This document shows positions 1 to 63,133 of a stretch of DNA of 63,133 nt, in pieces. Position 1 is the stretch's first letter, and each line of letters opens with the position of its first letter. Location: positions 1-63,133 of the forward strand of contig JAFZAL010000019.1 of assembly GCA_017557195.1 (NCBI GenBank), given 5' to 3'. The DNA comes from Thermoguttaceae bacterium (lineage in GTDB: Bacteria; Planctomycetota; Planctomycetia; Pirellulales; Thermoguttaceae). The translations under genes and the position numbers were made by a program. A model generated the notes under the pieces. It had not been told where the DNA came from and did no database searches. It saw only the letters and a list, made by a program, of their open reading frames with translations.

Positions 1-255
1 CCGGTTCTTCAGCAGCCGGTTCTTCAGTAGCCGGTTCTTCAGCAGCCGGTTCTTCAGCAGTCGGTTCTTCAGCAGCCGGTTCTTCAGCAGCCGGTTCTTC
101 AGCAGCCGGTTCTTCAGCAGTCGGTTCTTCAGCAGCCGGTTCTTCAGCAGCCGGTTCTTCAGCAGCCGGTTCTTCAGCAGCCGGTTCTTCAACAGCCGGT
201 TCTTCAACAACCGGTTCTTCAGCAACCGGTTCTTCAGCAGCCGGTTCTTCAGCAG
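1..255. repeat. 15-bp tandem repeat, 17 units in view
   Basis: The unit CCGGTTCTTCAGCAG occurs 17 times head to tail with a few point variants (for example TCGG starts at 61 and 121, CAACAA near 210). It is in frame with the minus-strand gene and encodes EPAAE. The array continues past the window edge. Unit length is a multiple of three, so copy-number change would alter protein length and not frame. Confidence 0.95.
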
Positions 256-499
256 CCGGTTCCGGGGTCGCTGTTGCGAATGGTTCCTGGTCGTCGCCTA
301 CGACTGTCTCAGCAGGCGTTGTTTCGTCAGCGACATTTTCAGTCGCCGCCGGCTGAGCTTCCGGTTCTTCATGATGTTTTGGGAAGAATGCACTCTTGTA
401 AACTGTCAGCAGCACAAGATATAACACGATTACGCCGAAAATCGCAAAAATGACGGGCTTGTCATTTCGTTCTTTTTCGGGGACAATTTCATTACTCAT
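1..499 (-). CDS. Membrane-anchored Glu/Pro/Ala repeat protein, 3' end outside window
   Basis: The frame opens at an ATG whose complement is at 497-499, preceded by an AAGGAA-type ribosome site, and stays open to the window edge, so at least 166 residues are visible. A short cytoplasmic start ([15 protein letters not shown]) is followed by one hydrophobic segment at about residues 15-35. After it come a spacer and then repeats of the pentapeptide [10 protein letters not shown], encoded by a 15-bp tandem repeat. This suggests a single-pass membrane protein with a long acidic, proline-rich extension, probably an envelope spacer such as TonB-type proteins have. No catalytic domain is visible and the C-terminus is outside the window, so the function is unknown. 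A similar acidic Pro/Ala region occurs in the lipoprotein at 40563. Confidence 0.8.
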
Positions 500-560
500 G
501 AAATCATTCCTTTCTAAAAAAGTGGGTTGCAGGAAACAACAGGGAGGAACAATAGTGAAT

Positions 561-585
561 CAGTCGAAAACGCATTTTTCGACTG
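561..585. other. Perfect inverted repeat in the leader of the minus-strand gene
   Basis: CAGTCGAAAA at 561-570 pairs fully with TTTTCGACTG at 576-585 around a 5-base loop. It lies about 60 bases upstream of the minus-strand start codon, downstream of the candidate promoter, so it would form in the mRNA leader or act as an operator. No T-tract follows, so it is not a typical terminator. Confidence 0.6.
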
Positions 586-621
586 TATATCCTCAAATCG
601 ATTATTGAATCAATCAATAAA

Positions 622-649
622 AATATATATAATTCTTGAGATAATTCAA
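622..649 (-). promoter_or_regulatory. Candidate sigma-70 promoter for the minus-strand repeat protein
   Basis: On the minus strand TTGAAT (complement of 644-649) and TATATT (complement of 622-627) are 16 bases apart. The region is AT-rich, so chance matches are likely. Confidence 0.35.
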
Positions 650-835
650 GGGGGGAGGACTAAATCGTTTTCGCGCAATAAGGAAAAATGAGCAATAGAA
701 AGTCGCGTTATCAGAACGTACGCCGGGGGAAGTAACGCCCTCGTACAATCAACGCCTTCTCGGTCGTCAAAACGCCTCCAGTCCTAATCTCCATAGCCAT
801 TAAAAAATTCCTTTTTCTTCCTCAATACGCTCTAC

Positions 836-864
836 TTGACAAAATCGAAGAAAAAGGATATACT
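836..864 (+). promoter_or_regulatory. Strong sigma-70 promoter upstream of plsC
   Basis: TTGACA at 836-841 and TATACT at 859-864 are separated by exactly 17 bases. Transcription from here would give a leader of about 170 bases before plsC and could serve plsC-cdsA-hflX-regulator. Confidence 0.7.
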
Positions 865-1040
865 TATATATTATGGAAAACAGGAATATTACATCTCCTG
901 TTTATTCATTATATATTCACTCTGCTGTTCAAACCTTTAGAAACTTGCAGTAGATATATAACCATTCCCAAATAATTACCTGAATTCTGAACGCTTTTTA
1001 TATGCGATAAGAATTACAGCTATAATAATATATAAATGCA

Positions 1041-1685
1041 ATGAAATTATCCGAATTGGATATACCTGTCGCAAGAATGGCGCTGGCGCTTCTGGGAAGA
1101 TTTCTCACCGGCGTTTCAGTGAACTGGGGCGATTGTCAACCAGACACATGTCAGCGCGTTTATTACGCCAACCACACCAGCCACCTTGATCCTCTGGCAA
1201 TCTGGTCGGCTTTGCCTCAATTTGTTCGAGACGTTACTCGCCCTGTAGCTGCAAAAGATTACTGGGAAAAAGGCATTATTCGCCCATATATTGCTCAGCG
1301 TTGTTTTAACTGTCTGTTGCTGGAACGAAAAGAAGTCAAGGTTCATCACAGCCCCATCACGTATATGCTCAACGAAATGGGAGACAAGTATTCCATTATT
1401 CTGTTTCCAGAGGGCACTCGCGGCGACGGCGTTGAAATTGCCGAATTCAAAAGCGGGATTTACCATCTGTGCAAGAAAAAACCTGAACTGGAACTGATTC
1501 CAATTTACTTGGAAAACATGAATCGAATTCTGCCGCGTGGGCGCGTTCTGCCAGTTCCGATGCTCAGCCGTCTCGTCTTCGGGACGCCGCTGTGGCTGGA
1601 ACAGGGAGAACCCAAAAATCAGTTCCTCACCCGAGCGCGACAGGCTATATTGGATTTAAAAGCGCAATACAGCGAAGAAGATTAA
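1041..1685 (+). CDS. plsC: 1-acyl-sn-glycerol-3-phosphate acyltransferase (PlsC family)
   Basis: This 214-residue protein has the two signature motifs of the LPLAT/PlsC family. NHTSHLD at residues 44-50 supplies the catalytic H45-x4-D50, and FPEGTR at 122-127 binds the acceptor phosphate. The family transfers an acyl group to lysophosphatidic acid to make phosphatidic acid at the inner face of the membrane. The length is at the short end of the family, and a short hydrophobic stretch near residues 13-24 could anchor it. The next gene, 71 bases downstream, is cdsA, which uses phosphatidic acid, so the pair forms a phospholipid module. The exact acyl donor and acceptor cannot be read from sequence. 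Confidence 0.9.
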   Translation: MKLSELDIPVARMALALLGRFLTGVSVNWGDCQPDTCQRVYYANHTSHLDPLAIWSALPQFVRDVTRPVAAKDYWEKGIIRPYIAQRCFNCLLLERKEVKVHHSPITYMLNEMGDKYSIILFPEGTRGDGVEIAEFKSGIYHLCKKKPELELIPIYLENMNRILPRGRVLPVPMLSRLVFGTPLWLEQGEPKNQFLTRARQAILDLKAQYSEED

Positions 1686-1756
1686 TTTACTTCAGCAAGC
1701 GAAAAGCGAGAAATCGTTTCTCCTGCAAAAAAACGTAATACACAACTCATGTAATT

Positions 1757-2704
1757 ATGGATATTCGTTCGTTAATTTTAATTATAATAGTTTTAGCGAT
1801 GCTGGCAATCGCGTCTATAGTCTCGATCTACCTAAAACGCCAAAAAGAGAATGTAGACAAGAATACGATGGTTCCGTTCATTTCACGCTTAATAGGCTGG
1901 TGGACTCTGTTTACCATTTTGGCAGCAACCCTGATTCTGGAACCGTTTGTTGGAAATTCGTTGACTTGTATTCTCTTTGCCTGTCTTTCCTTTTGGGCAA
2001 TGAGAGAATTTCTGACTCTTACGCCAACGCGTCCGGCAGATCATTTTACCATGTTTCTGGTTTTGTTCTTCTGTACGATTGTACAGTACGTTCTGGTTGC
2101 ATGGAATTTATACGGATTGTTCAGCATTTTCATCCCGGCGTACGCGTTTCTTTTGGTTCCCGCCTGCATAACCCTTTCCGGAGATCCAACGCATTTTTTG
2201 GAACGCGCCGCTAAAATCGACATGGGCATGCTGATTTGCATTTACAGTTTGTCATTCGCCCCAGCCATCCTTTCTATTAAGATGCCTGAAAATTCGAACA
2301 TTTCCAGCATCGGGTTGCTGGTATTTTTTGTTGTGATTGCTCAAATCAGCGACGTCCTTCAATATGTGATGTCGCTCTTTCCAATTCGGCATTATATTTC
2401 ACGAAATATCAATTCATCCAAAACCTGGGAAGGCATTATTGGGTCAACGCTTGTCGTTATGATAATCGGCGCTGCGCTGGCTTGGGCGACTCCCTTTACA
2501 TACCTGTACGGCGCGCTGCTTTCCTTTGCGATCAGCGTAATGGGCGCCGCAGGTTCCATGACGCTTTCCGCCGTTAAACGCGACCGCGGCGTAAAAGATT
2601 ACGGAACGCTGGTCGAAGGGCACAGCGGCATTTTGGACAGAATCGACTCCCTTTGTTTTGCCGCCCCGATTTTTTACCACTTGTCACAATTAATCCTCAA
2701 ATAA
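1757..2704 (+). CDS. cdsA: Phosphatidate cytidylyltransferase
   Basis: This 315-residue polytopic protein has about eight hydrophobic segments and ends with the CdsA signature, around residues 270-300. There KRDRGVKDYG is followed by the GHSGILDRID stretch that carries the metal-binding Asp residues of the family (usual form: KR..K.KD....PGHGG..DR.D). The second Gly of the usual GHGG is Ser here, a common variant. The enzyme converts phosphatidic acid and CTP to CDP-diacylglycerol. It follows plsC on the same strand and is probably in the same transcript, so product flows from one enzyme to the next. Confidence 0.92.
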   Translation: MDIRSLILIIIVLAMLAIASIVSIYLKRQKENVDKNTMVPFISRLIGWWTLFTILAATLILEPFVGNSLTCILFACLSFWAMREFLTLTPTRPADHFTMFLVLFFCTIVQYVLVAWNLYGLFSIFIPAYAFLLVPACITLSGDPTHFLERAAKIDMGMLICIYSLSFAPAILSIKMPENSNISSIGLLVFFVVIAQISDVLQYVMSLFPIRHYISRNINSSKTWEGIIGSTLVVMIIGAALAWATPFTYLYGALLSFAISVMGAAGSMTLSAVKRDRGVKDYGTLVEGHSGILDRIDSLCFAAPIFYHLSQLILK

Positions 2705-2766
2705 ACTTTTGTATTCCAGCCTTTAACGACGCAAAAAAGTTCGCAGTCTCCGATTTCCTCACGACG

Positions 2767-4254
2767 ATGTCCATTTTCCAGAATCCGACCGAAGAAGCGC
2801 CCGTAACAGACGCAGCCGTATCGACGGCGAAACGTCCGGAAAAGGCGGTATTAGCCAGCGTGTCGCAATCGCATGTCAGTTCTGAAGAAGCGGACGCGTT
2901 TCTGGAAGAACTTGCCGGGCTGGCGTCGGCGGCTGGCGTTGAGGTGATGGCAACTCTGGTTCAGCGGCGCGCCGCCCCTCATCCGGCAACGTGCCTCGGT
3001 CAAGGCAAGGTCGAAGAACTCAAAGCGCTCATTGAATTTCACGACGCCGACGTCGTCATTTTCAATAACGATTTGTCCCCCAGTCAAACGAAAAATCTTG
3101 AAAAGGAACTCAAAGTCAAAGTCCTCGACAGGACGGAACTGATTCTGGATATTTTCGCCATTCGCGCTCAAACTTACGAGGCCAAGCTGGCAGTTGAACT
3201 GGCTCAGCTGGAATATTCCATGCCGCGCTTAAAGCGAATGTGGACGCACCTTTCCAGACAAACCAAGGGCGGCGTCGGTTTGCGAGGGCCCGGCGAAAAG
3301 CAATTGGAAGTCGACCGGCGACTGGCTCAAAAGCGAATCAACGATTTGAAATCTGCTCTGGACGACATCCATAAACGCAAACAGCGCGAAGTTACCGCCA
3401 GGTCATCGTCCAATACGATTTCTCTGGTTGGATATACCAACGTTGGGAAAAGCGCGCTGATTAACGCTCTGACCAATTCAGACGTGTTCGTAAAAGACCA
3501 ACTTTTTGCAACGCTCGACACCAGAACGCGCCGATGGGAAATTCCGTCCTGGGGCGTTGTTCTGGTCAGCGACACCGTTGGGTTCGTTCGCGACTTGCCG
3601 CACCATCTCATCGCCAGTTTCCGCGCTACGCTTGAGGAAGCCGTCCGCGCCGACTTGCTACTTCATGTTGCCGACGGCTCCAATCCTGACGTTTTCTCCC
3701 AAATTGAAGCTGCCAGCGAGGTCTTGCGCGATTTGGGCGTAGACGAAAAACAGACTCTGCTGGTTATCAACAAAGCCGATCTGTTCGCCCCGTGGGACGA
3801 ATCCGGAAACGAGACGTTGGCGCAAAGTCTGGAAGAGAAACTGCAAGAGGGCGACATCTCCGGAATCGGCAGATACCGACGTCTCAAGCAGGCGTTTCCC
3901 AACGCGATTTTTATCAGCGCCGGCAAAAAAATCGGGCTGGACCGTCTTGCTGAAAAAGTCGTCGAGGCGTTAAGTCAAAATTACGCTGACGTTGAACTTC
4001 AGTTTTCAAGCGGCAACGGGAAATTTCTCTCGTTTTTGTCCGAACACAGCTCTATTGAATCGCGCCAGTTCAACGAAGACGGGACTGTGAGCGTCGTTTG
4101 CAAAATTGCGGAACGTTATCTTAACGCGCTGCCTCAAAATATTCAGGTTAGAAGACGAACCGGATTAGAATTTTCCCCAAAAGATAAAATTGAATTGTAT
4201 CAATCCACAACAATAATCGACCCGGATTTTAATCAAGAAGAAGGAAATGAGTAA
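2767..4254 (+). CDS. hflX: GTPase HflX (ribosome-associated)
   Basis: I place the start at the ATG at 2767 (MSIFQNPTEE), giving 495 residues. The same frame is open from 2653, but that would overlap cdsA and adds a tail unlike the family. The HflX N-domain contains the segments TCLGQGKVEE and GVGLRGPGEKQLEVDRR. The G domain has G1 GYTNVGKS (222-229), G3 DTVGF (269-273) and G4 NKAD (335-338). HflX binds the 50S subunit, splits stalled or heat-damaged ribosomes and hydrolyses GTP. The C-terminal part after about residue 400 follows the family. No Shine-Dalgarno sequence is obvious. The stop overlaps the next start by 8 bases, suggesting translational coupling. Confidence 0.93.
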   Translation: MSIFQNPTEEAPVTDAAVSTAKRPEKAVLASVSQSHVSSEEADAFLEELAGLASAAGVEVMATLVQRRAAPHPATCLGQGKVEELKALIEFHDADVVIFNNDLSPSQTKNLEKELKVKVLDRTELILDIFAIRAQTYEAKLAVELAQLEYSMPRLKRMWTHLSRQTKGGVGLRGPGEKQLEVDRRLAQKRINDLKSALDDIHKRKQREVTARSSSNTISLVGYTNVGKSALINALTNSDVFVKDQLFATLDTRTRRWEIPSWGVVLVSDTVGFVRDLPHHLIASFRATLEEAVRADLLLHVADGSNPDVFSQIEAASEVLRDLGVDEKQTLLVINKADLFAPWDESGNETLAQSLEEKLQEGDISGIGRYRRLKQAFPNAIFISAGKKIGLDRLAEKVVEALSQNYADVELQFSSGNGKFLSFLSEHSSIESRQFNEDGTVSVVCKIAERYLNALPQNIQVRRRTGLEFSPKDKIELYQSTTIIDPDFNQEEGNE

Positions 4255-5656
4255 ACGAAAATCGCTTCCGCTGATTTTGATTATAGAGTCGGAAGAAAAT
4301 GAAGTCCTGACGATTTCTCACGCATTAGCCAACGAAGAAGCCGCCTTTGCTGCTGTTGACGCACAGGAGAATATTAAAAACGCCATCGAACAGGCTCCGC
4401 CGCAGGTTGTCATTTTCTCCGTCGACGGGTTAAGTTCAGACCAGCAAAGCGATATTATTTCGTTTGCCAAACAGATCAATCCAAACGTTATCGTTATTGT
4501 TACATCTCGAAGCGCCGATCCGGTCAAAATTGTTGAAAGTATGAGATTAGGCGCGTTTGACTACCTGGTTAAACCGTTAGAACCGGCGCGTCTTGCCAAT
4601 TCGATTACCCAGGCGCTGCGTCAACTGAAATCTCTGGCGCCCCCTCGCAGCATTGATACCGTCCCTACAGACAGAAAACGTCTGCCAGACGCGTTCGCTT
4701 CGTTCGTTGGCGAATCCATCCTGACGCTGAGCATACTGAAAAAAGCGTCCGTCTACGCGCAGCAAGCGTTTCCCGTCTTTCTTCAGGGAGAAACGGGAAC
4801 AGGCAAGCGTCTTCTGTCACAGTTGATTCATAAAGCGTCTGGTCGATCTGGCGATTACGTTTACATTTCCCTTGAAGGGCTGGACGACGACGCCTTTTAT
4901 AGGGAATTTTACGGAGCTATTCCACGCTGCAAGTCCGGAACGCTGTATATTGCCGACATCTCCAAAACGACGCTCCGTCAACAACGGCTGATTTTGCAAT
5001 GGTTCCAGGAACAGAAGATTTATTTCCCGGTCAATCTCAACATTCCAGATTTGCAAATTGAAGAAGTCCGACTCATTTGCGGCGCAGTAACGCCTTTGGA
5101 AGAACTGCTGTCAGTCGGCGCGTTCGACCAGAATCTTTACTACGCTTTAACCGCAAACTCGATTCGACTTTCTCCCCTGCGAGAGAATCTGGAAGACATT
5201 CCGGTTCTGCTGGACTACTTTCTGGAAGTTAGCGCAAAAAAGCAGGGAAAACGGGTTCCTTCGTATCCGAAAGAGCTTGTTACGCTGTTAAAGTCGTACT
5301 CCTTCCCCGGAAACGCGCTGGAATTGTCAACGCTGGCAGAGAACGCCATGTCGTATTACGAGAAGGGGATGCTGTCACAGTCCGCCTTTCAGGAAATTAT
5401 CGACGCCCGGCGTGATAAAACGCCGCAAATACTTCCGGAATACATGAGCCTGTCAGAAGCGCTGTCCAAATGCGAACCGCTGCCGTCGTTCAAAGTCGCG
5501 CGTGAACTGTATATCCAGGAGGTTTTGCGTCGAACGGAAAACAACCAGTCCGCTGCGGCCAAGATTTTGGGTATAACCCGCCAGGCGGTCAACAGCTATC
5601 TTTCCGTTCACCCGGAAGCCAACCCTGATAACGACGAAAATAAATCTGAAAATTAA
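4247..5656 (+). CDS. NtrC-like response regulator with degenerate receiver and AAA+ domains
   Basis: This 469-residue protein has the NtrC layout: receiver (about 8-130), AAA+ core (about 160-400) and Fis-type helix-turn-helix (about 425-462, NNQSAAAKILGITRQAVNSY). Several key residues are changed. The acidic pair of the receiver is E14-S15, the phospho-acceptor position aligns with S58 (an Asp is at 60), and the Lys of VKPL is kept. The AAA+ domain keeps Walker A (GETGTGKR), but the GAFTGA loop that contacts sigma-54 is absent, Walker B reads YIADI in place of LDE, and the PGNVREL motif reads PGNALEL. It probably binds DNA without phosphorelay control or sigma-54 activation. It overlaps hflX by 8 bases. 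Target genes are unknown. Confidence 0.85.
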   Translation: MSKRKSLPLILIIESEENEVLTISHALANEEAAFAAVDAQENIKNAIEQAPPQVVIFSVDGLSSDQQSDIISFAKQINPNVIVIVTSRSADPVKIVESMRLGAFDYLVKPLEPARLANSITQALRQLKSLAPPRSIDTVPTDRKRLPDAFASFVGESILTLSILKKASVYAQQAFPVFLQGETGTGKRLLSQLIHKASGRSGDYVYISLEGLDDDAFYREFYGAIPRCKSGTLYIADISKTTLRQQRLILQWFQEQKIYFPVNLNIPDLQIEEVRLICGAVTPLEELLSVGAFDQNLYYALTANSIRLSPLRENLEDIPVLLDYFLEVSAKKQGKRVPSYPKELVTLLKSYSFPGNALELSTLAENAMSYYEKGMLSQSAFQEIIDARRDKTPQILPEYMSLSEALSKCEPLPSFKVARELYIQEVLRRTENNQSAAAKILGITRQAVNSYLSVHPEANPDNDENKSEN

Positions 5657-5665
5657 CCAAACGTC

Positions 5666-6382
5666 TTATAGCCAAAAGCGGCTTCCGTCTCTTTTGGACT
5701 CGATTTTGATATTTAACTGTTCATCGGAGCCAGGCTCAATATTAATAATAACATAATACCCGCGCCGCGCCGGACCGCAATTGATAAGCGGAACGTCGTT
5801 GAACATGGAAACGCCCACACATTCATGAATGTGACCGCAAATGCAGAGGTCATACCTGGATTGCTGGATATGGCTTGCGACAGCCTGACTGCCAACGTGT
5901 TTCATAAACATGGCGCGATCCGCCTTGGAGCCATAGGGAGGAACGTGAGTCAACAGAATTCGAATGTATCCGCCAGGACGTTCGTTTAATAACGTCTCAG
6001 CAGAATCCGCCCCATGCTGAAGAGTTTGAGAAAGCTCGACTTCCGTAAACCCATAATCGACCTTGCGCCATTGCGGAACGCCGCCAAGACCGTTAATCAG
6101 GCACTCGTCGGCGATTGCCGCAGAGCCTTCCAGACTGATTCCTCGCTTTTTTAAGCTTTCCGCAATCGCTGTCGTATCGCAGTTGCCGGGAACGGCATAA
6201 ATAGTCGATGACACGTTGGAAAGAATATTCAATACCGTTTCCAGTTCTCTTTCCTTTCCAAAGTGAGTTAAGTCGCCGGCGAGGAGAACCAAATCCGCCT
6301 TGCCGATTGTTTTGGTTAAAGATTCGAGTTTATCGTCGTATCCCTTCTTGAAATGAAGGTCTGACATGGCAATTATTCGCAC
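5666..6382 (-). CDS. Calcineurin-like metallophosphoesterase
   Basis: The 238-residue protein has the five-block dimetal phosphoesterase pattern: D8-x-H10 (SDLH), GDLTH (36-40), GNCD (66-69), LLTHVPPYG and CGHIHE. GNCD, in place of the commoner GNHE, is typical of small single-domain phosphodiesterases of the MJ0936/YfcE type. No signal peptide is present, so it should act in the cytoplasm on an unknown phosphodiester or phosphomonoester. It lies directly downstream of the giant surface protein gene on the same strand, 39 bases away, but no functional link is evident. It converges with the regulator gene, with only 9 bases between the stop codons. Confidence 0.85.
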   Translation of the reverse strand: MRIIAMSDLHFKKGYDDKLESLTKTIGKADLVLLAGDLTHFGKERELETVLNILSNVSSTIYAVPGNCDTTAIAESLKKRGISLEGSAAIADECLINGLGGVPQWRKVDYGFTEVELSQTLQHGADSAETLLNERPGGYIRILLTHVPPYGSKADRAMFMKHVGSQAVASHIQQSRYDLCICGHIHECVGVSMFNDVPLINCGPARRGYYVIINIEPGSDEQLNIKIESKRDGSRFWL

Positions 6383-6421
6383 TGATTATTCCTTTCGTTT
6401 TACAGGATTTGTTTACTCTAT

Positions 6422-9400
6422 TTAAATTAATTCTTCCCATTCAAACTCTGCGTCGAGTTCGTCCAGAACCGCGTCTACCAGATTGACTTCGGAAACCGTT
6501 TGACTCTCCTCGCTTATAAACAGTCCGGCGTTCTCGTTGAGATTCACATCCGCTTCTTGCAGCGTGAAATCCATGGAATTGAGAGCCGCGTCAAGCGTCT
6601 GAACAGGAATCGCATCTGATTCTGGAACTGCTGTTACAGACGTCGTTCTTTCGATTGAGGCAACCGTATAAACGTCTGTCGTTTTGAGCTGGCAGCTTTC
6701 AACAGTTTGAACCGATGCGGGGGGCAGCGGGACAGGCGCAGGCGTCTCTGGCGGTTCAACCGATGAAGGGGTGCGTTCAACCGCGGCAGTGTGTTCAACC
6801 GTTGTTTGCGGCGTCAGGAACGCAAACAAATTAGTCGGCAAACCGGCAGGAAGAGCCGCCGGGGCTGACGCGACGTTCTTAACCATTCCATAGTTAATGG
6901 CAAAGAGAATAAAGTCGTCAACGTTGACCGAGCCGCTGTTGTCAAAATCGGCAGCGCAGGCGATCTGTTTCATCTGGTCTGACAGCGAGGACGAGTCAAT
7001 TGACGCTTCGTCTGTATTTGTTCCATACACCGTTGCGAAGAGAATGAAGTCGTTCACGTCAACCCTCTCGTCGCAATTGAGGTCGTAATCGTAAGGAACA
7101 ATTGCCGTTTCAACGTCATTGGAACCGACCGAAATTGGATTTCCCGTAGAATTGATCGGCAAACCGCCGTTCGGATCGCCGTTAGAGCTGACCGGTTCGA
7201 ACTCAATTTGCGCCATGAGAAACGCCGTTCCCTCCTCCGGCGACGACGATTCTGCGGGGGATACGGTTATCGACATCGTTGTAACGCGCGGGTCGGAGTC
7301 GTCAATGGAATTGACCACAACGTCAACGCCTGCCGGCGACTGCAGCGACGACAAAACTGGCGCGTAAATGGTTGAATCGTAAACGATCGAGGTTGTATAC
7401 GACTGAACAACGTAGCCGTCCGTCCATACTTCCAGATAGAATCCTGTCCAGTTGTCAATTGAGGCGATTGATTCTGGGATCGAATCTGCCGAAGTCGTAT
7501 TCTCGACGTCCGTCTTGGTATTTTCTGTCTGAATAGTTCCGTAAAAACTGACAGGCGGCAGTTCGACGGTCAGCGTCGCAGGCTGATACTCGAAATCGTA
7601 GTTGTTATCTTCCGCGCCGGACGGGGTGACTACATACTCGCCGACGTTATCAAACTGAGCGTAATTGGAAGTCGCAGTTGCAAGCGTATCAATTACAGCT
7701 TCGTCTTCACCGTTAACGAAACCAACATACGATACCGTATATTCGGGCGCCGCGTCGCCGTAAGTAATTATTTGATTGTCCGCTGTCGCCGTCAGAGTCG
7801 CCTTGCCAATTGAGAAGTTCTGCTCTGTCGTTCCGGTCAAGACATAGTTTGTATTTGAAATCGAAGCGGTCGCGGTGTATGTGCCGGCGTCTTTGACTGT
7901 CTTGTCGTACGACAGCGATAAGCCGGGATTGTCTCCGTTAACAGTTCCTGAAAACGACGCTGAAATCGTCCTTTCTTGTCCGTTATAAATCAATCCGTCG
8001 TAATCGTCAAACGCGACCATTACCGCCTTTTGACCAACAGTCAACGTTCCTGACTGATAGACGAAATCGTAGTTGTTATCAGAAGCTCCAGAGGCTGTAA
8101 TTGCATACCCGCCAACGCTATCAAACTGAACGTAGCTTGACGCTGCCGCTGCGAGCGTATCAATTACTGATTCGTCTTCTCCGTTAACGAAACCGACATA
8201 CGATACCGTATAATCAGGCGCTGCGTCACCGTAAATAATCGACTTGTCGTCCGCCGTTGCGATCAGCGTCGCCTTGCCAATTGAGAAATCTTGCGTTGTC
8301 GCGCCAGTCAGTACGTAATTCGTATTGGAAACCGAAGCGGTCGCGGTATACGAGCCGGCGTCATTGACGATTTTATTATACGACAAAGACAGTCCAGCGT
8401 TATCGTTATTGACCGTTCCCAAAACCTCAGCAGATATTGTTTGTACTTCTCCGCTGTAAATTAGTCCCTGATAGTTGTCAAAAGAAACTGTTACCGTCTT
8501 TTGACCAACCGTCAGTAATCCTGATTGATAATTGAAATCGTAGTTGTTATCCAACGCGCCGGAAACTGTAATTGTATACTCGCCGACATTGCTATACTGA
8601 GCATAACTTGACGCTGCAATTGCTTTCGTATCGATAACTGATTCGTTCTCACCGTTAACGAAACCGACATACGATACCGTATATTCAGGCGCTGCGTCGC
8701 CGTAGATAATCGTCTTGTCGTCCGCTGTCGCTGTCAGCGTCGCCTTGCCGATTGAGAAATATTGCGTCGTCGGTCCGGTCAGGACGTAATTTGCATTGGA
8801 AATCGAAGCGGTTGATGTGTACGAACCGGCGTCTTTGACCGTCTTATTATAAGATAAAGACAGACAGACGTCATCACCGTTGACGGTTCCAGAAACCGAT
8901 GCCGAAATTGTTCGTTCTTGTCCGTTGTAAATCAATCCATCGTAACCGTCGAATGTTACAGTTACTGATTTCTGTTCAACCGTCAGCGTTCCAGTAAAAT
9001 ACTCGAAATCGTAGTTATTATCCGAAGCGCCAAAGGCTGTAATTGTATACTCGCCAACGTTGTCAAACTGAGTATAGCTTGACGCAGCAATTGCTTTTGT
9101 ATCAATTACCGATTCGTTCTCTCCGTTAAGGAAACCAACATACGATACGGTATAATCAGACGCCGCGTCGCCGTAGGTAATCGTCTTATCATCTGCCATT
9201 GCAGTCAGCGTCGCTTTACCGATTGAGAAGTTTTGCGTTGTCGTTCCGGTCAAGACGTAGTTTCCATTGGAAATAGAAGCCGTTGCGGTATACGAACCTG
9301 CGTCTTTGACTGTTTTGTCGTATGTCAGCAAAAGAATGGCGTCATCGTTATTAACGGTTCCAGAAATAGCTGCGGAAATAGTTTGTTCTTGACCGTTGTA

Positions 9401-12400
9401 AATCAACCCTTCGTAATCGTCAAAAGAAACCGTTACCGACTTCTGTTCAACCGTCAGCGTTCCTGACTCATACACAAATTTGTAGTTATTGTCTGAACCT
9501 CTTCCTACTGAAATAGAGTATTCTCCAACGCCGCTGAACTGGGTATAGGACGATCGCGCCGATGGTCGAACATTAATTTCAGACTCGTCCTCTCCGTTGA
9601 CAAAGCCCGTAAACGTTACCGTAAACGCCGGCGCCGCATCGCCGTAGGTAATTGACTGATTATCAGCTTTTGCAGTCAAAGTCGCTTTATCAATTGAGAA
9701 ATTTTGAGTTGTTGTTCCGGTTAGAACGTAATTCGTATTGGAAATTGAAGCCGTTGCCGTATAGGAACCGGCATCTTTGACGGTCTTGTCGTAAGTCAGC
9801 GATAATCCTGGATCGTCATTGTTGACAGTTCCGGAAATCGCCGCCGAAATTGTCCGCTCTTGACCGTTGTAAACTAATCCAGAGTAATCATCAAATGCGA
9901 CCGTTACGGCTTTCTGACCAACGTTGAGCGTTCCCGTCTGATAAACGAAATCGTAGTTGTTGTCTGAAGCCCCGGAAGCGGAAATTGCGTATTCGCCGAC
10001 GTTGTCAAACAGAGCGTAATTAGACGTTGCTGCTGCCTTTGTATCAATAACAGATTCGTTCTCTCCGTTGGCGAATCCGGTGTACGTTACCGTATAATCT
10101 GGAGCAGCATCGCCGTAAGTAATTGATTTATTATCCGCCATTGCGATCAACGTCGCTTTTCTGATTGAGAAATTCTGCGTCGTCGTTCCGGTCAAGAGAT
10201 AATTCGCATTGGAAATCGCGGCCGTTGCAGTATAGGATCCGACGTCTTTGACGTTCGTATTATAAGACAAAGACAATCCAGCGTCGTCTCCATTGACTGT
10301 TCCTGATACCGTTGCCGAAATCGTACGCTCTTGTCCGTTGTAGACTAATCCGGAATAATCGTCAAACGCGACTGTTACAGCTTTCTGACCAACGGTCAGC
10401 GTTCCGGTTTGATAAACGAAATTGTAGTTGTTATCCGAAGCACCGGAAACGTTGATGGCATACTCGCCGACGTTATTAAATTGAGAGTAGCTTGACGTTA
10501 CCGTTGCCTTTGTATCAATTACAGATTCGTTCTCTCCGCTGACGAATCCGGTGTACGTTACCGTATACGCTGGCGCGGCGTCGCCGTAGGTAATTGACTT
10601 GCTATCCGCCGTAGCTGTCAGCGTTGCTTTGCCAATCGAGAAATTCTGCGTCGCCGACCCGGTCAGAACGTAATTTCCGTTGGAAATCGACGCGGTCGCG
10701 GTATACGCCCCAGCGTCTTTGACGGTCTTATTATACGACAAAGACAAACCTGCGTCGTCTCCGTTGACGGTTCCAGAAATCGCAGCGGAGATTGTCTGCT
10801 CTTGACCGTTATATATCAACCCTTGATAGTTTTCGAACGCGACGGTTACGGATTTCTGACCAACGTTCAGCATTCCAGTTTGATAAACGAAATCGTAATT
10901 GTTATCAGAAGCCCCGGAAGATGTTATTACGTACTCGCCGACGTTATCAAATTGAGTATAGTTTGACGTTGCCGCTGCAAGAGTATCAATTACTGAAGCA
11001 TTCTCACCGTTGACAAAGCCGGCATACGTTACTGTATAAGTTGGAGCGGCGTCGCCGTATGTAATCGCCTTATCGTCAACAGTAGCTGTCAGCGTTGCTT
11101 TGCCAATCGAGAAATTCTGCATCGTCGATCCGGTCAGAACGTAATTTCCATTGGAAATCGACGCGGTCGCGGTATATGATCCGGCGTCTTTGGCTATCTT
11201 ATTATAAGACAATGACACTCCTGCGTCGTCTCCGTTGACTGTACCAGAAACCGTTGCAGAGATTCCCTGTTCCTGACCGTTGTAGATCAATCCATCGTAA
11301 TCGTCGAACTCGATAGTTACCGCTTTCTGGTCAACCGTCAGCGTTCCAGGCTGATAGACGAATTTGTAGTTATTGTCAGAACCTCTTCCAACTGTAATTG
11401 AGTATTGTCCAACGGCGCTGAATTGAGAATACGATGACCGCGCCGATGGCTTGGTATTAATAACGGATTCGTCTTCTCCGTTGACAAAACCGGTAAACGT
11501 TACCGTATAAGCAGGCGATGCATCGCCGTAGGTAATCGCCTTATTGTCAGCCGCGGCGGTCAGCGTAGCTTTTTCAATCGAGAAACTCTGCGTCGTCGTT
11601 CCAGTAAGAACGTAATTCCCGTTGGAAATTGACGCAGTCGCAATATACGACCCAGCGTCAAGGACCGTTTTATTATACGACAGCGACAAGCCTGCATTCT
11701 CGTTGTTGATTGTTCCAGATACCGCCGCGGAAATTGCCTGCTCTTGACCGTTGTAAACCAATCCGGAATAATCGTCAAACGAAACCGTAACCGCCTTCTG
11801 GCCGACAGTCAGCGTTCCAGTTTGATAAACGAAATCGTAATTGTTATCCGAAGCACCGGAAGCCGTAATTGTATACGAGCCGACGTTGTTGTATTGAGCG
11901 TAGCTGGACGTCGCCGCTGCATGCGTGTCGATTACAGACTTATTCTCTCCGTTGACGAACCCCGTATATGTTACAGTGTAAGCAGGCGCGGCGTCGCCGT
12001 AGATAATTGACTGATCATCCGCCGTTGCGGTCAGCGTCGCCTTTCCAATCGAGAAGTTCTGCGTCGGCGTTCCGGTCAGGACGTAATTCGTATTGGAAAT
12101 CGAAGCGATCGCGGTATACGCTCCGGCGTCTTTGACTGTCTTATTATACGACATCGTCAAACCTGCGTTGTCGTTGTTAACAATACCAGAAACTGTCGCC
12201 GAAATTGTTTGTACTGCGCCGTTGTATTTCAATCCAGAATAACCGTCAAATACAACTGTAACAGCTTTCTGGCCAACGGTCAGCGTTCCAGTTTGATAAA
12301 CGAAATTGTAGTTGTTATCAGTCGCCCCGGAAGCCGTAATTGTATATGAACCGACGTTGTTATACTGAGCGTAACTTGAAGTCGCCGCCGCGATCATATC

Positions 12401-15400
12401 AATTACAGACGCATTTTCACCGTTGACGAACCCCGTATACGTTACGGAATACGCTGGCGCCGCGTCGCCATAAATAATCGACAGATTGTCCGCCGATGCA
12501 GTCAGCGTCGCTTTGCCAATAGTCGAAACGATTTCCGAAGAAACGTAGTCTGCGTAGCCGGCGCGTTCAACTTTAACCCAGACGCTGTATTCGCCCGCAT
12601 TTGTCGCTTCGGGAAGCGTCGATGTCCACTGGACGCCGTCCGTTGAATAGGAAACGACGTCGTCCTGTTCCAGACCTGTAACAGACTGAATCAAGCCGTG
12701 AACGGCGCCGTCGTAGGTTCCCGTATAACCGCTAACCGAGACGCCCGAAATTTCACCCAAATTCGACGAAACCGTTCCGTTGATTTTGTATCGACCCAAC
12801 GAACCGTAATTGGAATACCCGAGTTTGGTCGCGCCGTTTTGATCTGTATACCAATACCCGCCGTCTGCGCCCAGTTCGCCCCGCGAGTCGCCGGAAATAA
12901 CCAGATAGTACGTTCCCGCGGCGGAAATGCTGCATTGAATTGTTGCATCGGATGACCAGTCGGAGTCGTAAACGTAAATGGAATTCCATTCAGAGTCGAA
13001 CAGCTCCGCCTTGACGTCAAGGTTGGTAAGATTGTACGAATACCCCATGTCGGCATACGCGTAACCGAAACTGTCAACCCCCTTGATTGTCAAATTGACA
13101 GAGCCAACGTCCAGCGCGAGCGTATAAACGTCGTTGTCCGGGTCAGAAAGCACAGCGTCCTCGCCTTCGCCAATCGTTTGACGTCCTATCATTCCGGTAC
13201 AGGAAATTGTCGTCGATTGTCCTAAGTCTGGAGCGGAATCGAGCAGAACCATTGGCGAACCGTCCAAAGTATGCGCGGCGTCTGTCGATACCGACGCGAC
13301 GTCGTCGTCAATAAAGGGGATATAGCTGGAAATAATCAGCAGTTCGTTTTGACATTCATCCAGCTTGTTGAGCGTCTCGCCGCTGTTGTTTGTAACAGTC
13401 TGAGCGCCAGGGTATTCGCCCATCGTCCACTGAACCATGCTGTAGGAATATCCAGACCCCATAATCGGCGCCCAGTATTCCCGACCGCTGAAGTAGACGC
13501 TGTTCCCGGAATAGACGCTGCTGCCGTCGTGATACAGTCCCAACGTGTGCCCAGCTTCGTGAGTTACGGATTCCGCATCGTACTTTTTGCCTCGCAGCCA
13601 AACATAGGCGACGTCTTCCACCATTTCCTGGAACGTCCCAACAAACGAAACGCCGGACGTTGAAACGTTTGAATACGTTGGCGACGAGTTGTCGGAATTC
13701 ATACCATAGTTTTTGCCGATAACGATTCGCTTACCCCATTGCAAATCGGATTCTGTGTTGTCGTACAGAATCGCGTCCAGACCAGGAAATGCGGTTGTAA
13801 CGTTGACGTCAAAGGGCGCGTAGTCCTCCGCTACTGTTCGCCAGATGTACAAAATGTCTGCCGCAGAATAATACGACCCGATGCTGGCGTCGACGCGGAT
13901 AATATCGCCGTATTCGTCTCCGTTCCATCCGGTAGCCGTAACAAGATGCCCCGTAAAGTCCAGATAAATCGTATAGTTGGAATCCGGCTTGGACGACAGA
14001 TTAAAGACGTTGGTTTCCTTGACGCCGTCACCGTCCAGGTCGACGTTGTAACCGGACAAATCCAGCGCGGCTGTCGAGCAGCTTGTTTCAGACCAGCTTG
14101 ACTTGGCGTTCGTGTCCGTTGCGTCCGCCTGAACGCGAGCCGTTACCGTAACGCCGTTTATAAGTTTGGGAAGAGTAAACGAGCGCGACGTCAGTCCGGA
14201 AATCGTATACCAGGGCGAGTCGGTCATCTCGTCGCCGGTTATCTGATACGTGATTGTATAAGTCGAAGCGTTTTCGACCGCGTTCCACGAGATTGTTACA
14301 TTTGTCCCGTTGACGCTTGAAGACACAACCGGGGCGTCAAGCGGCTGAGCAATCGTCTGCGATTCAAACGCGCCGAGGTCGATATTGGTATTGTTATATA
14401 TTCGGCTTGCGCCTACGATGTCTGTCGATTGACTTGTCAGCCCAAATTGAGCCGCAATGTCGTTGTCGCCGTCGTCAACGCCCAGCGAATTTGGCGTCAG
14501 CGCGAAGTCGGTCTTCAATGAATAATTCCCGCTGGCATTGATAAAAGTTGGAGAGCCGGAGGAATACCCGCCGTCAATCGTTTCGTCGCCTGGAGTAAAC
14601 GAGCCGTACATGGACGAAATGAGGTTGTTCTGTCCCCACATGGAGCCGGTGCCGGTGTCGCCCTGCATTTTGTACAGAGCCACTCCGCCATCCGCCTGAA
14701 CGATGGTATTGTACAAATAGGCGTTGCTGACGGAATATAGCGCTCCGCCGGCGCTCGACGCGTTTTTGGCAATTGTTACATTTACCAGTGTAAAGGTTGC
14801 TGAATTGTAGCTGTTGTTTTCGTTGGCGTAGTCGTAAACGTTGTTGTGAATTGCCGAGCCGTAATAGCCTGTGTTGTCATAAAAGAGGCTGTTGGTTATA
14901 ACCGTCGATCCGCAGTTGTTGAGCATAATCGCGCCGCCGCCAGTTGGAGCGGAGTTGCCGCTAAAGACGCTGTCGGAAATCGTCAGCGTGGAAACGTACC
15001 CTTCATGATAAATTGCGCCGCCCAAATAGCTGGCAGAGTTCGACGTAAATTCGCAGCCGGAAATCGTCATATTGCCGGTATTGAGAATCGCCCCGCCGTA
15101 GGTGTTATAGACGGTTCCGGAGGCGTTTGAGTCAAATTGAGAATCCGAAATTGTAACAACGCTGTCGGTCGACGCGATATAAATCGCCCCGCCGTACGCG
15201 TCTGAGCTGTTGTTGAAAATAACGGAAGACTCGATTGTCAAATCGGCTGTCGTATAGATTACCGAGCCGAATCCCGCATGATTGGCGTCGAACGTACAGT
15301 TAGCAATCGCGACGTCTCCCTCCGCGTAAATCGCCCCGCCCCAGCCTGCAATCGGCGTCCCGCCGGAAAGTTCCAGCGCGTTATCCGCGCCAGTAATCGT

Positions 15401-18400
15401 TAAGCCGTTAAGAGACAGCTCGCCGGATTCCGTTACGTCGAAAATCTGACCGCTGTTCCCGTTGATTGTCAATCCGGAACTCAACGCGGAAGCGTCGATC
15501 GAAACGGCTTTGTCTATCGACAACGCGCCAAAACCGTCAGACTGATTCAGCGTAATCGTCGACCCGTTCAAGCTGGAATCGAACGTAATCGTATCGCCGC
15601 TGGACGCGTACAGAATCGCTTCCCGAAGGGAAATCAAATAGTCGAATGGATCGACAACGTCGCTTAACGTTGTAACAACCGTTGACGGCGTCTCTTCGAC
15701 GACAAACTGAGTGCAGTTGATTGTATAGTTCCCCAACGAGCCGTAGTCGGAATAGTCGCCGGCGCTGTAGACGCCGTTGACGGGAGTACCCTTTCCTTCT
15801 CCGGTAACGCGGAGATAGTAAACGCCCGCAGTCGAGACCGTAATGGTTATCGTTTCGACAATGTCAGCGTCCTGCCCGGTATGGGGAGCTGCAGTCGCGA
15901 CGGCGCTGTAGTTGGAATCCGTATCGCAATAGACGTCTACGTGGGCGTTGAGGTTGGTTATATTGTTTTCCGCTGTTGACGAGTATTCCCCGCCGACGAC
16001 AAACGTATACGTTCCCCGTTCCAAACTCAGCTGATACCAGTCGTAATCTTTATCAATCTGACTGCCGTTATAAGCGTACGTAGACGACGAGCTGGTAATA
16101 ACGCCGGACGCGCAAACGCCAGTCGAGTCAACCGTCAAGACAGTAGCGGCAGCGGCAGAATTGTCGTTGTCCGTTTTGAACGACAAATGCTCGTTAATCT
16201 GGGCGATATCGTCCTGAGTCGTGTTGGTTGCGCCAGTATATTCGCCTTTGCTCCATTGAGAAAGAACCTGATGGTACGGATCGCCCATAATCGGTCCCCA
16301 GCCGCTGGTTCCGGAATAGTACTCAGCGCTGCCATAGCCGTCGTGTTTTAAACCGAGAGTGTGACCTATCTCGTGCGCTATTGCGTCGCCAACAAACTTG
16401 GGTTCATAATTGGAGAGACTGCCAGGAAAGACAAATGCGGGAGAATACTGTTTGGAGCTGTTTGACGTACCATAAAACCGGCTGAACACGCCCTCATAGG
16501 CAATGCCGCCGACGTTTAATCCCAAAACGTCTTCGCTCGTTCCGCCGATTGCCGCCCTCATGCCATACTTTTTATCGGAAGGGGGCGTAATCAACAGGTC
16601 GTCAAGAGACGTAAACTGCGTTGTTACGTCTACGTCGTAAATCGCGTAATCTTCACAAACCTCTCTCCAAATGAAATAAATGTCCTCTGCCGTAAACTCG
16701 TCCAGACACGACGGCGTAACAACGACGTCTCTGCTGTACGAAGTATTCCATTGCGTATCGTACGTTAAATGCCCGTTGAAGTCCAGATATATGGTCTTAC
16801 AGGAAGCATCCGTCGCCCAGTCCGCCTTGGAATGAAGGGTAAAGACGTTGGTTGACGTCCCGTCAATATCTACGTTCCACAACGACGTATCGACCGAAGC
16901 TATTGAATACGTAAAGACGTCTGACCACGCTGACCCGGACGCTGGCTTGTACTGATATTGAACCGTTGTGCCAGGAATCATGTCAAACGAGCAGTAGGAA
17001 TCCGTAAGGTTGAGCGTATAGTAGTTTGAATACGACGATCCGTTGACTTCCGTATTATTAAATTTGTAACGGAACGTATAGTCAGTCGCAGAGCCGATGT
17101 TCTGCCAGTCAAACGACAGAATCCCGTTAGAATAGATAACCGTCGGAACCATATAGGTCGTGTTGGAAATCAACGCTGCTTGAGTCGTCCTCGCCGTTGT
17201 GATAGCGTTCCCGTTGGAATCGACCAGCGTGTAATTGGACGCCAGAGCGTTTGCGCCGTTGTTCAAAGCGACGTCAAAGGTTGCGTACCGAAGCCCTGCC
17301 TGGTCGGAATCGAAAACGCCGTTGGCTGCCGACAGAACCAGGCTTTCCCCGTTCGCAACGCCGCTGAGCGTATACGAGTTGACCGTCGCAGAGAAATTGC
17401 CGGCTTCGTAATCCCGCCCGTTGGCAATCAATGAGGAAATTGTAACAGGGGCCGCTGAAATGACAAAAGAGGACGAGGTTGTATAGTCGTCGTATCCCGC
17501 CGCGCTGAAACAAATCGACAAATTGTAAACGCCGACGTTTTTCATCGTCGGGAACGCGTTGTTTGTCGTCGACCCGTTGTACGTAACCGTATAGGAATAA
17601 GAAACCGCCCCGGAGGTCGTAACGATCGGCGTTTGCACCGCGCCGTTGTAGAAAACGCCTGACCAGTCAACGTGAATCAAATCCTGAAGCGAACCGGTTG
17701 TCGCCGTTGTCGCGCTGACCGTTGACCAGAGGGAATCCTGATAGTCTTCCGACCCGGATGGCCCCAGAGCTTTCAAGCGGAAGTAATACGTCTGATTGGA
17801 GTCCAGCGAATTGAACGTCGCGCTGGTTGCAGACGAGTTCAGCGTTTGCGTTACAACGCCCGTCGAGAAATCCGAGTTGGTTGAGTATTCCAGCTGATAG
17901 CCGAAATTGTCAACAGCAGTCCAGCTTAAACTGATTGAATCGGACGTCGGGTCGCCATCAACAGACAGCGTTGGCTGATCCATGTAAATCGCAGGCTGAT
18001 ATTCAAACGCGCCGATGTCGACAGTAGAATCGTACGTTCTGACGCCAACTCCTGAAACGTCGTTGGGAATGGAATACCCGGACGCGGCGAGATAGCTGTT
18101 GTTTCCCGCGTCTTTCAAAACGGAATCCGAGACAAGCCGATAGTTGGGCGCGCTGACCAGATTCCCGGACGAGTCGAACTGCGGCGCGACCTTAAACCCG
18201 GCGAACTCGACTGACAAATCGCCAACATATTTGTTAAGGTATCCGGTCCCATAACGGGAATTGTTGAACGTCATCGTCCCCCAGTTGTAGAAGTCAGCAG
18301 CGCTGCTTGCTATGCTGGCTTCCCCCCCGTTCCCTGTAATAACGGAATTATAAAAATTGACCGTCGCAGTATCTTCGGCATTTGCCAAGCCGGCGGCGAA

Positions 18401-19423
18401 CCCGTACGAGCCGGATGACCAGTTCCCGGAGATTGTACAGTTGTATATATCCAGATTGGTTGCGGAATACGTGGTTGACGAACCGGAAATTGTGTAGGTA
18501 ATCGACGTATTGCAAATCCCGGCGCCGTAGCTCGAAGAAACGTTATTGACAATCAGACTGTTAACCAGCGTTGCCGATCCAAAATTAGCGATCCCGCCCT
18601 CGGCGTTGCCGGAAATTTCAGACGAAACGACGGTCAGCGTTCCCAAACTCTTAATCCCGACGTCGGCGTTGTCGCGGACGGTGGAATTCAGAATCTCTAA
18701 CGTATCCCAGTTAAATATCCCAACCTGAGAGTCAGCAACAGTACATCCGTCCAAGGTCAGTTTTCCAGACTGAATTGTAACCGCGCCCGCCGGGGAGCCG
18801 AATGTCGAGCCGGACAAATAGCGCGTTCCGCCGTTTGTCAGCGTCAAACCGCGAAGAGTAACCTCCGTATCCGCCCCCGTTATTGTGAAAATTCCGAAAA
18901 TGCCGTCGCCGACGATGGAAATGTTCATTCCCGACGCGTCAATCGTCAGACTTTTCTGAATGCTGAAAGAGTAAATGTCGCTGAGATACCCTGTCGTATA
19001 ATCCGACGTCGGCAGGGTCAGCGTCCCGCCCGCCAAAGACGGACTGAACGTAATCGTCCCGCCCGCATTGACGAAAGCAATCGCGTTCTTCAGGGCGGAA
19101 AAAGAAAGCTCGGAGACTTCGACCGTGTCGGAGGCAAGAAACGAGGAAGGCGAGCCGGGGTGCGTAAGCCCCCGGTAAAAATCGGAGTCAGAAGTTGTAT
19201 CCGATGCAGTAGACAGTAGGCAGTAGGCAGTAGCATTCTCTTGATTAATTGCTAATTGCTCATTGCTAATTGGCGCTTGCATCGGCGACACGCTCAGCAG
19301 ATCGCGGTCTTCCAGAACTTCCAGCCGACAACAGGTCGAATAATTGACACGCCGACTCCGCCGCTGGGGAGCGGGATTAAAAACAGCGTTCCATAGCCTC
19401 GACAACTCTGACCTGATCTTCAT
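6422..19423 (-). CDS. Giant modular surface protein: beta-helices, two metzincin domains, MBG repeats, dockerin
   Basis: I use the ATG with complement at 19421-19423 because GGAG stands 9 bases upstream; an in-frame TTG at 19438 is less likely. The 4333-residue product begins with a basic N-terminus and a planctomycete-type sorting region (LEVLEDRDLLSV, about 34-45). Next come a right-handed beta-helix (about 85-480), an FN3-like domain and a metzincin domain (HEIGHTLGLKHDG near 1015, Met-turn PIMG near 1045). A PPC-like domain, a second beta-helix (about 1260-1690) and a second metzincin domain (HEAGHTLGLYHDG near 1955, PIMG near 1990) follow. Eleven MBG units (about 2300-3955) and a pair of dockerin-type calcium loops (DLNCDERVDVND, DFDNSGSVNVDD, about 4110-4185) come after, then an acidic tail. 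Both zinc sites look intact, so it is probably a cell-surface or secreted protease-adhesin. The substrate is unknown. Confidence 0.85.
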   Translation of the reverse strand: MKIRSELSRLWNAVFNPAPQRRSRRVNYSTCCRLEVLEDRDLLSVSPMQAPISNEQLAINQENATAYCLLSTASDTTSDSDFYRGLTHPGSPSSFLASDTVEVSELSFSALKNAIAFVNAGGTITFSPSLAGGTLTLPTSDYTTGYLSDIYSFSIQKSLTIDASGMNISIVGDGIFGIFTITGADTEVTLRGLTLTNGGTRYLSGSTFGSPAGAVTIQSGKLTLDGCTVADSQVGIFNWDTLEILNSTVRDNADVGIKSLGTLTVVSSEISGNAEGGIANFGSATLVNSLIVNNVSSSYGAGICNTSITYTISGSSTTYSATNLDIYNCTISGNWSSGSYGFAAGLANAEDTATVNFYNSVITGNGGEASIASSAADFYNWGTMTFNNSRYGTGYLNKYVGDLSVEFAGFKVAPQFDSSGNLVSAPNYRLVSDSVLKDAGNNSYLAASGYSIPNDVSGVGVRTYDSTVDIGAFEYQPAIYMDQPTLSVDGDPTSDSISLSWTAVDNFGYQLEYSTNSDFSTGVVTQTLNSSATSATFNSLDSNQTYYFRLKALGPSGSEDYQDSLWSTVSATTATTGSLQDLIHVDWSGVFYNGAVQTPIVTTSGAVSYSYTVTYNGSTTNNAFPTMKNVGVYNLSICFSAAGYDDYTTSSSFVISAAPVTISSLIANGRDYEAGNFSATVNSYTLSGVANGESLVLSAANGVFDSDQAGLRYATFDVALNNGANALASNYTLVDSNGNAITTARTTQAALISNTTYMVPTVIYSNGILSFDWQNIGSATDYTFRYKFNNTEVNGSSYSNYYTLNLTDSYCSFDMIPGTTVQYQYKPASGSAWSDVFTYSIASVDTSLWNVDIDGTSTNVFTLHSKADWATDASCKTIYLDFNGHLTYDTQWNTSYSRDVVVTPSCLDEFTAEDIYFIWREVCEDYAIYDVDVTTQFTSLDDLLITPPSDKKYGMRAAIGGTSEDVLGLNVGGIAYEGVFSRFYGTSNSSKQYSPAFVFPGSLSNYEPKFVGDAIAHEIGHTLGLKHDGYGSAEYYSGTSGWGPIMGDPYHQVLSQWSKGEYTGATNTTQDDIAQINEHLSFKTDNDNSAAAATVLTVDSTGVCASGVITSSSSTYAYNGSQIDKDYDWYQLSLERGTYTFVVGGEYSSTAENNITNLNAHVDVYCDTDSNYSAVATAAPHTGQDADIVETITITVSTAGVYYLRVTGEGKGTPVNGVYSAGDYSDYGSLGNYTINCTQFVVEETPSTVVTTLSDVVDPFDYLISLREAILYASSGDTITFDSSLNGSTITLNQSDGFGALSIDKAVSIDASALSSGLTINGNSGQIFDVTESGELSLNGLTITGADNALELSGGTPIAGWGGAIYAEGDVAIANCTFDANHAGFGSVIYTTADLTIESSVIFNNSSDAYGGAIYIASTDSVVTISDSQFDSNASGTVYNTYGGAILNTGNMTISGCEFTSNSASYLGGAIYHEGYVSTLTISDSVFSGNSAPTGGGAIMLNNCGSTVITNSLFYDNTGYYGSAIHNNVYDYANENNSYNSATFTLVNVTIAKNASSAGGALYSVSNAYLYNTIVQADGGVALYKMQGDTGTGSMWGQNNLISSMYGSFTPGDETIDGGYSSGSPTFINASGNYSLKTDFALTPNSLGVDDGDNDIAAQFGLTSQSTDIVGASRIYNNTNIDLGAFESQTIAQPLDAPVVSSSVNGTNVTISWNAVENASTYTITYQITGDEMTDSPWYTISGLTSRSFTLPKLINGVTVTARVQADATDTNAKSSWSETSCSTAALDLSGYNVDLDGDGVKETNVFNLSSKPDSNYTIYLDFTGHLVTATGWNGDEYGDIIRVDASIGSYYSAADILYIWRTVAEDYAPFDVNVTTAFPGLDAILYDNTESDLQWGKRIVIGKNYGMNSDNSSPTYSNVSTSGVSFVGTFQEMVEDVAYVWLRGKKYDAESVTHEAGHTLGLYHDGSSVYSGNSVYFSGREYWAPIMGSGYSYSMVQWTMGEYPGAQTVTNNSGETLNKLDECQNELLIISSYIPFIDDDVASVSTDAAHTLDGSPMVLLDSAPDLGQSTTISCTGMIGRQTIGEGEDAVLSDPDNDVYTLALDVGSVNLTIKGVDSFGYAYADMGYSYNLTNLDVKAELFDSEWNSIYVYDSDWSSDATIQCSISAAGTYYLVISGDSRGELGADGGYWYTDQNGATKLGYSNYGSLGRYKINGTVSSNLGEISGVSVSGYTGTYDGAVHGLIQSVTGLEQDDVVSYSTDGVQWTSTLPEATNAGEYSVWVKVERAGYADYVSSEIVSTIGKATLTASADNLSIIYGDAAPAYSVTYTGFVNGENASVIDMIAAATSSYAQYNNVGSYTITASGATDNNYNFVYQTGTLTVGQKAVTVVFDGYSGLKYNGAVQTISATVSGIVNNDNAGLTMSYNKTVKDAGAYTAIASISNTNYVLTGTPTQNFSIGKATLTATADDQSIIYGDAAPAYTVTYTGFVNGENKSVIDTHAAATSSYAQYNNVGSYTITASGASDNNYDFVYQTGTLTVGQKAVTVSFDDYSGLVYNGQEQAISAAVSGTINNENAGLSLSYNKTVLDAGSYIATASISNGNYVLTGTTTQSFSIEKATLTAAADNKAITYGDASPAYTVTFTGFVNGEDESVINTKPSARSSYSQFSAVGQYSITVGRGSDNNYKFVYQPGTLTVDQKAVTIEFDDYDGLIYNGQEQGISATVSGTVNGDDAGVSLSYNKIAKDAGSYTATASISNGNYVLTGSTMQNFSIGKATLTATVDDKAITYGDAAPTYTVTYAGFVNGENASVIDTLAAATSNYTQFDNVGEYVITSSGASDNNYDFVYQTGMLNVGQKSVTVAFENYQGLIYNGQEQTISAAISGTVNGDDAGLSLSYNKTVKDAGAYTATASISNGNYVLTGSATQNFSIGKATLTATADSKSITYGDAAPAYTVTYTGFVSGENESVIDTKATVTSSYSQFNNVGEYAINVSGASDNNYNFVYQTGTLTVGQKAVTVAFDDYSGLVYNGQERTISATVSGTVNGDDAGLSLSYNTNVKDVGSYTATAAISNANYLLTGTTTQNFSIRKATLIAMADNKSITYGDAAPDYTVTYTGFANGENESVIDTKAAATSNYALFDNVGEYAISASGASDNNYDFVYQTGTLNVGQKAVTVAFDDYSGLVYNGQERTISAAISGTVNNDDPGLSLTYDKTVKDAGSYTATASISNTNYVLTGTTTQNFSIDKATLTAKADNQSITYGDAAPAFTVTFTGFVNGEDESEINVRPSARSSYTQFSGVGEYSISVGRGSDNNYKFVYESGTLTVEQKSVTVSFDDYEGLIYNGQEQTISAAISGTVNNDDAILLLTYDKTVKDAGSYTATASISNGNYVLTGTTTQNFSIGKATLTAMADDKTITYGDAASDYTVSYVGFLNGENESVIDTKAIAASSYTQFDNVGEYTITAFGASDNNYDFEYFTGTLTVEQKSVTVTFDGYDGLIYNGQERTISASVSGTVNGDDVCLSLSYNKTVKDAGSYTSTASISNANYVLTGPTTQYFSIGKATLTATADDKTIIYGDAAPEYTVSYVGFVNGENESVIDTKAIAASSYAQYSNVGEYTITVSGALDNNYDFNYQSGLLTVGQKTVTVSFDNYQGLIYSGEVQTISAEVLGTVNNDNAGLSLSYNKIVNDAGSYTATASVSNTNYVLTGATTQDFSIGKATLIATADDKSIIYGDAAPDYTVSYVGFVNGEDESVIDTLAAAASSYVQFDSVGGYAITASGASDNNYDFVYQSGTLTVGQKAVMVAFDDYDGLIYNGQERTISASFSGTVNGDNPGLSLSYDKTVKDAGTYTATASISNTNYVLTGTTEQNFSIGKATLTATADNQIITYGDAAPEYTVSYVGFVNGEDEAVIDTLATATSNYAQFDNVGEYVVTPSGAEDNNYDFEYQPATLTVELPPVSFYGTIQTENTKTDVENTTSADSIPESIASIDNWTGFYLEVWTDGYVVQSYTTSIVYDSTIYAPVLSSLQSPAGVDVVVNSIDDSDPRVTTMSITVSPAESSSPEEGTAFLMAQIEFEPVSSNGDPNGGLPINSTGNPISVGSNDVETAIVPYDYDLNCDERVDVNDFILFATVYGTNTDEASIDSSSLSDQMKQIACAADFDNSGSVNVDDFILFAINYGMVKNVASAPAALPAGLPTNLFAFLTPQTTVEHTAAVERTPSSVEPPETPAPVPLPPASVQTVESCQLKTTDVYTVASIERTTSVTAVPESDAIPVQTLDAALNSMDFTLQEADVNLNENAGLFISEESQTVSEVNLVDAVLDELDAEFEWEELI
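7555..12535 (-). repeat. 471-bp tandem repeat array encoding MBG/YDG-type domains
   Basis: Eleven copies of a unit starting KATLTA..D...I.YGDA are spaced by about 471 bp (157 residues), at roughly 12520, 12035, 11570, 11100, 10625, 10155, 9690, 9215, 8745, 8270 and 7797. Each unit pairs a YGDAAP half with a GQKAVTV..D.Y.GL.YNG half. The units are strongly alike at DNA level, so unequal crossing-over should change the copy number in frame. The third and seventh units from the N-terminus share a distinct variant (GRGSDNNYKF). Confidence 0.92.
19149..19272. repeat. Palindromic element plus two heptamer arrays inside the giant gene
   Basis: Three short repeat elements lie next to each other within codons of the giant protein. 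At 19149-19180 there is a 32-bp palindromic element identical to one in nifJ (55239-55270). At 19208-19233 there is a 7-bp array (AGTAGGC type), and at 19247-19272 a second 7-bp array (AATTGCT type). They encode a stretch between the sorting region and the first beta-helix (includes SNEQLAINQE and RGLTHPGSP) that fits no domain. Confidence 0.8.
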
Positions 19424-19501
19424 TATAAAAAACTCCAATTGCGAAGAAAAATCTCGAATTAAGCGCCCATAAAAAGTTCCCGTCGCCGGATAACCTTATA
19501 T

Positions 19502-19530
19502 ATTATAAACGCTAAATTTAAATATTGCAA
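19502..19530 (-). promoter_or_regulatory. Sigma-70 promoter of the giant surface protein gene
   Basis: On the minus strand TTGCAA (19525-19530) is followed after exactly 17 bases by TATAAT (complement of 19502-19507), about 80 bases upstream of the chosen start. Confidence 0.65.
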
Positions 19531-19610
19531 TATTAGAATGCGTTTTTTAACAGATTTATTGCAGAATTTACCGCCAGAACATCGACGTTTGAAAGCTTGC
19601 GTTGGCGCTT

Positions 19611-21104
19611 CTAATCGTTAGGTTCGGTCTTATCAGCGATTTTCTTATTTCGCCATTGCTGGAATTGTTCTCTTGCCAGCCGCCAGGCGGTGTCGAAGGC
19701 GGGCGAATAAAAGAAAACGTTCAGCAGGAGATAAACCAGGCACCCGGCGGCCATCGGCGCGAGCAAGCCGAGCCAGTGGTTTATTGGCCACAGCAGCAGA
19801 TAAAGCCCGTACGCCGCAGCGCTGGCTATGAGAGAATAAATCAGGTACGGAAGCGAATCCCACAACTGCATTCTCAGACCGTAGCCGAGAACTCGTTTTG
19901 TGTATCGCGTGTTGAAGTAGAGGGATATGAGGGAAACGACAACCATGCCCCAGACCATCGCCATGACGGAAATCCAGACGGTGCACAGAATATTAATCAC
20001 GACAAACAGCTTGTTGAGAGAAATCAGTCCAAGATAAACGCCCGACCGTCCCCGCGCTTTAAGAATTTGCAGATTCAGGTGGTAGAGCGGGTATACAACA
20101 AAGCCGAGGGTCAACACCTGGAAATACGGAACGAGGGGAAGCCATTTCTCGGAGAGGATAAGACTCACGAACGGAACCGCCAATGCGGCTACCAGCAGCG
20201 ACGGGAAGAAGACGATAAAAACGGACATCTTAAGCGACTCAACAACCGCGTTTCTCAATCGTGGAACGTCGTCCTGAATTTTTGAAAAGGCGGCAAACAG
20301 TACGCTGCTAATTGTCCACTGGACGCTTTGCGGCCAAAGTGAGGAATACTGTCGACCTCGTTCAAAATAGCCGAGCGTGTCGATGGGGAATACTTTCCCG
20401 ATGACGATATTATAAGCATTGTTAAAAATATTATCGATCAGGCTGGCGAACATAATATTTGAGCCGAATCGAAACAGACTGCGTAGGGCTTGGAAGCTGT
20501 AATTCAGCCGCGGAAGCCAGTGGCAAAAACAAAAAACAGTAATGGTGGAAACGCCTTGCGCGATAAGCATTTGCCACGCTAGCGCCCAAACGCCGTAACC
20601 TTTCCAGGCGATGTAAAGAGCAGGAGGAACCGCAGCGATTTGCCCAATAAAACTCGCCAGATTACTAAGATCCTGCCTCATTTTTCGGCCCAAAAGCGTA
20701 TGCTGAACGCCTCCGAGGGCGGCAACAGGAAACGCCCACAAAAGCAACCGAATTACAGGCTTCAAAACAGGCTGATGATAGAAATCTGCAAGCCACCCTG
20801 CCCCTAAAAAAAGGAGAAACGCCCACAAGCCAGCTACGAACATATTATAATAGAAAACAGAATCCAGGTCGTCCCTGTCAACGTCTTTCTTCTGTAGAAG
20901 GGCGCTCCCGAATCCGCCCCATGTGAAGACCAACCCGACAGACCAGAAAACCGTCAAAATTCCCCAAATGCCGTAATCCTTCGGATCGAGTAGTCGAACC
21001 ATAAGGATTCCTACCAGCAGAGCAGTTCCTTGAGAAAGAACTCGAATGATTAACGATGGTCCGGCGGACTGAAACGTTTTGTGATCAAGTCGTTCTTGAG
21101 TCAT
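19611..21104 (-). CDS. Polysaccharide flippase (Wzx/PST, MOP superfamily)
   Basis: The 497-residue protein consists almost entirely of hydrophobic segments, about 12-14 in number. It has the N-terminal features of WzxC-like PST exporters: an amphipathic start, then RVLSQGTALLVGILMVRLLDPKDYGIWGI. The family flips undecaprenyl-linked oligosaccharide repeat units across the inner membrane. It is divergent from the glycan-decoration genes that start at 21547 and is the natural exporter for that locus. The start ATG is 9 bases from a TATAAT box on the minus strand, so the leader may be very short. Substrate specificity cannot be predicted. Confidence 0.85.
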   Translation of the reverse strand: MTQERLDHKTFQSAGPSLIIRVLSQGTALLVGILMVRLLDPKDYGIWGILTVFWSVGLVFTWGGFGSALLQKKDVDRDDLDSVFYYNMFVAGLWAFLLFLGAGWLADFYHQPVLKPVIRLLLWAFPVAALGGVQHTLLGRKMRQDLSNLASFIGQIAAVPPALYIAWKGYGVWALAWQMLIAQGVSTITVFCFCHWLPRLNYSFQALRSLFRFGSNIMFASLIDNIFNNAYNIVIGKVFPIDTLGYFERGRQYSSLWPQSVQWTISSVLFAAFSKIQDDVPRLRNAVVESLKMSVFIVFFPSLLVAALAVPFVSLILSEKWLPLVPYFQVLTLGFVVYPLYHLNLQILKARGRSGVYLGLISLNKLFVVINILCTVWISVMAMVWGMVVVSLISLYFNTRYTKRVLGYGLRMQLWDSLPYLIYSLIASAAAYGLYLLLWPINHWLGLLAPMAAGCLVYLLLNVFFYSPAFDTAWRLAREQFQQWRNKKIADKTEPND

Positions 21105-21546
21105 AATACACCATTATAATATATTATTAAAAAATATCGGTAAAATGGATATAAAAATATAGATTCTTTAGGCAACTGCGCTTCCATCGCGACTTTGATT
21201 CTACTCGCAACTCACAATTTGACTTGTCGCTTACCGAAAACGTCAAAATAGCAAAGATAGAATATATTTACCAATCTGTTTTATAATAATTTTTGTTTTT
21301 TTGGTTGCCAACTCATTAAATTTTGGGGAGTATCGATTATAATTATATATTATACAATGATTTTAGTTGTTATAAACGTTGCTAAAATATGATAATAGGA
21401 GAAAAGTCTATATATTATTTTAACAATGTTTTACACAAAATTAAAACAATTGGGAATCGCTTTACTTTGTATCCAAGATTTTCTATTTGGAACAATCGAA
21501 GAAAGTGAAGTAGTCTAAGCAACGTTTTTTAACAAAGGTTTTGTTG
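21105..21546. other. AT-rich divergent intergenic region
   Basis: This 442-base stretch lies between the flippase and the acetyltransferase, which diverge. It is very AT-rich with several TATAAT-like boxes, including one at 21113-21118 (minus) and the promoter candidate at 21367-21396 (plus). I see no coding sequence. Confidence 0.5.
21367..21396 (+). promoter_or_regulatory. Candidate promoter for the acetyltransferase-licD genes
   Basis: TTGTTA (21367-21372) and GATAAT (21391-21396) are 18 bases apart, about 150 bases upstream of the first gene. The strong AT bias lowers confidence. Confidence 0.4.
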
Positions 21547-22617
21547 GTGAATGATTTACCTTTACAATACGATATCGCGAATCTCAACGACATTGACGGG
21601 ATCGTTGACTGCGTCAAAAATCTGACGCATTTGCATTATTTTACTGCCGAAGCAGTAAAGAGCATTGTACGATGGAGATTTTTTGATTGTCCATTATTAT
21701 CAAAGCCTCTTATGCTTGTATGTCGTCATGACAATGACATTGTAGGAACGCTTGGATATTTCCCTGCTTTGTTTGAGAGTAAAGGGCGAGCAATTACGGT
21801 TGCTTGCCCCTCGTATGTATACGTTAAACCAGAGTATCGCCGACAAGGCATTTATACCGAACTGCTAAAATATTCCTATCGCTTTTATTTCAACGATTTA
21901 CATTTTATTTTAGCCACCGAAAACGTCGCAGTTGGATCTGTTGTACAGGAAAAAGCTGGTTTCTGGCCATTTGGGATCAAGGAAAGATGCCGAAGAATTC
22001 AATGGCTTCCAATGTTGAGATATATGTTTTTAAAAGCAATTTCCCCAAATTGCTTAATCAATGAAGTAAACAATCAATTAGTTAAACCTTCCCGGGCGAT
22101 TATTACTGATAAAGAGAAAATTCTTGATGTTTACGAAGAATTGACTAATCATTTCCAATTCGAATCATCTGACGAAATTTTGATACCGTATCGAACGCGG
22201 GATTATATGCAATGGAGAATTAATCATCCTGCCAGACAGTATGTTTTGGTTCCATATTTTCAAAAAAATCAGATTCAATCAGCCTTTCTTTGTTCAATAT
22301 CCCACAGAAACGTTGATATTGTGGATTTTATTAGTAGTAATGACGATAATTTTCCAAAGAATCTGAATATTCTGATTAAGAAAATTCATTTTCCGCGAAT
22401 TGTCATTTATACCGCTTATACAAAAGAGAAATATAAAACAACTCTTTTGAAAAAGCGTTTTTCTAATCGGGATATTTGGTCGAAGTTTAAAAAACCGCGT
22501 AGAATTCCTAATATGTTTTATCCAATGGGAAAAGACCATTTATACGAGAATTTTGCCGAAGAGCAACTGAATTCGCTGCAAATTCAGTTAAACGGTTTGG
22601 CGATTGATGTGAATTAA
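21547..22617 (+). CDS. GNAT-family N-acetyltransferase
   Basis: The N-terminal half has a GNAT core. A hydrophobic strand with VTVACPSYVYVKPEYRRQGIY contains the acetyl-CoA pyrophosphate loop (RRQGIY, usual Q/RxxGxG/A), and ENVAVGSVVQEKAGF matches the later helix. The C-terminal half, about 180 residues, matches no family I recognise. Start choice: the frame has TTG codons at 21541 and 21544 and a GTG at 21547, and the AAAGG site at 21534-21538 is best spaced for the GTG, giving 356 residues. It stands 3 bases before the first licD gene and probably acetylates an amino sugar or a related intermediate of the surface glycan. The acceptor is unknown. Confidence 0.7.
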   Translation: MNDLPLQYDIANLNDIDGIVDCVKNLTHLHYFTAEAVKSIVRWRFFDCPLLSKPLMLVCRHDNDIVGTLGYFPALFESKGRAITVACPSYVYVKPEYRRQGIYTELLKYSYRFYFNDLHFILATENVAVGSVVQEKAGFWPFGIKERCRRIQWLPMLRYMFLKAISPNCLINEVNNQLVKPSRAIITDKEKILDVYEELTNHFQFESSDEILIPYRTRDYMQWRINHPARQYVLVPYFQKNQIQSAFLCSISHRNVDIVDFISSNDDNFPKNLNILIKKIHFPRIVIYTAYTKEKYKTTLLKKRFSNRDIWSKFKKPRRIPNMFYPMGKDHLYENFAEEQLNSLQIQLNGLAIDVN

Positions 22618-22620
22618 ATT

Positions 22621-23448
22621 ATGAACGACGAAATTATCAAAAAAGTCCATGATGTTAATTACAAAGTTTTACGCGCCTTTGATGAGATATGCAAAGCAAA
22701 TGATATACCCTATTTTTTAGATTCCGGAACGTTGCTTGGCGCAGTGCGTCATCATGATTTTATCCCATGGGACGACGATTTGGACATTGCAGTTTTTGCC
22801 AGTGATTTCCCGCGTTTGAAAGCGGTATTGCAAGAACAGTTGCCGCCAGAGTATGAATATGTGGAATACGCGTCCTATAACGGTTATTTCCGGAATTTTA
22901 TCAATCGCGTTACTGTTAAGGGAAGTCTGTTTAGAAAAATGCAGCCGAATGAGCCATATTCAAAACAAGCAACTCTGGGAATCGATATTTTTCGCTTGGA
23001 ATCTGCTCCTGAAAATGCGATTTTGCGTTCCTTAAAAATTGCTGCTCGCAGGCTTATTTATGCTTTTGCTTTGGGGCATTATTGGAGATGGAATTGTAAA
23101 AGCAGAAGTTATTTCGGAAAAATTATTTTAATTATTCTGGTGAATATTGGCAGATTGATACCCTTGAAATGGCTCTTTCATTTTCATGAGTTTCTTGTTA
23201 ATTCCAAACCGATAAATGAAAACAGCTTTATAATTGCTGCTAATTATAGCTTTCCAGAATTGTCATGTACTTACAGGAAAGAATGGTATAGTCAAAGTTG
23301 TAATGTTCAGATTAGAGATTTGACATTGCCAGCTCCGATTGGATACGATTCTGTTTTAAAGACTATGTTTGGCGACTATATGCAGTTGCCTCCTGAAGAT
23401 GAACGGGCGCCGAAATGTATTCATGACGGCATTGTTTTACCTGAATAA
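22621..23448 (+). CDS. licD: LicD-family phosphotransferase, copy 1
   Basis: This 275-residue protein has the LicD core at residues 31-55: YFLDSGTLLGAVRHHDFIPW followed by the acidic DDDLD (51-55), the metal-binding part of the nucleotidyltransferase-like fold. LicD proteins move a phosphorylated alcohol such as phosphocholine from a CDP-activated donor to a glycan. This is the first of three tandem paralogues, starts at MNDEIIKKVHD and follows the acetyltransferase by 3 bases. PEP mutase and decarboxylase genes are nearby and I see no choline uptake or kinase gene, so the donor may be a CMP-phosphonate. That is inference. Confidence 0.88.
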   Translation: MNDEIIKKVHDVNYKVLRAFDEICKANDIPYFLDSGTLLGAVRHHDFIPWDDDLDIAVFASDFPRLKAVLQEQLPPEYEYVEYASYNGYFRNFINRVTVKGSLFRKMQPNEPYSKQATLGIDIFRLESAPENAILRSLKIAARRLIYAFALGHYWRWNCKSRSYFGKIILIILVNIGRLIPLKWLFHFHEFLVNSKPINENSFIIAANYSFPELSCTYRKEWYSQSCNVQIRDLTLPAPIGYDSVLKTMFGDYMQLPPEDERAPKCIHDGIVLPE

Positions 23449-23555
23449 TCCTGTTTGGTTTTCGCGGCCATTAGATTGTTTAATGGAAGATCGCCTGACG
23501 CTTGTAATTGTTCGGGGTGTAACCAGAATAATTTGACTATTGAATTGAATTGTTT
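23449..23555 (+). repeat. Conserved spacer of the licD tandem duplication (first copy)
   Basis: The roughly 105-base spacer after licD copy 1 closely resembles the one after copy 2 (24384-24491). Shared blocks include GGTTTTCGCGG, GATTGTTTAATGGA and CTTGTAATTGTTCG, plus GGTGTAACCAGA. The duplicated unit is therefore gene plus spacer, about 935 bp, which dates the amplification as recent. Confidence 0.85.
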
Positions 23556-24383
23556 ATGAACGACGAAATTATCAAAAAAATCCATGATGTTAATTACAAG
23601 GTTTTACGCGCCTTTGATGAGATATGCAAAGCAAATGAGATTCCCTATTTTTTAGATTCTGGAACGTTGCTTGGCGCGGTGCGTCATCATGATTTTATTC
23701 CTTGGGACGACGATTTGGACGTTGCTGTTTTTGCCAGTGATTTCCCGCGTTTGAAAGCGGTATTGCAAGAACAACTGCCGCCAGAATACGAGTATGTGGA
23801 ATACACGTCCTATAATGGATATTTCCGGAATTTTATCAATCGCGTTATTGTTAAAGGAAGCCAAATCAGGAAAATGCAGCCGAATGAACCATATTCAAAA
23901 CATGCAACCCTGGGAATCGATATTTTTGTGATGGAATCTGCTCCGGAAAATGCATTTCTCCGTTTCGTAAAAATTACGGCTCGCAGGCTTACCTTTGCTT
24001 TCGCTTTGGGACATTATTGGGGACTGGATTATAGAAACAGACCTTTATTCCGCAAGATTGTTTTATATATTTTGGCAAGCATTGGCAGATTGATACCTCT
24101 GAAATGGCTCTTTCGTTTTCACGAGTTTCTTGTTAATTACGAGCCGATAAATGAAAAGGAATTATTACTTGGCATTAATCGCACCTTTCCCTTTTTGACC
24201 TGTATTTTTAGAAAAGAATGGTTTTCTCAGAGTTGTAACGTTCAGATTAGAGATTTGACATTGCCGGCTCCGATTGGATACGATTCAATTTTAAAGGCTT
24301 TTTATGGAGACTATATGCAATTGCCTCCCGAAGAGGAACGAAAGCCGAGATGCACTCTGGATGAAGTTACCATACCAGAGTAA
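23556..24383 (+). CDS. licD: LicD-family phosphotransferase, copy 2
   Basis: This 275-residue paralogue of the upstream gene carries the same core (FLDSGTLLGAVRHHDFIPWD, then DDLDVAVF). I start at the ATG at 23556, which aligns with copy 1; an in-frame TTG at 23550 is less likely. The N-terminal 130 residues and the C-terminal 45 residues (SCNVQIRDLTLPAPIGYDS) are nearly identical to copy 1. The middle part (about 140-225) is more diverged and may decide the acceptor. Membership of the LicD family is clear, and the transferred headgroup is inferred from the neighbourhood. Confidence 0.88.
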   Translation: MNDEIIKKIHDVNYKVLRAFDEICKANEIPYFLDSGTLLGAVRHHDFIPWDDDLDVAVFASDFPRLKAVLQEQLPPEYEYVEYTSYNGYFRNFINRVIVKGSQIRKMQPNEPYSKHATLGIDIFVMESAPENAFLRFVKITARRLTFAFALGHYWGLDYRNRPLFRKIVLYILASIGRLIPLKWLFRFHEFLVNYEPINEKELLLGINRTFPFLTCIFRKEWFSQSCNVQIRDLTLPAPIGYDSILKAFYGDYMQLPPEEERKPRCTLDEVTIPE

Positions 24384-24491
24384 TCCAGTTCGGTTTTCGC
24401 GGTCATTTGGATTGTTTAATGGATGATAGCCTAACGCTTGTAATTGTTCGTGGTGTAACCAGAGTTATTTGACTATTGGATCGAATTGTTT
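24384..24491 (+). repeat. Conserved spacer of the licD tandem duplication (second copy)
   Basis: This is the matching spacer to 23449-23555, with the same order of blocks and scattered substitutions. It contains no convincing promoter, so the three licD genes are probably read from upstream. Confidence 0.8.
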
Positions 24492-25319
24492 ATGAATGAC
24501 GAAATTATCAAAAAAGTCCATGATATTAATTATAAGGTTTTACGCGTCTTTGATGAGTTTTGTAAAGCAAATGAAATTCCCTATTTTTTAGAAGGAGGAA
24601 CGTTGCTTGGCGCAGTGCGTCATCAGGATTTTATTCCATGGGACGACGACTTGGACGTTGTTGTTTTTGCATGCGATTTTCCTCGTTTAAAATCAACGCT
24701 AATTGAACAGCTGCCGCCTGAGTATGAATTTATTGAGTACACATCCCACAACGGCTATTTTTATGATTTTATCAATCGTATTTCTGTTAAAGGAAGCCGT
24801 CTGAAAAAATTGGAGCCGGATAATCCATATTCCAACGCCAATTCATTGGGAATTGACATCTTTGTTTTGGAATCCGTCCCAAATAACGCTGTTGTTCGTT
24901 CGCTGCGATTTGCCGTTCGAAAACTCGTTTACGCCTTTGCAATGGGGCATCGATGGAAATTGAATTATAAAAACAAAACTTCTCTTGAGAGGATTGTATT
25001 ATCTGTTCTGTCAAGCGTTGGCTGGTTTATACCTCTTAAATGGCTTTTTCAATTTCAGGAGTATTTCATAAACGCCAAGTTGTCAGACGATAAGACTTAT
25101 TTAAGCGCTGTTAATTATACATTTCCAAATCTTTCTTGTACTTTTAAAAAAGAATGGTACAGCAGCAGTTGTAACGTTCAAATCCGGGATTTAATGTTGC
25201 CTGCTCCAGTAGGGTATGATTCCGTCTTAAAAACGATATACGGCGACTATATGCAATTTCCGCCAGAAGAAAAACGCGTCCCTCAGCATATTCAAGATGA
25301 AACGTTGCTGCCAGAATAG
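24492..25319 (+). CDS. licD: LicD-family phosphotransferase, copy 3
   Basis: This third tandem LicD paralogue (275 residues from the ATG at 24492) is the most diverged of the three. The core is kept as FLEGGTLLGAVRHQDFIPWD then DDLDVVVF. Changes around it (FLDSG to FLEGG, FASDF to FACDF) and in the middle third suggest a different donor or acceptor from copies 1 and 2. The C-terminal SCNVQIRDLMLPAPVGYDS motif is shared. No terminator is evident after it, and a new promoter follows at 25349. Confidence 0.86.
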   Translation: MNDEIIKKVHDINYKVLRVFDEFCKANEIPYFLEGGTLLGAVRHQDFIPWDDDLDVVVFACDFPRLKSTLIEQLPPEYEFIEYTSHNGYFYDFINRISVKGSRLKKLEPDNPYSNANSLGIDIFVLESVPNNAVVRSLRFAVRKLVYAFAMGHRWKLNYKNKTSLERIVLSVLSSVGWFIPLKWLFQFQEYFINAKLSDDKTYLSAVNYTFPNLSCTFKKEWYSSSCNVQIRDLMLPAPVGYDSVLKTIYGDYMQFPPEEKRVPQHIQDETLLPE

Positions 25320-25348
25320 TCTTATTATGGTTTATTTATCTTTTGATC

Positions 25349-25377
25349 TTGATAATTACAAAGTTTTTTGATATAAT
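25349..25377 (+). promoter_or_regulatory. Sigma-70 promoter of the aminotransferase gene
   Basis: TTGATA (25349-25354) and TATAAT (25372-25377) are 17 bases apart, with the -10 box 39 bases before the start codon at 25417. Confidence 0.65.
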
Positions 25378-25416
25378 ATATTTAGTCATTTAATTTACAA
25401 TTCAAACGATGGCGTT

Positions 25417-26523
25417 ATGGAGAGTCATAACCCAAACAAAATGAATAATAAAAAAAGCTTATTGATGGTTTTAGGTCCAACGGAAATTGAACCGGATGTA
25501 TTACAGGCTGGCTCATTACCGATGGAATATATGCGGACGGCTGATTTTTCAGAGCGTCTTAAAAATATTTTTGCTAATCTTCAGTACGTTTTTCAAACCG
25601 GGAACCCTGTTTTGATACATGCAAGTTCAGGAACCGGCGTTATGGAAGCTGCTGTTGCAAATTTTTGTAAACGAGGAGATTCTGCATTATTCATTAACGG
25701 CGGAACGTTTGGAAACCGCTGGGGGCAAATTTGCCGTCTATATGGATTGGATGCAACTGAGATATCCGTTCCGTTCGGGAATAGCGTCGATCCTTCAGAC
25801 GTTGAAAAGTTCCTAAAAGCGAATCCCAATATCAAGGCGGTTTTCGCCACTTATGACGAAACGTCGTCTGGGGCTTTAACTGACATCGAAACGCTGGGCG
25901 ACGTCGTCCATCATAATTCAGACGCCTTGCTGATTGTAGACTGTGTTTCGGCGTTAGTGGTTGAACCGCTTCTTATGGACAAATGGCATATAGACGTCGC
26001 GATTTCCAGTTCTCAAAAAGCTCTGGCAATACCGCCGGGGCTTGGATTTATGGCAGTTAGTCCAAAGGCGATTCAGGCGGCTGAAGCAAACGATTTCAGA
26101 ACGTTCTATTTTGACGTCTTGGATAGTTTGGGGAATTATAAAAGAAATCAAACGCCTTTTACCCCGCCAGTCGGTTTGTTGATGCAATTAGAGAAGAGAT
26201 TGGAGAAAATCCAAAATGCCGGATTGGAAACTGTTCGGCGTCAGTATTACGAGTTAACGGATTATCTTCGCCTTCAAATGAACGATATAGGATTTTCCGT
26301 TTTCGCGAAAAATCCCGCCAATTGCGTGTCAGGTTATTATCAGGAAAAATATGACGCTCTGAAGCTGGTTGCCATTTTAAGAGAAAAATATCGCATTGAA
26401 ATTGCTCCCAGCGGAGGAGAACTTAAAAATCGGTTCTTTCGCGTTGGGAATTTTGGCAGCATAACTAAAGAAGACATTGATTATTTTATTCAATCGTTTA
26501 AGGAAACGCTGGATTTTTTATAA
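25417..26523 (+). CDS. PLP-dependent class V aminotransferase, possibly 2-aminoethylphosphonate:pyruvate type
   Basis: The 368-residue protein has the class V fold: LGPTEIEPDVL at the N-terminus, HASSGTGVMEAA for phosphate binding, DCVSAL for the ring Asp, and SSQKAL with the PLP lysine at K201. The family includes alanine-glyoxylate aminotransferase and PhnW, which interconverts phosphonoacetaldehyde and 2-aminoethylphosphonate. PEP mutase and phosphonopyruvate decarboxylase lie 1-3 kb downstream, so PhnW-type activity is the most economical guess. Sequence alone does not separate it from alanine/serine:glyoxylate enzymes. It has its own promoter and is followed, 63 bases on, by the cytidylyltransferase gene. 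An internal ATG at 25441 is an alternative start. Confidence 0.75.
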   Translation: MESHNPNKMNNKKSLLMVLGPTEIEPDVLQAGSLPMEYMRTADFSERLKNIFANLQYVFQTGNPVLIHASSGTGVMEAAVANFCKRGDSALFINGGTFGNRWGQICRLYGLDATEISVPFGNSVDPSDVEKFLKANPNIKAVFATYDETSSGALTDIETLGDVVHHNSDALLIVDCVSALVVEPLLMDKWHIDVAISSSQKALAIPPGLGFMAVSPKAIQAAEANDFRTFYFDVLDSLGNYKRNQTPFTPPVGLLMQLEKRLEKIQNAGLETVRRQYYELTDYLRLQMNDIGFSVFAKNPANCVSGYYQEKYDALKLVAILREKYRIEIAPSGGELKNRFFRVGNFGSITKEDIDYFIQSFKETLDFL

Positions 26524-26586
26524 TATACACAGATTATTCGAGATTACATTCAAAGCGTAAATCACAATAAAGGAGAATAACATCAA

Positions 26587-27063
26587 ATGATTGCTGGAAA
26601 AACTGTAGTGTATACGTCTGGAACGTTTGACATGCTGCATATCAATCATTTACGCATGATTGAATACGCTCGGGCATTGGGCGACATCCTGATTGTCGGC
26701 GTCAATACAGACGAGCTTGTCATGTCCTATAAGTCGCAGCCGATTATTCCTTTTGAACAGAGAATTGCTCTTATGCGGGCGCTTAAAGGACCTGACATTG
26801 TCATTCCTCAACATTCGCTCGACCATACAGACAAGGTCAAAAAGCTGAATTTTGACGTCTTTGTTGTTGGCGACGACTGGGTTGGAAAGTACGACTATCT
26901 GAAGGATTTGGGCGTTGACGTCGTCTATTTCCCGTACGGCATGGGTATTAGTTCGTCCTCGTTAAAGGAAAAGATATATCAAAGCTACGCCAAGCTGCAG
27001 AAAAAGGCGGATCAGCATTTGCCAGCGGATATTGACATCCAGAATAAAGATAATAAAAAATAA
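26587..27063 (+). CDS. Glycerol-3-phosphate cytidylyltransferase-like (TagD type)
   Basis: This 158-residue single-domain nucleotidyltransferase has the cytidylyltransferase signatures GTFDMLHINH (HxxH at the CTP-binding site) and GISSSSLKEKI (ISSTxxR region). It resembles TagD/GCT and RfaE-type enzymes that join CMP to glycerol phosphate or a related polyol or sugar phosphate. A good AAGGAG site precedes the ATG. It ends 9 bases before a truncated copy of the TPP/HAD gene start (27073), so its original partner in the operon was probably the full TPP/HAD gene now found 7.3 kb downstream. Confidence 0.8.
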   Translation: MIAGKTVVYTSGTFDMLHINHLRMIEYARALGDILIVGVNTDELVMSYKSQPIIPFEQRIALMRALKGPDIVIPQHSLDHTDKVKKLNFDVFVVGDDWVGKYDYLKDLGVDVVYFPYGMGISSSSLKEKIYQSYAKLQKKADQHLPADIDIQNKDNKK

Positions 27064-27072
27064 CGATTATCC

Positions 27073-27213
27073 ATGCGAGTTGCAGATTATATTTTTCAGA
27101 CGTTAGCGGACTGGGGCGTGAAAAATGCGTTTTTCGTTTCCAGCAGCGGGGCGATGTTTCTCGACAACGCCCTTGGGAAAGAGAAGCGAATTCAGTCCGT
27201 ATGCATTATGTAA
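27073..27213 (+). pseudogene. 5' fragment 1 of the TPP-enzyme/HAD gene
   Basis: The 46-codon frame is homologous to the first 46 codons of the gene at 34345. The first 49 bases are identical, then differences accumulate (for example FFVSSSGAMFLDN against FFVSGGGAMFLDD), and an in-frame TAA ends it at 27211-27213. Only the start of the Pyr domain is present, so no enzyme activity is possible. It marks the left border of the 27.2-33.0 kb segment. It may be a remnant of a lost paralogue, a scar of insertion, or a recombination substrate. Confidence 0.85.
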
Positions 27214-27642
27214 CGTTCACAGATGCCATATCCCATACGAGAACTAAACTATTCGATTTTTTCCAAAGATTTCTGCGTTTATTTTATCTTTGGCTGGGAG
27301 AATATGCTATTATCCCCTGGTTATGAGAATAATCTTTGCTTTCTCCTGTGATTTGGAACTTTATTCATGTGTGAAAATTCATACTTGATTATTATCTATG
27401 AACTAATATACTGGATAAATCGATTATTTGCACTTTTAGTCAATTTTCCCCTTGTAATTCATTGTGAAATAGGGTATAATAATTATTGGATATACATCGT
27501 GCGTTGTTAATATTGTCAAAATAATATTTTTCACACATTTTCGATAAAGTCCATATTTATTCTTGGTTGTTTATTTAACCAAAGAATTTGTTAACTCCAG
27601 TTATTATTAAATGCTGTTGTAAAATGGCTTGGATGCGTTCAA
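27214..27642. other. AT-rich spacer at the left border of the phosphonate segment
   Basis: This 429-base AT-rich region begins exactly where homology to the TPP/HAD gene ends. It contains an 8-bp stem-loop (27263-27293) and the promoter at 27452-27480. I see no gene and no clear insertion-sequence end. Confidence 0.5.
27452..27480 (+). promoter_or_regulatory. Sigma-70 promoter of the phosphonate operon
   Basis: TTGTAA (27452-27457) and TATAAT (27475-27480) are exactly 17 bases apart, about 160 bases upstream of pepM. The segment therefore brings its own promoter. Confidence 0.65.
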
Positions 27643-28959
27643 ATGAAAAAGCATAATAAAACCGTTTATTTGGGCATGATTGGCGATATCATGCATCCGG
27701 GGTTGATTAATATTATCAACGAAGGAGCCAAGCATGGCGATGTGATGATTGGTTTGTTTACAGACAAGGCGATTGCAACACACAAACGTCTGCCCTATCT
27801 GAATTATGAACAGCGTAAAAATGTTATTGAAAACATTAGAGGCGTTAGCTCTATTGTTCCACAAGATGAATGGAGTTATGTTCCAAACCTTCTGAAATAC
27901 AAGCCAGATTATATTATTCATGGAGATGACTGGATATACGGTCCAGACAAATACCTCCGCGACGAAGTTTTCAAAGTAATGGAAAAGCTGGGCGGGGAAG
28001 TAATTGAGATCCCATATACAAAAGGAATCTCGGCTTCTGGCTTGAAAGACGCTATCGATTCTCTTGGCGTTACGCCCCAGGCGCGCCTGGCTTCGCTGCG
28101 ACGTTTGATTTCCGCCAAGCCTGTTGTCCGAATTCTGGAATCGCACAATGGTTTGACAGGCCTTATTGCAGAACACACCGCTGTCGAAGTGAACGGACAG
28201 CATCGGGAATTTGACGGCATGTGGGCTTCAAGTCTGACGGACAGCGCCAGTAAGGGCAAACCCGATATTGAGGCGGTTGACTTGACCACTCGTTTGCATG
28301 ATTTGAATGACACGTTGGAAGTTACCACCAAGCCTGTCATTTTCGACGGCGACACCGGCGGTAAAGTTGAGCATTTTGTCTTTACCGTCAGAACGTTAGA
28401 GCGGTTAGGCATTTCTGCTGTAATCATTGAAGACAAAGTGGGACTTAAGCAGAATTCATTATTTGGAACGGACGCCGTTCAGCTGCAAGACAACATAGAA
28501 GACTTTTGCAATAAAATCAAAGCTGGAAAAAAATCTCAGATTACTCGCGATTTTATGATTATATCCCGTATAGAAAGCTTGATTGCCGGGAAATCTGTTG
28601 ACGATGCATTGGAACGCGCGTTCGCATACGTGGGCGCCGGAGCCGACGGCGTGATGATTCACTCCAGAAACAAAGACGGCATGGATATCAAGGAATTCTG
28701 TCAGCGTTTCAGAGAAAAGGACAACCATACGCCAATCGTAGCAGTACCGACTACTTACAATCAGTTTACAGAGGAAGAACTTGCCAGTTGGGGAATCAAT
28801 ATTGTTATCTACGCCAACCACATGCTGCGAAGCGCCTATCCCGCCATGGTTAAATGCGCTCAACGGATTCTTGAAACATCCCGCAGTTTGGAGGCGTCGG
28901 AGGAATTCTGTATGCCCATCAAGCAGATTTTGACTCTTATTCCAGGAAACAAGAAGTAA
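27643..28959 (+). CDS. pepM: Cytidylyltransferase/phosphoenolpyruvate mutase fusion
   Basis: The 438-residue protein has two parts. Residues 1-135 form a cytidylyltransferase-like domain (GMIGDIMHPGLIN, GISASGLKD), in which the second His of the usual HxGH motif is Leu. Residues 150-430 form a PEP mutase with the diagnostic EDKxxxxxNS motif, seen as EDKVGLKQNS (E263-S272). PEP mutase makes the C-P bond, turning phosphoenolpyruvate into phosphonopyruvate. Fusion to a cytidylyltransferase domain is known in phosphonate clusters and suggests CMP activation of the final phosphonate. It is the first gene of a tight five-gene operon with 4-base overlaps downstream. Confidence is high for the mutase and moderate for activity of the N-domain. 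Confidence 0.9.
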   Translation: MKKHNKTVYLGMIGDIMHPGLINIINEGAKHGDVMIGLFTDKAIATHKRLPYLNYEQRKNVIENIRGVSSIVPQDEWSYVPNLLKYKPDYIIHGDDWIYGPDKYLRDEVFKVMEKLGGEVIEIPYTKGISASGLKDAIDSLGVTPQARLASLRRLISAKPVVRILESHNGLTGLIAEHTAVEVNGQHREFDGMWASSLTDSASKGKPDIEAVDLTTRLHDLNDTLEVTTKPVIFDGDTGGKVEHFVFTVRTLERLGISAVIIEDKVGLKQNSLFGTDAVQLQDNIEDFCNKIKAGKKSQITRDFMIISRIESLIAGKSVDDALERAFAYVGAGADGVMIHSRNKDGMDIKEFCQRFREKDNHTPIVAVPTTYNQFTEEELASWGINIVIYANHMLRSAYPAMVKCAQRILETSRSLEASEEFCMPIKQILTLIPGNKK

Positions 28960-28967
28960 TAAACGTT

Positions 28968-30092
28968 ATGCTTTCACCAGCTTTTTTCATAGAGAAATTA
29001 AAAGAAAACGGCATTGACTTCTTCGCAGGCGTTCCTGACAGCCTGTTGAAGAACATTTGCGCCTATATTACGGATCACTTTGACCCAGCTCACAATATTA
29101 TTGCTGCCAATGAGGGCGCGGCTGTCGGATTGGCTGCTGGTCATTACCTTGCAACCGGACAGCCAGCTTGCGTTTATATGCAAAACAGCGGCGAGGGCAA
29201 CGCCGTCAATCCGTTGGCGTCGCTTATGGACAGCGAAGTTTATAATATCCCGGCGCTGCTTTTGATTGGCTGGCGCGGACGTCCAGGCGTTCATGACGAA
29301 CCGCAGCATGTTAAACAGGGCAAGATTACAACTGGTCTGTTAAACGTGATGGGCGTCAATTATGAGGTTCTTTCAAAAGAAGAAGACAAAGCCGTCAAAC
29401 AGATTGAAATAGCCGCAGCCGCGCTCAAAAGAAATGAAGTTTTCGCGTTGGTTGTCGAGAAAGACACTTTTGAGAGCTATACACTCCAAAATGTCGATGT
29501 GAACGACCTTGCGATGAGCCGTGAAGAGGCAATTCAAACTGTTGTTGCATCATTAAATGACACAGACTGCATTGTAAGTTCCACGGGCATGATCAGCCGC
29601 GAACTTTTTGAATGCAGAGCGGCAAAGGAGCAAGGACATCAGCGCGATTTTCTGACCGTTGGCAGTATGGGGCATGCGTCGCAGATTGCATTGGGCATAG
29701 CTTTGGCGCAGCCAGATCGCCGCGTTTGGTGTTTTGACGGCGACGGAGCCGTCATTATGCACATGGGCAACATGGCAATAATTGCTGACAAGGCGCCGCG
29801 AAACTATGTTCATGTTGTATTTAACAACGGCGCTCATGACAGCGTAGGCGGTCAGCCAACTGTGGGGCTGAAAATTGACCTGCCAGCGGCGGCAAAGGCG
29901 GTTGGATACAAAACCGTCTATAGCGTTGAAAACAAAGCCGGACTTGATTCTGTTTTGAGTGAAGTGAAGAATCAGGAAAGTCCGGTTTTACTTGAAGTCA
30001 AGGTTAAGAAAGGCGCCCGCAAGGACTTGGGACGTCCGACAACCACTCCCATTCAAAACAAGACAGCTTTAATGCAGTTCTTAAAGAAATGA
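28968..30092 (+). CDS. ppd: Phosphonopyruvate decarboxylase
   Basis: The 374-residue TPP enzyme has the two-domain Ppd organisation. The Pyr domain has AGVPDSLLKN and ANEGAAVGLAAGHYLATG (catalytic Glu), and the PP domain has GDGAVIMHMGNM with NNGAHDSVGG, typical of phosphonopyruvate decarboxylases. The reaction, phosphonopyruvate to phosphonoacetaldehyde, drives the unfavourable PEP mutase equilibrium. It starts 8 bases after pepM and overlaps the next gene by 4 bases. This pair is strong evidence for a working phosphonate pathway. Confidence 0.92.
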   Translation: MLSPAFFIEKLKENGIDFFAGVPDSLLKNICAYITDHFDPAHNIIAANEGAAVGLAAGHYLATGQPACVYMQNSGEGNAVNPLASLMDSEVYNIPALLLIGWRGRPGVHDEPQHVKQGKITTGLLNVMGVNYEVLSKEEDKAVKQIEIAAAALKRNEVFALVVEKDTFESYTLQNVDVNDLAMSREEAIQTVVASLNDTDCIVSSTGMISRELFECRAAKEQGHQRDFLTVGSMGHASQIALGIALAQPDRRVWCFDGDGAVIMHMGNMAIIADKAPRNYVHVVFNNGAHDSVGGQPTVGLKIDLPAAAKAVGYKTVYSVENKAGLDSVLSEVKNQESPVLLEVKVKKGARKDLGRPTTTPIQNKTALMQFLKK

Positions 30093-30820
30093 AGATTGTC
30101 ATACTCGCAGATATTCATGCCAATGTTACGGCCCTCAACGCTGTACTTGCTGACCTTGAAACTATCGGTAAAGCAGATTCCATTGCAATTTTGGGAGATC
30201 TGGTCAACTATGGTCCGCGCCCCAATGAAACAATAGAAATTATAAGAAGCGTCAAAGCTAACATCATGGTGAATCTTTGGGGCAACCATGAATATTCGAT
30301 TTTTGGCGGAAGTCTCGACAAGTTTGCCACCGACCGCGGCAGAGCGACGCTTCGGTATACGAACTCAATTCTTTCATACGAATCCCGCTTGTATCTTGAT
30401 AAACAGATGAATCATAGCGGTTTTCAGGAATGCGATATCGATGGCAAGAAGTTTTTGTTTATTCATGGCAATTTGGACGATCCATACTGGGGCAAGCTGG
30501 GAATTGACGCCATGAATGACGAGCATTTTGCCAGGTTTGATTATGTAATAAGCGCTCATTCGCATGTATCGCATTATGTAGAGCAGTTTTTTCCATCGGA
30601 TAACGCTGCATATCGCAACAAGAAACGAACCGTTTTTATCAACCCGGGTTCTGTAGGTCAACCTCGAAACCATAATATTTATGCACAATATGGCATTTTG
30701 GATACTCAAAGCGGAAACTATGAGCGTCGTTGTGTTTGGTACGATGTTACAGAAGAACAAAAGAGTTTTTCGGATGCCGTGGATGTTTTTTATAAAGAAA
30801 GATTGGCGTTTGGAATATGA
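30089..30820 (+). CDS. Metallophosphoesterase of the phosphonate operon
   Basis: The 243-residue cytoplasmic protein shows the calcineurin-like pattern ADIHAN (D-x-H), GDLVNYG, GNHE, HGN, SAHSHVSH and NPGSVGQPR. This matches YfcE-type and DUF2437-like phosphodiesterases. It overlaps ppd and the following nucleotidyltransferase by 4 bases each, so it is made with the phosphonate enzymes. A role in cleaving a nucleotide-phosphonate or recycling a by-product would fit, but the substrate cannot be read from sequence. It is only distantly similar to the other phosphoesterase in the window (5666-6382). Confidence 0.82.
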   Translation: MKIVILADIHANVTALNAVLADLETIGKADSIAILGDLVNYGPRPNETIEIIRSVKANIMVNLWGNHEYSIFGGSLDKFATDRGRATLRYTNSILSYESRLYLDKQMNHSGFQECDIDGKKFLFIHGNLDDPYWGKLGIDAMNDEHFARFDYVISAHSHVSHYVEQFFPSDNAAYRNKKRTVFINPGSVGQPRNHNIYAQYGILDTQSGNYERRCVWYDVTEEQKSFSDAVDVFYKERLAFGI

Positions 30821-31566
30821 AAAGCTTGATAATTACTGTTGCAGGCATGTCCAGCCGATTCAATAAGGACGCTACGGAGAAAACGCTGAAGTGTCTTTAT
30901 TATGAGGATTATCCATCGAATTCTCTATTGAGTCTTCAGATCAGTAAAACCTACGACCTGGTAGACGAGATTGTCATTGTAGGCGGCTATAAATATGAGG
31001 ACTTGGAACAATTTATCCGCAATCAAATCAAAGACGTTAGCCATAAGCTGAAGCTGGTTTTTAATGAACATTATTTTGATTACAGCTCAGGTTACAGTTT
31101 GTTGAAAGGGATAGAAAATACGTCGAATAAAACCGACGAGATTATCTTTATAGAAGGCGACTTGCTGTTTGATACGCAGAGCGTAAAGAAAATAATCGAC
31201 TCGTCTAAAGACGTCATTTCTATTAATACTGAACCAATTCTCTCCGATAAAGCCGTAGCGCTTTATTTTGACGCCGATAATTATCCTCATTATCTTTATG
31301 ATGTTAAACATTCCTGTTTGGAGATTCGCGAACCGTTTACGGCGATTTACAACTCTGGACAAATGTGGAAGTTTATGAATCCCAATAAGGCGAGGGTCGT
31401 CTGTCAAAACTTAACCCCAGAACAGGCGCAGGGAACTAATCTGGAAATTGTTCAGAAGTATTTTGGCGCGTACAATCGTTCACAATTGGATATTATCAGA
31501 ATCAATTTTTGGTATAACTGCAATACCGTTGCAGATTATCGAGAGGCTATTAAATTAAGCAAATGA
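30817..31566 (+). CDS. MobA-like nucleotidyltransferase (LicC/PntC type candidate)
   Basis: The 249-residue protein opens with ITVAGMSSRFNKDATEKTLK, the nucleotide-binding loop of MobA-like NTP transferases (usual G.GSR......PK). It contains EGDLLFD as the metal-binding acidic site, and ends with a region not typical of sugar-phosphate enzymes. LicC (CTP:phosphocholine) and PntC (CTP:2-aminoethylphosphonate) belong to this fold. Position in the pepM-ppd operon, with 4-base overlaps on both sides, makes CMP-phosphonate synthesis the best hypothesis. Sugar-1-phosphate activation is the main alternative. Confidence 0.72.
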   Translation: MKSLIITVAGMSSRFNKDATEKTLKCLYYEDYPSNSLLSLQISKTYDLVDEIVIVGGYKYEDLEQFIRNQIKDVSHKLKLVFNEHYFDYSSGYSLLKGIENTSNKTDEIIFIEGDLLFDTQSVKKIIDSSKDVISINTEPILSDKAVALYFDADNYPHYLYDVKHSCLEIREPFTAIYNSGQMWKFMNPNKARVVCQNLTPEQAQGTNLEIVQKYFGAYNRSQLDIIRINFWYNCNTVADYREAIKLSK

Positions 31567-32744
31567 AAACCTTAAATGAAAAACTGAATCTTCTTAAGAA
31601 GAAACTGGATAGCGGTGAAAAAGTAACAATTGCCATTTTCGGCCTGGGCAGCGTCGGCTGCTATTTGTTGGACTATTTAGTTTCATTAGCCGATCCTCAA
31701 CTTCGATTGGCTATTGTTGGCCGCAATGCCGACAAGATGCAGCAGGACGTGAACATCATCCGCACCGCTGCCGCCATCCGCAGACAACTACGCAGCGAAA
31801 TCATTGTTGAAGGAGGCTGCGACTTCCAAGACGTTTCGTCTATCGAAACCGCTTTGAATAAAATCCAGCCGGATTTTATCGTCAATAGCAGCCGTCTGTA
31901 TTCAGGTTTGAAATACGGTTCTATTTCATGGCTCAATCTTCGCGCCTACGGAATTTGGGCGCCAATGTCAGCGCTTCTTGGCAAGAACATCATGGAGGCA
32001 TACGAAAAAAGCGGGTGCAATGCTGTAAGCATTAACACCTCTTATTCCGATGCCGTCATTCCCTGGCTTAAGAGCGCAGGAATGGCTTATTTTGACTTTG
32101 GCAGCGGCAACCTCAATCATTTGATTCCGCGCATGAAATTCTATGTGGCTGAAAAGTTTGGAATTTCTAACCTCAATGACATTGACATTACGCTTGTTGC
32201 CAGTCATTTTCACGATGTGGTTATTAGCAAGGAAGGTCACACCGAAGGCGTCAAGCTGTTGTTGAGCATCAAATATCAAGGTCAGGAACTTGACATCAGC
32301 CATGAGGACGTTTACAAAGCCTGCGCCATATCAATGCCTACCGACCAGAAGCGCAACATGATGAACGCTTCGAGTAACTTTGATATTATTTATAGCGTTT
32401 TGCTTGCTATTAGAGAGAAAAAGACTGTCAAGATTCACGTTCCAGGCGTGGATGGCCATATTGGCGGTTATCCGTTTATCATTGATGGAACCGGAGAAAC
32501 CGTGAAGGGATATATGGCGCCCGATTATTCCTTGGAACAAATGGAACAAGTGAACAGGAATTCCATTTTTTGCGACGGCATTGAGAATGTTGAAAACGGA
32601 TGTCTTGTTTATACAGACGCCTTATTGGAAAAGGTCAGGGAAAAGTTTAACGCGATTATTCCCAAGAGAGTTCCTCTGTCAGAGGCTGATACAGTCGCCG
32701 AACTTTTAATTAAAGGGATTATTGAACCTTCGTTAAAGAACTAG
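31563..32744 (+). CDS. NAD(P)-dependent dehydrogenase of unknown substrate
   Basis: This 393-residue protein has an N-terminal Rossmann fold with IFGLGSVGCYLLDYL (GxGxxG, about residues 26-31), and a VGRNADK segment after the second strand resembling NADP-binding proteins. The rest resembles saccharopine-dehydrogenase or malate-dehydrogenase-like proteins only in general layout. It is the last gene of the pepM operon, overlapping the nucleotidyltransferase by 4 bases and followed by a terminator. A reductase acting on a phosphonate aldehyde or keto acid is possible. It does not resemble the iron alcohol dehydrogenases known for that step, so I leave the substrate open. Confidence 0.65.
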   Translation: MKTLNEKLNLLKKKLDSGEKVTIAIFGLGSVGCYLLDYLVSLADPQLRLAIVGRNADKMQQDVNIIRTAAAIRRQLRSEIIVEGGCDFQDVSSIETALNKIQPDFIVNSSRLYSGLKYGSISWLNLRAYGIWAPMSALLGKNIMEAYEKSGCNAVSINTSYSDAVIPWLKSAGMAYFDFGSGNLNHLIPRMKFYVAEKFGISNLNDIDITLVASHFHDVVISKEGHTEGVKLLLSIKYQGQELDISHEDVYKACAISMPTDQKRNMMNASSNFDIIYSVLLAIREKKTVKIHVPGVDGHIGGYPFIIDGTGETVKGYMAPDYSLEQMEQVNRNSIFCDGIENVENGCLVYTDALLEKVREKFNAIIPKRVPLSEADTVAELLIKGIIEPSLKN

Positions 32745-32786
32745 TCCTGCTTTACGTTGTTTTACGAGAACATAAATAGGCTCTCT

Positions 32787-32813
32787 AACAATATCTGAGA
32801 ATATTGTTTTTGT
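32787..32813 (+). terminator. Rho-independent terminator of the phosphonate operon
   Basis: AACAATAT (32787-32794) pairs with ATATTGTT (32801-32808) around a 6-base loop and is followed by a T-rich run, 43 bases after the last stop codon. The stem is AT-rich, so its strength is uncertain. Confidence 0.6.
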
Positions 32814-32860
32814 TAAAACATTATATCACAGACGCCAATTTCTCGGATGAATCTATAAAA

Positions 32861-32891
32861 TGAACGTCTTGAATCTATTTCAAGGCGTTCA
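32861..32891. repeat. Long inverted repeat near the segment border
   Basis: TGAACGTCTTGAA (32861-32873) pairs with TTCAAGGCGTTCA (32879-32891), 12 of 13 positions, around a 5-base loop. No T-tract follows. It could be a regulatory hairpin or a remnant of a mobile-element end. Confidence 0.6.
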
Positions 32892-32918
32892 TAACGGGGA
32901 TGAAGCCATATATTTCTA

Positions 32919-32946
32919 TTGACGCAGTCTGGAATTTGACTATAAT
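32919..32946 (+). promoter_or_regulatory. Strong sigma-70 promoter upstream of fragment 2
   Basis: TTGACG (32919-32924) and TATAAT (32941-32946) are 16 bases apart. The truncated TPP/HAD copy starts 51 bases downstream, and the DUF1016 gene follows on the same strand. Confidence 0.65.
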
Positions 32947-32996
32947 AATCATAGAAGACATATTATATATAGTATTATTGTTTTTATGGGTTATCC

Positions 32997-33164
32997 ATGC
33001 GAGTTGCAGATTATATTTTTCAGACGTTAGCGGACTGGGGCGTGAAGAACGTGTTTTTCGTTTCCGGCGGCGGGGCGATGTTTCTCGACGACGCTCTCGG
33101 GAAAGAGAAGCGGATCCAGTACGTTTGCTGTATGCACGAACAGGGAGCGGCGATCGATAATTAG
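32997..33164 (+). pseudogene. 5' fragment 2 of the TPP-enzyme/HAD gene
   Basis: The 55-codon frame matches the first 52 codons of the gene at 34345 with only four base differences over about 156 bases, then ends in DN and a TAG at 33162-33164. The homology begins just before the ATG (TCC directly upstream is shared by all three copies). It stands 3.2 kb closer to full-length identity than fragment 1, so it is the younger copy. The DUF1016 gene lies between it and the intact gene. Confidence 0.88.
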
Positions 33165-33193
33165 TTTTGATGAAAATCAGGAAAGGCGTATAA

Positions 33194-34270
33194 ATGGGAA
33201 ATATAGTTAGCAGCGAGCGAAATGATGATTTTCTGAGTGAAATCTGCTCTATTATCCGGCAAGGACGTGAGAACTCAGGCATTGCGGTCAATAGAATAAT
33301 GATTGATTCATATTGGCTATTAGGAAAACGGATTGTCAATGAAGAACAGAATGGAGAGAATCGCGCTCAATACGGAAAACAGATTCTTAAAATAGCTTCA
33401 GATGAATTAACAAAACGTTTTGGTAAAGGTTTTGGCATTAGAAACATATCGTATTTTCGTCAGTTTTATCTGTTGTTTCCAGATTTAGAGATTCTGCACA
33501 CGCGTGTGCAAAATCTTTCGTGGTCTCATATCCGAACCGTTTTACGGGTTGATGATGAGAATATTCGGAATTGGTATTTAGCTGAAGCAAGTCGTGAAGG
33601 CTGGGGCGTTCGGCTCCTTAATCGTAATATCGCCACACAATACTATCAGCGATTATTGCTTTCTCATTCACAGCAGGCTAAAAATATTGTTCATCAGGAA
33701 ATGATATCCAAAGCTCCGGTAGACGTTTCAACCCAAAAATTGGAATTTTTTAAAAATCCATTAGTCGCCGAGTTTTTGGGAATTTCTCAAGATTTCGCTT
33801 ATTCAGAAACTGCTTTAGAAACGGCAATCATTAACCATTTGGGAAAATTTTTAATGGAGTTGGGAAAAGGTTTTGCATTTGTTGCCAGGCAACAAAGAAT
33901 CAATACTGATATGGGAGACTACTATATAGATTTAGTATTTTATAATTATATACTAAAATGTTTTGTATTAGTTGATTTAAAGACGGACGCCATTTCTCAT
34001 CAAGACGTTGGTCAGATGGATATGTACATCAGAATGTATGATGAATTGAAAAAGCGTCCGGAAGATAATCCAACTATCGGTTTAATTTTATGTTCTGAAA
34101 CGAGCAGGGATATTGCCAGATATTCTATTTTGAACGGAAATCAACAACTTTTCGCTTCAAAGTATTTGCCATACTTGCCAACTATTGAGGAATTACAAAA
34201 GGAGATTGAAAATCAAAAAGAAATTTTTCAATTGCAGTTTGAAAAAACAGAAGAATCCGATATTACATAG
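33194..34270 (+). CDS. DUF1016 / YhcG-type PD-(D/E)XK nuclease
   Basis: The 358-residue protein has an N-terminal DUF1016 helical region (SYWLLGKRIVNEEQ, YGKQILKIASDELTKRFGKGF). The C-terminal PD-(D/E)XK nuclease-like domain has GDYYIDLVFYN followed by LVDLKTD, the usual D...(D/E)xK metal site. Such proteins are common in mobile and defence contexts. It is flanked on both sides by direct repeats of the 5' end of the TPP/HAD gene (32997 and 34345), as if this cassette had entered the operon at that gene start. Its DNA target and role are unknown. Confidence 0.85.
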   Translation: MGNIVSSERNDDFLSEICSIIRQGRENSGIAVNRIMIDSYWLLGKRIVNEEQNGENRAQYGKQILKIASDELTKRFGKGFGIRNISYFRQFYLLFPDLEILHTRVQNLSWSHIRTVLRVDDENIRNWYLAEASREGWGVRLLNRNIATQYYQRLLLSHSQQAKNIVHQEMISKAPVDVSTQKLEFFKNPLVAEFLGISQDFAYSETALETAIINHLGKFLMELGKGFAFVARQQRINTDMGDYYIDLVFYNYILKCFVLVDLKTDAISHQDVGQMDMYIRMYDELKKRPEDNPTIGLILCSETSRDIARYSILNGNQQLFASKYLPYLPTIEELQKEIENQKEIFQLQFEKTEESDIT

Positions 34271-34344
34271 TTAAAATTCTTGTTATTTCAATATAACTAT
34301 ATTTAAAAATATCCTACATTGAAACCATTTATTAAAATATTTCC

Positions 34345-36768
34345 ATGCGAGTTGCAGATTATATTTTTCAGACGTTAGCGGACTGGGGCGTGAAGAACGT
34401 GTTTTTCGTTTCCGGCGGCGGGGCGATGTTTCTCGACGACGCCCTCGGGAAAGAGAAGCGGATTGAGTACGTTTGCTGTATGCACGAACAGGGCGCGGCG
34501 ATCGCGGCGGAAGGGTTCGCCCGAATTTCCAATCAGCCCGGCGTGGCTTGCGTTACGACCGGTCCCGGCGGGACGAACGCGCTCACCGGCGTCGCGGGCG
34601 CCTGGCTGGACTCGATTCCCATGCTGGTCGTTTCCGGGCAGATCAAAAACGCCACGTGCATCAAGTCGTATCCTCATCTCAAGCTGCGTCAGCTGGGAGA
34701 TCAGGAGCTGAATATCGTCGATGTCGTCAAGCCGATTACCAAGTACGCAGTGATGGTCAGCCGGAAGGAAGACGTCCGGTATTGTCTGGAACGCGCTTGG
34801 CGCTTGGCGAAAGCTGGGCGGCCCGGCCCCGTTTGGTTGGACGTCCCGCTGGACGTACAGTCGGCTGATATCGACCCCAGTCAGTTGCGCTCGTACAACC
34901 CGGCGGAGGACGATCAAGACCTGGACGTTTCCGACCAAGACCTGCAAACGGCGCTGGAACGTCTTGCCGCTGCCAAGCGACCGGTGATTGTCGCGGGTAT
35001 CGGCGTTACGCTTTCCGACAGCCGCCGCGAGTTCCTCCAGATGGCGGAAAAGCTCGGCGTTCCCGTCTTAACGACCATTTCCGGAATCGACCTCATCCCG
35101 TCAGACAACCCGCTTTTCTTTGGGCGTCCCGGCATTTTGGGAGAGCGTCCCGCCAACTTCATTCTGCAAAATTCCGACTTTGTCCTCGTTCTCGGAACGC
35201 GAATGTGTCTCCGGATTATCGGCTACGCCTTTGAGTCCGTGGCGCGGGCGGCGTACAAGGTCATGGTAGACGTCGACGACGCAGAACTGAACAAGCCGAC
35301 GTTTCAGCCGGATTTGAAAATCCACGCGGACGCCGGGCGGTTTATTCGCCGCGTCCTGTCGTCCAACGCCACGACTGGCGACCTGTCCGACTGGCTGGCG
35401 TACTGTAACAACGTCAAGAGGAAATATCCGGTTGTAACAGAAGAACATCGAAACCGAACGGACTACGTCAGCTCGTACGCGTTCCCGGAACTGGTTGGGC
35501 AGAACCTCTCTGCTGGCGATATTGTCGTTACCGGCAACGGCACTGCGTACACGAGTACGTTTCAGGCGATCCCCCTCAAGCCGGGCGTGAGAATGTTCAG
35601 CAACCAGGCGTGCGCGTCGATGGGCTACGACCTCCCCGCTGCGATGGGCGCTGCGTTTGCCGGTTCCGACCGGCGCGTCGTTCTCTTTACCGGCGACGGC
35701 AGCATTCAGATGAACGTTCAGGAGATGCAGACGATTCTCAACTATCGGCTCCCGATCAAGGTGTTCATGTACAACAACGACGGCTATTTGTCGATTAAAA
35801 ACACTCAGCGAGCGTTTTTCGAGGGACGGTTTGTTGGCTCCAACCCGGAGTCGGGCGTCGTGTTGCCGGACATGAAAAAAATTGCCGCCGCCTACGGCTG
35901 GACCGTGTATCAGATTAAAAACAATCAGGAAGCGGCAGCCCTCGTACCGGAAATCCTGGCTCAGCCGGGGCCGGTCTTCTGCGAAGTCATGACGGATCCG
36001 TACGAAGTCCTCGGACCGAAATCGGCGTCGAAGCAAATGCCCGATGGTTCCATCGTGTCGCAGCCGCTGGAAAACCTCGCGCCGTTCCTGCCGGAAGAAG
36101 AGCTTCGGGAAAACATGCTCATCCCGCCCGTTCAGAATTTTACCGACTATTTTTTCGACCTCGACGGGACGACGCTTGACACGTACGGGGATTTGAGATC
36201 GTGCATGAAAGCCGCGCTGCAAAAGTATACGAATGACGTCGACCGGTTTGATACGGATTTCGTTATCGGCCCGCCGCTGCAGATGTCGGTTAAGATGTTT
36301 CTTCCCGACGCCGACGAACAAACAATCGACAATATTTGTCGAGAGTTTAAAACGCAGTATGATGCGTCCGACTATCCCGAAACAAAAATGTATCCCGGGA
36401 TTGAGGATTTGATTAACCGCCTTTGCAAAGCTGGCAAACGGATTTATATCGTAACCAACAAACGCCGCGTTCCGACGTTCCGTCTGCTGGACAAGTTTGG
36501 TTTGAGAGACAAAGTTGTGGAAGTCGTAACGCCCGATTCGCGTCCGGACGGGTATACCAAAACGGAAATGATCCAAGCGCTGTTGTACAAGTACAGCGTC
36601 AACCCGGACAAAGCCGTCATGACCGGCGACATGACCAGCGACGTCATGTCGGGCAAAGCCGCCGGCATCCACACGATTGCCGTAACGTGGGGCTACGGGT
36701 CAGAGGAAGCCCTCAAAGAATCCCAGCCGGACAAAGCGATTTCGTCCGTCGACGATTTCTGGCTGTAG
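34345..36768 (+). CDS. Acetolactate-synthase-like TPP enzyme fused to a HAD phosphatase
   Basis: The 807-residue protein combines two enzymes. Residues 1-580 have the ThDP fold of acetohydroxyacid-synthase relatives: catalytic E48 in CMHEQGAA, a central domain (PVIVAGIGV) and a PP domain with GDGSIQMNVQEM near 450 plus NNDGYLS. Residues about 600-807 form a HAD hydrolase of the phosphoglycolate-phosphatase type, with DLDGT at 605-609, VTNK and GDMTSDVMSGKAAG. The fusion suggests carboligation or decarboxylation followed by dephosphorylation, perhaps to make an unusual branched sugar or polyol for the glycan. Acetolactate synthesis is unlikely to be its main job. The gene is GC-richer than the segments before it, and its 5' end exists in two further truncated copies. 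No ribosome site is obvious. Confidence 0.82.
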   Translation: MRVADYIFQTLADWGVKNVFFVSGGGAMFLDDALGKEKRIEYVCCMHEQGAAIAAEGFARISNQPGVACVTTGPGGTNALTGVAGAWLDSIPMLVVSGQIKNATCIKSYPHLKLRQLGDQELNIVDVVKPITKYAVMVSRKEDVRYCLERAWRLAKAGRPGPVWLDVPLDVQSADIDPSQLRSYNPAEDDQDLDVSDQDLQTALERLAAAKRPVIVAGIGVTLSDSRREFLQMAEKLGVPVLTTISGIDLIPSDNPLFFGRPGILGERPANFILQNSDFVLVLGTRMCLRIIGYAFESVARAAYKVMVDVDDAELNKPTFQPDLKIHADAGRFIRRVLSSNATTGDLSDWLAYCNNVKRKYPVVTEEHRNRTDYVSSYAFPELVGQNLSAGDIVVTGNGTAYTSTFQAIPLKPGVRMFSNQACASMGYDLPAAMGAAFAGSDRRVVLFTGDGSIQMNVQEMQTILNYRLPIKVFMYNNDGYLSIKNTQRAFFEGRFVGSNPESGVVLPDMKKIAAAYGWTVYQIKNNQEAAALVPEILAQPGPVFCEVMTDPYEVLGPKSASKQMPDGSIVSQPLENLAPFLPEEELRENMLIPPVQNFTDYFFDLDGTTLDTYGDLRSCMKAALQKYTNDVDRFDTDFVIGPPLQMSVKMFLPDADEQTIDNICREFKTQYDASDYPETKMYPGIEDLINRLCKAGKRIYIVTNKRRVPTFRLLDKFGLRDKVVEVVTPDSRPDGYTKTEMIQALLYKYSVNPDKAVMTGDMTSDVMSGKAAGIHTIAVTWGYGSEEALKESQPDKAISSVDDFWL

Positions 36769-36781
36769 TTGCGGGACGGAC

Positions 36782-36810
36782 TTGCAGGAATTCGTTTGTT
36801 TGAGTATAAT
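36782..36810 (+). promoter_or_regulatory. Sigma-70 promoter of the Schlafen/AlbA-type gene
   Basis: TTGCAG (36782-36787) and TATAAT (36805-36810) are 17 bases apart, about 100 bases before the start codon at 36914. Confidence 0.6.
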
Positions 36811-36913
36811 AGAAGAAAACGAACTGGATAAACGAACGTCAAAAGAGTAACAATAAAAATCACAGTATTATACAACCAATTGCCCCATTTCATGACAACC
36901 ATTTTATTTGATA

Positions 36914-38353
36914 ATGAGTGTAACCATTCCTTCTGCTGAATCAGAAACCGTTGAATTCAAGTCGTCTTTTAATCAGGGCGTAATTGAATCTCTAACCGCA
37001 TTTGCAAATAGCCATGGCGGAAAAGTCTTCGTTGGCATTTCGGATAAAAGAGAAGTTGTTGGGGTAACGTTAGGAACGGAAAGCATTCCCAATTGGCTCA
37101 ATGAGATACGTACTAAAACTAGTCCATCGCTCATCCCTGACGTTGAGATTGTTGAGGTTAATGACAGAACAGTTGTTGTCTTTTCGCAGTCAGAGTTTCC
37201 CATTAAACCTGTTTCTGTTTCAGGACGGTATTTTGTCAGACATGCCGCGTCAAATTTTGTGTTGTCTATTTCCGACGTTGTTTTGATGCATTTAAAAACT
37301 TTCAACGCCAGTTGGGATTATTATATTGATTCAGTTCATGATTTGAATTCTATTTCTATTGATAAAGTTAATGAGGCGATATCGGCTATTCAAAAACGAA
37401 ATCAAACTCAAATAGCAGAGGCTCCGTTGGATTTTTTGCGAAAAATGGAGCTATTACGAGACGACAAAGTAACTAATGCGGCTTTTTTACTGTTTTCCGC
37501 TAACGATACGTCTCAAACTACAATTGAATTGGGACGATTTCAGACTCCTACAATTATCAAAGATTCGTTGCGTACAAAATCGGATATTATTTCTCAGCCA
37601 AATCAGGTTATGGATTTTGTAAAAAAACATATCAATAAAGAAATTGTCATAACAGGTAACGCTGAAAATGAAGAACGATGGCAGTATCCGCTTGATGCGA
37701 TTCGAGAAATTGTTATGAATATGATTGTTCATCGCGATTATCGCAGCGCAGCGGATTCTGTAATTAAAATATACAATGATCGAATTGAGTTTTACAATCC
37801 CGGCGATCTGCCAGATGGTTTGACAATTGACAAGCTGCTGTCTAATAACTATATTTCTGCCCCTCGCAATAAAAAGATTGCGGACTTTTTCAAGGAAATG
37901 GGGATGATAGAGAAGTACGGCTCAGGTATTCGACGTATTATTACTCCCTTTAAAGAACGAGGTTCTCGTTTGCCAGTTTTTGAGTCCGTTCAAGGTGGTT
38001 GGCGAGTTACTGTTTATGCAAGCGATAAATTGGAGTATGTAGATCAAACAAGCGATAAGACTGGTTTGACAAGCGATAATTCAAACGAAGCAATCGATAA
38101 ACCATCAAAAGCAATCGATAAACCACCAAAAACAAGCGATAAACCAATTTCGACAAGCGATAAATCCGAACAGACAAGCGATAAAATACTAGCTTTTATT
38201 CGAGAGCGAGAGTCGGTTTCAACGGCAGAAGTGGCTATGGAGCTTTCTCTTAGTCCTTCTCGTTGCAGGGCGATTTTGGCGTCGATGGTCAATCAGAGCA
38301 TACTTATCGCAGTTGGTAATAATAAAAATAGACGGTATAAAATCCACCCATAA
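36914..38353 (+). CDS. Schlafen AlbA_2-domain transcriptional regulator / RecG-like protein
   Basis: I start at the ATG at 36914 (MSVTIPSAESETVEFK); an in-frame TTG lies 6 bases upstream. The 479-residue protein begins with an AlbA_2 domain (ETVEFKSSF, GGKVFVGISDKREVVG) and continues with the ATP-dependent-helicase-like C-domain found in such regulators (AIREIVMNMIVHRDY, KYGSGIRRI). It has a linker of five to six TSDK/AIDKP repeats (about 381-420) and ends with a winged-helix segment (STAEVAMELSLSPSRCRAIL). Proteins of this type are often encoded beside mobile or defence genes. It has its own promoter and looks unrelated to glycan synthesis, so it may be cargo of the inserted segment. Confidence 0.75.
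   Translation: MSVTIPSAESETVEFKSSFNQGVIESLTAFANSHGGKVFVGISDKREVVGVTLGTESIPNWLNEIRTKTSPSLIPDVEIVEVNDRTVVVFSQSEFPIKPVSVSGRYFVRHAASNFVLSISDVVLMHLKTFNASWDYYIDSVHDLNSISIDKVNEAISAIQKRNQTQIAEAPLDFLRKMELLRDDKVTNAAFLLFSANDTSQTTIELGRFQTPTIIKDSLRTKSDIISQPNQVMDFVKKHINKEIVITGNAENEERWQYPLDAIREIVMNMIVHRDYRSAADSVIKIYNDRIEFYNPGDLPDGLTIDKLLSNNYISAPRNKKIADFFKEMGMIEKYGSGIRRIITPFKERGSRLPVFESVQGGWRVTVYASDKLEYVDQTSDKTGLTSDNSNEAIDKPSKAIDKPPKTSDKPISTSDKSEQTSDKILAFIRERESVSTAEVAMELSLSPSRCRAILASMVNQSILIAVGNNKNRRYKIHP
38090..38190 (+). repeat. Short tandem repeat encoding TSDK/AIDKP linker
   Basis: Variants of ACAAGCGATAAACC and GCAATCGATAAACC repeat with 12-21 base spacing and encode Ser/Asp/Lys-rich linker copies between the regulatory core and the winged helix. 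The spacing is in multiples of three, so copy-number change would keep the frame. Confidence 0.7.
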
Positions 38354-38358
38354 TTCCC

Positions 38359-39309
38359 ATGAAAACCATATCCATTGTAGCTGGCTGTTATAACGAAGAG
38401 GGCAACCTTCAGGAACTGTACGACCGTTTGCGCGCCGTTTTCGAGCGGAATCCGCAGTACGATTACGAGATTATCATTGCGGACAACTGCTCAACCGACG
38501 GCAGTCGTGGCGTTCTGCGGCGTCTGGCGGCCGAAGACCCCAAGTTCAAGGTGATTTTCAACGCGAACAACTTCGGGCACATTCGCTCTCCGTTCAACGC
38601 CTTTTTGCAGGCGACCGGCGACGCGGTTGTCATGATGTGTTCAGACTTGCAGGAGCCGCCCGAGGTTATCGACGAATTCCTGCGCAAGTGGGAAGAAGGG
38701 TTCGACGTTGTCGCTGGCGTCCGTTCCGGCACGCGAGAAGGCTGGTTTATGCCGATTTTCCGGAACCTGTACTACTGGCTGCTGGGGAAAGCGTCCGACA
38801 ACTCGCATCTGCTCAAGGCGTTTACCGGGTTCGGGCTGTACGACCGAAAATTCTGTGACGCCGTCAAACTCTACAACGAGCCGTACCCGTATTTCCGCGG
38901 ACTGGTCAGCGAAATCGGGTTCAAACAGGCGCAAGTTCCCTTCGTTCAGGACAAACGCAAGCACGGCAGAACGAAAAACAACTTCTTTACTCTGTACGAC
39001 ATGGCAATGACGGGGTTTGTCAACCATTCCAAACTCCCGCTGCGATTGGCGGTATTTTTTGGGTTCTTCGCCGGGTTTGTCAGCTTTCTTATTGCAATGG
39101 GATACCTGGTCGCGAAGCTGGTTTGGTGGGATCGTTTTCAGATGGGGACCGCTCCGATTTTGATTGGAATTTTCTCGTTCATGTCCGTTCAGCTCTTTTT
39201 TATCGGGGTTATCGGCGAATATATCGGCGCGATTTGGACTCAGGTCAAAAATCGTCCGCTGGTTATTGAAGACGAAAAGCTGAACTTCGATGAAAAGGAA
39301 AAAAAGTAG
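38359..39309 (+). CDS. Family 2 glycosyltransferase, polyprenyl-phosphate type (GtrB/DPM1-like)
   Basis: The 316-residue protein has a GT-A domain with SIVAGCYNEEGN, IIADNCSTDGS (donor binding), MCSDLQEPPEVI (DxD-like site) and a C-terminal pair of hydrophobic helices (about 228-300). This is the pattern of GtrB/ArnC/DPM1 enzymes that move a sugar from a nucleotide donor to polyprenyl phosphate at the inner membrane. It starts 5 bases after the preceding gene and is followed by the epimerase gene. It probably supplies a lipid-linked sugar for glycan side-chain addition. Sugar identity is unknown. Confidence 0.88.
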   Translation: MKTISIVAGCYNEEGNLQELYDRLRAVFERNPQYDYEIIIADNCSTDGSRGVLRRLAAEDPKFKVIFNANNFGHIRSPFNAFLQATGDAVVMMCSDLQEPPEVIDEFLRKWEEGFDVVAGVRSGTREGWFMPIFRNLYYWLLGKASDNSHLLKAFTGFGLYDRKFCDAVKLYNEPYPYFRGLVSEIGFKQAQVPFVQDKRKHGRTKNNFFTLYDMAMTGFVNHSKLPLRLAVFFGFFAGFVSFLIAMGYLVAKLVWWDRFQMGTAPILIGIFSFMSVQLFFIGVIGEYIGAIWTQVKNRPLVIEDEKLNFDEKEKK

Positions 39310-39339
39310 CCTCTGCGAGCGCAGCGTTATTTGTATTCA

Positions 39340-40368
39340 ATGGGTAAATTTGAACTATTAGACCGCATATATCTGAAAACCCGCATGTCGCAGTTCGTCG
39401 ATGCGTTGGCGGGCAAGACCGTTTTGATTACCGGCGCAACAGGCTTTTTCGGCAAATGGCTGCTTGAAAGCGTGATTGCGTTCAATCAAACGTTACATCT
39501 GGAAGAGGAAAACCGTCTGCAAATCGTTGCGTTGTCGAGAAATCCCGGCGCGTTTCTGGAACGATACCCCAAATTCGGTCAGTACGATTTTATTGAGTAT
39601 ATTTCCGGAGACGTCCGAACGTTTGAGTTGGAAAACGTCAACGTCGATTACGTTATTCACGCTGCGACGGACGCCAGCGCGAAGCAGGAACAGGAGAACC
39701 CGGACGAGATGTATTCGGTCGTCGTTCACGGAACGCAGCGCGCCTTGGACGTCGCCCGACAGTGCGGCGCAAGCCGATTTCTTCTCACCAGCTCCGGGGC
39801 GGTTTACGGACCGCAGCCGCCGGAGATGTCACACATTCCGGAAAGTTACGTCGGAACGCCTGTTACTGCCTACGGACAGGGCAAGGCAATAGCCGAGCAG
39901 ATGGTCAACCATTACGCTGACCGGTTCGGCTTCCAGACGCATATCGCCCGCTGTTTCGCGTTCGTCGGACCGTATTTGAATCTCGACATCCACTTTGCCG
40001 TCGGGAACTTTATCCGCAACGCGCTGGACGGTCAGCCGATTGTTATCAAGGGCGACGGAACCCCAACGCGCTCGTACCTGTACGCGGCAGAACTGATAAT
40101 TTGGCTCTGGACGATTCTGCTTCGCGGAGAAAATCATTGCGTTTACAACGTCGGGTCGGATGAAGCCGTTACAATCAAAGAACTGGCTCAGCGCGTCGCC
40201 AGCCGCTTTGACAACCCGCCGGAAATCCGGATTCTGGGAACGCCAGACCCCAGCAAACCTCGAGCGCAATACGTCCCGAGCGTCGATAAAATCAAAAATG
40301 AACTGGGACTGTCGCAAGAGTACAGTTTAGACGACGCCCTCGACAGTACAATCGAGTTTAATCGATAG
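39340..40368 (+). CDS. NAD-dependent sugar epimerase/dehydratase (extended SDR)
   Basis: I choose the ATG at 39340 (MGKFELLDRI); a TTG at 39331 is in frame. The 342-residue protein has the extended short-chain dehydrogenase layout: LITGATGFFG (NAD-binding GxxGxxG), a catalytic Ser in LLTSSGAVYG, YGQGK (YxxxK), and a C-terminal substrate region. Family members are UDP-glucose 4-epimerases, GDP-mannose dehydratases and CDP-sugar reductases such as abequose synthase. It closes the glycan locus, 30 bases after the GT2 gene. The nucleotide sugar it acts on is not determined. Confidence 0.85.
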   Translation: MGKFELLDRIYLKTRMSQFVDALAGKTVLITGATGFFGKWLLESVIAFNQTLHLEEENRLQIVALSRNPGAFLERYPKFGQYDFIEYISGDVRTFELENVNVDYVIHAATDASAKQEQENPDEMYSVVVHGTQRALDVARQCGASRFLLTSSGAVYGPQPPEMSHIPESYVGTPVTAYGQGKAIAEQMVNHYADRFGFQTHIARCFAFVGPYLNLDIHFAVGNFIRNALDGQPIVIKGDGTPTRSYLYAAELIIWLWTILLRGENHCVYNVGSDEAVTIKELAQRVASRFDNPPEIRILGTPDPSKPRAQYVPSVDKIKNELGLSQEYSLDDALDSTIEFNR

Positions 40369-40461
40369 TAAATAACATGTACGTATCATAGAAATTAACA
40401 AAATATAACAACCCATACGTCGACGTAATCGGTTGACAAATATCCATTATTACCCCGCCCC

Positions 40462-40489
40462 TTGCAATTATTTCAATTTGTACTAAAAT
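40462..40489 (+). promoter_or_regulatory. Promoter of the cytochrome-like lipoprotein
   Basis: TTGCAA (40462-40467) and TAAAAT (40484-40489) are 16 bases apart, about 75 bases before the start codon. A TTGACA at 40433 has no partner -10 box. Confidence 0.55.
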
Positions 40490-40562
40490 ATTAAAAAGAA
40501 TGAAACGGTTGTGCGTTTCAATACCTAGTTTCCTGCCTTTTTCATTACGGAGAATGACTCAC

Positions 40563-41849
40563 ATGAAAAGAACCGCATTAGCTATCGCTGCATCGTTGTT
40601 GTTTGCTGTTGGCTGCGAACCGATTGCGCCAACTACCGCCCCTACTGGCACCGGTACGGAAACCGCGCCTGTTGAAGAAACTGTTGTTGAAGAAACCACC
40701 GTCGAAGAAACGGTTGTTGAAGAAGCTACCCCAATTGAAGAAACTACCCCAATCGAAGAAGCCGCTCCAATTGAAGAAGCCGCTCCTGAAGTTCCCGCTG
40801 TCGAAGAAGCCGCTCCCACTGAAGAAGCTGCTCCTGAAGTTCCCGCTGTCGAAGAAGCTGCTCCCGCTGAAGAAGCCACTCCCGAAGTCCCCGCTGAACC
40901 GGCTGTTCCTGCTGAAGAAGCCGCTCCTGAAGTCCCCGCTGAACCGGCTGCTCCCGCTGTAGAAGAAGCTGCTCCCGCTGAAGAAGCCGCTCCTGAAGTC
41001 CCCGCTGAACCGGCTGTTCCTGCTGAAGAAGCCGCTCCCGAAGTTCCCGCTGTCGAAGAAGCTACTCCTGCTGAAGAAGCCGCTCCTGAAGTCCCCGCTG
41101 TCGAAGAAGCTGCTCCCGCTGAAGAAGCTCCGGCTGTCGAAGAAGCTCCTGCTGCTGAAGCCGCTCCTGCCGCTCCGGCTGACGCTGTTTCCGCTTACGC
41201 TCCTGCCGCCGCTCTGGCGACTCAGGTTGAAACCTATCTGGAAGACATTGAAAAGAATCTGGCTGACGCTGACACCTATGCTGACAAGAAAGACGCCGTT
41301 GCGGAAGACGCTGCTGGTCTGACGGTTTTCTTTCTGGCTTTGGGTTTGAACGATCAGGACAGCCCCTATAAGGCGAAGGCTCCGAATCTGGTCAAAGCCG
41401 CTCAGGCGCTGGCTGCCGCTACCACTCTTGAAGAAGCCAAAGCTGCGTTAGAGTCCATTAAAACTGCTGAAGCCTCGACGGACGCTCTCGCCTGGACGAA
41501 GGTTGCTCCGCTGTCTTCCTTGATGAAGCAGGTTCCGGCTATCGACACGAAAATGAAGCGCACGATTCCCAAACGCATGGATAAAAAACAGGACGAATGC
41601 CTTGCCATGTGCGCCGCTGTCGCCGCTTTGATGCAGGGCAGCATTGCCAACGCCGGCGAAACTGAACAGCCGACCGAAACCGCTCAGTGGACGGCGTTCT
41701 CAATTCAGGGACGCGATGCCGCAGCCGCTATCGCCAAAGCTGTCGCCGCTCAGGATAAAGACGCTGCCGAAGAAGCCATGGCGACTCTGCACAAAGCCTG
41801 CGACGATTGCCACGCCGTTTTCCATCAGAACAAAAAAGCTGACGAATAA
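40563..41849 (+). CDS. Lipoprotein with Pro/Glu/Ala-rich spacer and C-terminal c-type haem motif
   Basis: Start choice: the ATG at 40563, 10 bases after GGAG, gives an ideal lipoprotein signal (MKRTALAIAASLLFAVGC, lipobox Cys18). The frame also opens at 40500 but would bury the signal. The 428-residue product has a spacer of about 180 residues built from EEAAPEVPAVEEA-type repeats. An alpha-helical domain follows (about 215-428) and ends with CDDCH (C413, C416, H417), a single haem-binding site near the C-terminus as in class II cytochromes c'. It is thus probably a membrane-anchored periplasmic electron carrier or sensor on a flexible stalk. A strong terminator follows. Confidence 0.8.
   Translation: MKRTALAIAASLLFAVGCEPIAPTTAPTGTGTETAPVEETVVEETTVEETVVEEATPIEETTPIEEAAPIEEAAPEVPAVEEAAPTEEAAPEVPAVEEAAPAEEATPEVPAEPAVPAEEAAPEVPAEPAAPAVEEAAPAEEAAPEVPAEPAVPAEEAAPEVPAVEEATPAEEAAPEVPAVEEAAPAEEAPAVEEAPAAEAAPAAPADAVSAYAPAAALATQVETYLEDIEKNLADADTYADKKDAVAEDAAGLTVFFLALGLNDQDSPYKAKAPNLVKAAQALAAATTLEEAKAALESIKTAEASTDALAWTKVAPLSSLMKQVPAIDTKMKRTIPKRMDKKQDECLAMCAAVAALMQGSIANAGETEQPTETAQWTAFSIQGRDAAAAIAKAVAAQDKDAAEEAMATLHKACDDCHAVFHQNKKADE
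40720..41170 (+). repeat. In-frame degenerate repeat encoding the Pro/Glu/Ala spacer
   Basis: Units such as GAAGAAGCCGCTCCTGAAG and GAACCGGCTG recur with 12-39 base steps. The encoded spacer is highly acidic and proline-rich, similar in character to the array at 1-255 though with another unit. Confidence 0.8.
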
Positions 41850-41908
41850 TTAAATCGCTCTCGCACGTCGGGCGTTTTCGTCCGACGATTGAGTAAAAAT
41901 CTATATTG

Positions 41909-41939
41909 CGCGCTGAGGTCCCCTCTCAGCGCGTTTTTT
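41909..41939 (+). terminator. Rho-independent terminator of the lipoprotein gene
   Basis: CGCGCTGAG (41909-41917) pairs perfectly with CTCAGCGCG (41925-41933) around a 7-base loop, followed by six T. Confidence 0.92.
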
Positions 41940-42061
41940 CATCTTGCCACAGGCTCTTAACCCGATGGCACATTTGCTGATTGCTCGCCTCTAATAAATA
42001 TGATAATTTTATCTGTTTTATTAAAGAATTTCATTTTTTTCTAAAATTATTCTTTTTAGCG

Positions 42062-42090
42062 CTTAATAATTTTAAAATATGGTTTATAAT
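42062..42090 (+). promoter_or_regulatory. Candidate promoter of the PEP-CTERM protein
   Basis: A perfect TATAAT lies at 42085-42090, about 100 bases before the start codon. The -35 region (CTTAAT, 17 bases upstream) is weak. Confidence 0.4.
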
Positions 42091-42189
42091 ATATATTAGA
42101 CGAAAGTATTATTTTGCGCCCGGACGTTCCAGCGCAAATGACGTTTAACATAACCGTAATCCCAGTTTTACCCAATTAGAAGAAGTAAA

Positions 42190-45100
42190 ATGATGGCTCA
42201 TATTCGAAAATGCTCGTTCATCCCTTCCCGCATTTTGACATGCGGCAGAATTCTCTTTTCTGTTCTGGCTGTTTTTACGATTGGAGTTTATGTCAACGCT
42301 CAAACGGTCGTTCGCACCAACGGTGGAACAGAAACTGCGACCGGTACAGACGTTTCAGTAGTTCAAAAGGCTGACGGCTACGCCAGCGGCGACGTTATCA
42401 GCGTTTCTGGCACGTCTGAAACCAGCATCGCGCCATTTTCCGCTTCCGTGAGAGTTGAAGGTTCGTATACCGTTGACAACTTTACCGTTCAATCGGGAAC
42501 AAGCGACAAACAGTATATCGGCGCTCTTGCTAATTCCCGAAATTACGTCCTGAAACTGGGAAACAAAAATTATAATTTAACGTTCAAAAACGTCGAATTC
42601 CAGAACAATGACGTTCCCCAAGACACTGCCGGCATCTTTTTAATCATGGATCAAGCTACGTCCACGGTAACGTTGAATCTGGACAATGCTTCGTTTACAA
42701 AATTCAAAGGATCGAAGGACGGCAATTATGGCGGGATTATTAATTCTTCTGGAGATTTAACTATCAATGGAACCAATACCGTTTCTTTCTATGGAAATGG
42801 AACCGGGTCGGGTGGCGCAATTTTTGCCGGAAAATCTGTAACCATTAATTGTGACGAAATCATCTTTGACAACAACGCCTGCAACAACTCCGGAGCGATT
42901 CGCAACAGCGGCGCGTTGGATATTACTGGTTCAAAGGTTACGTTTAGTAACAACTCAGCGCGGAATAACGGTGGAAGCATTTATTCCACCAGTACAATCA
43001 AGATGACAGGAAAGGGAGACGCCTCCGTCTTGACGTTTAGCGGCAACACTGCAAAAAACGAAGGCGGCGTTATTTATTCCGAAAAGGAAATTAATCTTGA
43101 TTTCAACACAATTACTTTTAGCGACAACCAAGCTACAAATGCTGGAGGCGCAATCCGATTTAACAATTCAAATACAGCCCTCAAAGCATTCATTACAGGC
43201 GAGACGGTTACTTTTGACAATAACTCCACCTTAACCAAAAACGGCGGAGTTATCCACACGAACGCATCTGTCGAGATGAAAGGCAAGTCAGATGACTCGG
43301 TATTTACCTTTAGCAACAACTCCGCTGTACAGGGTAACTGCGGCGTCATTGTTGCTGTCGGCTCGGTAGAATTTTCGACTGGTTCGTTTATATTCCAAAA
43401 CAACTCTGCCAAGGGAATCGCCGGCGCGATTGAAGCCCGAAAAGGAATTACGTTCTCCGGCGACGGTACGTCTGCAACGTTTACAGGCAATACTGCTGGT
43501 ACAGGAAACGATCTTTATCTGACAAACGCCAATACCGCTTTGACGTTCCAGGACAACGGAACGTATTATTTCGACGGCGGCATTTACTTGTCTGACGCCA
43601 CTCAGACCATGGTCGTCGACAAAGCTCAAGTTACGATTGCCGGACGCAGCAACGTTTCAAACAATAATTATCAGCTTCAGACTGTTACAATTTCCAACGG
43701 CGGCAAGCTGACGGCGAATTTGGACTATATTGATTCTCTTACCGGAAAATTCAACGTTGAAGAAGGAACGCTGGAATTCAACGTCGGCTCCGGCGTAGCT
43801 AAAGAGCTGACGCCGTCCGAGATGTTTACCATTTCCGGTTATTCAACCGGCTCTGTCGTCAAATCCGGCGCAGGCAAGCTGACGCTTGTCGGCGATTATT
43901 CGTATTCCAGCCCAACAACGGTTAACGGCGGAACGCTTCTTGTCCCATCAACTGGAACCAACCTTGCAACTTCCAAAGTTACAGTCGCATCAGAATCGGA
44001 AGCCGTTTTCCAGACGGGAACGAATCTCAATGGCGTCGCATTTGAGATTGGAGAGGGCGGAAAATTTGTCGTTGGCGAGACGTACGCGTCCAAAGATATT
44101 ACGATCGGCGCTCTGACTCTTAACGGAGGAACTATCTGTTTCGATTTTAACGACGTCACGGTTTTAGATGAAGACTATAATATTGATACGGACTGGCTGC
44201 ACGTTTCTTCCGCCGCCCTGAGTTCCGGAACTATTGATCTGACGTTCAATAGCAGCAGCGCTGACGATTGGTGGAACGTCATTAAAAATAATTATGGCGA
44301 CGACGGGTTTGAGATCATCACCGGCTCCATTTCTGATCCTGAAAGCTTCAATAACAGCGCCAACGTTAAAGTTTCTGTGAACGGTACAGCGTCGAACGAT
44401 TGGACGCTTACTGCTACATCGGACGGGCTTTTCCTTTTGGCAAAGGGAGACGAACCTGCCGGCGACCCCTGGTATTACGCCAATACGGGCGATATCAATG
44501 CGAGTACATGGACAATTGACGGGACAACCAAACAGGGCGTCCAGTTTACCGATGGCGGCGCCTCTGCGACGTTTGCAGGTGAAGGCGGCGTTATATTGGG
44601 GACTGACGGCGAATTCGAAATTGGAACAGGACGCACTCTGACGATCTCCAGCGCCGTTTCCGACGGCGACGGCGTCAGCGGCGGCGTTATCAAAACCGGC
44701 GATGGAACGCTAAAGTTCACCGGCGATACTACGTATACCGGCGTTACAACCATTTCCGAGGGAACGTTAGAGGTCAACAATAATAATTTTTCCTCATCAA
44801 GCGCTCTTATCGGCAATGGTACGCTGAAGCTAAAGCTGACCGGCAGCAATAAGTATTTCGATATTGGCGACGCTTCCGAGTTTACGGGAACAGTTCAGGT
44901 CTATGACGAAAACATTTCCGCCAACTCCCGCGTTCAACTCGCCGGAGCAAACGGAACAACTCCAGTGAACCTTGACCTGTCGAACGCTACGGTTGAGCTC
45001 AATGGCAATACTTCTGGTAAATACTCGGAACTGGCATTTTACAAAGGCGGTTCCAGCTTGAAAATTGGAACGTTAAACGGCAACAAGTACGGCAGAATTC

Positions 45101-46605
45101 TTAACGTCGACAGTTCAAGCGACGCGGCTTACAATAATTTAACCGTCGGCAGCGGAACTTTTGCCGGAGAAATCGGTCGAGAAGACGCCGCTGGCTCTCA
45201 ATGGAGCTATGTAAACAAAATCAATTTGATTAAAACTGGCGACGGTACGTTCACGTTTAGCGGCATGCCGTATTATTTTGGCGAAACCAACATTCAGGGC
45301 GGCGTCCTCAAGTTCGTAAACGATAACGAAACCGGCAATAAGATGTTCAATCGTTCCAAAGCGTTAAAAGGTTCTGGAACGCTGCAAGTTGTCGGAAACA
45401 CGAATAACTGGGTTTGCTTTGCAATTGACGCTGACGCCAGCGCCCCGCAGGAATTTTCCGGAACGCTGGACGTGTCAGGCAACTTCGTGTTCTATCAAAA
45501 CACTAATTTGGGTAACGCCACGCTTCATGTTGCGGAAAGCGCTTATGCCACCATGCACGGCGGCAACACCAAAAATCTGACCGTCAAACAGCTCAATACT
45601 GAAGCTGGCTCCAAGGTCAGAATCAGTCACGCCAGCCCCGGCGAGGGTAATTTTGTAACGCTTACCGTTGGTTCTGGAACCGTCAACGGGGACTTGGGAG
45701 AAGTTGCCAATAACGCGTGGTACAACTCGGTCAGGCTGAACAAGGTCAGCGACGGTTCAGACGACGGCGGAACGCTGACTCTTGCTGGCGCGTTCCTCTA
45801 TACCGGCGAAACAACGGTTTCCGGCGGTACGCTCAAACTGACCGGTAACGCGGTTTCCGCCAACGCCAAAATGACTGTTGACAACAGCGGAACGCTGGAA
45901 TACAACGTTGCAAGCGGAACGAAGACTTTGACGATTAAGGAACAAAATGCGATTGCCAGTACCGGACAGATTTATAAAACCGGCGGTGGAACGCTTCAGT
46001 TTGACGCTACAGAGTATCCTATCGACGCGAAATCCCTGGAGCTGGTCGAAGGACGTCTGGATTTAAAAGGATCTATGAATGGCTCCGTTACCGTTAACGG
46101 CGGCGTGTTCTCGCCAGGGAACTCCGTCGGAGAAGCGAACGTAACAGGCAACGTTACTATTTCGGATACCGGCGCGATATTATTTGAATTCTCGTCCTAT
46201 GAAGAAGGTCTGTTTGACGTATTGAACATCGTCAACGGCGACAGTACGACAGATTTCAAGTTTATGGCTGGCGATAAAACAATTCAGCTGTTATTCGAAA
46301 GCGGCGACGAAGGAGATTGGGCGGAGTCTTTTGAAATTAATCCTGACGGATATCAGCTCGTCTATGACAATAATTTTTCATGGCTTGGCAATCTTTCAGA
46401 CTGGCTGGGCACAAATAAAGATCTGTTTGGTCTGGAAGGCAGATCAGACGGACTTTATCTGGTTGCTGCAGGAGCTGATCCCGGACCGGGCCCCGGACCT
46501 GGACCAGGACCCGAACCCGGCTCCGGCGTTCCAGAACCGTCAACTTGGGCGTTGCTGTTACTCGGCGCCGCTGGTCTGCTGTACTGGCGAAAAAAGAATG
46601 CGTAA
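42190..46605 (+). CDS. Autotransporter-repeat surface protein with PEP-CTERM sorting signal
   Basis: The 1471-residue protein starts with a long signal peptide (basic start, hydrophobic segment about 21-36, cleavage near NAQT). Residues about 60-440 are a right-handed beta-helix with regular NNSA/GGAI turns. Next come at least four autotransporter-associated beta-strand repeats (KTGDGTLKFTGDTTYTGVTT near 835, KTGDGTFTFSGMPYYFGETN near 1017, and others). A Gly/Pro spacer leads to the C-terminal PEP-CTERM tripartite signal: VPEPSTWALL, a hydrophobic helix and a basic RKK end. The signal is cut by an exosortase, so the organism should encode EpsH/XrtA-type exosortase. No autotransporter beta-barrel is present. 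It is probably a secreted or glycan-attached adhesin. Two ATG codons stand next to each other at 42190. Confidence 0.88.
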   Translation: MMAHIRKCSFIPSRILTCGRILFSVLAVFTIGVYVNAQTVVRTNGGTETATGTDVSVVQKADGYASGDVISVSGTSETSIAPFSASVRVEGSYTVDNFTVQSGTSDKQYIGALANSRNYVLKLGNKNYNLTFKNVEFQNNDVPQDTAGIFLIMDQATSTVTLNLDNASFTKFKGSKDGNYGGIINSSGDLTINGTNTVSFYGNGTGSGGAIFAGKSVTINCDEIIFDNNACNNSGAIRNSGALDITGSKVTFSNNSARNNGGSIYSTSTIKMTGKGDASVLTFSGNTAKNEGGVIYSEKEINLDFNTITFSDNQATNAGGAIRFNNSNTALKAFITGETVTFDNNSTLTKNGGVIHTNASVEMKGKSDDSVFTFSNNSAVQGNCGVIVAVGSVEFSTGSFIFQNNSAKGIAGAIEARKGITFSGDGTSATFTGNTAGTGNDLYLTNANTALTFQDNGTYYFDGGIYLSDATQTMVVDKAQVTIAGRSNVSNNNYQLQTVTISNGGKLTANLDYIDSLTGKFNVEEGTLEFNVGSGVAKELTPSEMFTISGYSTGSVVKSGAGKLTLVGDYSYSSPTTVNGGTLLVPSTGTNLATSKVTVASESEAVFQTGTNLNGVAFEIGEGGKFVVGETYASKDITIGALTLNGGTICFDFNDVTVLDEDYNIDTDWLHVSSAALSSGTIDLTFNSSSADDWWNVIKNNYGDDGFEIITGSISDPESFNNSANVKVSVNGTASNDWTLTATSDGLFLLAKGDEPAGDPWYYANTGDINASTWTIDGTTKQGVQFTDGGASATFAGEGGVILGTDGEFEIGTGRTLTISSAVSDGDGVSGGVIKTGDGTLKFTGDTTYTGVTTISEGTLEVNNNNFSSSSALIGNGTLKLKLTGSNKYFDIGDASEFTGTVQVYDENISANSRVQLAGANGTTPVNLDLSNATVELNGNTSGKYSELAFYKGGSSLKIGTLNGNKYGRILNVDSSSDAAYNNLTVGSGTFAGEIGREDAAGSQWSYVNKINLIKTGDGTFTFSGMPYYFGETNIQGGVLKFVNDNETGNKMFNRSKALKGSGTLQVVGNTNNWVCFAIDADASAPQEFSGTLDVSGNFVFYQNTNLGNATLHVAESAYATMHGGNTKNLTVKQLNTEAGSKVRISHASPGEGNFVTLTVGSGTVNGDLGEVANNAWYNSVRLNKVSDGSDDGGTLTLAGAFLYTGETTVSGGTLKLTGNAVSANAKMTVDNSGTLEYNVASGTKTLTIKEQNAIASTGQIYKTGGGTLQFDATEYPIDAKSLELVEGRLDLKGSMNGSVTVNGGVFSPGNSVGEANVTGNVTISDTGAILFEFSSYEEGLFDVLNIVNGDSTTDFKFMAGDKTIQLLFESGDEGDWAESFEINPDGYQLVYDNNFSWLGNLSDWLGTNKDLFGLEGRSDGLYLVAAGADPGPGPGPGPGPEPGSGVPEPSTWALLLLGAAGLLYWRKKNA

Positions 46606-46630
46606 TTCGTAATGCGTAATGCGTAATTAC
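46597..46630. repeat. 7-bp tandem repeat overlapping the stop codon
   Basis: AATGCGT/AATTCGT units repeat with a 7-base period from the last two codons of the PEP-CTERM gene into the spacer. The stop codon TAA is itself part of the repeat, so slippage would leave the protein nearly unchanged. Confidence 0.8.
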
Positions 46631-46651
46631 GCAAGCGTGACAAATATCGGA

Positions 46652-46689
46652 AAGCGAGAGCGAAGCGTTAGCGGAACTCTCGCTTTTTT
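46652..46689. terminator. Terminator between convergent genes
   Basis: AAGCGAGAG (46652-46660) pairs with CTCTCGCTT (46677-46685) around a 16-base loop and is followed by T7. It terminates the PEP-CTERM gene and may work in both directions. Confidence 0.75.
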
Positions 46690-46756
46690 ATTAATAGAAT
46701 CATCTAACTGTCAAGCGCAGCTTGATACAGAAATCAAGGGTCTTGACGGCAAGGCG

Positions 46757-47602
46757 TCATGAGAGAAATTCCAGCAAAGCGCTCAGGTTTCGTTCGCCGA
46801 CGGCTCTGCCGATTTCGTAAACGCGCTGCATTTGGTCGGGATCGTGTGAGATTCGGGAGATTTCTAGCGGTTGTTCCGGCGCGATGAGAAACGTCTGACC
46901 GGACTGTACGCGGGAGTCCAAATAATCCATCGACGCGTTGTAACGCTCGGAGCGGGACTGCATGGCGTCGCAGACTTTCGGCCAGCGCCGCAGGAACGGC
47001 TTCCAAAGCCGAAGCTTTCCCTCCGGGGGTTTGCGGTAACCGCGCGGGCGGGTCGTGATTACGACGTTGCGGTCGTACCCCAGCGATTCGAAATAGCGCA
47101 GCGGAATGGCGTCAGAAAGACCGCCGTCGAGATACTCGCCGCCGTTGATCGCAACGGGCCGCGAAACGATCGGCATGGACGCTGACGCCTGCATCCACTT
47201 GAACGCCTTTTCGTCTGCGTGATCAATGCGTCGGTATGCGGGTTCGCCTGTCGCGCTGTCTGTAACAACGAGGTAGAACTCCATCGGGTTTGCCTCGAAC
47301 GCCGATGCGTCGAAAACGTCCAACTCCATCGGCAGCTCTCGATAGCAGAAGTCGGCGTTGAAAAGGTCGCCCGTCATGATAAACGACCGCCACGAGCAGT
47401 AGCGTGGATCGCGCGCAAAGCGTTTGTTGTATCGGATCACGCGCCCGATCTGACCGCTTTTGTAGTTGCAGCCGAAACACGCCCCCGCCGAAACGCCGAT
47501 CAGACCGTCGAATCGGACGCGGTTTTCCATCAGAACGTCGAGAACGCCAGCGGTAAAAAGCCCGCGCATGGCGCCCCCTTCAAGTACAAGCCCGTTTTTC
47601 AT
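46757..47602 (-). CDS. Patatin-like phospholipase (YjjU/RssA type)
   Basis: This 281-residue protein has the patatin catalytic layout: an oxyanion loop GGAMRG (9-14), the nucleophile elbow GVSAG with Ser about 40, and the DGG motif of the Ser-Asp dyad in EYLDGGLSDAIPL. Family enzymes hydrolyse acyl esters of phospholipids. There is no signal peptide, so it should act in the cytoplasm or at the inner membrane face. It overlaps the upstream esterase gene by 4 bases (ATGA) and is the last gene of the minus-strand operon. Confidence 0.88.
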   Translation of the reverse strand: MKNGLVLEGGAMRGLFTAGVLDVLMENRVRFDGLIGVSAGACFGCNYKSGQIGRVIRYNKRFARDPRYCSWRSFIMTGDLFNADFCYRELPMELDVFDASAFEANPMEFYLVVTDSATGEPAYRRIDHADEKAFKWMQASASMPIVSRPVAINGGEYLDGGLSDAIPLRYFESLGYDRNVVITTRPRGYRKPPEGKLRLWKPFLRRWPKVCDAMQSRSERYNASMDYLDSRVQSGQTFLIAPEQPLEISRISHDPDQMQRVYEIGRAVGERNLSALLEFLS

Positions 47603-48540
47603 TCCGGCTTCATTTCCGATTCTCTTTTTTCAAGAGGCATGTAAGTATCGCAGTAGGATATAACCGCCTTTCGGAATTCCTCGAACTTTTCCGGGTCTTT
47701 ACTCATCCCATGGTCCGAGTTCGGAAAGTCCACGCAGACGTGCGGGACGCCGTTCTTTTCGAGCGCCTGAGTCAGGGCGTCGCGGTGGCAGAGCTTTACA
47801 AGCCAGTCCTTTCCTCCGTAGGCGTAGATCGTTGGAACGGATTTTTCTGTAACAAAGGAAATCGGCGAAAGGCTTTCCGCAAGCTTTTTGACCTTCGGCT
47901 TGTTCACGTACTCGGGTTTGATCTTCTTCCCTGTGACAAAAGAAAGAAGTCCTGCCGAATCATTCGCGCCGAGGGTTCTTTCGCAGAAGTCGGTCGGACC
48001 GACAAACTCAAACACGAACGCGATCGGGATGGGCGATTCTTCGGCTCGGGAGTACGAATAGAGCAGCGCGAGATGCCCACCCGCCGAAACGCCAGACAAC
48101 GCGATTTTAGATGTCTGGTAACCTTCCGCCTCCAGTTTCTCCTTGATAGCGCCGATGCAGGCGGTAATTTCGTCCAGCATCGTGGGAATCGTTACTTCGG
48201 GATGTTCTTTGGACAGAAGCGAGTATTCAATCGTAGCCGTTACACAGTTTTGTTTCGTATAAGATCTGCAGGCGTAGGCAATGTCATGTCGGCTGCCGCC
48301 TTTCCACGCGCCGCCATGGATGAAGAGCATCAGCCGCACCGGGGCGTCCTTCTTCAAGTCTTTCGGGATGTACATATCGTACACGAGGTTCTTTTCTTTG
48401 TCATAGACCTGATTGAGAAGAGCCTGCCCGTCCTCTTCGGACCAGGCTTCCTTGCCGCCAGCACAGCCAACTGTCAGGATTGACGCGACTGCCAGCGCCA
48501 GAAACATACAAAAATCCAATAAGCTTTTTCTGAATGTCAT
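47599..48540 (-). CDS. Lipoprotein alpha/beta-hydrolase esterase
   Basis: The 313-residue protein has a lipoprotein signal (hydrophobic segment ending ILTVGC, Cys about 26) followed by an esterase of the carboxylesterase/BD-FAE group. It has an oxyanion HGGAW motif, the nucleophile elbow GVSAGG, and late Asp and His residues (GGKDWL, NSDHG) completing the triad. It should act in the periplasm on esters of carbohydrates or lipids. It is coupled by a 4-base overlap to the cytoplasmic patatin gene, so both may process acylated substrates. Confidence 0.86.
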   Translation of the reverse strand: MTFRKSLLDFCMFLALAVASILTVGCAGGKEAWSEEDGQALLNQVYDKEKNLVYDMYIPKDLKKDAPVRLMLFIHGGAWKGGSRHDIAYACRSYTKQNCVTATIEYSLLSKEHPEVTIPTMLDEITACIGAIKEKLEAEGYQTSKIALSGVSAGGHLALLYSYSRAEESPIPIAFVFEFVGPTDFCERTLGANDSAGLLSFVTGKKIKPEYVNKPKVKKLAESLSPISFVTEKSVPTIYAYGGKDWLVKLCHRDALTQALEKNGVPHVCVDFPNSDHGMSKDPEKFEEFRKAVISYCDTYMPLEKRESEMKPE

Positions 48541-48584
48541 GATCTTTTTTCTCCTTCGTGAGACGAATATTTTTTGCTCATGGT

Positions 48585-49277
48585 TTAGCTATTTGTTATC
48601 CTTTTATTTGCTCGTTCGACAAGACGCTTGCCCAGATCGTGAGCGTTGGCAAGGTCTGTAGCGAAATGCGTATCGCGGTACGCTCGCTTTTCCTCCTCGG
48701 AGAAAATGTTGAAGTCGTAACGCGAATAATCTGTGAACTGGTACGTGTTGCAGACATAGAGGGTTTCCGACGCTCCAAAAACAGCCGCCAGCGTCTGCGT
48801 GTTTGCTTCAAGGAGGATTTGATAGCCGATGTCCTTCATCATGCTTTCAGGACAGTTCATCGTGAAGATGTTAGCCGTCTCGATAACCTTATCGCGGCAT
48901 ACGAGAGGTTTTCCGTCTTCACAATGATAGCTGTACACCGGGAACGCGAGACGTTCAAGAAAAGCGCGATACACGCCCGTCGGGTAACTGAAGTATATCG
49001 GCGACCCGAGAACAAGAACATCCGCCTGACGCGCGCGTTCCAGAACGGGACGCAAGTCGTCGCGAATGGCGCAAACGCCGTTGGTCTTCGCGTTCTTGAG
49101 TTTGCAGGCAAAGCAGCTCTTACAACCCGTAAACGGGAATTCGTACAGGTTCACGATCTCCGTTTCCGCACCCGCCTCGCGCGCGCCCTCAGCAGCGCTT
49201 TCGAGCGCCTTGGCAGTATTCCATCCCTTACGTGGGCTTCCGTTAAAAAACATTGCAAGTATTTTTCCATCTTTCAT
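48585..49277 (-). CDS. Flavodoxin-fold NAD(P)H-dependent FMN oxidoreductase
   Basis: I start at the ATG with complement 49275-49277, which has AAGGA upstream; the longer frame to 49352 has an unrelated N-terminal extension. The 230-residue protein has the FMN phosphate loop NGSPRKGWNTAK near residue 12, a GSPIYFSYPTG flavin-contact motif, and a cysteine group GCKSCFACK (about 54-62) near the flavin. Such multimeric flavodoxins of the WrbA/iron-sulphur flavoprotein group reduce quinones or other small electrophiles. Fitting an anaerobic lifestyle, it is the second gene of the minus-strand operon. Confidence 0.85.
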   Translation of the reverse strand: MKDGKILAMFFNGSPRKGWNTAKALESAAEGAREAGAETEIVNLYEFPFTGCKSCFACKLKNAKTNGVCAIRDDLRPVLERARQADVLVLGSPIYFSYPTGVYRAFLERLAFPVYSYHCEDGKPLVCRDKVIETANIFTMNCPESMMKDIGYQILLEANTQTLAAVFGASETLYVCNTYQFTDYSRYDFNIFSEEEKRAYRDTHFATDLANAHDLGKRLVERANKRITNS

Positions 49278-49359
49278 AATTGTTTCCTTGTTACGTTGTT
49301 TGCCGGGATTCGATACGAGTCGAGTGGCATTTACCCGAAACTCACGCCACAAACCCTTT

Positions 49360-50283
49360 TTAAATAATCCTGTCGCCCCAGAACTTCACTGAGACGTCCT
49401 GACAACCAGCCTCTTTAGCCCAGACGAGCCGCGGGCGGATGAGCCGTTCGTCGAGCCGCGATGGCGTTTTTCCCCGTTGGTGGGCGAGTTCCCATAGATG
49501 ACCGAATACGATGCGCTTGGCGTTGACCTTCTCTACAGCCTTGCGGACGTCGATGCCGCAGCCGGGGAAGAACAGCCAGAGGTCAGGACGTCCCCAGACG
49601 GTGTTCAGCTTCGGCTCCGTACCTTTACCGCTGTCGCCTGTATGGTACAGGATGAAGTCGCCGATTTTGATCTCAAACGCCGTCGTGAAGTCGATCAGGG
49701 TTGGGCTATGGTCGATGAGCGAGGTGCGAATTTCCACGTCTTTGAACTTGAACGTTTTCACGCCGCGTATATAACCGCTTTCCTTCGCGCCTTTGTTCGC
49801 AAGGAAGTTGGACACGATCGTCTTTCCCGCGCCGTCCATTGCCGTGAAGAATTCCCGCCGTCTGTGGTCGCCGTGGTTGTGGGTGATGAGCGCGAAGTCG
49901 AGCAGCGGGACGAACTCCACATCCCGACGGTGAACGAGGTCGATGGAGAACAGCGATTCGCGCGTTTTGACGATGTAACCCATATTGTACACACTCCAGA
50001 CGGCAGGCGCAGCGCCTGTTACGACCGTCTCTTTTGCCTCTCGGAAAACCTTATCGAACGCCGCCTCCAGTTTCTCCAGCGACGCCAGCCCCCGCGTATT
50101 GCCGTCTTGTAGATACGCTTTGTATACCTCTGGCGCAACGAGTTCCGTCTCGCGATTCCATACGGCAATCGCGTCCTCGGGCGCGGCGACAGTCGTTCCC
50201 TCGCCGTACGCATTATTCTTCCAAAAGACGGACGACGTCAACGCCGCCGCGCCAATCGAACTGATAAATTCACGTCTGTTCAT
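49360..50283 (-). CDS. Tat-exported metallo-beta-lactamase fold hydrolase
   Basis: I start at the ATG with complement 50281-50283 because AAGGA stands upstream and the protein then begins MNRREFISSIGAAAL, a twin-arginine signal. The longer frame to 50349 adds a tail overlapping the promoter. The 307-residue protein carries the metal motif HNHGDH near residue 150, followed by a second histidine and the acidic DSG and FGH motifs of the metallo-beta-lactamase fold (UlaG/lactonase-like). It is thus folded with cofactor in the cytoplasm and exported. It is the first gene of a four-gene operon; the substrate is unknown. Confidence 0.83.
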   Translation of the reverse strand: MNRREFISSIGAAALTSSVFWKNNAYGEGTTVAAPEDAIAVWNRETELVAPEVYKAYLQDGNTRGLASLEKLEAAFDKVFREAKETVVTGAAPAVWSVYNMGYIVKTRESLFSIDLVHRRDVEFVPLLDFALITHNHGDHRRREFFTAMDGAGKTIVSNFLANKGAKESGYIRGVKTFKFKDVEIRTSLIDHSPTLIDFTTAFEIKIGDFILYHTGDSGKGTEPKLNTVWGRPDLWLFFPGCGIDVRKAVEKVNAKRIVFGHLWELAHQRGKTPSRLDERLIRPRLVWAKEAGCQDVSVKFWGDRII

Positions 50284-50337
50284 ATTGTTTTTCCTTCGCT
50301 CTCGGTTTTTCAAGTTTCCTCTGGTAACCGTATTTGA

Positions 50338-50366
50338 ATTATACCGCAAGCAAGACGATTTGTCAA
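50338..50366 (-). promoter_or_regulatory. Consensus sigma-70 promoter of the minus-strand operon
   Basis: On the minus strand TTGACA (complement of 50361-50366) and TATAAT (complement of 50338-50343) are exactly 17 bases apart, a full consensus match. It lies 55 bases upstream of the Tat-signal protein. Confidence 0.8.
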
Positions 50367-50424
50367 TTCAGCGTTACCGATATTTTCAAATAAAAGACGA
50401 GTTATAATTCTTTTGTCTCCTGTA

Positions 50425-50453
50425 TTGCTTTTTGATTTGCAATCGTTTATAAT
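50425..50453 (+). promoter_or_regulatory. Sigma-70 promoter of the secreted toroid protein
   Basis: TTGCTT (50425-50430) and TATAAT (50448-50453) are exactly 17 bases apart, 76 bases upstream of the start codon. Confidence 0.65.
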
Positions 50454-50529
50454 CTTATTAGTTGGAAACGCAAGGATTGTCAGTTTCCAGGTTTGTCCCG
50501 CCTAAACAATACGAAAGAAGAGGTTTGAA

Positions 50530-53079
50530 ATGCTAAAACGAATCTGTGCTGTTGCGCTGGCGCTGATTGGCGCGGCGTTCTGGACGTCTGCTATTAACGC
50601 AGAAGAAGCGGCTCCGGAGCCGTTGATGGAGTTGGTCGGTTCCCTGACCGGGTCTGAACTGAAAGCTGTTGGTCACGCTCTGCACAGCAGCGAGCTGAGC
50701 TTGAACGAGTCGTCTTTGCATGTCGAGAGTACGGGATCGGATCCGTATTGTCACTTTACCAAAGGGTTTCCCGCCGGGAAGTACCGGATGGTAATCCATT
50801 TCAATCAGAATATTGACTCCGTCGGGAAATGGGAGCTGTTCTGGGCAACGGCTCAATACGGATACCATTCCGGCGCGTCCGCCCGAAGCGGCGACCCCAG
50901 CATGGTCGGCGGCGCTCCGCAGGTTTATATTGACTTCGACGCCCACTCGGAAGTTAAGACGTTTCGTCTGGATCCGCCGGATCGGCTTGGCGATTGGGAT
51001 ATTTCCAAAATCGAGCTGTTCAGACGAACGGACAACCCGATTGTCATGGCAGAGAAAAAATCGTTTACCGACAAGGCGCAATTCATTCTGGAAAACAAGT
51101 CGGACGCGTCTGTTACAGCCGTCGTTTCTTCCTCGACCAACCAGACCAAGTCTACGGAAACATTCGCACCCGGCGAAAAGAAAACGTTCGTCGTGCCCGG
51201 TACGGGAATGTATTATCAGGTTCTGACGCTGACGGTCGAAACGGCGGGCGGATTCAAACCGTATACGATTCCCGGCTGTTCGATTGACTTAAACGTCAAC
51301 GCGGACGGCTGGAAAGAGCTTGCAACGTTGCAGGGCGTCTGGAAGTTCGCGCCGGAATCCAAAGGAAACGTCGCGGCGTTTTTCAAAACGAGAGAGTCAA
51401 CTCCCTGCGCCGTCTTGATTTCTTCCGCGCCACTGACGTCGGACAAAGTCCAGATGAAAGTTGACGGCGCTGCGCTGACGTTGACCCCAGCTGCCGATTC
51501 AACACTGCTTCCAGACGTTACGCTTTTTGTCATGGGAGAAATGACCAACGCGTCGTTCCCGGGCATTGAGATGTTGGAAAAGGGCGAGCAGAGTTCGTCC
51601 AAGCGGTCTGTCGAAACGCCGAAGTATTACCGCGTTCGACCGCCCAAGGACTGGGTAACGCAGACGACGATGTTGATTATTACCGATCGCTGCCGGGCGT
51701 CGATGCGCTGGAACGACGCGGAACGTCAGCCGGAATTTGCTGTGCCAGATTTCGTCGGCGGGACAGAGGCTGGCGGACGCATGGGACTGTATAATGACCC
51801 GACCGGGTCGGGATACATCTCAATTGTGATTGACTCAACCGACTGGGTGGAAGCCATTCTGCAAGACGTCAAAGCCGTCTACGGGGATTTGCCGGACGTT
51901 CCCGTCCCGCCGCGATCGGCGGAACAACAAGCGGAATTCTGTCGTGAGGCGTTCCAGACAAAACTGCGAAACGAAAACGGCTGGGGGCACTGCGTCGAAC
52001 CGCGCTGGGGTCGCGCCTGGTTTGCCGACCTGGCGTCGTGCGACTGGCGGTTAGCGAAAGGCGAAGTTGACTACGCCGACAAACCGTTTGGTCCCGGCGG
52101 CGGGCATGTAACCAACCCGTCCATCTTCTTTGTAACAGGACAGGCGCAGCGATACCTCGATCTGTACGGCCCCGGCGTCCGGAATCTGGTCAACAAAGCC
52201 AAAGAGAACCCGGCGTTCCCGTACTACGGTCCGTACGACAGAACGCATTGGGAACACGAAGCGCTGGGATTGATCGCCCGCAACGCCGCAACAGTTTTGG
52301 AATTCGCCTATACAACGGGCGACAAAGCCGCCTTGGACGCGGGGCTTGCGATGCTGGAAAAAGCAAAGCGGTTTACCGTGCCTCGCGGGGCGCAGACGTG
52401 GGAAATGCCGCTTCATACGCCTGACCCGCTTGCTGCCGCGTACGCGATTAAAGCCTTTGTCCGCGCCTACGAACTGACGGGCAACAAAGAGTATCTCGCT
52501 CACGCCAGAAAATGGGCGATTATCGGGATTCCGTACGTCTATTTGCGACCGGTGGGAAACGCAGAGAAGTCTCAGATGGCGGGCAGCCTTTACGCGACCA
52601 TCGGCGTCTACGGCGCGACGAATTGGAACGAGCCGTTTTGGATTGGGCGTCCGGTACAGTGGATCGGGACGGTTTACGCCTACGATTTGCTGTTCCTTGC
52701 CCCGTACGACAACTCGGTCGACTGGAAGAAGCTCTCGAGAGGAATTCTCGTTTCCGCTCAGTATCAGCAGTACCCGGACGGCGAGTTCAAGGGAACGCTG
52801 CCGGACTCGATTATTCCTCGTCTGGAACACCGATATCAGTGGAACATCAACCCGTCGGCGCTGATGTATATTCAATGGAAGCTCGATGGGGTTCAGGAAA
52901 ACCTGACGGCAATCGCCAACGCAAAATACCGCGTCGCCAGCCCGTTTGCCATGACGTTTGTCAACGAGAACGAAGTCCGCTTTGACGTCCCAAGCTGGAT
53001 GACCGGCAAACCGTTCCAGGCGCTTGTCAACGGACAGGTTCGCAACGTCGTCGGGGGCGAGAATTTGAAGCTGGAATAG
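50530..53079 (+). CDS. Secreted protein with alpha/alpha-toroid domain, possible carbohydrate-active enzyme
   Basis: The 849-residue protein has a signal peptide (MLKRICAVALALIGAAFWTS, cleavage near INAEEA). Residues about 40-160 look like a carbohydrate-binding-type beta-sandwich (YRMVIHFNQN, WELFWATAQYG), followed by a middle beta-rich region. From about residue 480 there is an alpha-helical domain with repeated Trp/Tyr-rich hairpins (GWGHCVEPRWGRAWF, YDRTHWEHEALGLIARNAATV), suggesting a six-hairpin alpha/alpha toroid as in several glycoside hydrolase and polysaccharide lyase families. I do not recognise an exact family, so the catalytic residues are not named. It stands alone behind its own promoter. 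Confidence 0.6.
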   Translation: MLKRICAVALALIGAAFWTSAINAEEAAPEPLMELVGSLTGSELKAVGHALHSSELSLNESSLHVESTGSDPYCHFTKGFPAGKYRMVIHFNQNIDSVGKWELFWATAQYGYHSGASARSGDPSMVGGAPQVYIDFDAHSEVKTFRLDPPDRLGDWDISKIELFRRTDNPIVMAEKKSFTDKAQFILENKSDASVTAVVSSSTNQTKSTETFAPGEKKTFVVPGTGMYYQVLTLTVETAGGFKPYTIPGCSIDLNVNADGWKELATLQGVWKFAPESKGNVAAFFKTRESTPCAVLISSAPLTSDKVQMKVDGAALTLTPAADSTLLPDVTLFVMGEMTNASFPGIEMLEKGEQSSSKRSVETPKYYRVRPPKDWVTQTTMLIITDRCRASMRWNDAERQPEFAVPDFVGGTEAGGRMGLYNDPTGSGYISIVIDSTDWVEAILQDVKAVYGDLPDVPVPPRSAEQQAEFCREAFQTKLRNENGWGHCVEPRWGRAWFADLASCDWRLAKGEVDYADKPFGPGGGHVTNPSIFFVTGQAQRYLDLYGPGVRNLVNKAKENPAFPYYGPYDRTHWEHEALGLIARNAATVLEFAYTTGDKAALDAGLAMLEKAKRFTVPRGAQTWEMPLHTPDPLAAAYAIKAFVRAYELTGNKEYLAHARKWAIIGIPYVYLRPVGNAEKSQMAGSLYATIGVYGATNWNEPFWIGRPVQWIGTVYAYDLLFLAPYDNSVDWKKLSRGILVSAQYQQYPDGEFKGTLPDSIIPRLEHRYQWNINPSALMYIQWKLDGVQENLTAIANAKYRVASPFAMTFVNENEVRFDVPSWMTGKPFQALVNGQVRNVVGGENLKLE

Positions 53080-53113
53080 GCGGCGAGCGGCGTCTGACCG
53101 TTAAAGCCCCTAG

Positions 53114-53141
53114 TTGACAGAAATCTTTTGTAAGGCATAAT
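53114..53141 (+). promoter_or_regulatory. Sigma-70 promoter of the SET-domain gene
   Basis: TTGACA (53114-53119) and CATAAT (53136-53141) are 16 bases apart. The transcript would contain the inverted heptamer arrays at 53151-53225 in its leader. Confidence 0.6.
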
Positions 53142-53150
53142 ATATAGAAA

Positions 53151-53225
53151 GGCAGTAGGCAAGAGGCAAGAGGCAGTAGTACGCAAGCGCCCCCAAAAAC
53201 TACTGCCTATTGCCTATTGCCTCTT
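53151..53225. repeat. Facing 7-bp repeat arrays forming a long stem-loop
   Basis: A GGCAGTA/GGCAAGA-type heptamer array at 53151-53180 is followed by its inverse (TACTGCC/TATTGCC) at 53199-53225. The two arms can pair over about 25 positions with few mismatches. The core between them, with the right arm, matches the element at 61861-61908 in reverse orientation. It lies in the leader of the SET gene. Confidence 0.8.
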
Positions 53226-53266
53226 AACTAACTACGCTCATTTTATAAGTTAAATCATAGACCACT

Positions 53267-53815
53267 ATGGCTGAATGCGTTTATCCGCTGGAAATTGAAA
53301 ACCTGGAACTGGACACGATTAAACTCGGCGACACGCCGTACGGCAAGGGCGTTTTTGCGTCCAAAAAGATCAAAGGCGGTATGCCGGTCGGGAAAATCGA
53401 GGGCGAGTTCCACCCTGATAAAAAGTACGATTCCGAATACTGTATGTCGTTTAACGACGGGGCTTTAGAACCGGAAGAGCCGTATCGGTTCGTCAACCAT
53501 TCCTGCGAGCCGAACTGCGAGCTTGTCGAGCTGGTCGTGGCGGATCAGAACTCCGGCAAGGTCTTTCACGAACTCTGGATTTACGCTCTGACCGACATTA
53601 AACGCGGCGAACAGCTGACTCTGGACTACGCCTGGCCGTATACGGACGCAATTGAATGTCAGTGCGGGTCGCCCAACTGCCGCGGCTGGATTGTCGCTGC
53701 CGACGAGGTCGAGAAAGTCGTCGCGAAGAAAGGACTCGGTTCGCGGGCGACGAGTTGCGAGTTGCGAGTAGCGAGAAAGAACCCACGGCAAAGAAAACTC
53801 GTAAAAAGGCGGTGA
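53267..53815 (+). CDS. SET-domain protein lysine methyltransferase
   Basis: The 182-residue protein has a compact SET domain: TPYGKGVFASKKI (AdoMet-binding start), RFVNHSCEPNC (catalytic-site NHSCxPN), LTLDYAW and the post-SET zinc-binding group CQCGSPNCRGW. SET proteins methylate lysine side chains; bacterial examples, such as the chlamydial one, act on histone-like proteins. The domain ends near residue 150. The last 30 residues are encoded across a 7-bp repeat (53752-53775), after which the frame meets TGA while a lysine-rich tail stays open in the -1 frame. The present frame therefore gives a truncated form, or the tail is reached by slippage. Confidence 0.85.
   Translation: MAECVYPLEIENLELDTIKLGDTPYGKGVFASKKIKGGMPVGKIEGEFHPDKKYDSEYCMSFNDGALEPEEPYRFVNHSCEPNCELVELVVADQNSGKVFHELWIYALTDIKRGEQLTLDYAWPYTDAIECQCGSPNCRGWIVAADEVEKVVAKKGLGSRATSCELRVARKNPRQRKLVKRR
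53752..53775 (+). repeat. Heptamer array (GAGTTGC) at the SET/tail junction
   Basis: Three units (GAGTTGC, GAGTTGC, GAGTAGC) plus GAG stand at the exact place where the SET frame and the lysine-rich frame exchange. One added unit, or two lost, would join the two frames without any stop codon. Confidence 0.85.
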
Positions 53816-54006
53816 AAAAGGCAACAGTTAAAAAGGCGACAGTAAAAAAGACCGCTGCAAAGAAGACAGTAGTGAAGAAAACAGAATCCGCTCCCGTCAA
53901 AAAGACGGCTAAAAAGGCGGTGAAGAAAGCGACCGTAAAAAAGACAACCGTAAAAAAGACTGCTGCTAAAAAGACGACAGCAAAGAAAGCAGTTAAGAAG
54001 AAATAA
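53773..54006 (+). other. Lysine-rich histone-H1-like tail in the -1 frame
   Basis: From 53773 the frame offset by -1 from the SET frame reads EKEPTAKKTRKKAVKK and continues with about 70 residues of KKATVKK, KKTAAKK and KKTVVKK repeats to a TAA at 54004-54006. This composition is that of the C-terminal domain of histone H1 and of bacterial H1-like proteins. It has no convincing start of its own: the ATG at 53656 in this frame lies inside the SET domain. A possible -1 slippery site A_AAA_AGG is found at the overlap near 53804-53811, just before the SET stop. Confidence 0.75.
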
Positions 54007-54110
54007 AAGGCAGTAGGCAATAGGCAGTAGTTTACGGGGGGCGGGTATTACCCGCCAAAAAACAAACAGTCTTTGATTTTCGCGGACAATGTCCGCTCCC
54101 CAGAAACAAC
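54007..54110. repeat. Heptamer array and two small palindromes between SET region and nifJ
   Basis: The GGCAGTA/GGCAATA array at 54009-54030 is followed by two palindromes. One is GGCGGGT-ATT-ACCCGCC (54040-54056). The other is GCGGAC-AAT-GTCCGC (54082-54096); the same 6-bp stem occurs again at 62007-62021. They look like small REP-type elements. Confidence 0.7.
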
Positions 54111-54157
54111 TCCTCACTCCTAATTCCTAACTCAAATATCCCTCCCTGAAAACGAAA

Positions 54158-57100
54158 ATGCAAGACAAACAATATGCAACCATGGACGGCAACGAAGCGT
54201 GCGCTTACGTTGCCTATGCTTTTACTGAAGTAGCGGCGATTTATCCCATTACGCCGTCGTCGCCAATGGCGGGCAAGACAGACGCCTGGTCTGCCAAAGG
54301 GCGACAGAACCTCTTTGGTCAAACGGTTTCTCTGGTAGAAATGGAGTCCGAAGCCGGGGCGATCGGCGCGATTCACGGCTCGCTGGAAACGGGCGCGCTG
54401 TCAACCAGCTTTACGTCGTCGCAGGGCTTGCTGCTGATGATTCCCGTCATGCACCGAATCGCCGGCGAACGGCTGCCGGGCGTACTGCACGTGGCGTCAC
54501 GAACGGTGGGAACGCACGCGCTGTCGATTTTCGGCGACCATTCAGACGTTATGAACTGCCGTCAGACCGGGTTTGCGATGCTGTCGACGGCGTCCGCTCA
54601 GGAAATCATGGACTTGGCGCCGGTCGCTCATCTGGCTGCAATTAAGGGGCGAATTCCGTTCATGCACTTCTTCGACGGGTTCCGAACGTCGCACGAAATG
54701 AGCAAGGTGGAACTGGTCGACTACTCGCAATGGGCGCCGTTTATCGACGAAGAAGCTATTGAAGCGTTCCGCGCTCAGGCGCTTAATCCGGAACATCCCC
54801 GTCTTCGGGCGACGGTTCAAAACGGAGACGTTTACTTCCAGGTTCGCGAGGCGAACAACCCGTTCTACGCGGCTCTGCCGGGCATTGTCGATTCCTACAT
54901 GGAAGACATGGCGAAAATCACCGGGCGACGATACCATCTGTTTGACTACTACGGCGCGCCGGACGCTGACCGCGTGGTGGTTGCCATGGGGTCTGTTTCC
55001 GGCGTTATCAAGGAAATTGTCGACTATCTCAACGGGAAAGGCGAGAAAGTCGGCTTCGTTCAGGTGCATCTGTACAGACCGTTCAGCGCGGAGCATTTCC
55101 TGCAGGCTCTGCCGAAAAGCGTCGAAAAGATCGCTGTTTTGGATCGATGCAAAGAAATGGGCGCGACGGGCGAACCGCTGTACCTTGATGTTTGCGCGGC
55201 GTTGAGATTAGGGAATAGGGAATTAAACCGCGATGCGGTTTTACCGGGGGCTTACGCACCCCGGCTCGCCCTCGTTGGCGGGCGCTATGGTCTATCCAGC
55301 AAAGACGTCGATCCGGCGCAAATCAAGGCGGTGTTCGACAATCTCAAGCTGGACCAGCCGAAAAACAGCTTTACGATTGGAATTACGGACGATGTAACAG
55401 GACTGTCGCTGCCAATGGACGAGCCGATTTATCCGGACGACGAGAATCTCGTTTCCTGCAAATTCTGGGGATTGGGGTCAGACGGAACCGTCGGCGCGAA
55501 CAAGAGTTCCGTCGAGATTATCAACGCTCATACTTCCAAGTTCGCGCAGGCGTATTTTGAATACGACGCGAAAAAGTCGTACGGCGTTACAAAGTCGCAC
55601 CTGCGATTCGGCGACAAGCCGATTCGGTCGTCGTACTACGTCAAATGCGCGGACTTCATCGGATGTCACAACGAGACGTACCTCAAACAGTACGACGTCG
55701 TCGGGGAGCTCAAGCAGGGCGGAACGCTGCTGCTCAATACGTCTTGGACGCCGGAAGAGCTGGAACGGGAACTCCCCGCTCGGGTTAAGCGGGTTTTGGC
55801 GCAGAAGCAGGCGAAACTCTATACAATCGACGGCGTTTCCATTGCCGGCAAGCTGGGGTTGGGAAACCATTACAATCTGGTATTGCAGTCCGCGTTCTTT
55901 ACGCTGGCGAAAATCATTCCGTCACAGGAGGCGGCAGTCTACATGAAAGAGCTTGCCAAACGGACCTATTTTGCCAAAGGCGAGGAAGTCGTCAACAAGA
56001 ATATTGCGGCAATCGACGAAGGCGCGGCGAATATAGTTGCCGTTCCGATTCCCGATTCCTGGCTGACGGCTCAAGACGAGGATGTAACAGTTGACGAATC
56101 TCGTCCCGCGGTTGTCCGGAATCTGGCTGACCCGATTAACCGTCAGAAGGGCGACGATTTACCTGTCAGCGCGTTCAAGGGTTATGAAGACGGCGTTATC
56201 GACATGGGCTTGACCGCCTACGAAAAGCGCGGCATCGCCGTTCAGGTTCCCGTCTGGGACTCGTCCAAGTGCCTGCAATGCAACCATTGCTCGTTGGTCT
56301 GCCCGCACGCGGTTATTCGTCCGTTCCTGCTTACAGAGGACGAGGCGAACAGCGCGCCGGAAGGGTTTGAGTCCATTCCCGTCAAGACGAAACCGGGATT
56401 GCGATATACGCTGCAAGTCAGTGGGGCGGACTGCACCGGCTGCGGCGCGTGCGTCAATGCGTGCCTGGCGAAAGACAAAGCGCTGTCGATGAAGCCGTAT
56501 CACGAAATCGGTCCGCGAACGGAGCAATGGAACTACGCTCTCAATCTGTCCGAAAAGGGCGACGTGTTCAACCCATGGACGATCAAAGGCAGTCAGTTCC
56601 GCCAGCCGTTGGTGGAATTCTCCGCTGCGTGCGCCGGGTGCGGCGAAACGCCTTACGCCAAGCTGTTGACTCAGCTTTTCGGCGACCGGGTATACTGGGC
56701 GAACGCGACCGGCTGCTCTCAGGCGTGGGGCAGCCCGATGCCGGGAATTCCGTATACAACCAACCGTTACGGACGCGGTCCCGCCTGGAGCAACTCTCTG
56801 TTTGAAAACAACGCGGAGTTCTCGCTCGGCATGGCTCTGTCCGTCAAAAAACAGCGCGAGATGCAGAAGATGACCGCGGAACAGATCCTCGAACTGGACG
56901 TTCCCGCTGACCTGAAATCCTCCATCGAGGCGTGGCTGGCAGCGTATAATGACTTTGAGCAGTCAAGAGTTACTGGCGACGCGTTGGTTTCACAATTAGA
57001 AAGCTGCGAAGCGAGTTGCGAGAAAGCGCAAGCGCTGGTCAAGAAGTTACTTCGTCACAAAGACCAGTTTGCCCGCAAAACGTTCTGGATGTTCGGCGGG

Positions 57101-57715
57101 GACGGCTGGGCGTACGACATCGGGTTTGGCGGGCTGGATCACGTCCTGGCAAGCGGCGAGAACCTCAACGTGTTTATTGTCGATACGGAAGTCTACTCCA
57201 ATACGGGCGGGCAGTCGTCCAAGGCAACGCCGATCGGCGCAGTCGCCCAGTTTGCCAGTTCCGGCAAGAAAAGCCCCAAAAAGGATTTGGGCGCCATCTT
57301 CATGACGTACGGAAACGTTTACGTGGCGCAGGTCGCGATGGGGGCTGACCCGAACCAGCTTATCAAGGCGATTAAAGAGGCGGAAGAATTCGACGGACCG
57401 TCAATTCTCATCGCGTACACGCCTTGCCAGGCGCACGGAATCAAGTGCGGAATGGGCAACACTCAGCTGGAAATGAAGCGCGCGGTCGAAGCCGGGTACT
57501 GGCGTCTGTATCGATACAACCCGACCAAAGAGAAGCCGTTCACGCTGGACTCCAAAGAACCGACGATGTCGTTTGACGAGTTCCTCGACGGGGAAACCCG
57601 GTACGCGTCGCTTAAGAGAACCTTCCCCGCCAACGCGGAAGAGTACTTTACCAAAGGCGCCGACCTCGCCAAAGAAAGCTATCAGAAGTACAAAAAGATG
57701 GAAGATAACCAGTAA
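54158..57715 (+). CDS. nifJ: Pyruvate:ferredoxin (flavodoxin) oxidoreductase
   Basis: The 1185-residue single-chain enzyme has all expected domains. The N-terminal pyrimidine-binding domain has ACAYVAYAFTEVAAIYPITP. Two [4Fe-4S] ferredoxin motifs follow, CLQCNHCSLVCPH and CTGCGACVNACLA (about 700-770). The C-terminal TPP domain has CAGCGETPYAKLL, ATGCSQAWGSPMP and GDGWAYDIGFGGLDH. It oxidises pyruvate to acetyl-CoA and CO2, reducing ferredoxin, in the cytoplasm of anaerobes. One oddity: residues about 350-372 (RLGNRELNRDAVLPGAYAPR) are encoded by a heptamer run plus a palindromic element also present in the giant protein gene. This lies between the usual LYLDVCAAL and GGRYGLSSKD segments. A terminator follows. 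Confidence 0.95.
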   Translation: MQDKQYATMDGNEACAYVAYAFTEVAAIYPITPSSPMAGKTDAWSAKGRQNLFGQTVSLVEMESEAGAIGAIHGSLETGALSTSFTSSQGLLLMIPVMHRIAGERLPGVLHVASRTVGTHALSIFGDHSDVMNCRQTGFAMLSTASAQEIMDLAPVAHLAAIKGRIPFMHFFDGFRTSHEMSKVELVDYSQWAPFIDEEAIEAFRAQALNPEHPRLRATVQNGDVYFQVREANNPFYAALPGIVDSYMEDMAKITGRRYHLFDYYGAPDADRVVVAMGSVSGVIKEIVDYLNGKGEKVGFVQVHLYRPFSAEHFLQALPKSVEKIAVLDRCKEMGATGEPLYLDVCAALRLGNRELNRDAVLPGAYAPRLALVGGRYGLSSKDVDPAQIKAVFDNLKLDQPKNSFTIGITDDVTGLSLPMDEPIYPDDENLVSCKFWGLGSDGTVGANKSSVEIINAHTSKFAQAYFEYDAKKSYGVTKSHLRFGDKPIRSSYYVKCADFIGCHNETYLKQYDVVGELKQGGTLLLNTSWTPEELERELPARVKRVLAQKQAKLYTIDGVSIAGKLGLGNHYNLVLQSAFFTLAKIIPSQEAAVYMKELAKRTYFAKGEEVVNKNIAAIDEGAANIVAVPIPDSWLTAQDEDVTVDESRPAVVRNLADPINRQKGDDLPVSAFKGYEDGVIDMGLTAYEKRGIAVQVPVWDSSKCLQCNHCSLVCPHAVIRPFLLTEDEANSAPEGFESIPVKTKPGLRYTLQVSGADCTGCGACVNACLAKDKALSMKPYHEIGPRTEQWNYALNLSEKGDVFNPWTIKGSQFRQPLVEFSAACAGCGETPYAKLLTQLFGDRVYWANATGCSQAWGSPMPGIPYTTNRYGRGPAWSNSLFENNAEFSLGMALSVKKQREMQKMTAEQILELDVPADLKSSIEAWLAAYNDFEQSRVTGDALVSQLESCEASCEKAQALVKKLLRHKDQFARKTFWMFGGDGWAYDIGFGGLDHVLASGENLNVFIVDTEVYSNTGGQSSKATPIGAVAQFASSGKKSPKKDLGAIFMTYGNVYVAQVAMGADPNQLIKAIKEAEEFDGPSILIAYTPCQAHGIKCGMGNTQLEMKRAVEAGYWRLYRYNPTKEKPFTLDSKEPTMSFDEFLDGETRYASLKRTFPANAEEYFTKGADLAKESYQKYKKMEDNQ
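55204..55275. repeat. Repeat-element insert inside nifJ
   Basis: GAGATTAGGGAATAGGGAATT (7-base period) is followed by a 32-bp palindromic element (55239-55270) identical to 19149-19180 read in reverse, then codons rejoin the conserved enzyme. The net effect on the protein is an insertion of roughly 17 residues, in frame. Confidence 0.8.
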
Positions 57716-57716
57716 C

Positions 57717-57786
57717 GGTTACAAAATAACGCTCCTAGCGGTTACAAAATAACGCTCCATGAATTAACATCCATGGAGCGTTTATT
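57717..57786 (+). terminator. Direct repeat and rho-independent terminator after nifJ
   Basis: GGTTACAAAATAACGCTCC occurs twice, about 22 bases apart. The second copy forms the left arm of the stem AACGCTCCATG (57751-57761) pairing with CATGGAGCGTT (57772-57782), followed by a T-rich tract. The convergent downstream gene may use it as well. Confidence 0.82.
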
Positions 57787-57803
57787 TTTAATAACGAATT
57801 ATC

Positions 57804-60278
57804 TTACTCAGCTACAATGCCGTCGACTTTGGCGATGTGAAGCCGTTCGATAGCGTCTTCTCGCATTTTGTATTTGAGAATCTTGCCGGCGGCGTTTTGC
57901 GGGAACGCGTCGACGAAGTCAACGTATCGCGGGACTTTGTGTTTCGCCATGGATCGGCGAACGAAGTCCTGAAGCTCTTCCGCCGTCATGGTTTCTCCAG
58001 GTTTGAGAATAACCGCAGCAAGGATTTCCTCGCCGAGGGCTTTGTCTGGGATGCCGATAACCTGAACGTCCTGAACTTTCGGGTTGGTGTAAATGAACTC
58101 CTCGATTTCTTTCGGATAGATGTTTTCGCCGCCGCGAATAATCATGTCCTTCAGACGTCCGGTAATGCGATAGTTCCCTTCCGGAGTGCGGAGCGCGAGG
58201 TCGCCGGTGTGAAGCCAGCCGTCGGCGTCGATAGCCTGAGCCGTCTCTTTGGGCATTTTGTAGTACCCTTTCATGACGTGGTAGCCGCGGGTGATGAACT
58301 CGCCGATCTGGTTGTCGCCCAGCTCTTTGCCGGTTTCCGGATCGATGATTTTGTTCTCGCATTCCGGCAAGTCTCTGCCGACGCCTGTAACGCGGTCTTC
58401 AATCGGGTCGGACGTCGTTGACATCGTACAGCCGGGAGACGCCTCCGTCTGTCCGTAGACGATCGTAATTTCCGTCATGTGCATCTTGTCGATAACGTCG
58501 CGCATAACGGCAATCGGGCAAGGCGACCCTGCCATGATGCCGGTTCGCATGTACGAGAAGTCCGTCTTGGGGAAATCGGGATGCCCCAGCATGGCGATGA
58601 ACATCGTTGGGACGCCGTGGAAGCACGTAATCTTTTCCTGGTTGATGCACGCCAGCGCCGGTTTGGCGGAGAAGTACGGCAGCGGATTGAGCGTCGCCCC
58701 GTGCGTCATGGACGCGGTCATCGCCAAAACCATGCCGAAGCAGTGGAACATGGGAACTTGAATCATCATGCGGTCTGCGGTGGACAAGTCCATGCGGTCG
58801 CCGATGCACTTGCCGTTATTGACAACCCCGTAATGGGTGAGCATGACGCCTTTGGGGAATCCCGTCGTGCCGGAGGTGTACTGCATGTTGCAGACGTCGT
58901 GAATGTTGACCGCGGCGGCGCGCCGACGCAGTTCTTCCATCGGGACGCTTTTTGCTTTCGCAAGCGCGTCTTCCCACGTAATCGCGCCTTTGGTCGAGAA
59001 CCCGACGGTAATCACGTTTCTCAAAAACGGCAGGCGTTTGGCGCGAAGCGGGTCGCCGGACTTCGTCTGTGACAGTTCCGGACACAGCTCGTTAATAATC
59101 CCGGCGTAGTTGGAATCGCGGAACCCCCGTTCCAGAACGAGCGTATGCGTATCGGACTGCTTGAGCAGATATTCCGCCTCGGCAATCTTGTACGCCGTGT
59201 TGACTGTTACAAGAATTGCGCCGATTTTGGTTGTCGCCCAAAACGCGATGTACCATTGCGGCAGGTTCGTCATCCAGACGGCGACTTTTTTGCCCGGCGT
59301 AACGCCCATGGCGATAAGCGTTCGAGCGAACCGGTCGACGTCGTCCCGGAACTCCGAGTACGTGCGGGTATAGTCCAGCGTCGTGTATTTGAACGCCAGC
59401 TGATCCGGGAACAGTTCAACCATCGTGTCGAGGACTTGCGAGAACGTCTTTTCAATCAACGTCTCTTTCTTCCAGACGTATTTGCCGGTATGAGCGTTGT
59501 TGTCGTACAGCGGCGTGTTGGCGCGCGCCAGTTCAAACTGGCTCATGTAGTTGACAAAATGCGGGAAGACGATATCCAGATCGGAGATTTCGTCCCATTT
59601 CGGATCCCATTCGATGGAAATGAACCCGTCGTAGTTGAGGGATCGCAAGCCGTTCATGATGTCTTCAATCGGCAGCGAGCCTTCCCCGACCAGCGACAGA
59701 TGTTCTGCGCTTTCCGAGTCTTTAATGTGAACGTGACGAATATACGCGCCGAGGTTTTTCACCGTAATTTCCGGAGCTTCGCCGCAAACGCGGAACGGGT
59801 AATGGAGATCCCAGAGAGCCGCCAGATTGTCGCTGACGAAGGACTCAAACAGAGCGCGCAGCTTGGCGGTGTCTGCATAAATCCCAACCGTTTCAATCAG
59901 CAGGACGACGTTCGCGTCTTGCGCCTGCGGGAGAACCTGTTCCAAAAACGGAACGACTTTGGATTCGTCGCCGGTAATCGCTTTCAAACGAATAAACGGG
60001 GTCTTGAGCCGTTTGGCGGCTTCGATGCACAGCTTGAGTTCTTCCTGCGCTGCCTGGGCGTCCTCGGAAATGTCCGAGACGAGGTCAATACAGGAAACCT
60101 CCAGGCTGTTTTCCAGCAGACGTCGATAAATGGACGTCAAACGACTGGGCTGCGACGGATCGAGCAGCGGCTTGACGTCGTGAATTTCAATCCCGTTGAA
60201 CTTGTATTCGACGGCGATGTCGATGAACTCGTCGATGCCGTACGTATTCCATCTGTTAGTGGAAAAGGACAGTTTCAT
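57804..60278 (-). CDS. Fusion of a sugar-isomerase-like TIM barrel and an AMP-forming acyl-CoA ligase
   Basis: The 824-residue protein joins two enzymes. Residues 1-255 form a xylose-isomerase-like TIM barrel with metal ligands in LLIETVG, LWDLHYP, HVHIKD and SIEWDPKW, so that site looks intact. Residues about 275-824 form an ANL-family ligase: P-loop YTSGTTGFPKG near 468, GQTEASP, TGDLALRTPEG, RGGENIYPKEIEEF and the catalytic lysine near 798 (AAGKILKYK). The ligase would activate a carboxylic acid with ATP and CoA. Isomerase and ligase in one chain is unusual and suggests a substrate first isomerised, then activated. The gene starts inside the stop of the LeuA-like gene (ATGA) with a strong GAGGAGGAG site, so the two are translationally coupled. 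Confidence 0.85.
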   Translation of the reverse strand: MKLSFSTNRWNTYGIDEFIDIAVEYKFNGIEIHDVKPLLDPSQPSRLTSIYRRLLENSLEVSCIDLVSDISEDAQAAQEELKLCIEAAKRLKTPFIRLKAITGDESKVVPFLEQVLPQAQDANVVLLIETVGIYADTAKLRALFESFVSDNLAALWDLHYPFRVCGEAPEITVKNLGAYIRHVHIKDSESAEHLSLVGEGSLPIEDIMNGLRSLNYDGFISIEWDPKWDEISDLDIVFPHFVNYMSQFELARANTPLYDNNAHTGKYVWKKETLIEKTFSQVLDTMVELFPDQLAFKYTTLDYTRTYSEFRDDVDRFARTLIAMGVTPGKKVAVWMTNLPQWYIAFWATTKIGAILVTVNTAYKIAEAEYLLKQSDTHTLVLERGFRDSNYAGIINELCPELSQTKSGDPLRAKRLPFLRNVITVGFSTKGAITWEDALAKAKSVPMEELRRRAAAVNIHDVCNMQYTSGTTGFPKGVMLTHYGVVNNGKCIGDRMDLSTADRMMIQVPMFHCFGMVLAMTASMTHGATLNPLPYFSAKPALACINQEKITCFHGVPTMFIAMLGHPDFPKTDFSYMRTGIMAGSPCPIAVMRDVIDKMHMTEITIVYGQTEASPGCTMSTTSDPIEDRVTGVGRDLPECENKIIDPETGKELGDNQIGEFITRGYHVMKGYYKMPKETAQAIDADGWLHTGDLALRTPEGNYRITGRLKDMIIRGGENIYPKEIEEFIYTNPKVQDVQVIGIPDKALGEEILAAVILKPGETMTAEELQDFVRRSMAKHKVPRYVDFVDAFPQNAAGKILKYKMREDAIERLHIAKVDGIVAE

Positions 60279-61702
60279 TCTTTCTCCTCCTCATCGTAGC
60301 AAATCTTGTTTAAGGCGTTGATATAAGCGCGAATGGCGGCTCCGATAATGTCCGTCGAAACGCCCTTTCCGGAATAGAGTTTTCCGCGCGAGCGAAGCCG
60401 AACGACGCTCGACCCGACCGCTTCCCGTCCTTCTGTAACAGCTGAAATTTTAAAATCGTCCAGTTCAAAGTGACGCCCAACGATGTTTTCAATCGACATA
60501 AACGCCGCGTCCACGGGGCCGTCGCCGATGCTGAACCCCTGAACCTCTTCGCCGTCTTTGACCAGAATCACGTTTGCCATGGCGGAAATTTGGTTTCCGC
60601 TGTTGATAACAAAACTCTTGAGCTGGTATACCGGCGGCGCCTGCAGGGCAACCGTGGCAACAATCGCGTCGAGATCCTTCAAACCGATTCCGACCTTCTT
60701 TTTCTCGGAAATTCGGCAGACTTCTTCGTAGACTTTGCCCAGGTCGTCGGCTGACAAGTCGTATCCCAAATGGGCGACCGCCGACGCGACGGACTCCATG
60801 TCGTCTGCAGCGGACAGGAGGAACAGCTCCGCCTGCTCTGCCGACCGCGCCGCCAGTTCTTTTGTCGACGCGACTTCCTGTTTGTCCTGAATGATTTCCG
60901 ATATCGTTGTAACAATCTTGTGCAGATTGGTCATATTCAAATTGGACTGCGTTTGCAGCGCGCGCCCTTTGATTCTCAGCAGATCGCCGAACTGGCTCAG
61001 CGACAGCGCGTCGGGAGAGTCAATCGCCGTTCTGAACTGGGTAACGTTGAGTTCCAGACACTGCGCCGCGCACGCGGTGGCAATGTGCATCGCGTCTGAA
61101 CATTCAACCGACAGTTCCACGTTTTTCAGCTGCGGAACCGCTTCGACGAGATCCGCAATAAACCGGACGAACTGAGGTGGGAACATCGTCCCGGCGGTGT
61201 CGCAAATCGTAACGACGTCCGCGCCATTGTCGACCGCCGCCTGAGCCGCCATAACGAGGAACTCCTGTTCCGCGCGCGTAGCGTCCATGAGCGACACTTC
61301 CACCTGAGCGCCGAGCTGTTTCGCCAGACGCGTCATCTTCCCAATGGATTCCAGAGCCGCCGCCGGCTTTTGATGAAGCTGGTATTCCATCTGAACCGTC
61401 GAAACCGGGGCTAACAGGTTCAACCGCGGACGCTGAGCGACCTTGACGGCGTTCCACGTTGCCGTAATAGAGGATTCGTCCAAAAGAACCGGACACGACA
61501 AAATCCCGTCTACAATGGAGGCTGCGCTATGTAGGAACAGGACGTCGGATTTGCCGTTTCGCAAAAGCGCCGTTTCAATCGCGTCGACGTGAAGTCGATT
61601 CAATTGTCTGACGATTTCGATTTTCTCTTTGAAACCCAGCGCGTTATCAGCGCTGACGGCGGCCATACGCAGCGTGGCGTCCGCAATCCTGATAGTCTTC
61701 AT
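60275..61702 (-). CDS. LeuA/citramalate-synthase-like protein lacking metal ligands
   Basis: The 475-residue protein has the layout of the 2-isopropylmalate/citramalate/homocitrate synthase family. A TIM barrel begins DATLR, contains TICDTAGTMFPP, and is followed by the LeuA dimerisation/allosteric domain (about 345-470, GDGPVDAAF, YINALNKI). The catalytic metal site is lost. The usual DTTLRDG reads DATLRMA (metal Asp to Met), the HxHND stretch reads VECSDA (both His lost), and the GIGERAGN loop reads AIDSPDALS. It is therefore probably inactive as a Claisen-type synthase, or it has a new role such as ligand sensing. A strong GGAGGAG site and a promoter precede it. It is coupled to the isomerase-ligase fusion. 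Confidence 0.8.
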   Translation of the reverse strand: MKTIRIADATLRMAAVSADNALGFKEKIEIVRQLNRLHVDAIETALLRNGKSDVLFLHSAASIVDGILSCPVLLDESSITATWNAVKVAQRPRLNLLAPVSTVQMEYQLHQKPAAALESIGKMTRLAKQLGAQVEVSLMDATRAEQEFLVMAAQAAVDNGADVVTICDTAGTMFPPQFVRFIADLVEAVPQLKNVELSVECSDAMHIATACAAQCLELNVTQFRTAIDSPDALSLSQFGDLLRIKGRALQTQSNLNMTNLHKIVTTISEIIQDKQEVASTKELAARSAEQAELFLLSAADDMESVASAVAHLGYDLSADDLGKVYEEVCRISEKKKVGIGLKDLDAIVATVALQAPPVYQLKSFVINSGNQISAMANVILVKDGEEVQGFSIGDGPVDAAFMSIENIVGRHFELDDFKISAVTEGREAVGSSVVRLRSRGKLYSGKGVSTDIIGAAIRAYINALNKICYDEEEKE

Positions 61703-61808
61703 ATAACTCCTCCATCAACGAGCAGCGGACGACAGCGCGCGCAAAAACTAAAAAATGATTCCCGTCCGCTATTCGTTATCGTAAATACCGGCGCGCTTTA
61801 AGTGGAGT

Positions 61809-61836
61809 ATTATACTATATAATTTAAATTTGACAA
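61809..61836 (-). promoter_or_regulatory. Sigma-70 promoter of the LeuA-like operon
   Basis: On the minus strand TTGTCA (complement of 61831-61836) and TATAAT (complement of 61809-61814) are 16 bases apart, about 105 bases upstream of the start codon. Confidence 0.65.
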
Positions 61837-62240
61837 GCAGGTGAAGAAAAGTGAGGAGGGAAGAGGCAGTAGGCAGTAGGCAATAGTTTTTGGGGCGCTT
61901 TGCGCTACGGAGGGTCGACGTCCTCGTCGACCGCAGGCGTCTTCGCCCGCCAAAGCTTCCCTGCCCCACAGAACGACTTCGACGCAGCCAACAACCTTCT
62001 CGGGTCGCGGACGAAGTCCGCCTAAGAATTTTTACCACAAAGAACACAAAGAACACAAAGAAATCTTTAAAACTTTGCGAACTTTGCGAACTTCGCGTGA
62101 GTTTTTTTCCGAGAGCTTACGCATCCCGGCTCGCCTGCGCTTTGCGGCAGAAGCGCCTCAAAATTCTGTGGCTAAACGGTTATTTTTCCACTTTTTTGAG
62201 AAAAATTTTAAATTTCTCCTCCGGGTCTTGATTTTGTCTT
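61837..62240. repeat. Gene-free mosaic of short repeat elements
   Basis: In order: a heptamer array with its TTTTTGGGGCGC core (61861-61908); the palindrome GGTCGAC-GTCCTC-GTCGACC (61913-61932); GCGGAC-GAA-GTCCGC (62007-62021); a 10-base-period array of AAAGAACACA (near 62034-62061) and ACTTTGCGAA (near 62072-62095). Last comes a 21-base diverged copy of the nifJ/giant-gene element (62115-62135). The plus-strand ORF across this region (TKNTKNTKK, CELCELR) is a by-product of these repeats. Confidence 0.75.
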
Positions 62241-62259
62241 TTTGTTGTGTTACTATAAT
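62228..62259 (+). promoter_or_regulatory. Candidate promoter of the Sel1-repeat gene
   Basis: A perfect TATAAT lies at 62254-62259, 31 bases before the start codon. The best -35 candidate, TTGATT (62228-62233), has a long 20-base spacer. Confidence 0.45.
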
Positions 62260-62289
62260 GTCATACATTCTTTTATAGGAGGACTTATC

Positions 62290-62700
62290 ATGAAAACCAA
62301 ACTCTTTTTGGCATTAATTGCCCTGTTGGGAATGTCAACAACTCTGTTCGGAGAAGAAGTTGTCTTTTATGGATACAAAATCGATCCAAGCAAACCTGAT
62401 GTTGAGTCTATTAAAAAAGACGCCGAAAGCGGCAACGCTGTGGCTCAGTTTGTCTATGGAGGATTGCATATGATAGGCAATGGAGTTCCCCAAGACAAAA
62501 CCGAAGGAATTAAATGGGTCAGAAAGTCAGCGGAAAATGGCTTTGCTTTTGCACAGGCAGCTCTCGGCGCCTGTTACTATGATGGCAATGGCGTTCCCAA
62601 GGATAAAGAAAAAGCTCTTGAATGGCTTCGAAAAGCTGTCAAAAACGGGTTTTCTGAAGCCCAAAAAATTATTGACGATATCGAAGGGAAGGATAAATAA
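62290..62700 (+). CDS. Small secreted Sel1-repeat protein
   Basis: I start at the ATG at 62290, 7 bases after a perfect AGGAGG (62277-62282); the longer open frame to 62242 lacks this. The 136-residue protein has a signal peptide (MKTKLFLALIALLGMSTTLF, cleavage near GEE). Two Sel1/TPR-like repeats follow (NAVAQFVYGGLHMIGNGVPQ and FAQAALGACYYDGNGVPKDK) with the partial third NGFSEAQ. Sel1 repeats mediate protein-protein binding in the periplasm or at the surface. No partner can be named from the neighbourhood. A terminator follows. Confidence 0.85.
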   Translation: MKTKLFLALIALLGMSTTLFGEEVVFYGYKIDPSKPDVESIKKDAESGNAVAQFVYGGLHMIGNGVPQDKTEGIKWVRKSAENGFAFAQAALGACYYDGNGVPKDKEKALEWLRKAVKNGFSEAQKIIDDIEGKDK

Positions 62701-62721
62701 TAAATCTTCTTTGGATAATAA

Positions 62722-62755
62722 AAACTCCGCATACTGTAAAGCTGCGGAGTTTATT
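62722..62755. terminator. Terminator between the convergent Sel1 and haemolysin-III genes
   Basis: AAACTCCGCA (62722-62731) pairs perfectly with TGCGGAGTTT (62743-62752). A short T-rich tail follows on the plus strand and an A/T-rich one on the minus strand, so it may act both ways. Confidence 0.78.
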
Positions 62756-62782
62756 GTGCAACAATACGATAATTGTTTTTTC

Positions 62783-63133
62783 TCAGTAAATTATGTACGC
62801 CGCGATAAAGTGGAAGAACGAGCCGGCGAGGACGAACAAATGCCAGACCGGGTGCGACCAGGCGCAGTTCTTTTTCAGGTAAAAATAGCAGCCAGCGGTG
62901 TACGACAGCCCACCGTAAACCAGGAATCGAATTACCGGCGCGGGCGCGGCTTCCAGCAGCGGTCTGACGGCGAAAATAATCATCCAGCCCATGAGCAGGT
63001 ACAGCGTCATGGAAATGTACTTGGAATGGTTCTGCAAAACGGCGTAGATGAATATACCCGTCAGCGCCAGCGCCCAGTTGACGCCGAAAATCGTCCAGCC
63101 GATCCAGTTGGGCATCAGCGTCAGGGCGAAAGC
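62783..63133 (-). CDS. Haemolysin-III / YqfA family membrane protein, 5' end outside window
   Basis: The frame is open to the window edge, so only about 117 C-terminal residues are seen; family members have about 210. The visible part has four to five hydrophobic segments and the family's C-terminal histidines in SHPVWHLFVLAGSFFHFIA, equivalent to the zinc-binding region of PAQR-like proteins. The family is an inner-membrane seven-helix group; haemolytic activity is not general. The codons upstream of the internal ATG at 63115 (AFALTL) continue the hydrophobic segment, which supports an N-terminus outside the window. Confidence 0.85.
   Translation of the reverse strand, partial: AFALTLMPNWIGWTIFGVNWALALTGIFIYAVLQNHSKYISMTLYLLMGWMIIFAVRPLLEAAPAPVIRFLVYGGLSYTAGCYFYLKKNCAWSHPVWHLFVLAGSFFHFIAAYIIY

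Follow-up and report, generated by a model that had tools for sequence, protein, structure and literature searches.

A SET-domain open reading frame (ORF) followed by a short run of 7-bp repeats and then, in the -1 frame, by a stretch encoding a lysine-rich tail raises the question of whether the repeats switch a bacterial methyltransferase between two forms or have interrupted a gene that is normally read as one. The locus lies in the window, the whole 63,133-nt stretch of DNA that was analysed, which is one contig (C154) of the 4.18-Mb draft planctomycete genome G000 (239 contigs). A preliminary description had proposed a phase-variable SET methyltransferase with a histone H1-like tail. We compared the locus with three other species of this rumen genus (G001, G002 and G003), so that the comparison covers four genomes, one per species, all drafts. 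Congeners in public collections are MAGs from goat and other gut or rumen-type material labelled Thermoguttaceae or uncultured planctomycete. The SET domain, the array and the tail were all found in the arrangement described (Table 1).

Table 1. Features of the SET locus and its immediate surroundings, in window positions.
Feature	Position	Strand	Remarks
Inverted pair of AGGCAAG/AGGCAGT-type arrays, intergenic, upstream of SET	53150..53232	+	RNA fold -34.9 kcal/mol, z -5.24
SET-domain protein-lysine methyltransferase ORF (predicted)	53267..53815	+	182 aa as read in this assembly; PF00856, E 1.8e-14
Pfam SET domain	53342..53629	+	Residues 26-121 (hmmscan); motifs RFVNHSCEPN, QLTLDYAW
Post-SET-like cysteine motif CQCGSPNCRGW	53657..53689	+	Direct sequence reading; kept in relatives
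Heptamer array ACGAGTT-GCGAGTT-GCGAGTA-GCGAG in linker	53750..53775	+	26 nt replacing GCG of relatives (+23 nt)
Remaining linker	53776..53790	+	15 nt shorter than relatives, in-frame loss; KEP-TA for KENPDDSAPV (codon-level comparison)
Lysine-rich H1/Hc2-like tail (KKTRKKAVKKATVKK...)	53791..54006	+	-1 frame relative to SET; stop TAA 54004-54006
A_AAA_AGG run, proposed slippery site	53803..53809	+	Judged not functional
GTGA: tail-frame GTG overlapping SET-frame TGA	53812..53815	+	Read from sequence; possible reinitiation point, candidate
AGGCAGT-type heptamer array	54008..54030	+	Directly after tail stop codon

The SET ORF matched the PF00856 profile with 54.5 bits, exceeding the curated cut-off of 22.4. 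Both the NHSCxPN and DY catalytic/SAM motifs (RFVNHSCEPNC and QLTLDYAW) and the post-SET cysteines (CQCGSPNC) are present and kept in the relatives, and the best solved relatives of the domain are SET domains of the KMT2A/MLL1 type (E 6e-12). By family membership, the product is thus predicted to be a SET-domain lysine methyltransferase. Residues 1-158 share 91-98% identity with the SET halves of the congeneric ORFs, and the shifted frame runs into a TGA 22 residues beyond the linker. G000 encodes a second SET-domain protein (L046, C124:56074-56253) in a 306-aa open frame, downstream of which an HNH nuclease-like stretch was noticed by eye (CQVCGRQL...LEVHHETPLGARKG...LIAVCPNCHAVLH).

In all three congeners SET and tail form a single uninterrupted ORF (245, 241 and 283 aa; L009, L010 and L011, respectively) devoid of heptamers, indicating that in the genus the gene is normally, and constitutively, a fusion; the frame break is confined to G000 among the four genomes. 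The preliminary description had envisaged either homologues carrying both parts in one frame or relatives keeping them in separate conserved frames, and it was the former that was found, in three of three congeners. The tail as a separate conserved gene is ruled out, being fused in all of them.

The tail of the window, encoding KKTRKKAVKKATVKKATVKK... between 53791 and 54006, sits in a -1 frame that stays open from upstream, through the heptamer array, to its TAA. It is a weak match to Histone H1-like Hc2 (HC2, PF07382), with 20.8 bits against a curated cut-off of 40, whereas the G001 tail scored 41.6 bits, over the cut-off; the sequence is of low complexity. Of the changes relative to the G002 tail, 28 are synonymous and 9 nonsynonymous (dS 1.06 and dN 0.057, values influenced by recombination between repeats in so repetitive a sequence), compared with dS 0.19 and dN 0.008 for the SET half. 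All 31 lysines are kept, 10 of them through synonymous AAA/AAG changes, the nonsynonymous changes sit on the A/T/V/S/I spacers, and no stop codon has arisen in the window's tail frame. These data show that the tail frame has been kept by strong purifying selection and that the tail was translated in its own frame during most of the time since the species of G000 and G002 split. The frame break must therefore be recent, polymorphic or a consensus error; old decay is contradicted by the selection on the tail.

Searches at family, order, class and phylum level found no KKAT-type tail on other SET homologues. Close homologues from the same family, order and class extend no more than about 50 residues beyond the SET/post-SET region, some with short K/R-rich ends, and C-terminal extensions among all the homologues found are mostly shorter than 50 aa, a few distant ones reaching 72-98 aa and not being lysine-rich; some class-level homologues end in K/R-rich stretches of 24-40 aa. 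The tail as an ancient trait of planctomycete SET proteins was rejected, since the KKAT type is absent from close homologues outside the genus. KKTAEKK/AKKTTAKK tails resembling that of the SET protein occur on other proteins of the genus, so the tail seems to be a recurrent module. Long (A/E)KKT(A/V)(E/A)KK tails are carried by L096 and L103 (proteins of about 460 aa, apparently one conserved gene in two species), L100 and L101.

In Chlamydia pneumoniae, too, a SET methyltransferase goes together with lysine-rich H1-like proteins: cpnSET binds both Hc1 and Hc2, and Hc1 is methylated by it (PMC3980110). In the chlamydial cpnSET/NUE and Hc1/Hc2 system enzyme and H1-like proteins are separate, whereas in this genus they are predicted to form one polypeptide. 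The SET-H1-like fusion appears to be restricted to this planctomycete genus, and calling it a new type of chromatin regulator in bacteria overstated the case in light of cpnSET, even though the chlamydial partners are separate proteins. The covalent joining of SET and H1-like tail suggests that lysine methylation acts at the nucleoid in these planctomycetes, in parallel to cpnSET/Hc1.

The frame break itself resides in the linker, which is 33 nt long in the congeners (SRAAKENPDDSxPxKKTRKK, with SLA for SRA in G003) and 41 nt in the window. This net gain of 8 nt is made up of +23 nt from the array and -15 nt from the linker loss, and alignment placed no heptamers at the site in G001, G002 or G003. 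The repeat arithmetic given earlier proved correct, as gaining one heptamer or losing two would bring SET and tail into frame with no stop between. With three units, the array is one short of the common in-frame four-unit form. An array with the same GTAGCGAG end and one extra unit (L080) is in frame and reads SCELRVASSE, as the SET gene would with one more unit.

Heptamers are by no means particular to this gene. A lag-7 array detector returned 6 arrays for the window and no array for its shuffled version; run at lags 4-6 and 8-14 as controls, it gave 0-2. Exact matches to GCGAGTTGCGAGTTGCGAG numbered 176 in G000 and 97, 109 and 68 in the three congeners (overlapping registers counted). Outside the genus, 36 further genomes from the family and order were searched; 35 lacked GCGAGTT arrays, and the sole exception had four overlapping matches at one place. 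Further dispersed types are GGCAGTA, GGGAGTA, AATTAGC and AGGAGTT, and intergenic arrays often occur in inverted pairs. These counts indicate a genus-specific dispersed repeat rather than one specific to the SET gene. A conserved composite element with the core CGCAAAGCGNNNNACAANATNCT was considered as the main vehicle and discarded, there being only 8 exact copies in the four genomes; a second allele sought in viral contigs gave no match.

Many arrays lie inside genes. Simple ORF calling on sampled genome stretches placed 31 of the 78 G000 arrays and 14 of the 30 from the relatives within long ORFs, where they translate as SRNSQLATRNS or SCELRVASCE-like peptides. The four-unit form of the GCGAGTT array (about 30-31 nt) accounted for 25 of 27 arrays spanned by an open ORF vs 8 of 24 intergenic ones (Fisher p 1.7e-5), a difference to which the open-ORF definition of intragenic contributes by itself favouring frame-neutral lengths. 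GCGAGTT arrays coding SRNSQLATRNS or SCELRVASCE were seen in conserved G000 genes at L057, L059, L062, L064, L077, L080, L083, L085, L086, L091 and L092. PFOR (nifJ) has two insertion sites, 66/93/96/84 and 72/120/138/78 nt long across the four species; every length is divisible by three, and no stop occurs. A 78-nt in-frame insertion is present in GH127 of G000 only, an array divides an RsmE-type RNA methyltransferase into two Pfam stretches, and AMP-binding and CoA-transferase proteins contain arrays as well. The PFOR coordinates are L051:4272-4346 and 6082-6169, L055:9648-9742 and window 54158-57715, and the orthologous sites hold different heptamer types in sister species. Such in-frame entry of 7-bp repeats into housekeeping genes, at sites varying between sisters, amounts to a natural experiment on the tolerance of proteins to insertions that derive from repeats. 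Arrays as breakers of genes elsewhere found no second case: ten same-strand pairs of flanking ORFs, assigned with Pfam, were unrelated families or had no match, and none were halves of one gene.

Comparable repeats are known from Xanthomonas (GGGAATC) and Nostoc (GGGGAYT), which have 186 and 183 dispersed heptamer arrays per genome, respectively, mostly of four units and often in inverted pairs (PMC4692102). This genus likewise has few-unit heptamer arrays genome-wide, partly as inverted pairs. The Xanthomonas and Nostoc arrays are, however, mostly intergenic (7-11% overlap ORFs), whereas in-frame copies in conserved genes are frequent here, and several heptamer types coexist in this genus, unlike in those genomes. 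In this respect the arrays in PFOR, GH127, RsmE and AMP-binding genes resemble Rickettsia palindromic elements (RPE), small repeats that occur between genes and are also fused, in frame, into conserved protein-coding genes (PMC2229807), and the spread of heptamer arrays into coding sequences may be regarded as a bacterial analogue of RPE. RPE are, however, palindromes of 105-146 bp with terminal inverted repeats, whereas the insert in the SET gene consists of one array of direct repeats, 26 nt long, and other arrays of the genus are sometimes in composite pairs. The tandem repeats of Borg elements also lie in ORFs, are under selection and add disordered segments to proteins (PMC9879509), but they arise locally and independently, whereas the heptamer family is common to many sites.

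We consider it probable that the locus is a constitutive, genus-restricted fusion of SET domain and lysine-rich tail, struck in this genome by the dispersed heptamer repeat; the frame break gives the impression of a chance hit by a spreading repeat, not of a built-in on/off switch. An array would have entered the linker of the fusion gene, and the loss of one unit from a presumed four-unit insertion would then probably have put the tail out of frame recently, which would be the simplest history; the SET array has three units vs the usual four. Judging from family membership, the SET domain would methylate lysines, and the H1/Hc2-like tail would tether the enzyme to DNA or itself be the substrate. 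The allele in the assembly would yield an enzyme that lacks the tether and ends in a short basic stretch (RKNPRQRKLVKRR). If a unit were gained or lost by chance, the break could be undone, making low-rate reversibility possible.

The strongest competitor, which we regard as unlikely, is an error of consensus or assembly, by which the real array would be frame-compatible and the fusion made constitutively. The strong selection on the tail frame speaks for it, as do the other intragenic GCGAGTT arrays, in frame and nearly always of four units, and the draft state of an assembly in 239 contigs. The same assembly, however, resolves four- and five-unit GCGAGTT arrays and an eight-unit GGCAGTA array elsewhere, any read easily spans a 26-nt array, and three-unit arrays are common between genes.

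That the array is a selected switch seems doubtful to a greater degree still. On this reading, slippage of the heptamers would move a population to and fro between two enzymes, a free SET methyltransferase without the tail and a SET-H1-like one tethered to DNA, and the arrays in dozens of genes would be distributed potential frame switches, an extension to which we give equally little credence. The restoration of frame by +1 or -2 units, the intact and selected state of both halves and the differing array lengths between sites are all in keeping with it. A known heptanucleotide locus of this kind is hmwA of Haemophilus influenzae, where 13-24 heptanucleotide copies (constructs and strains) in a promoter tract give demonstrated phase variation (PMC8262952); the two loci share a 7-bp tandem repeat whose copy number could alter expression. 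The SET locus, however, has three copies, one imperfect, in a coding linker, against that long promoter tract (13-24 copies at hmw1A), and is known from one genome per species. Moreover, the tract is missing from the gene in all three congeners, and the repeat is a genus-wide dispersed element that indiscriminately enters housekeeping genes such as those for PFOR and RsmE. For the Xanthomonas heptamers, too, the authors thought phase variation unlikely, the repeats not being tied to surface or adaptation genes (PMC4692102). Of the original proposal, then, the union of SET domain and H1-like tail in one protein held up, borne out by the single ORF in three congeners and the selected tail frame, and the dedicated repeat switch did not; a heptamer array found in a gene of this group is not, by default, to be taken for a phase-variation switch.

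Termination and reinitiation at GTGA would release a free H1-like peptide beside a separate SET enzyme, as in Chlamydia. The overlap of stop and start, with AAGG just upstream, invites this reading, but we judge it very improbable, given that the GTG is an ordinary valine codon found also in the G001 fusion, that AAGG and GTG are only about two nt apart and that the congeners have no such arrangement. Scarcely credible is programmed -1 ribosomal frameshifting or transcriptional slippage at A_AAA_AGG, which would produce the fusion from the present sequence and which draws on the selected tail and on a run of five A that is correctly framed and lies close ahead of the stop: the X_XXY_YYZ pattern fails as YYY is A,A,G and AGG cannot re-pair as AAG, RNA folding found no stimulatory structure downstream (z 0.39), five A are short for transcriptional slippage, similar AAAAAGG runs recur along the tail, and the relatives do not need a frameshift. 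The run also lies in the SET frame slightly off the place first assigned to it (53804-53811; see Table 1).

Upstream of the fusion gene, the very stable hairpin predicted for the inverted pair of arrays is possibly a terminator or RNA element; similar inverted pairs are present in many intergenic regions, and the heptamer types upstream of SET differ among the four species. Synteny with G002 breaks just upstream of SET (window 53064-53265 vs G002:C23 62316-87321), where about 25 kb of G002 separate the sequences flanking a 200-nt intergenic stretch of the window, with heptamer arrays at both breakpoints. Repeats of other kinds occur in the window as well. Dense in-frame repeats (periods 15-111) at 40670-41176 code for acidic low-complexity sequence of the EEAAPAEEA type, and about 10.5 copies of a 471-bp repeat (7569-12520) lie in a very large minus-strand ORF (6422-19438, 4338 aa), which is conserved in the congeners and has heptamer arrays near its N-terminus.
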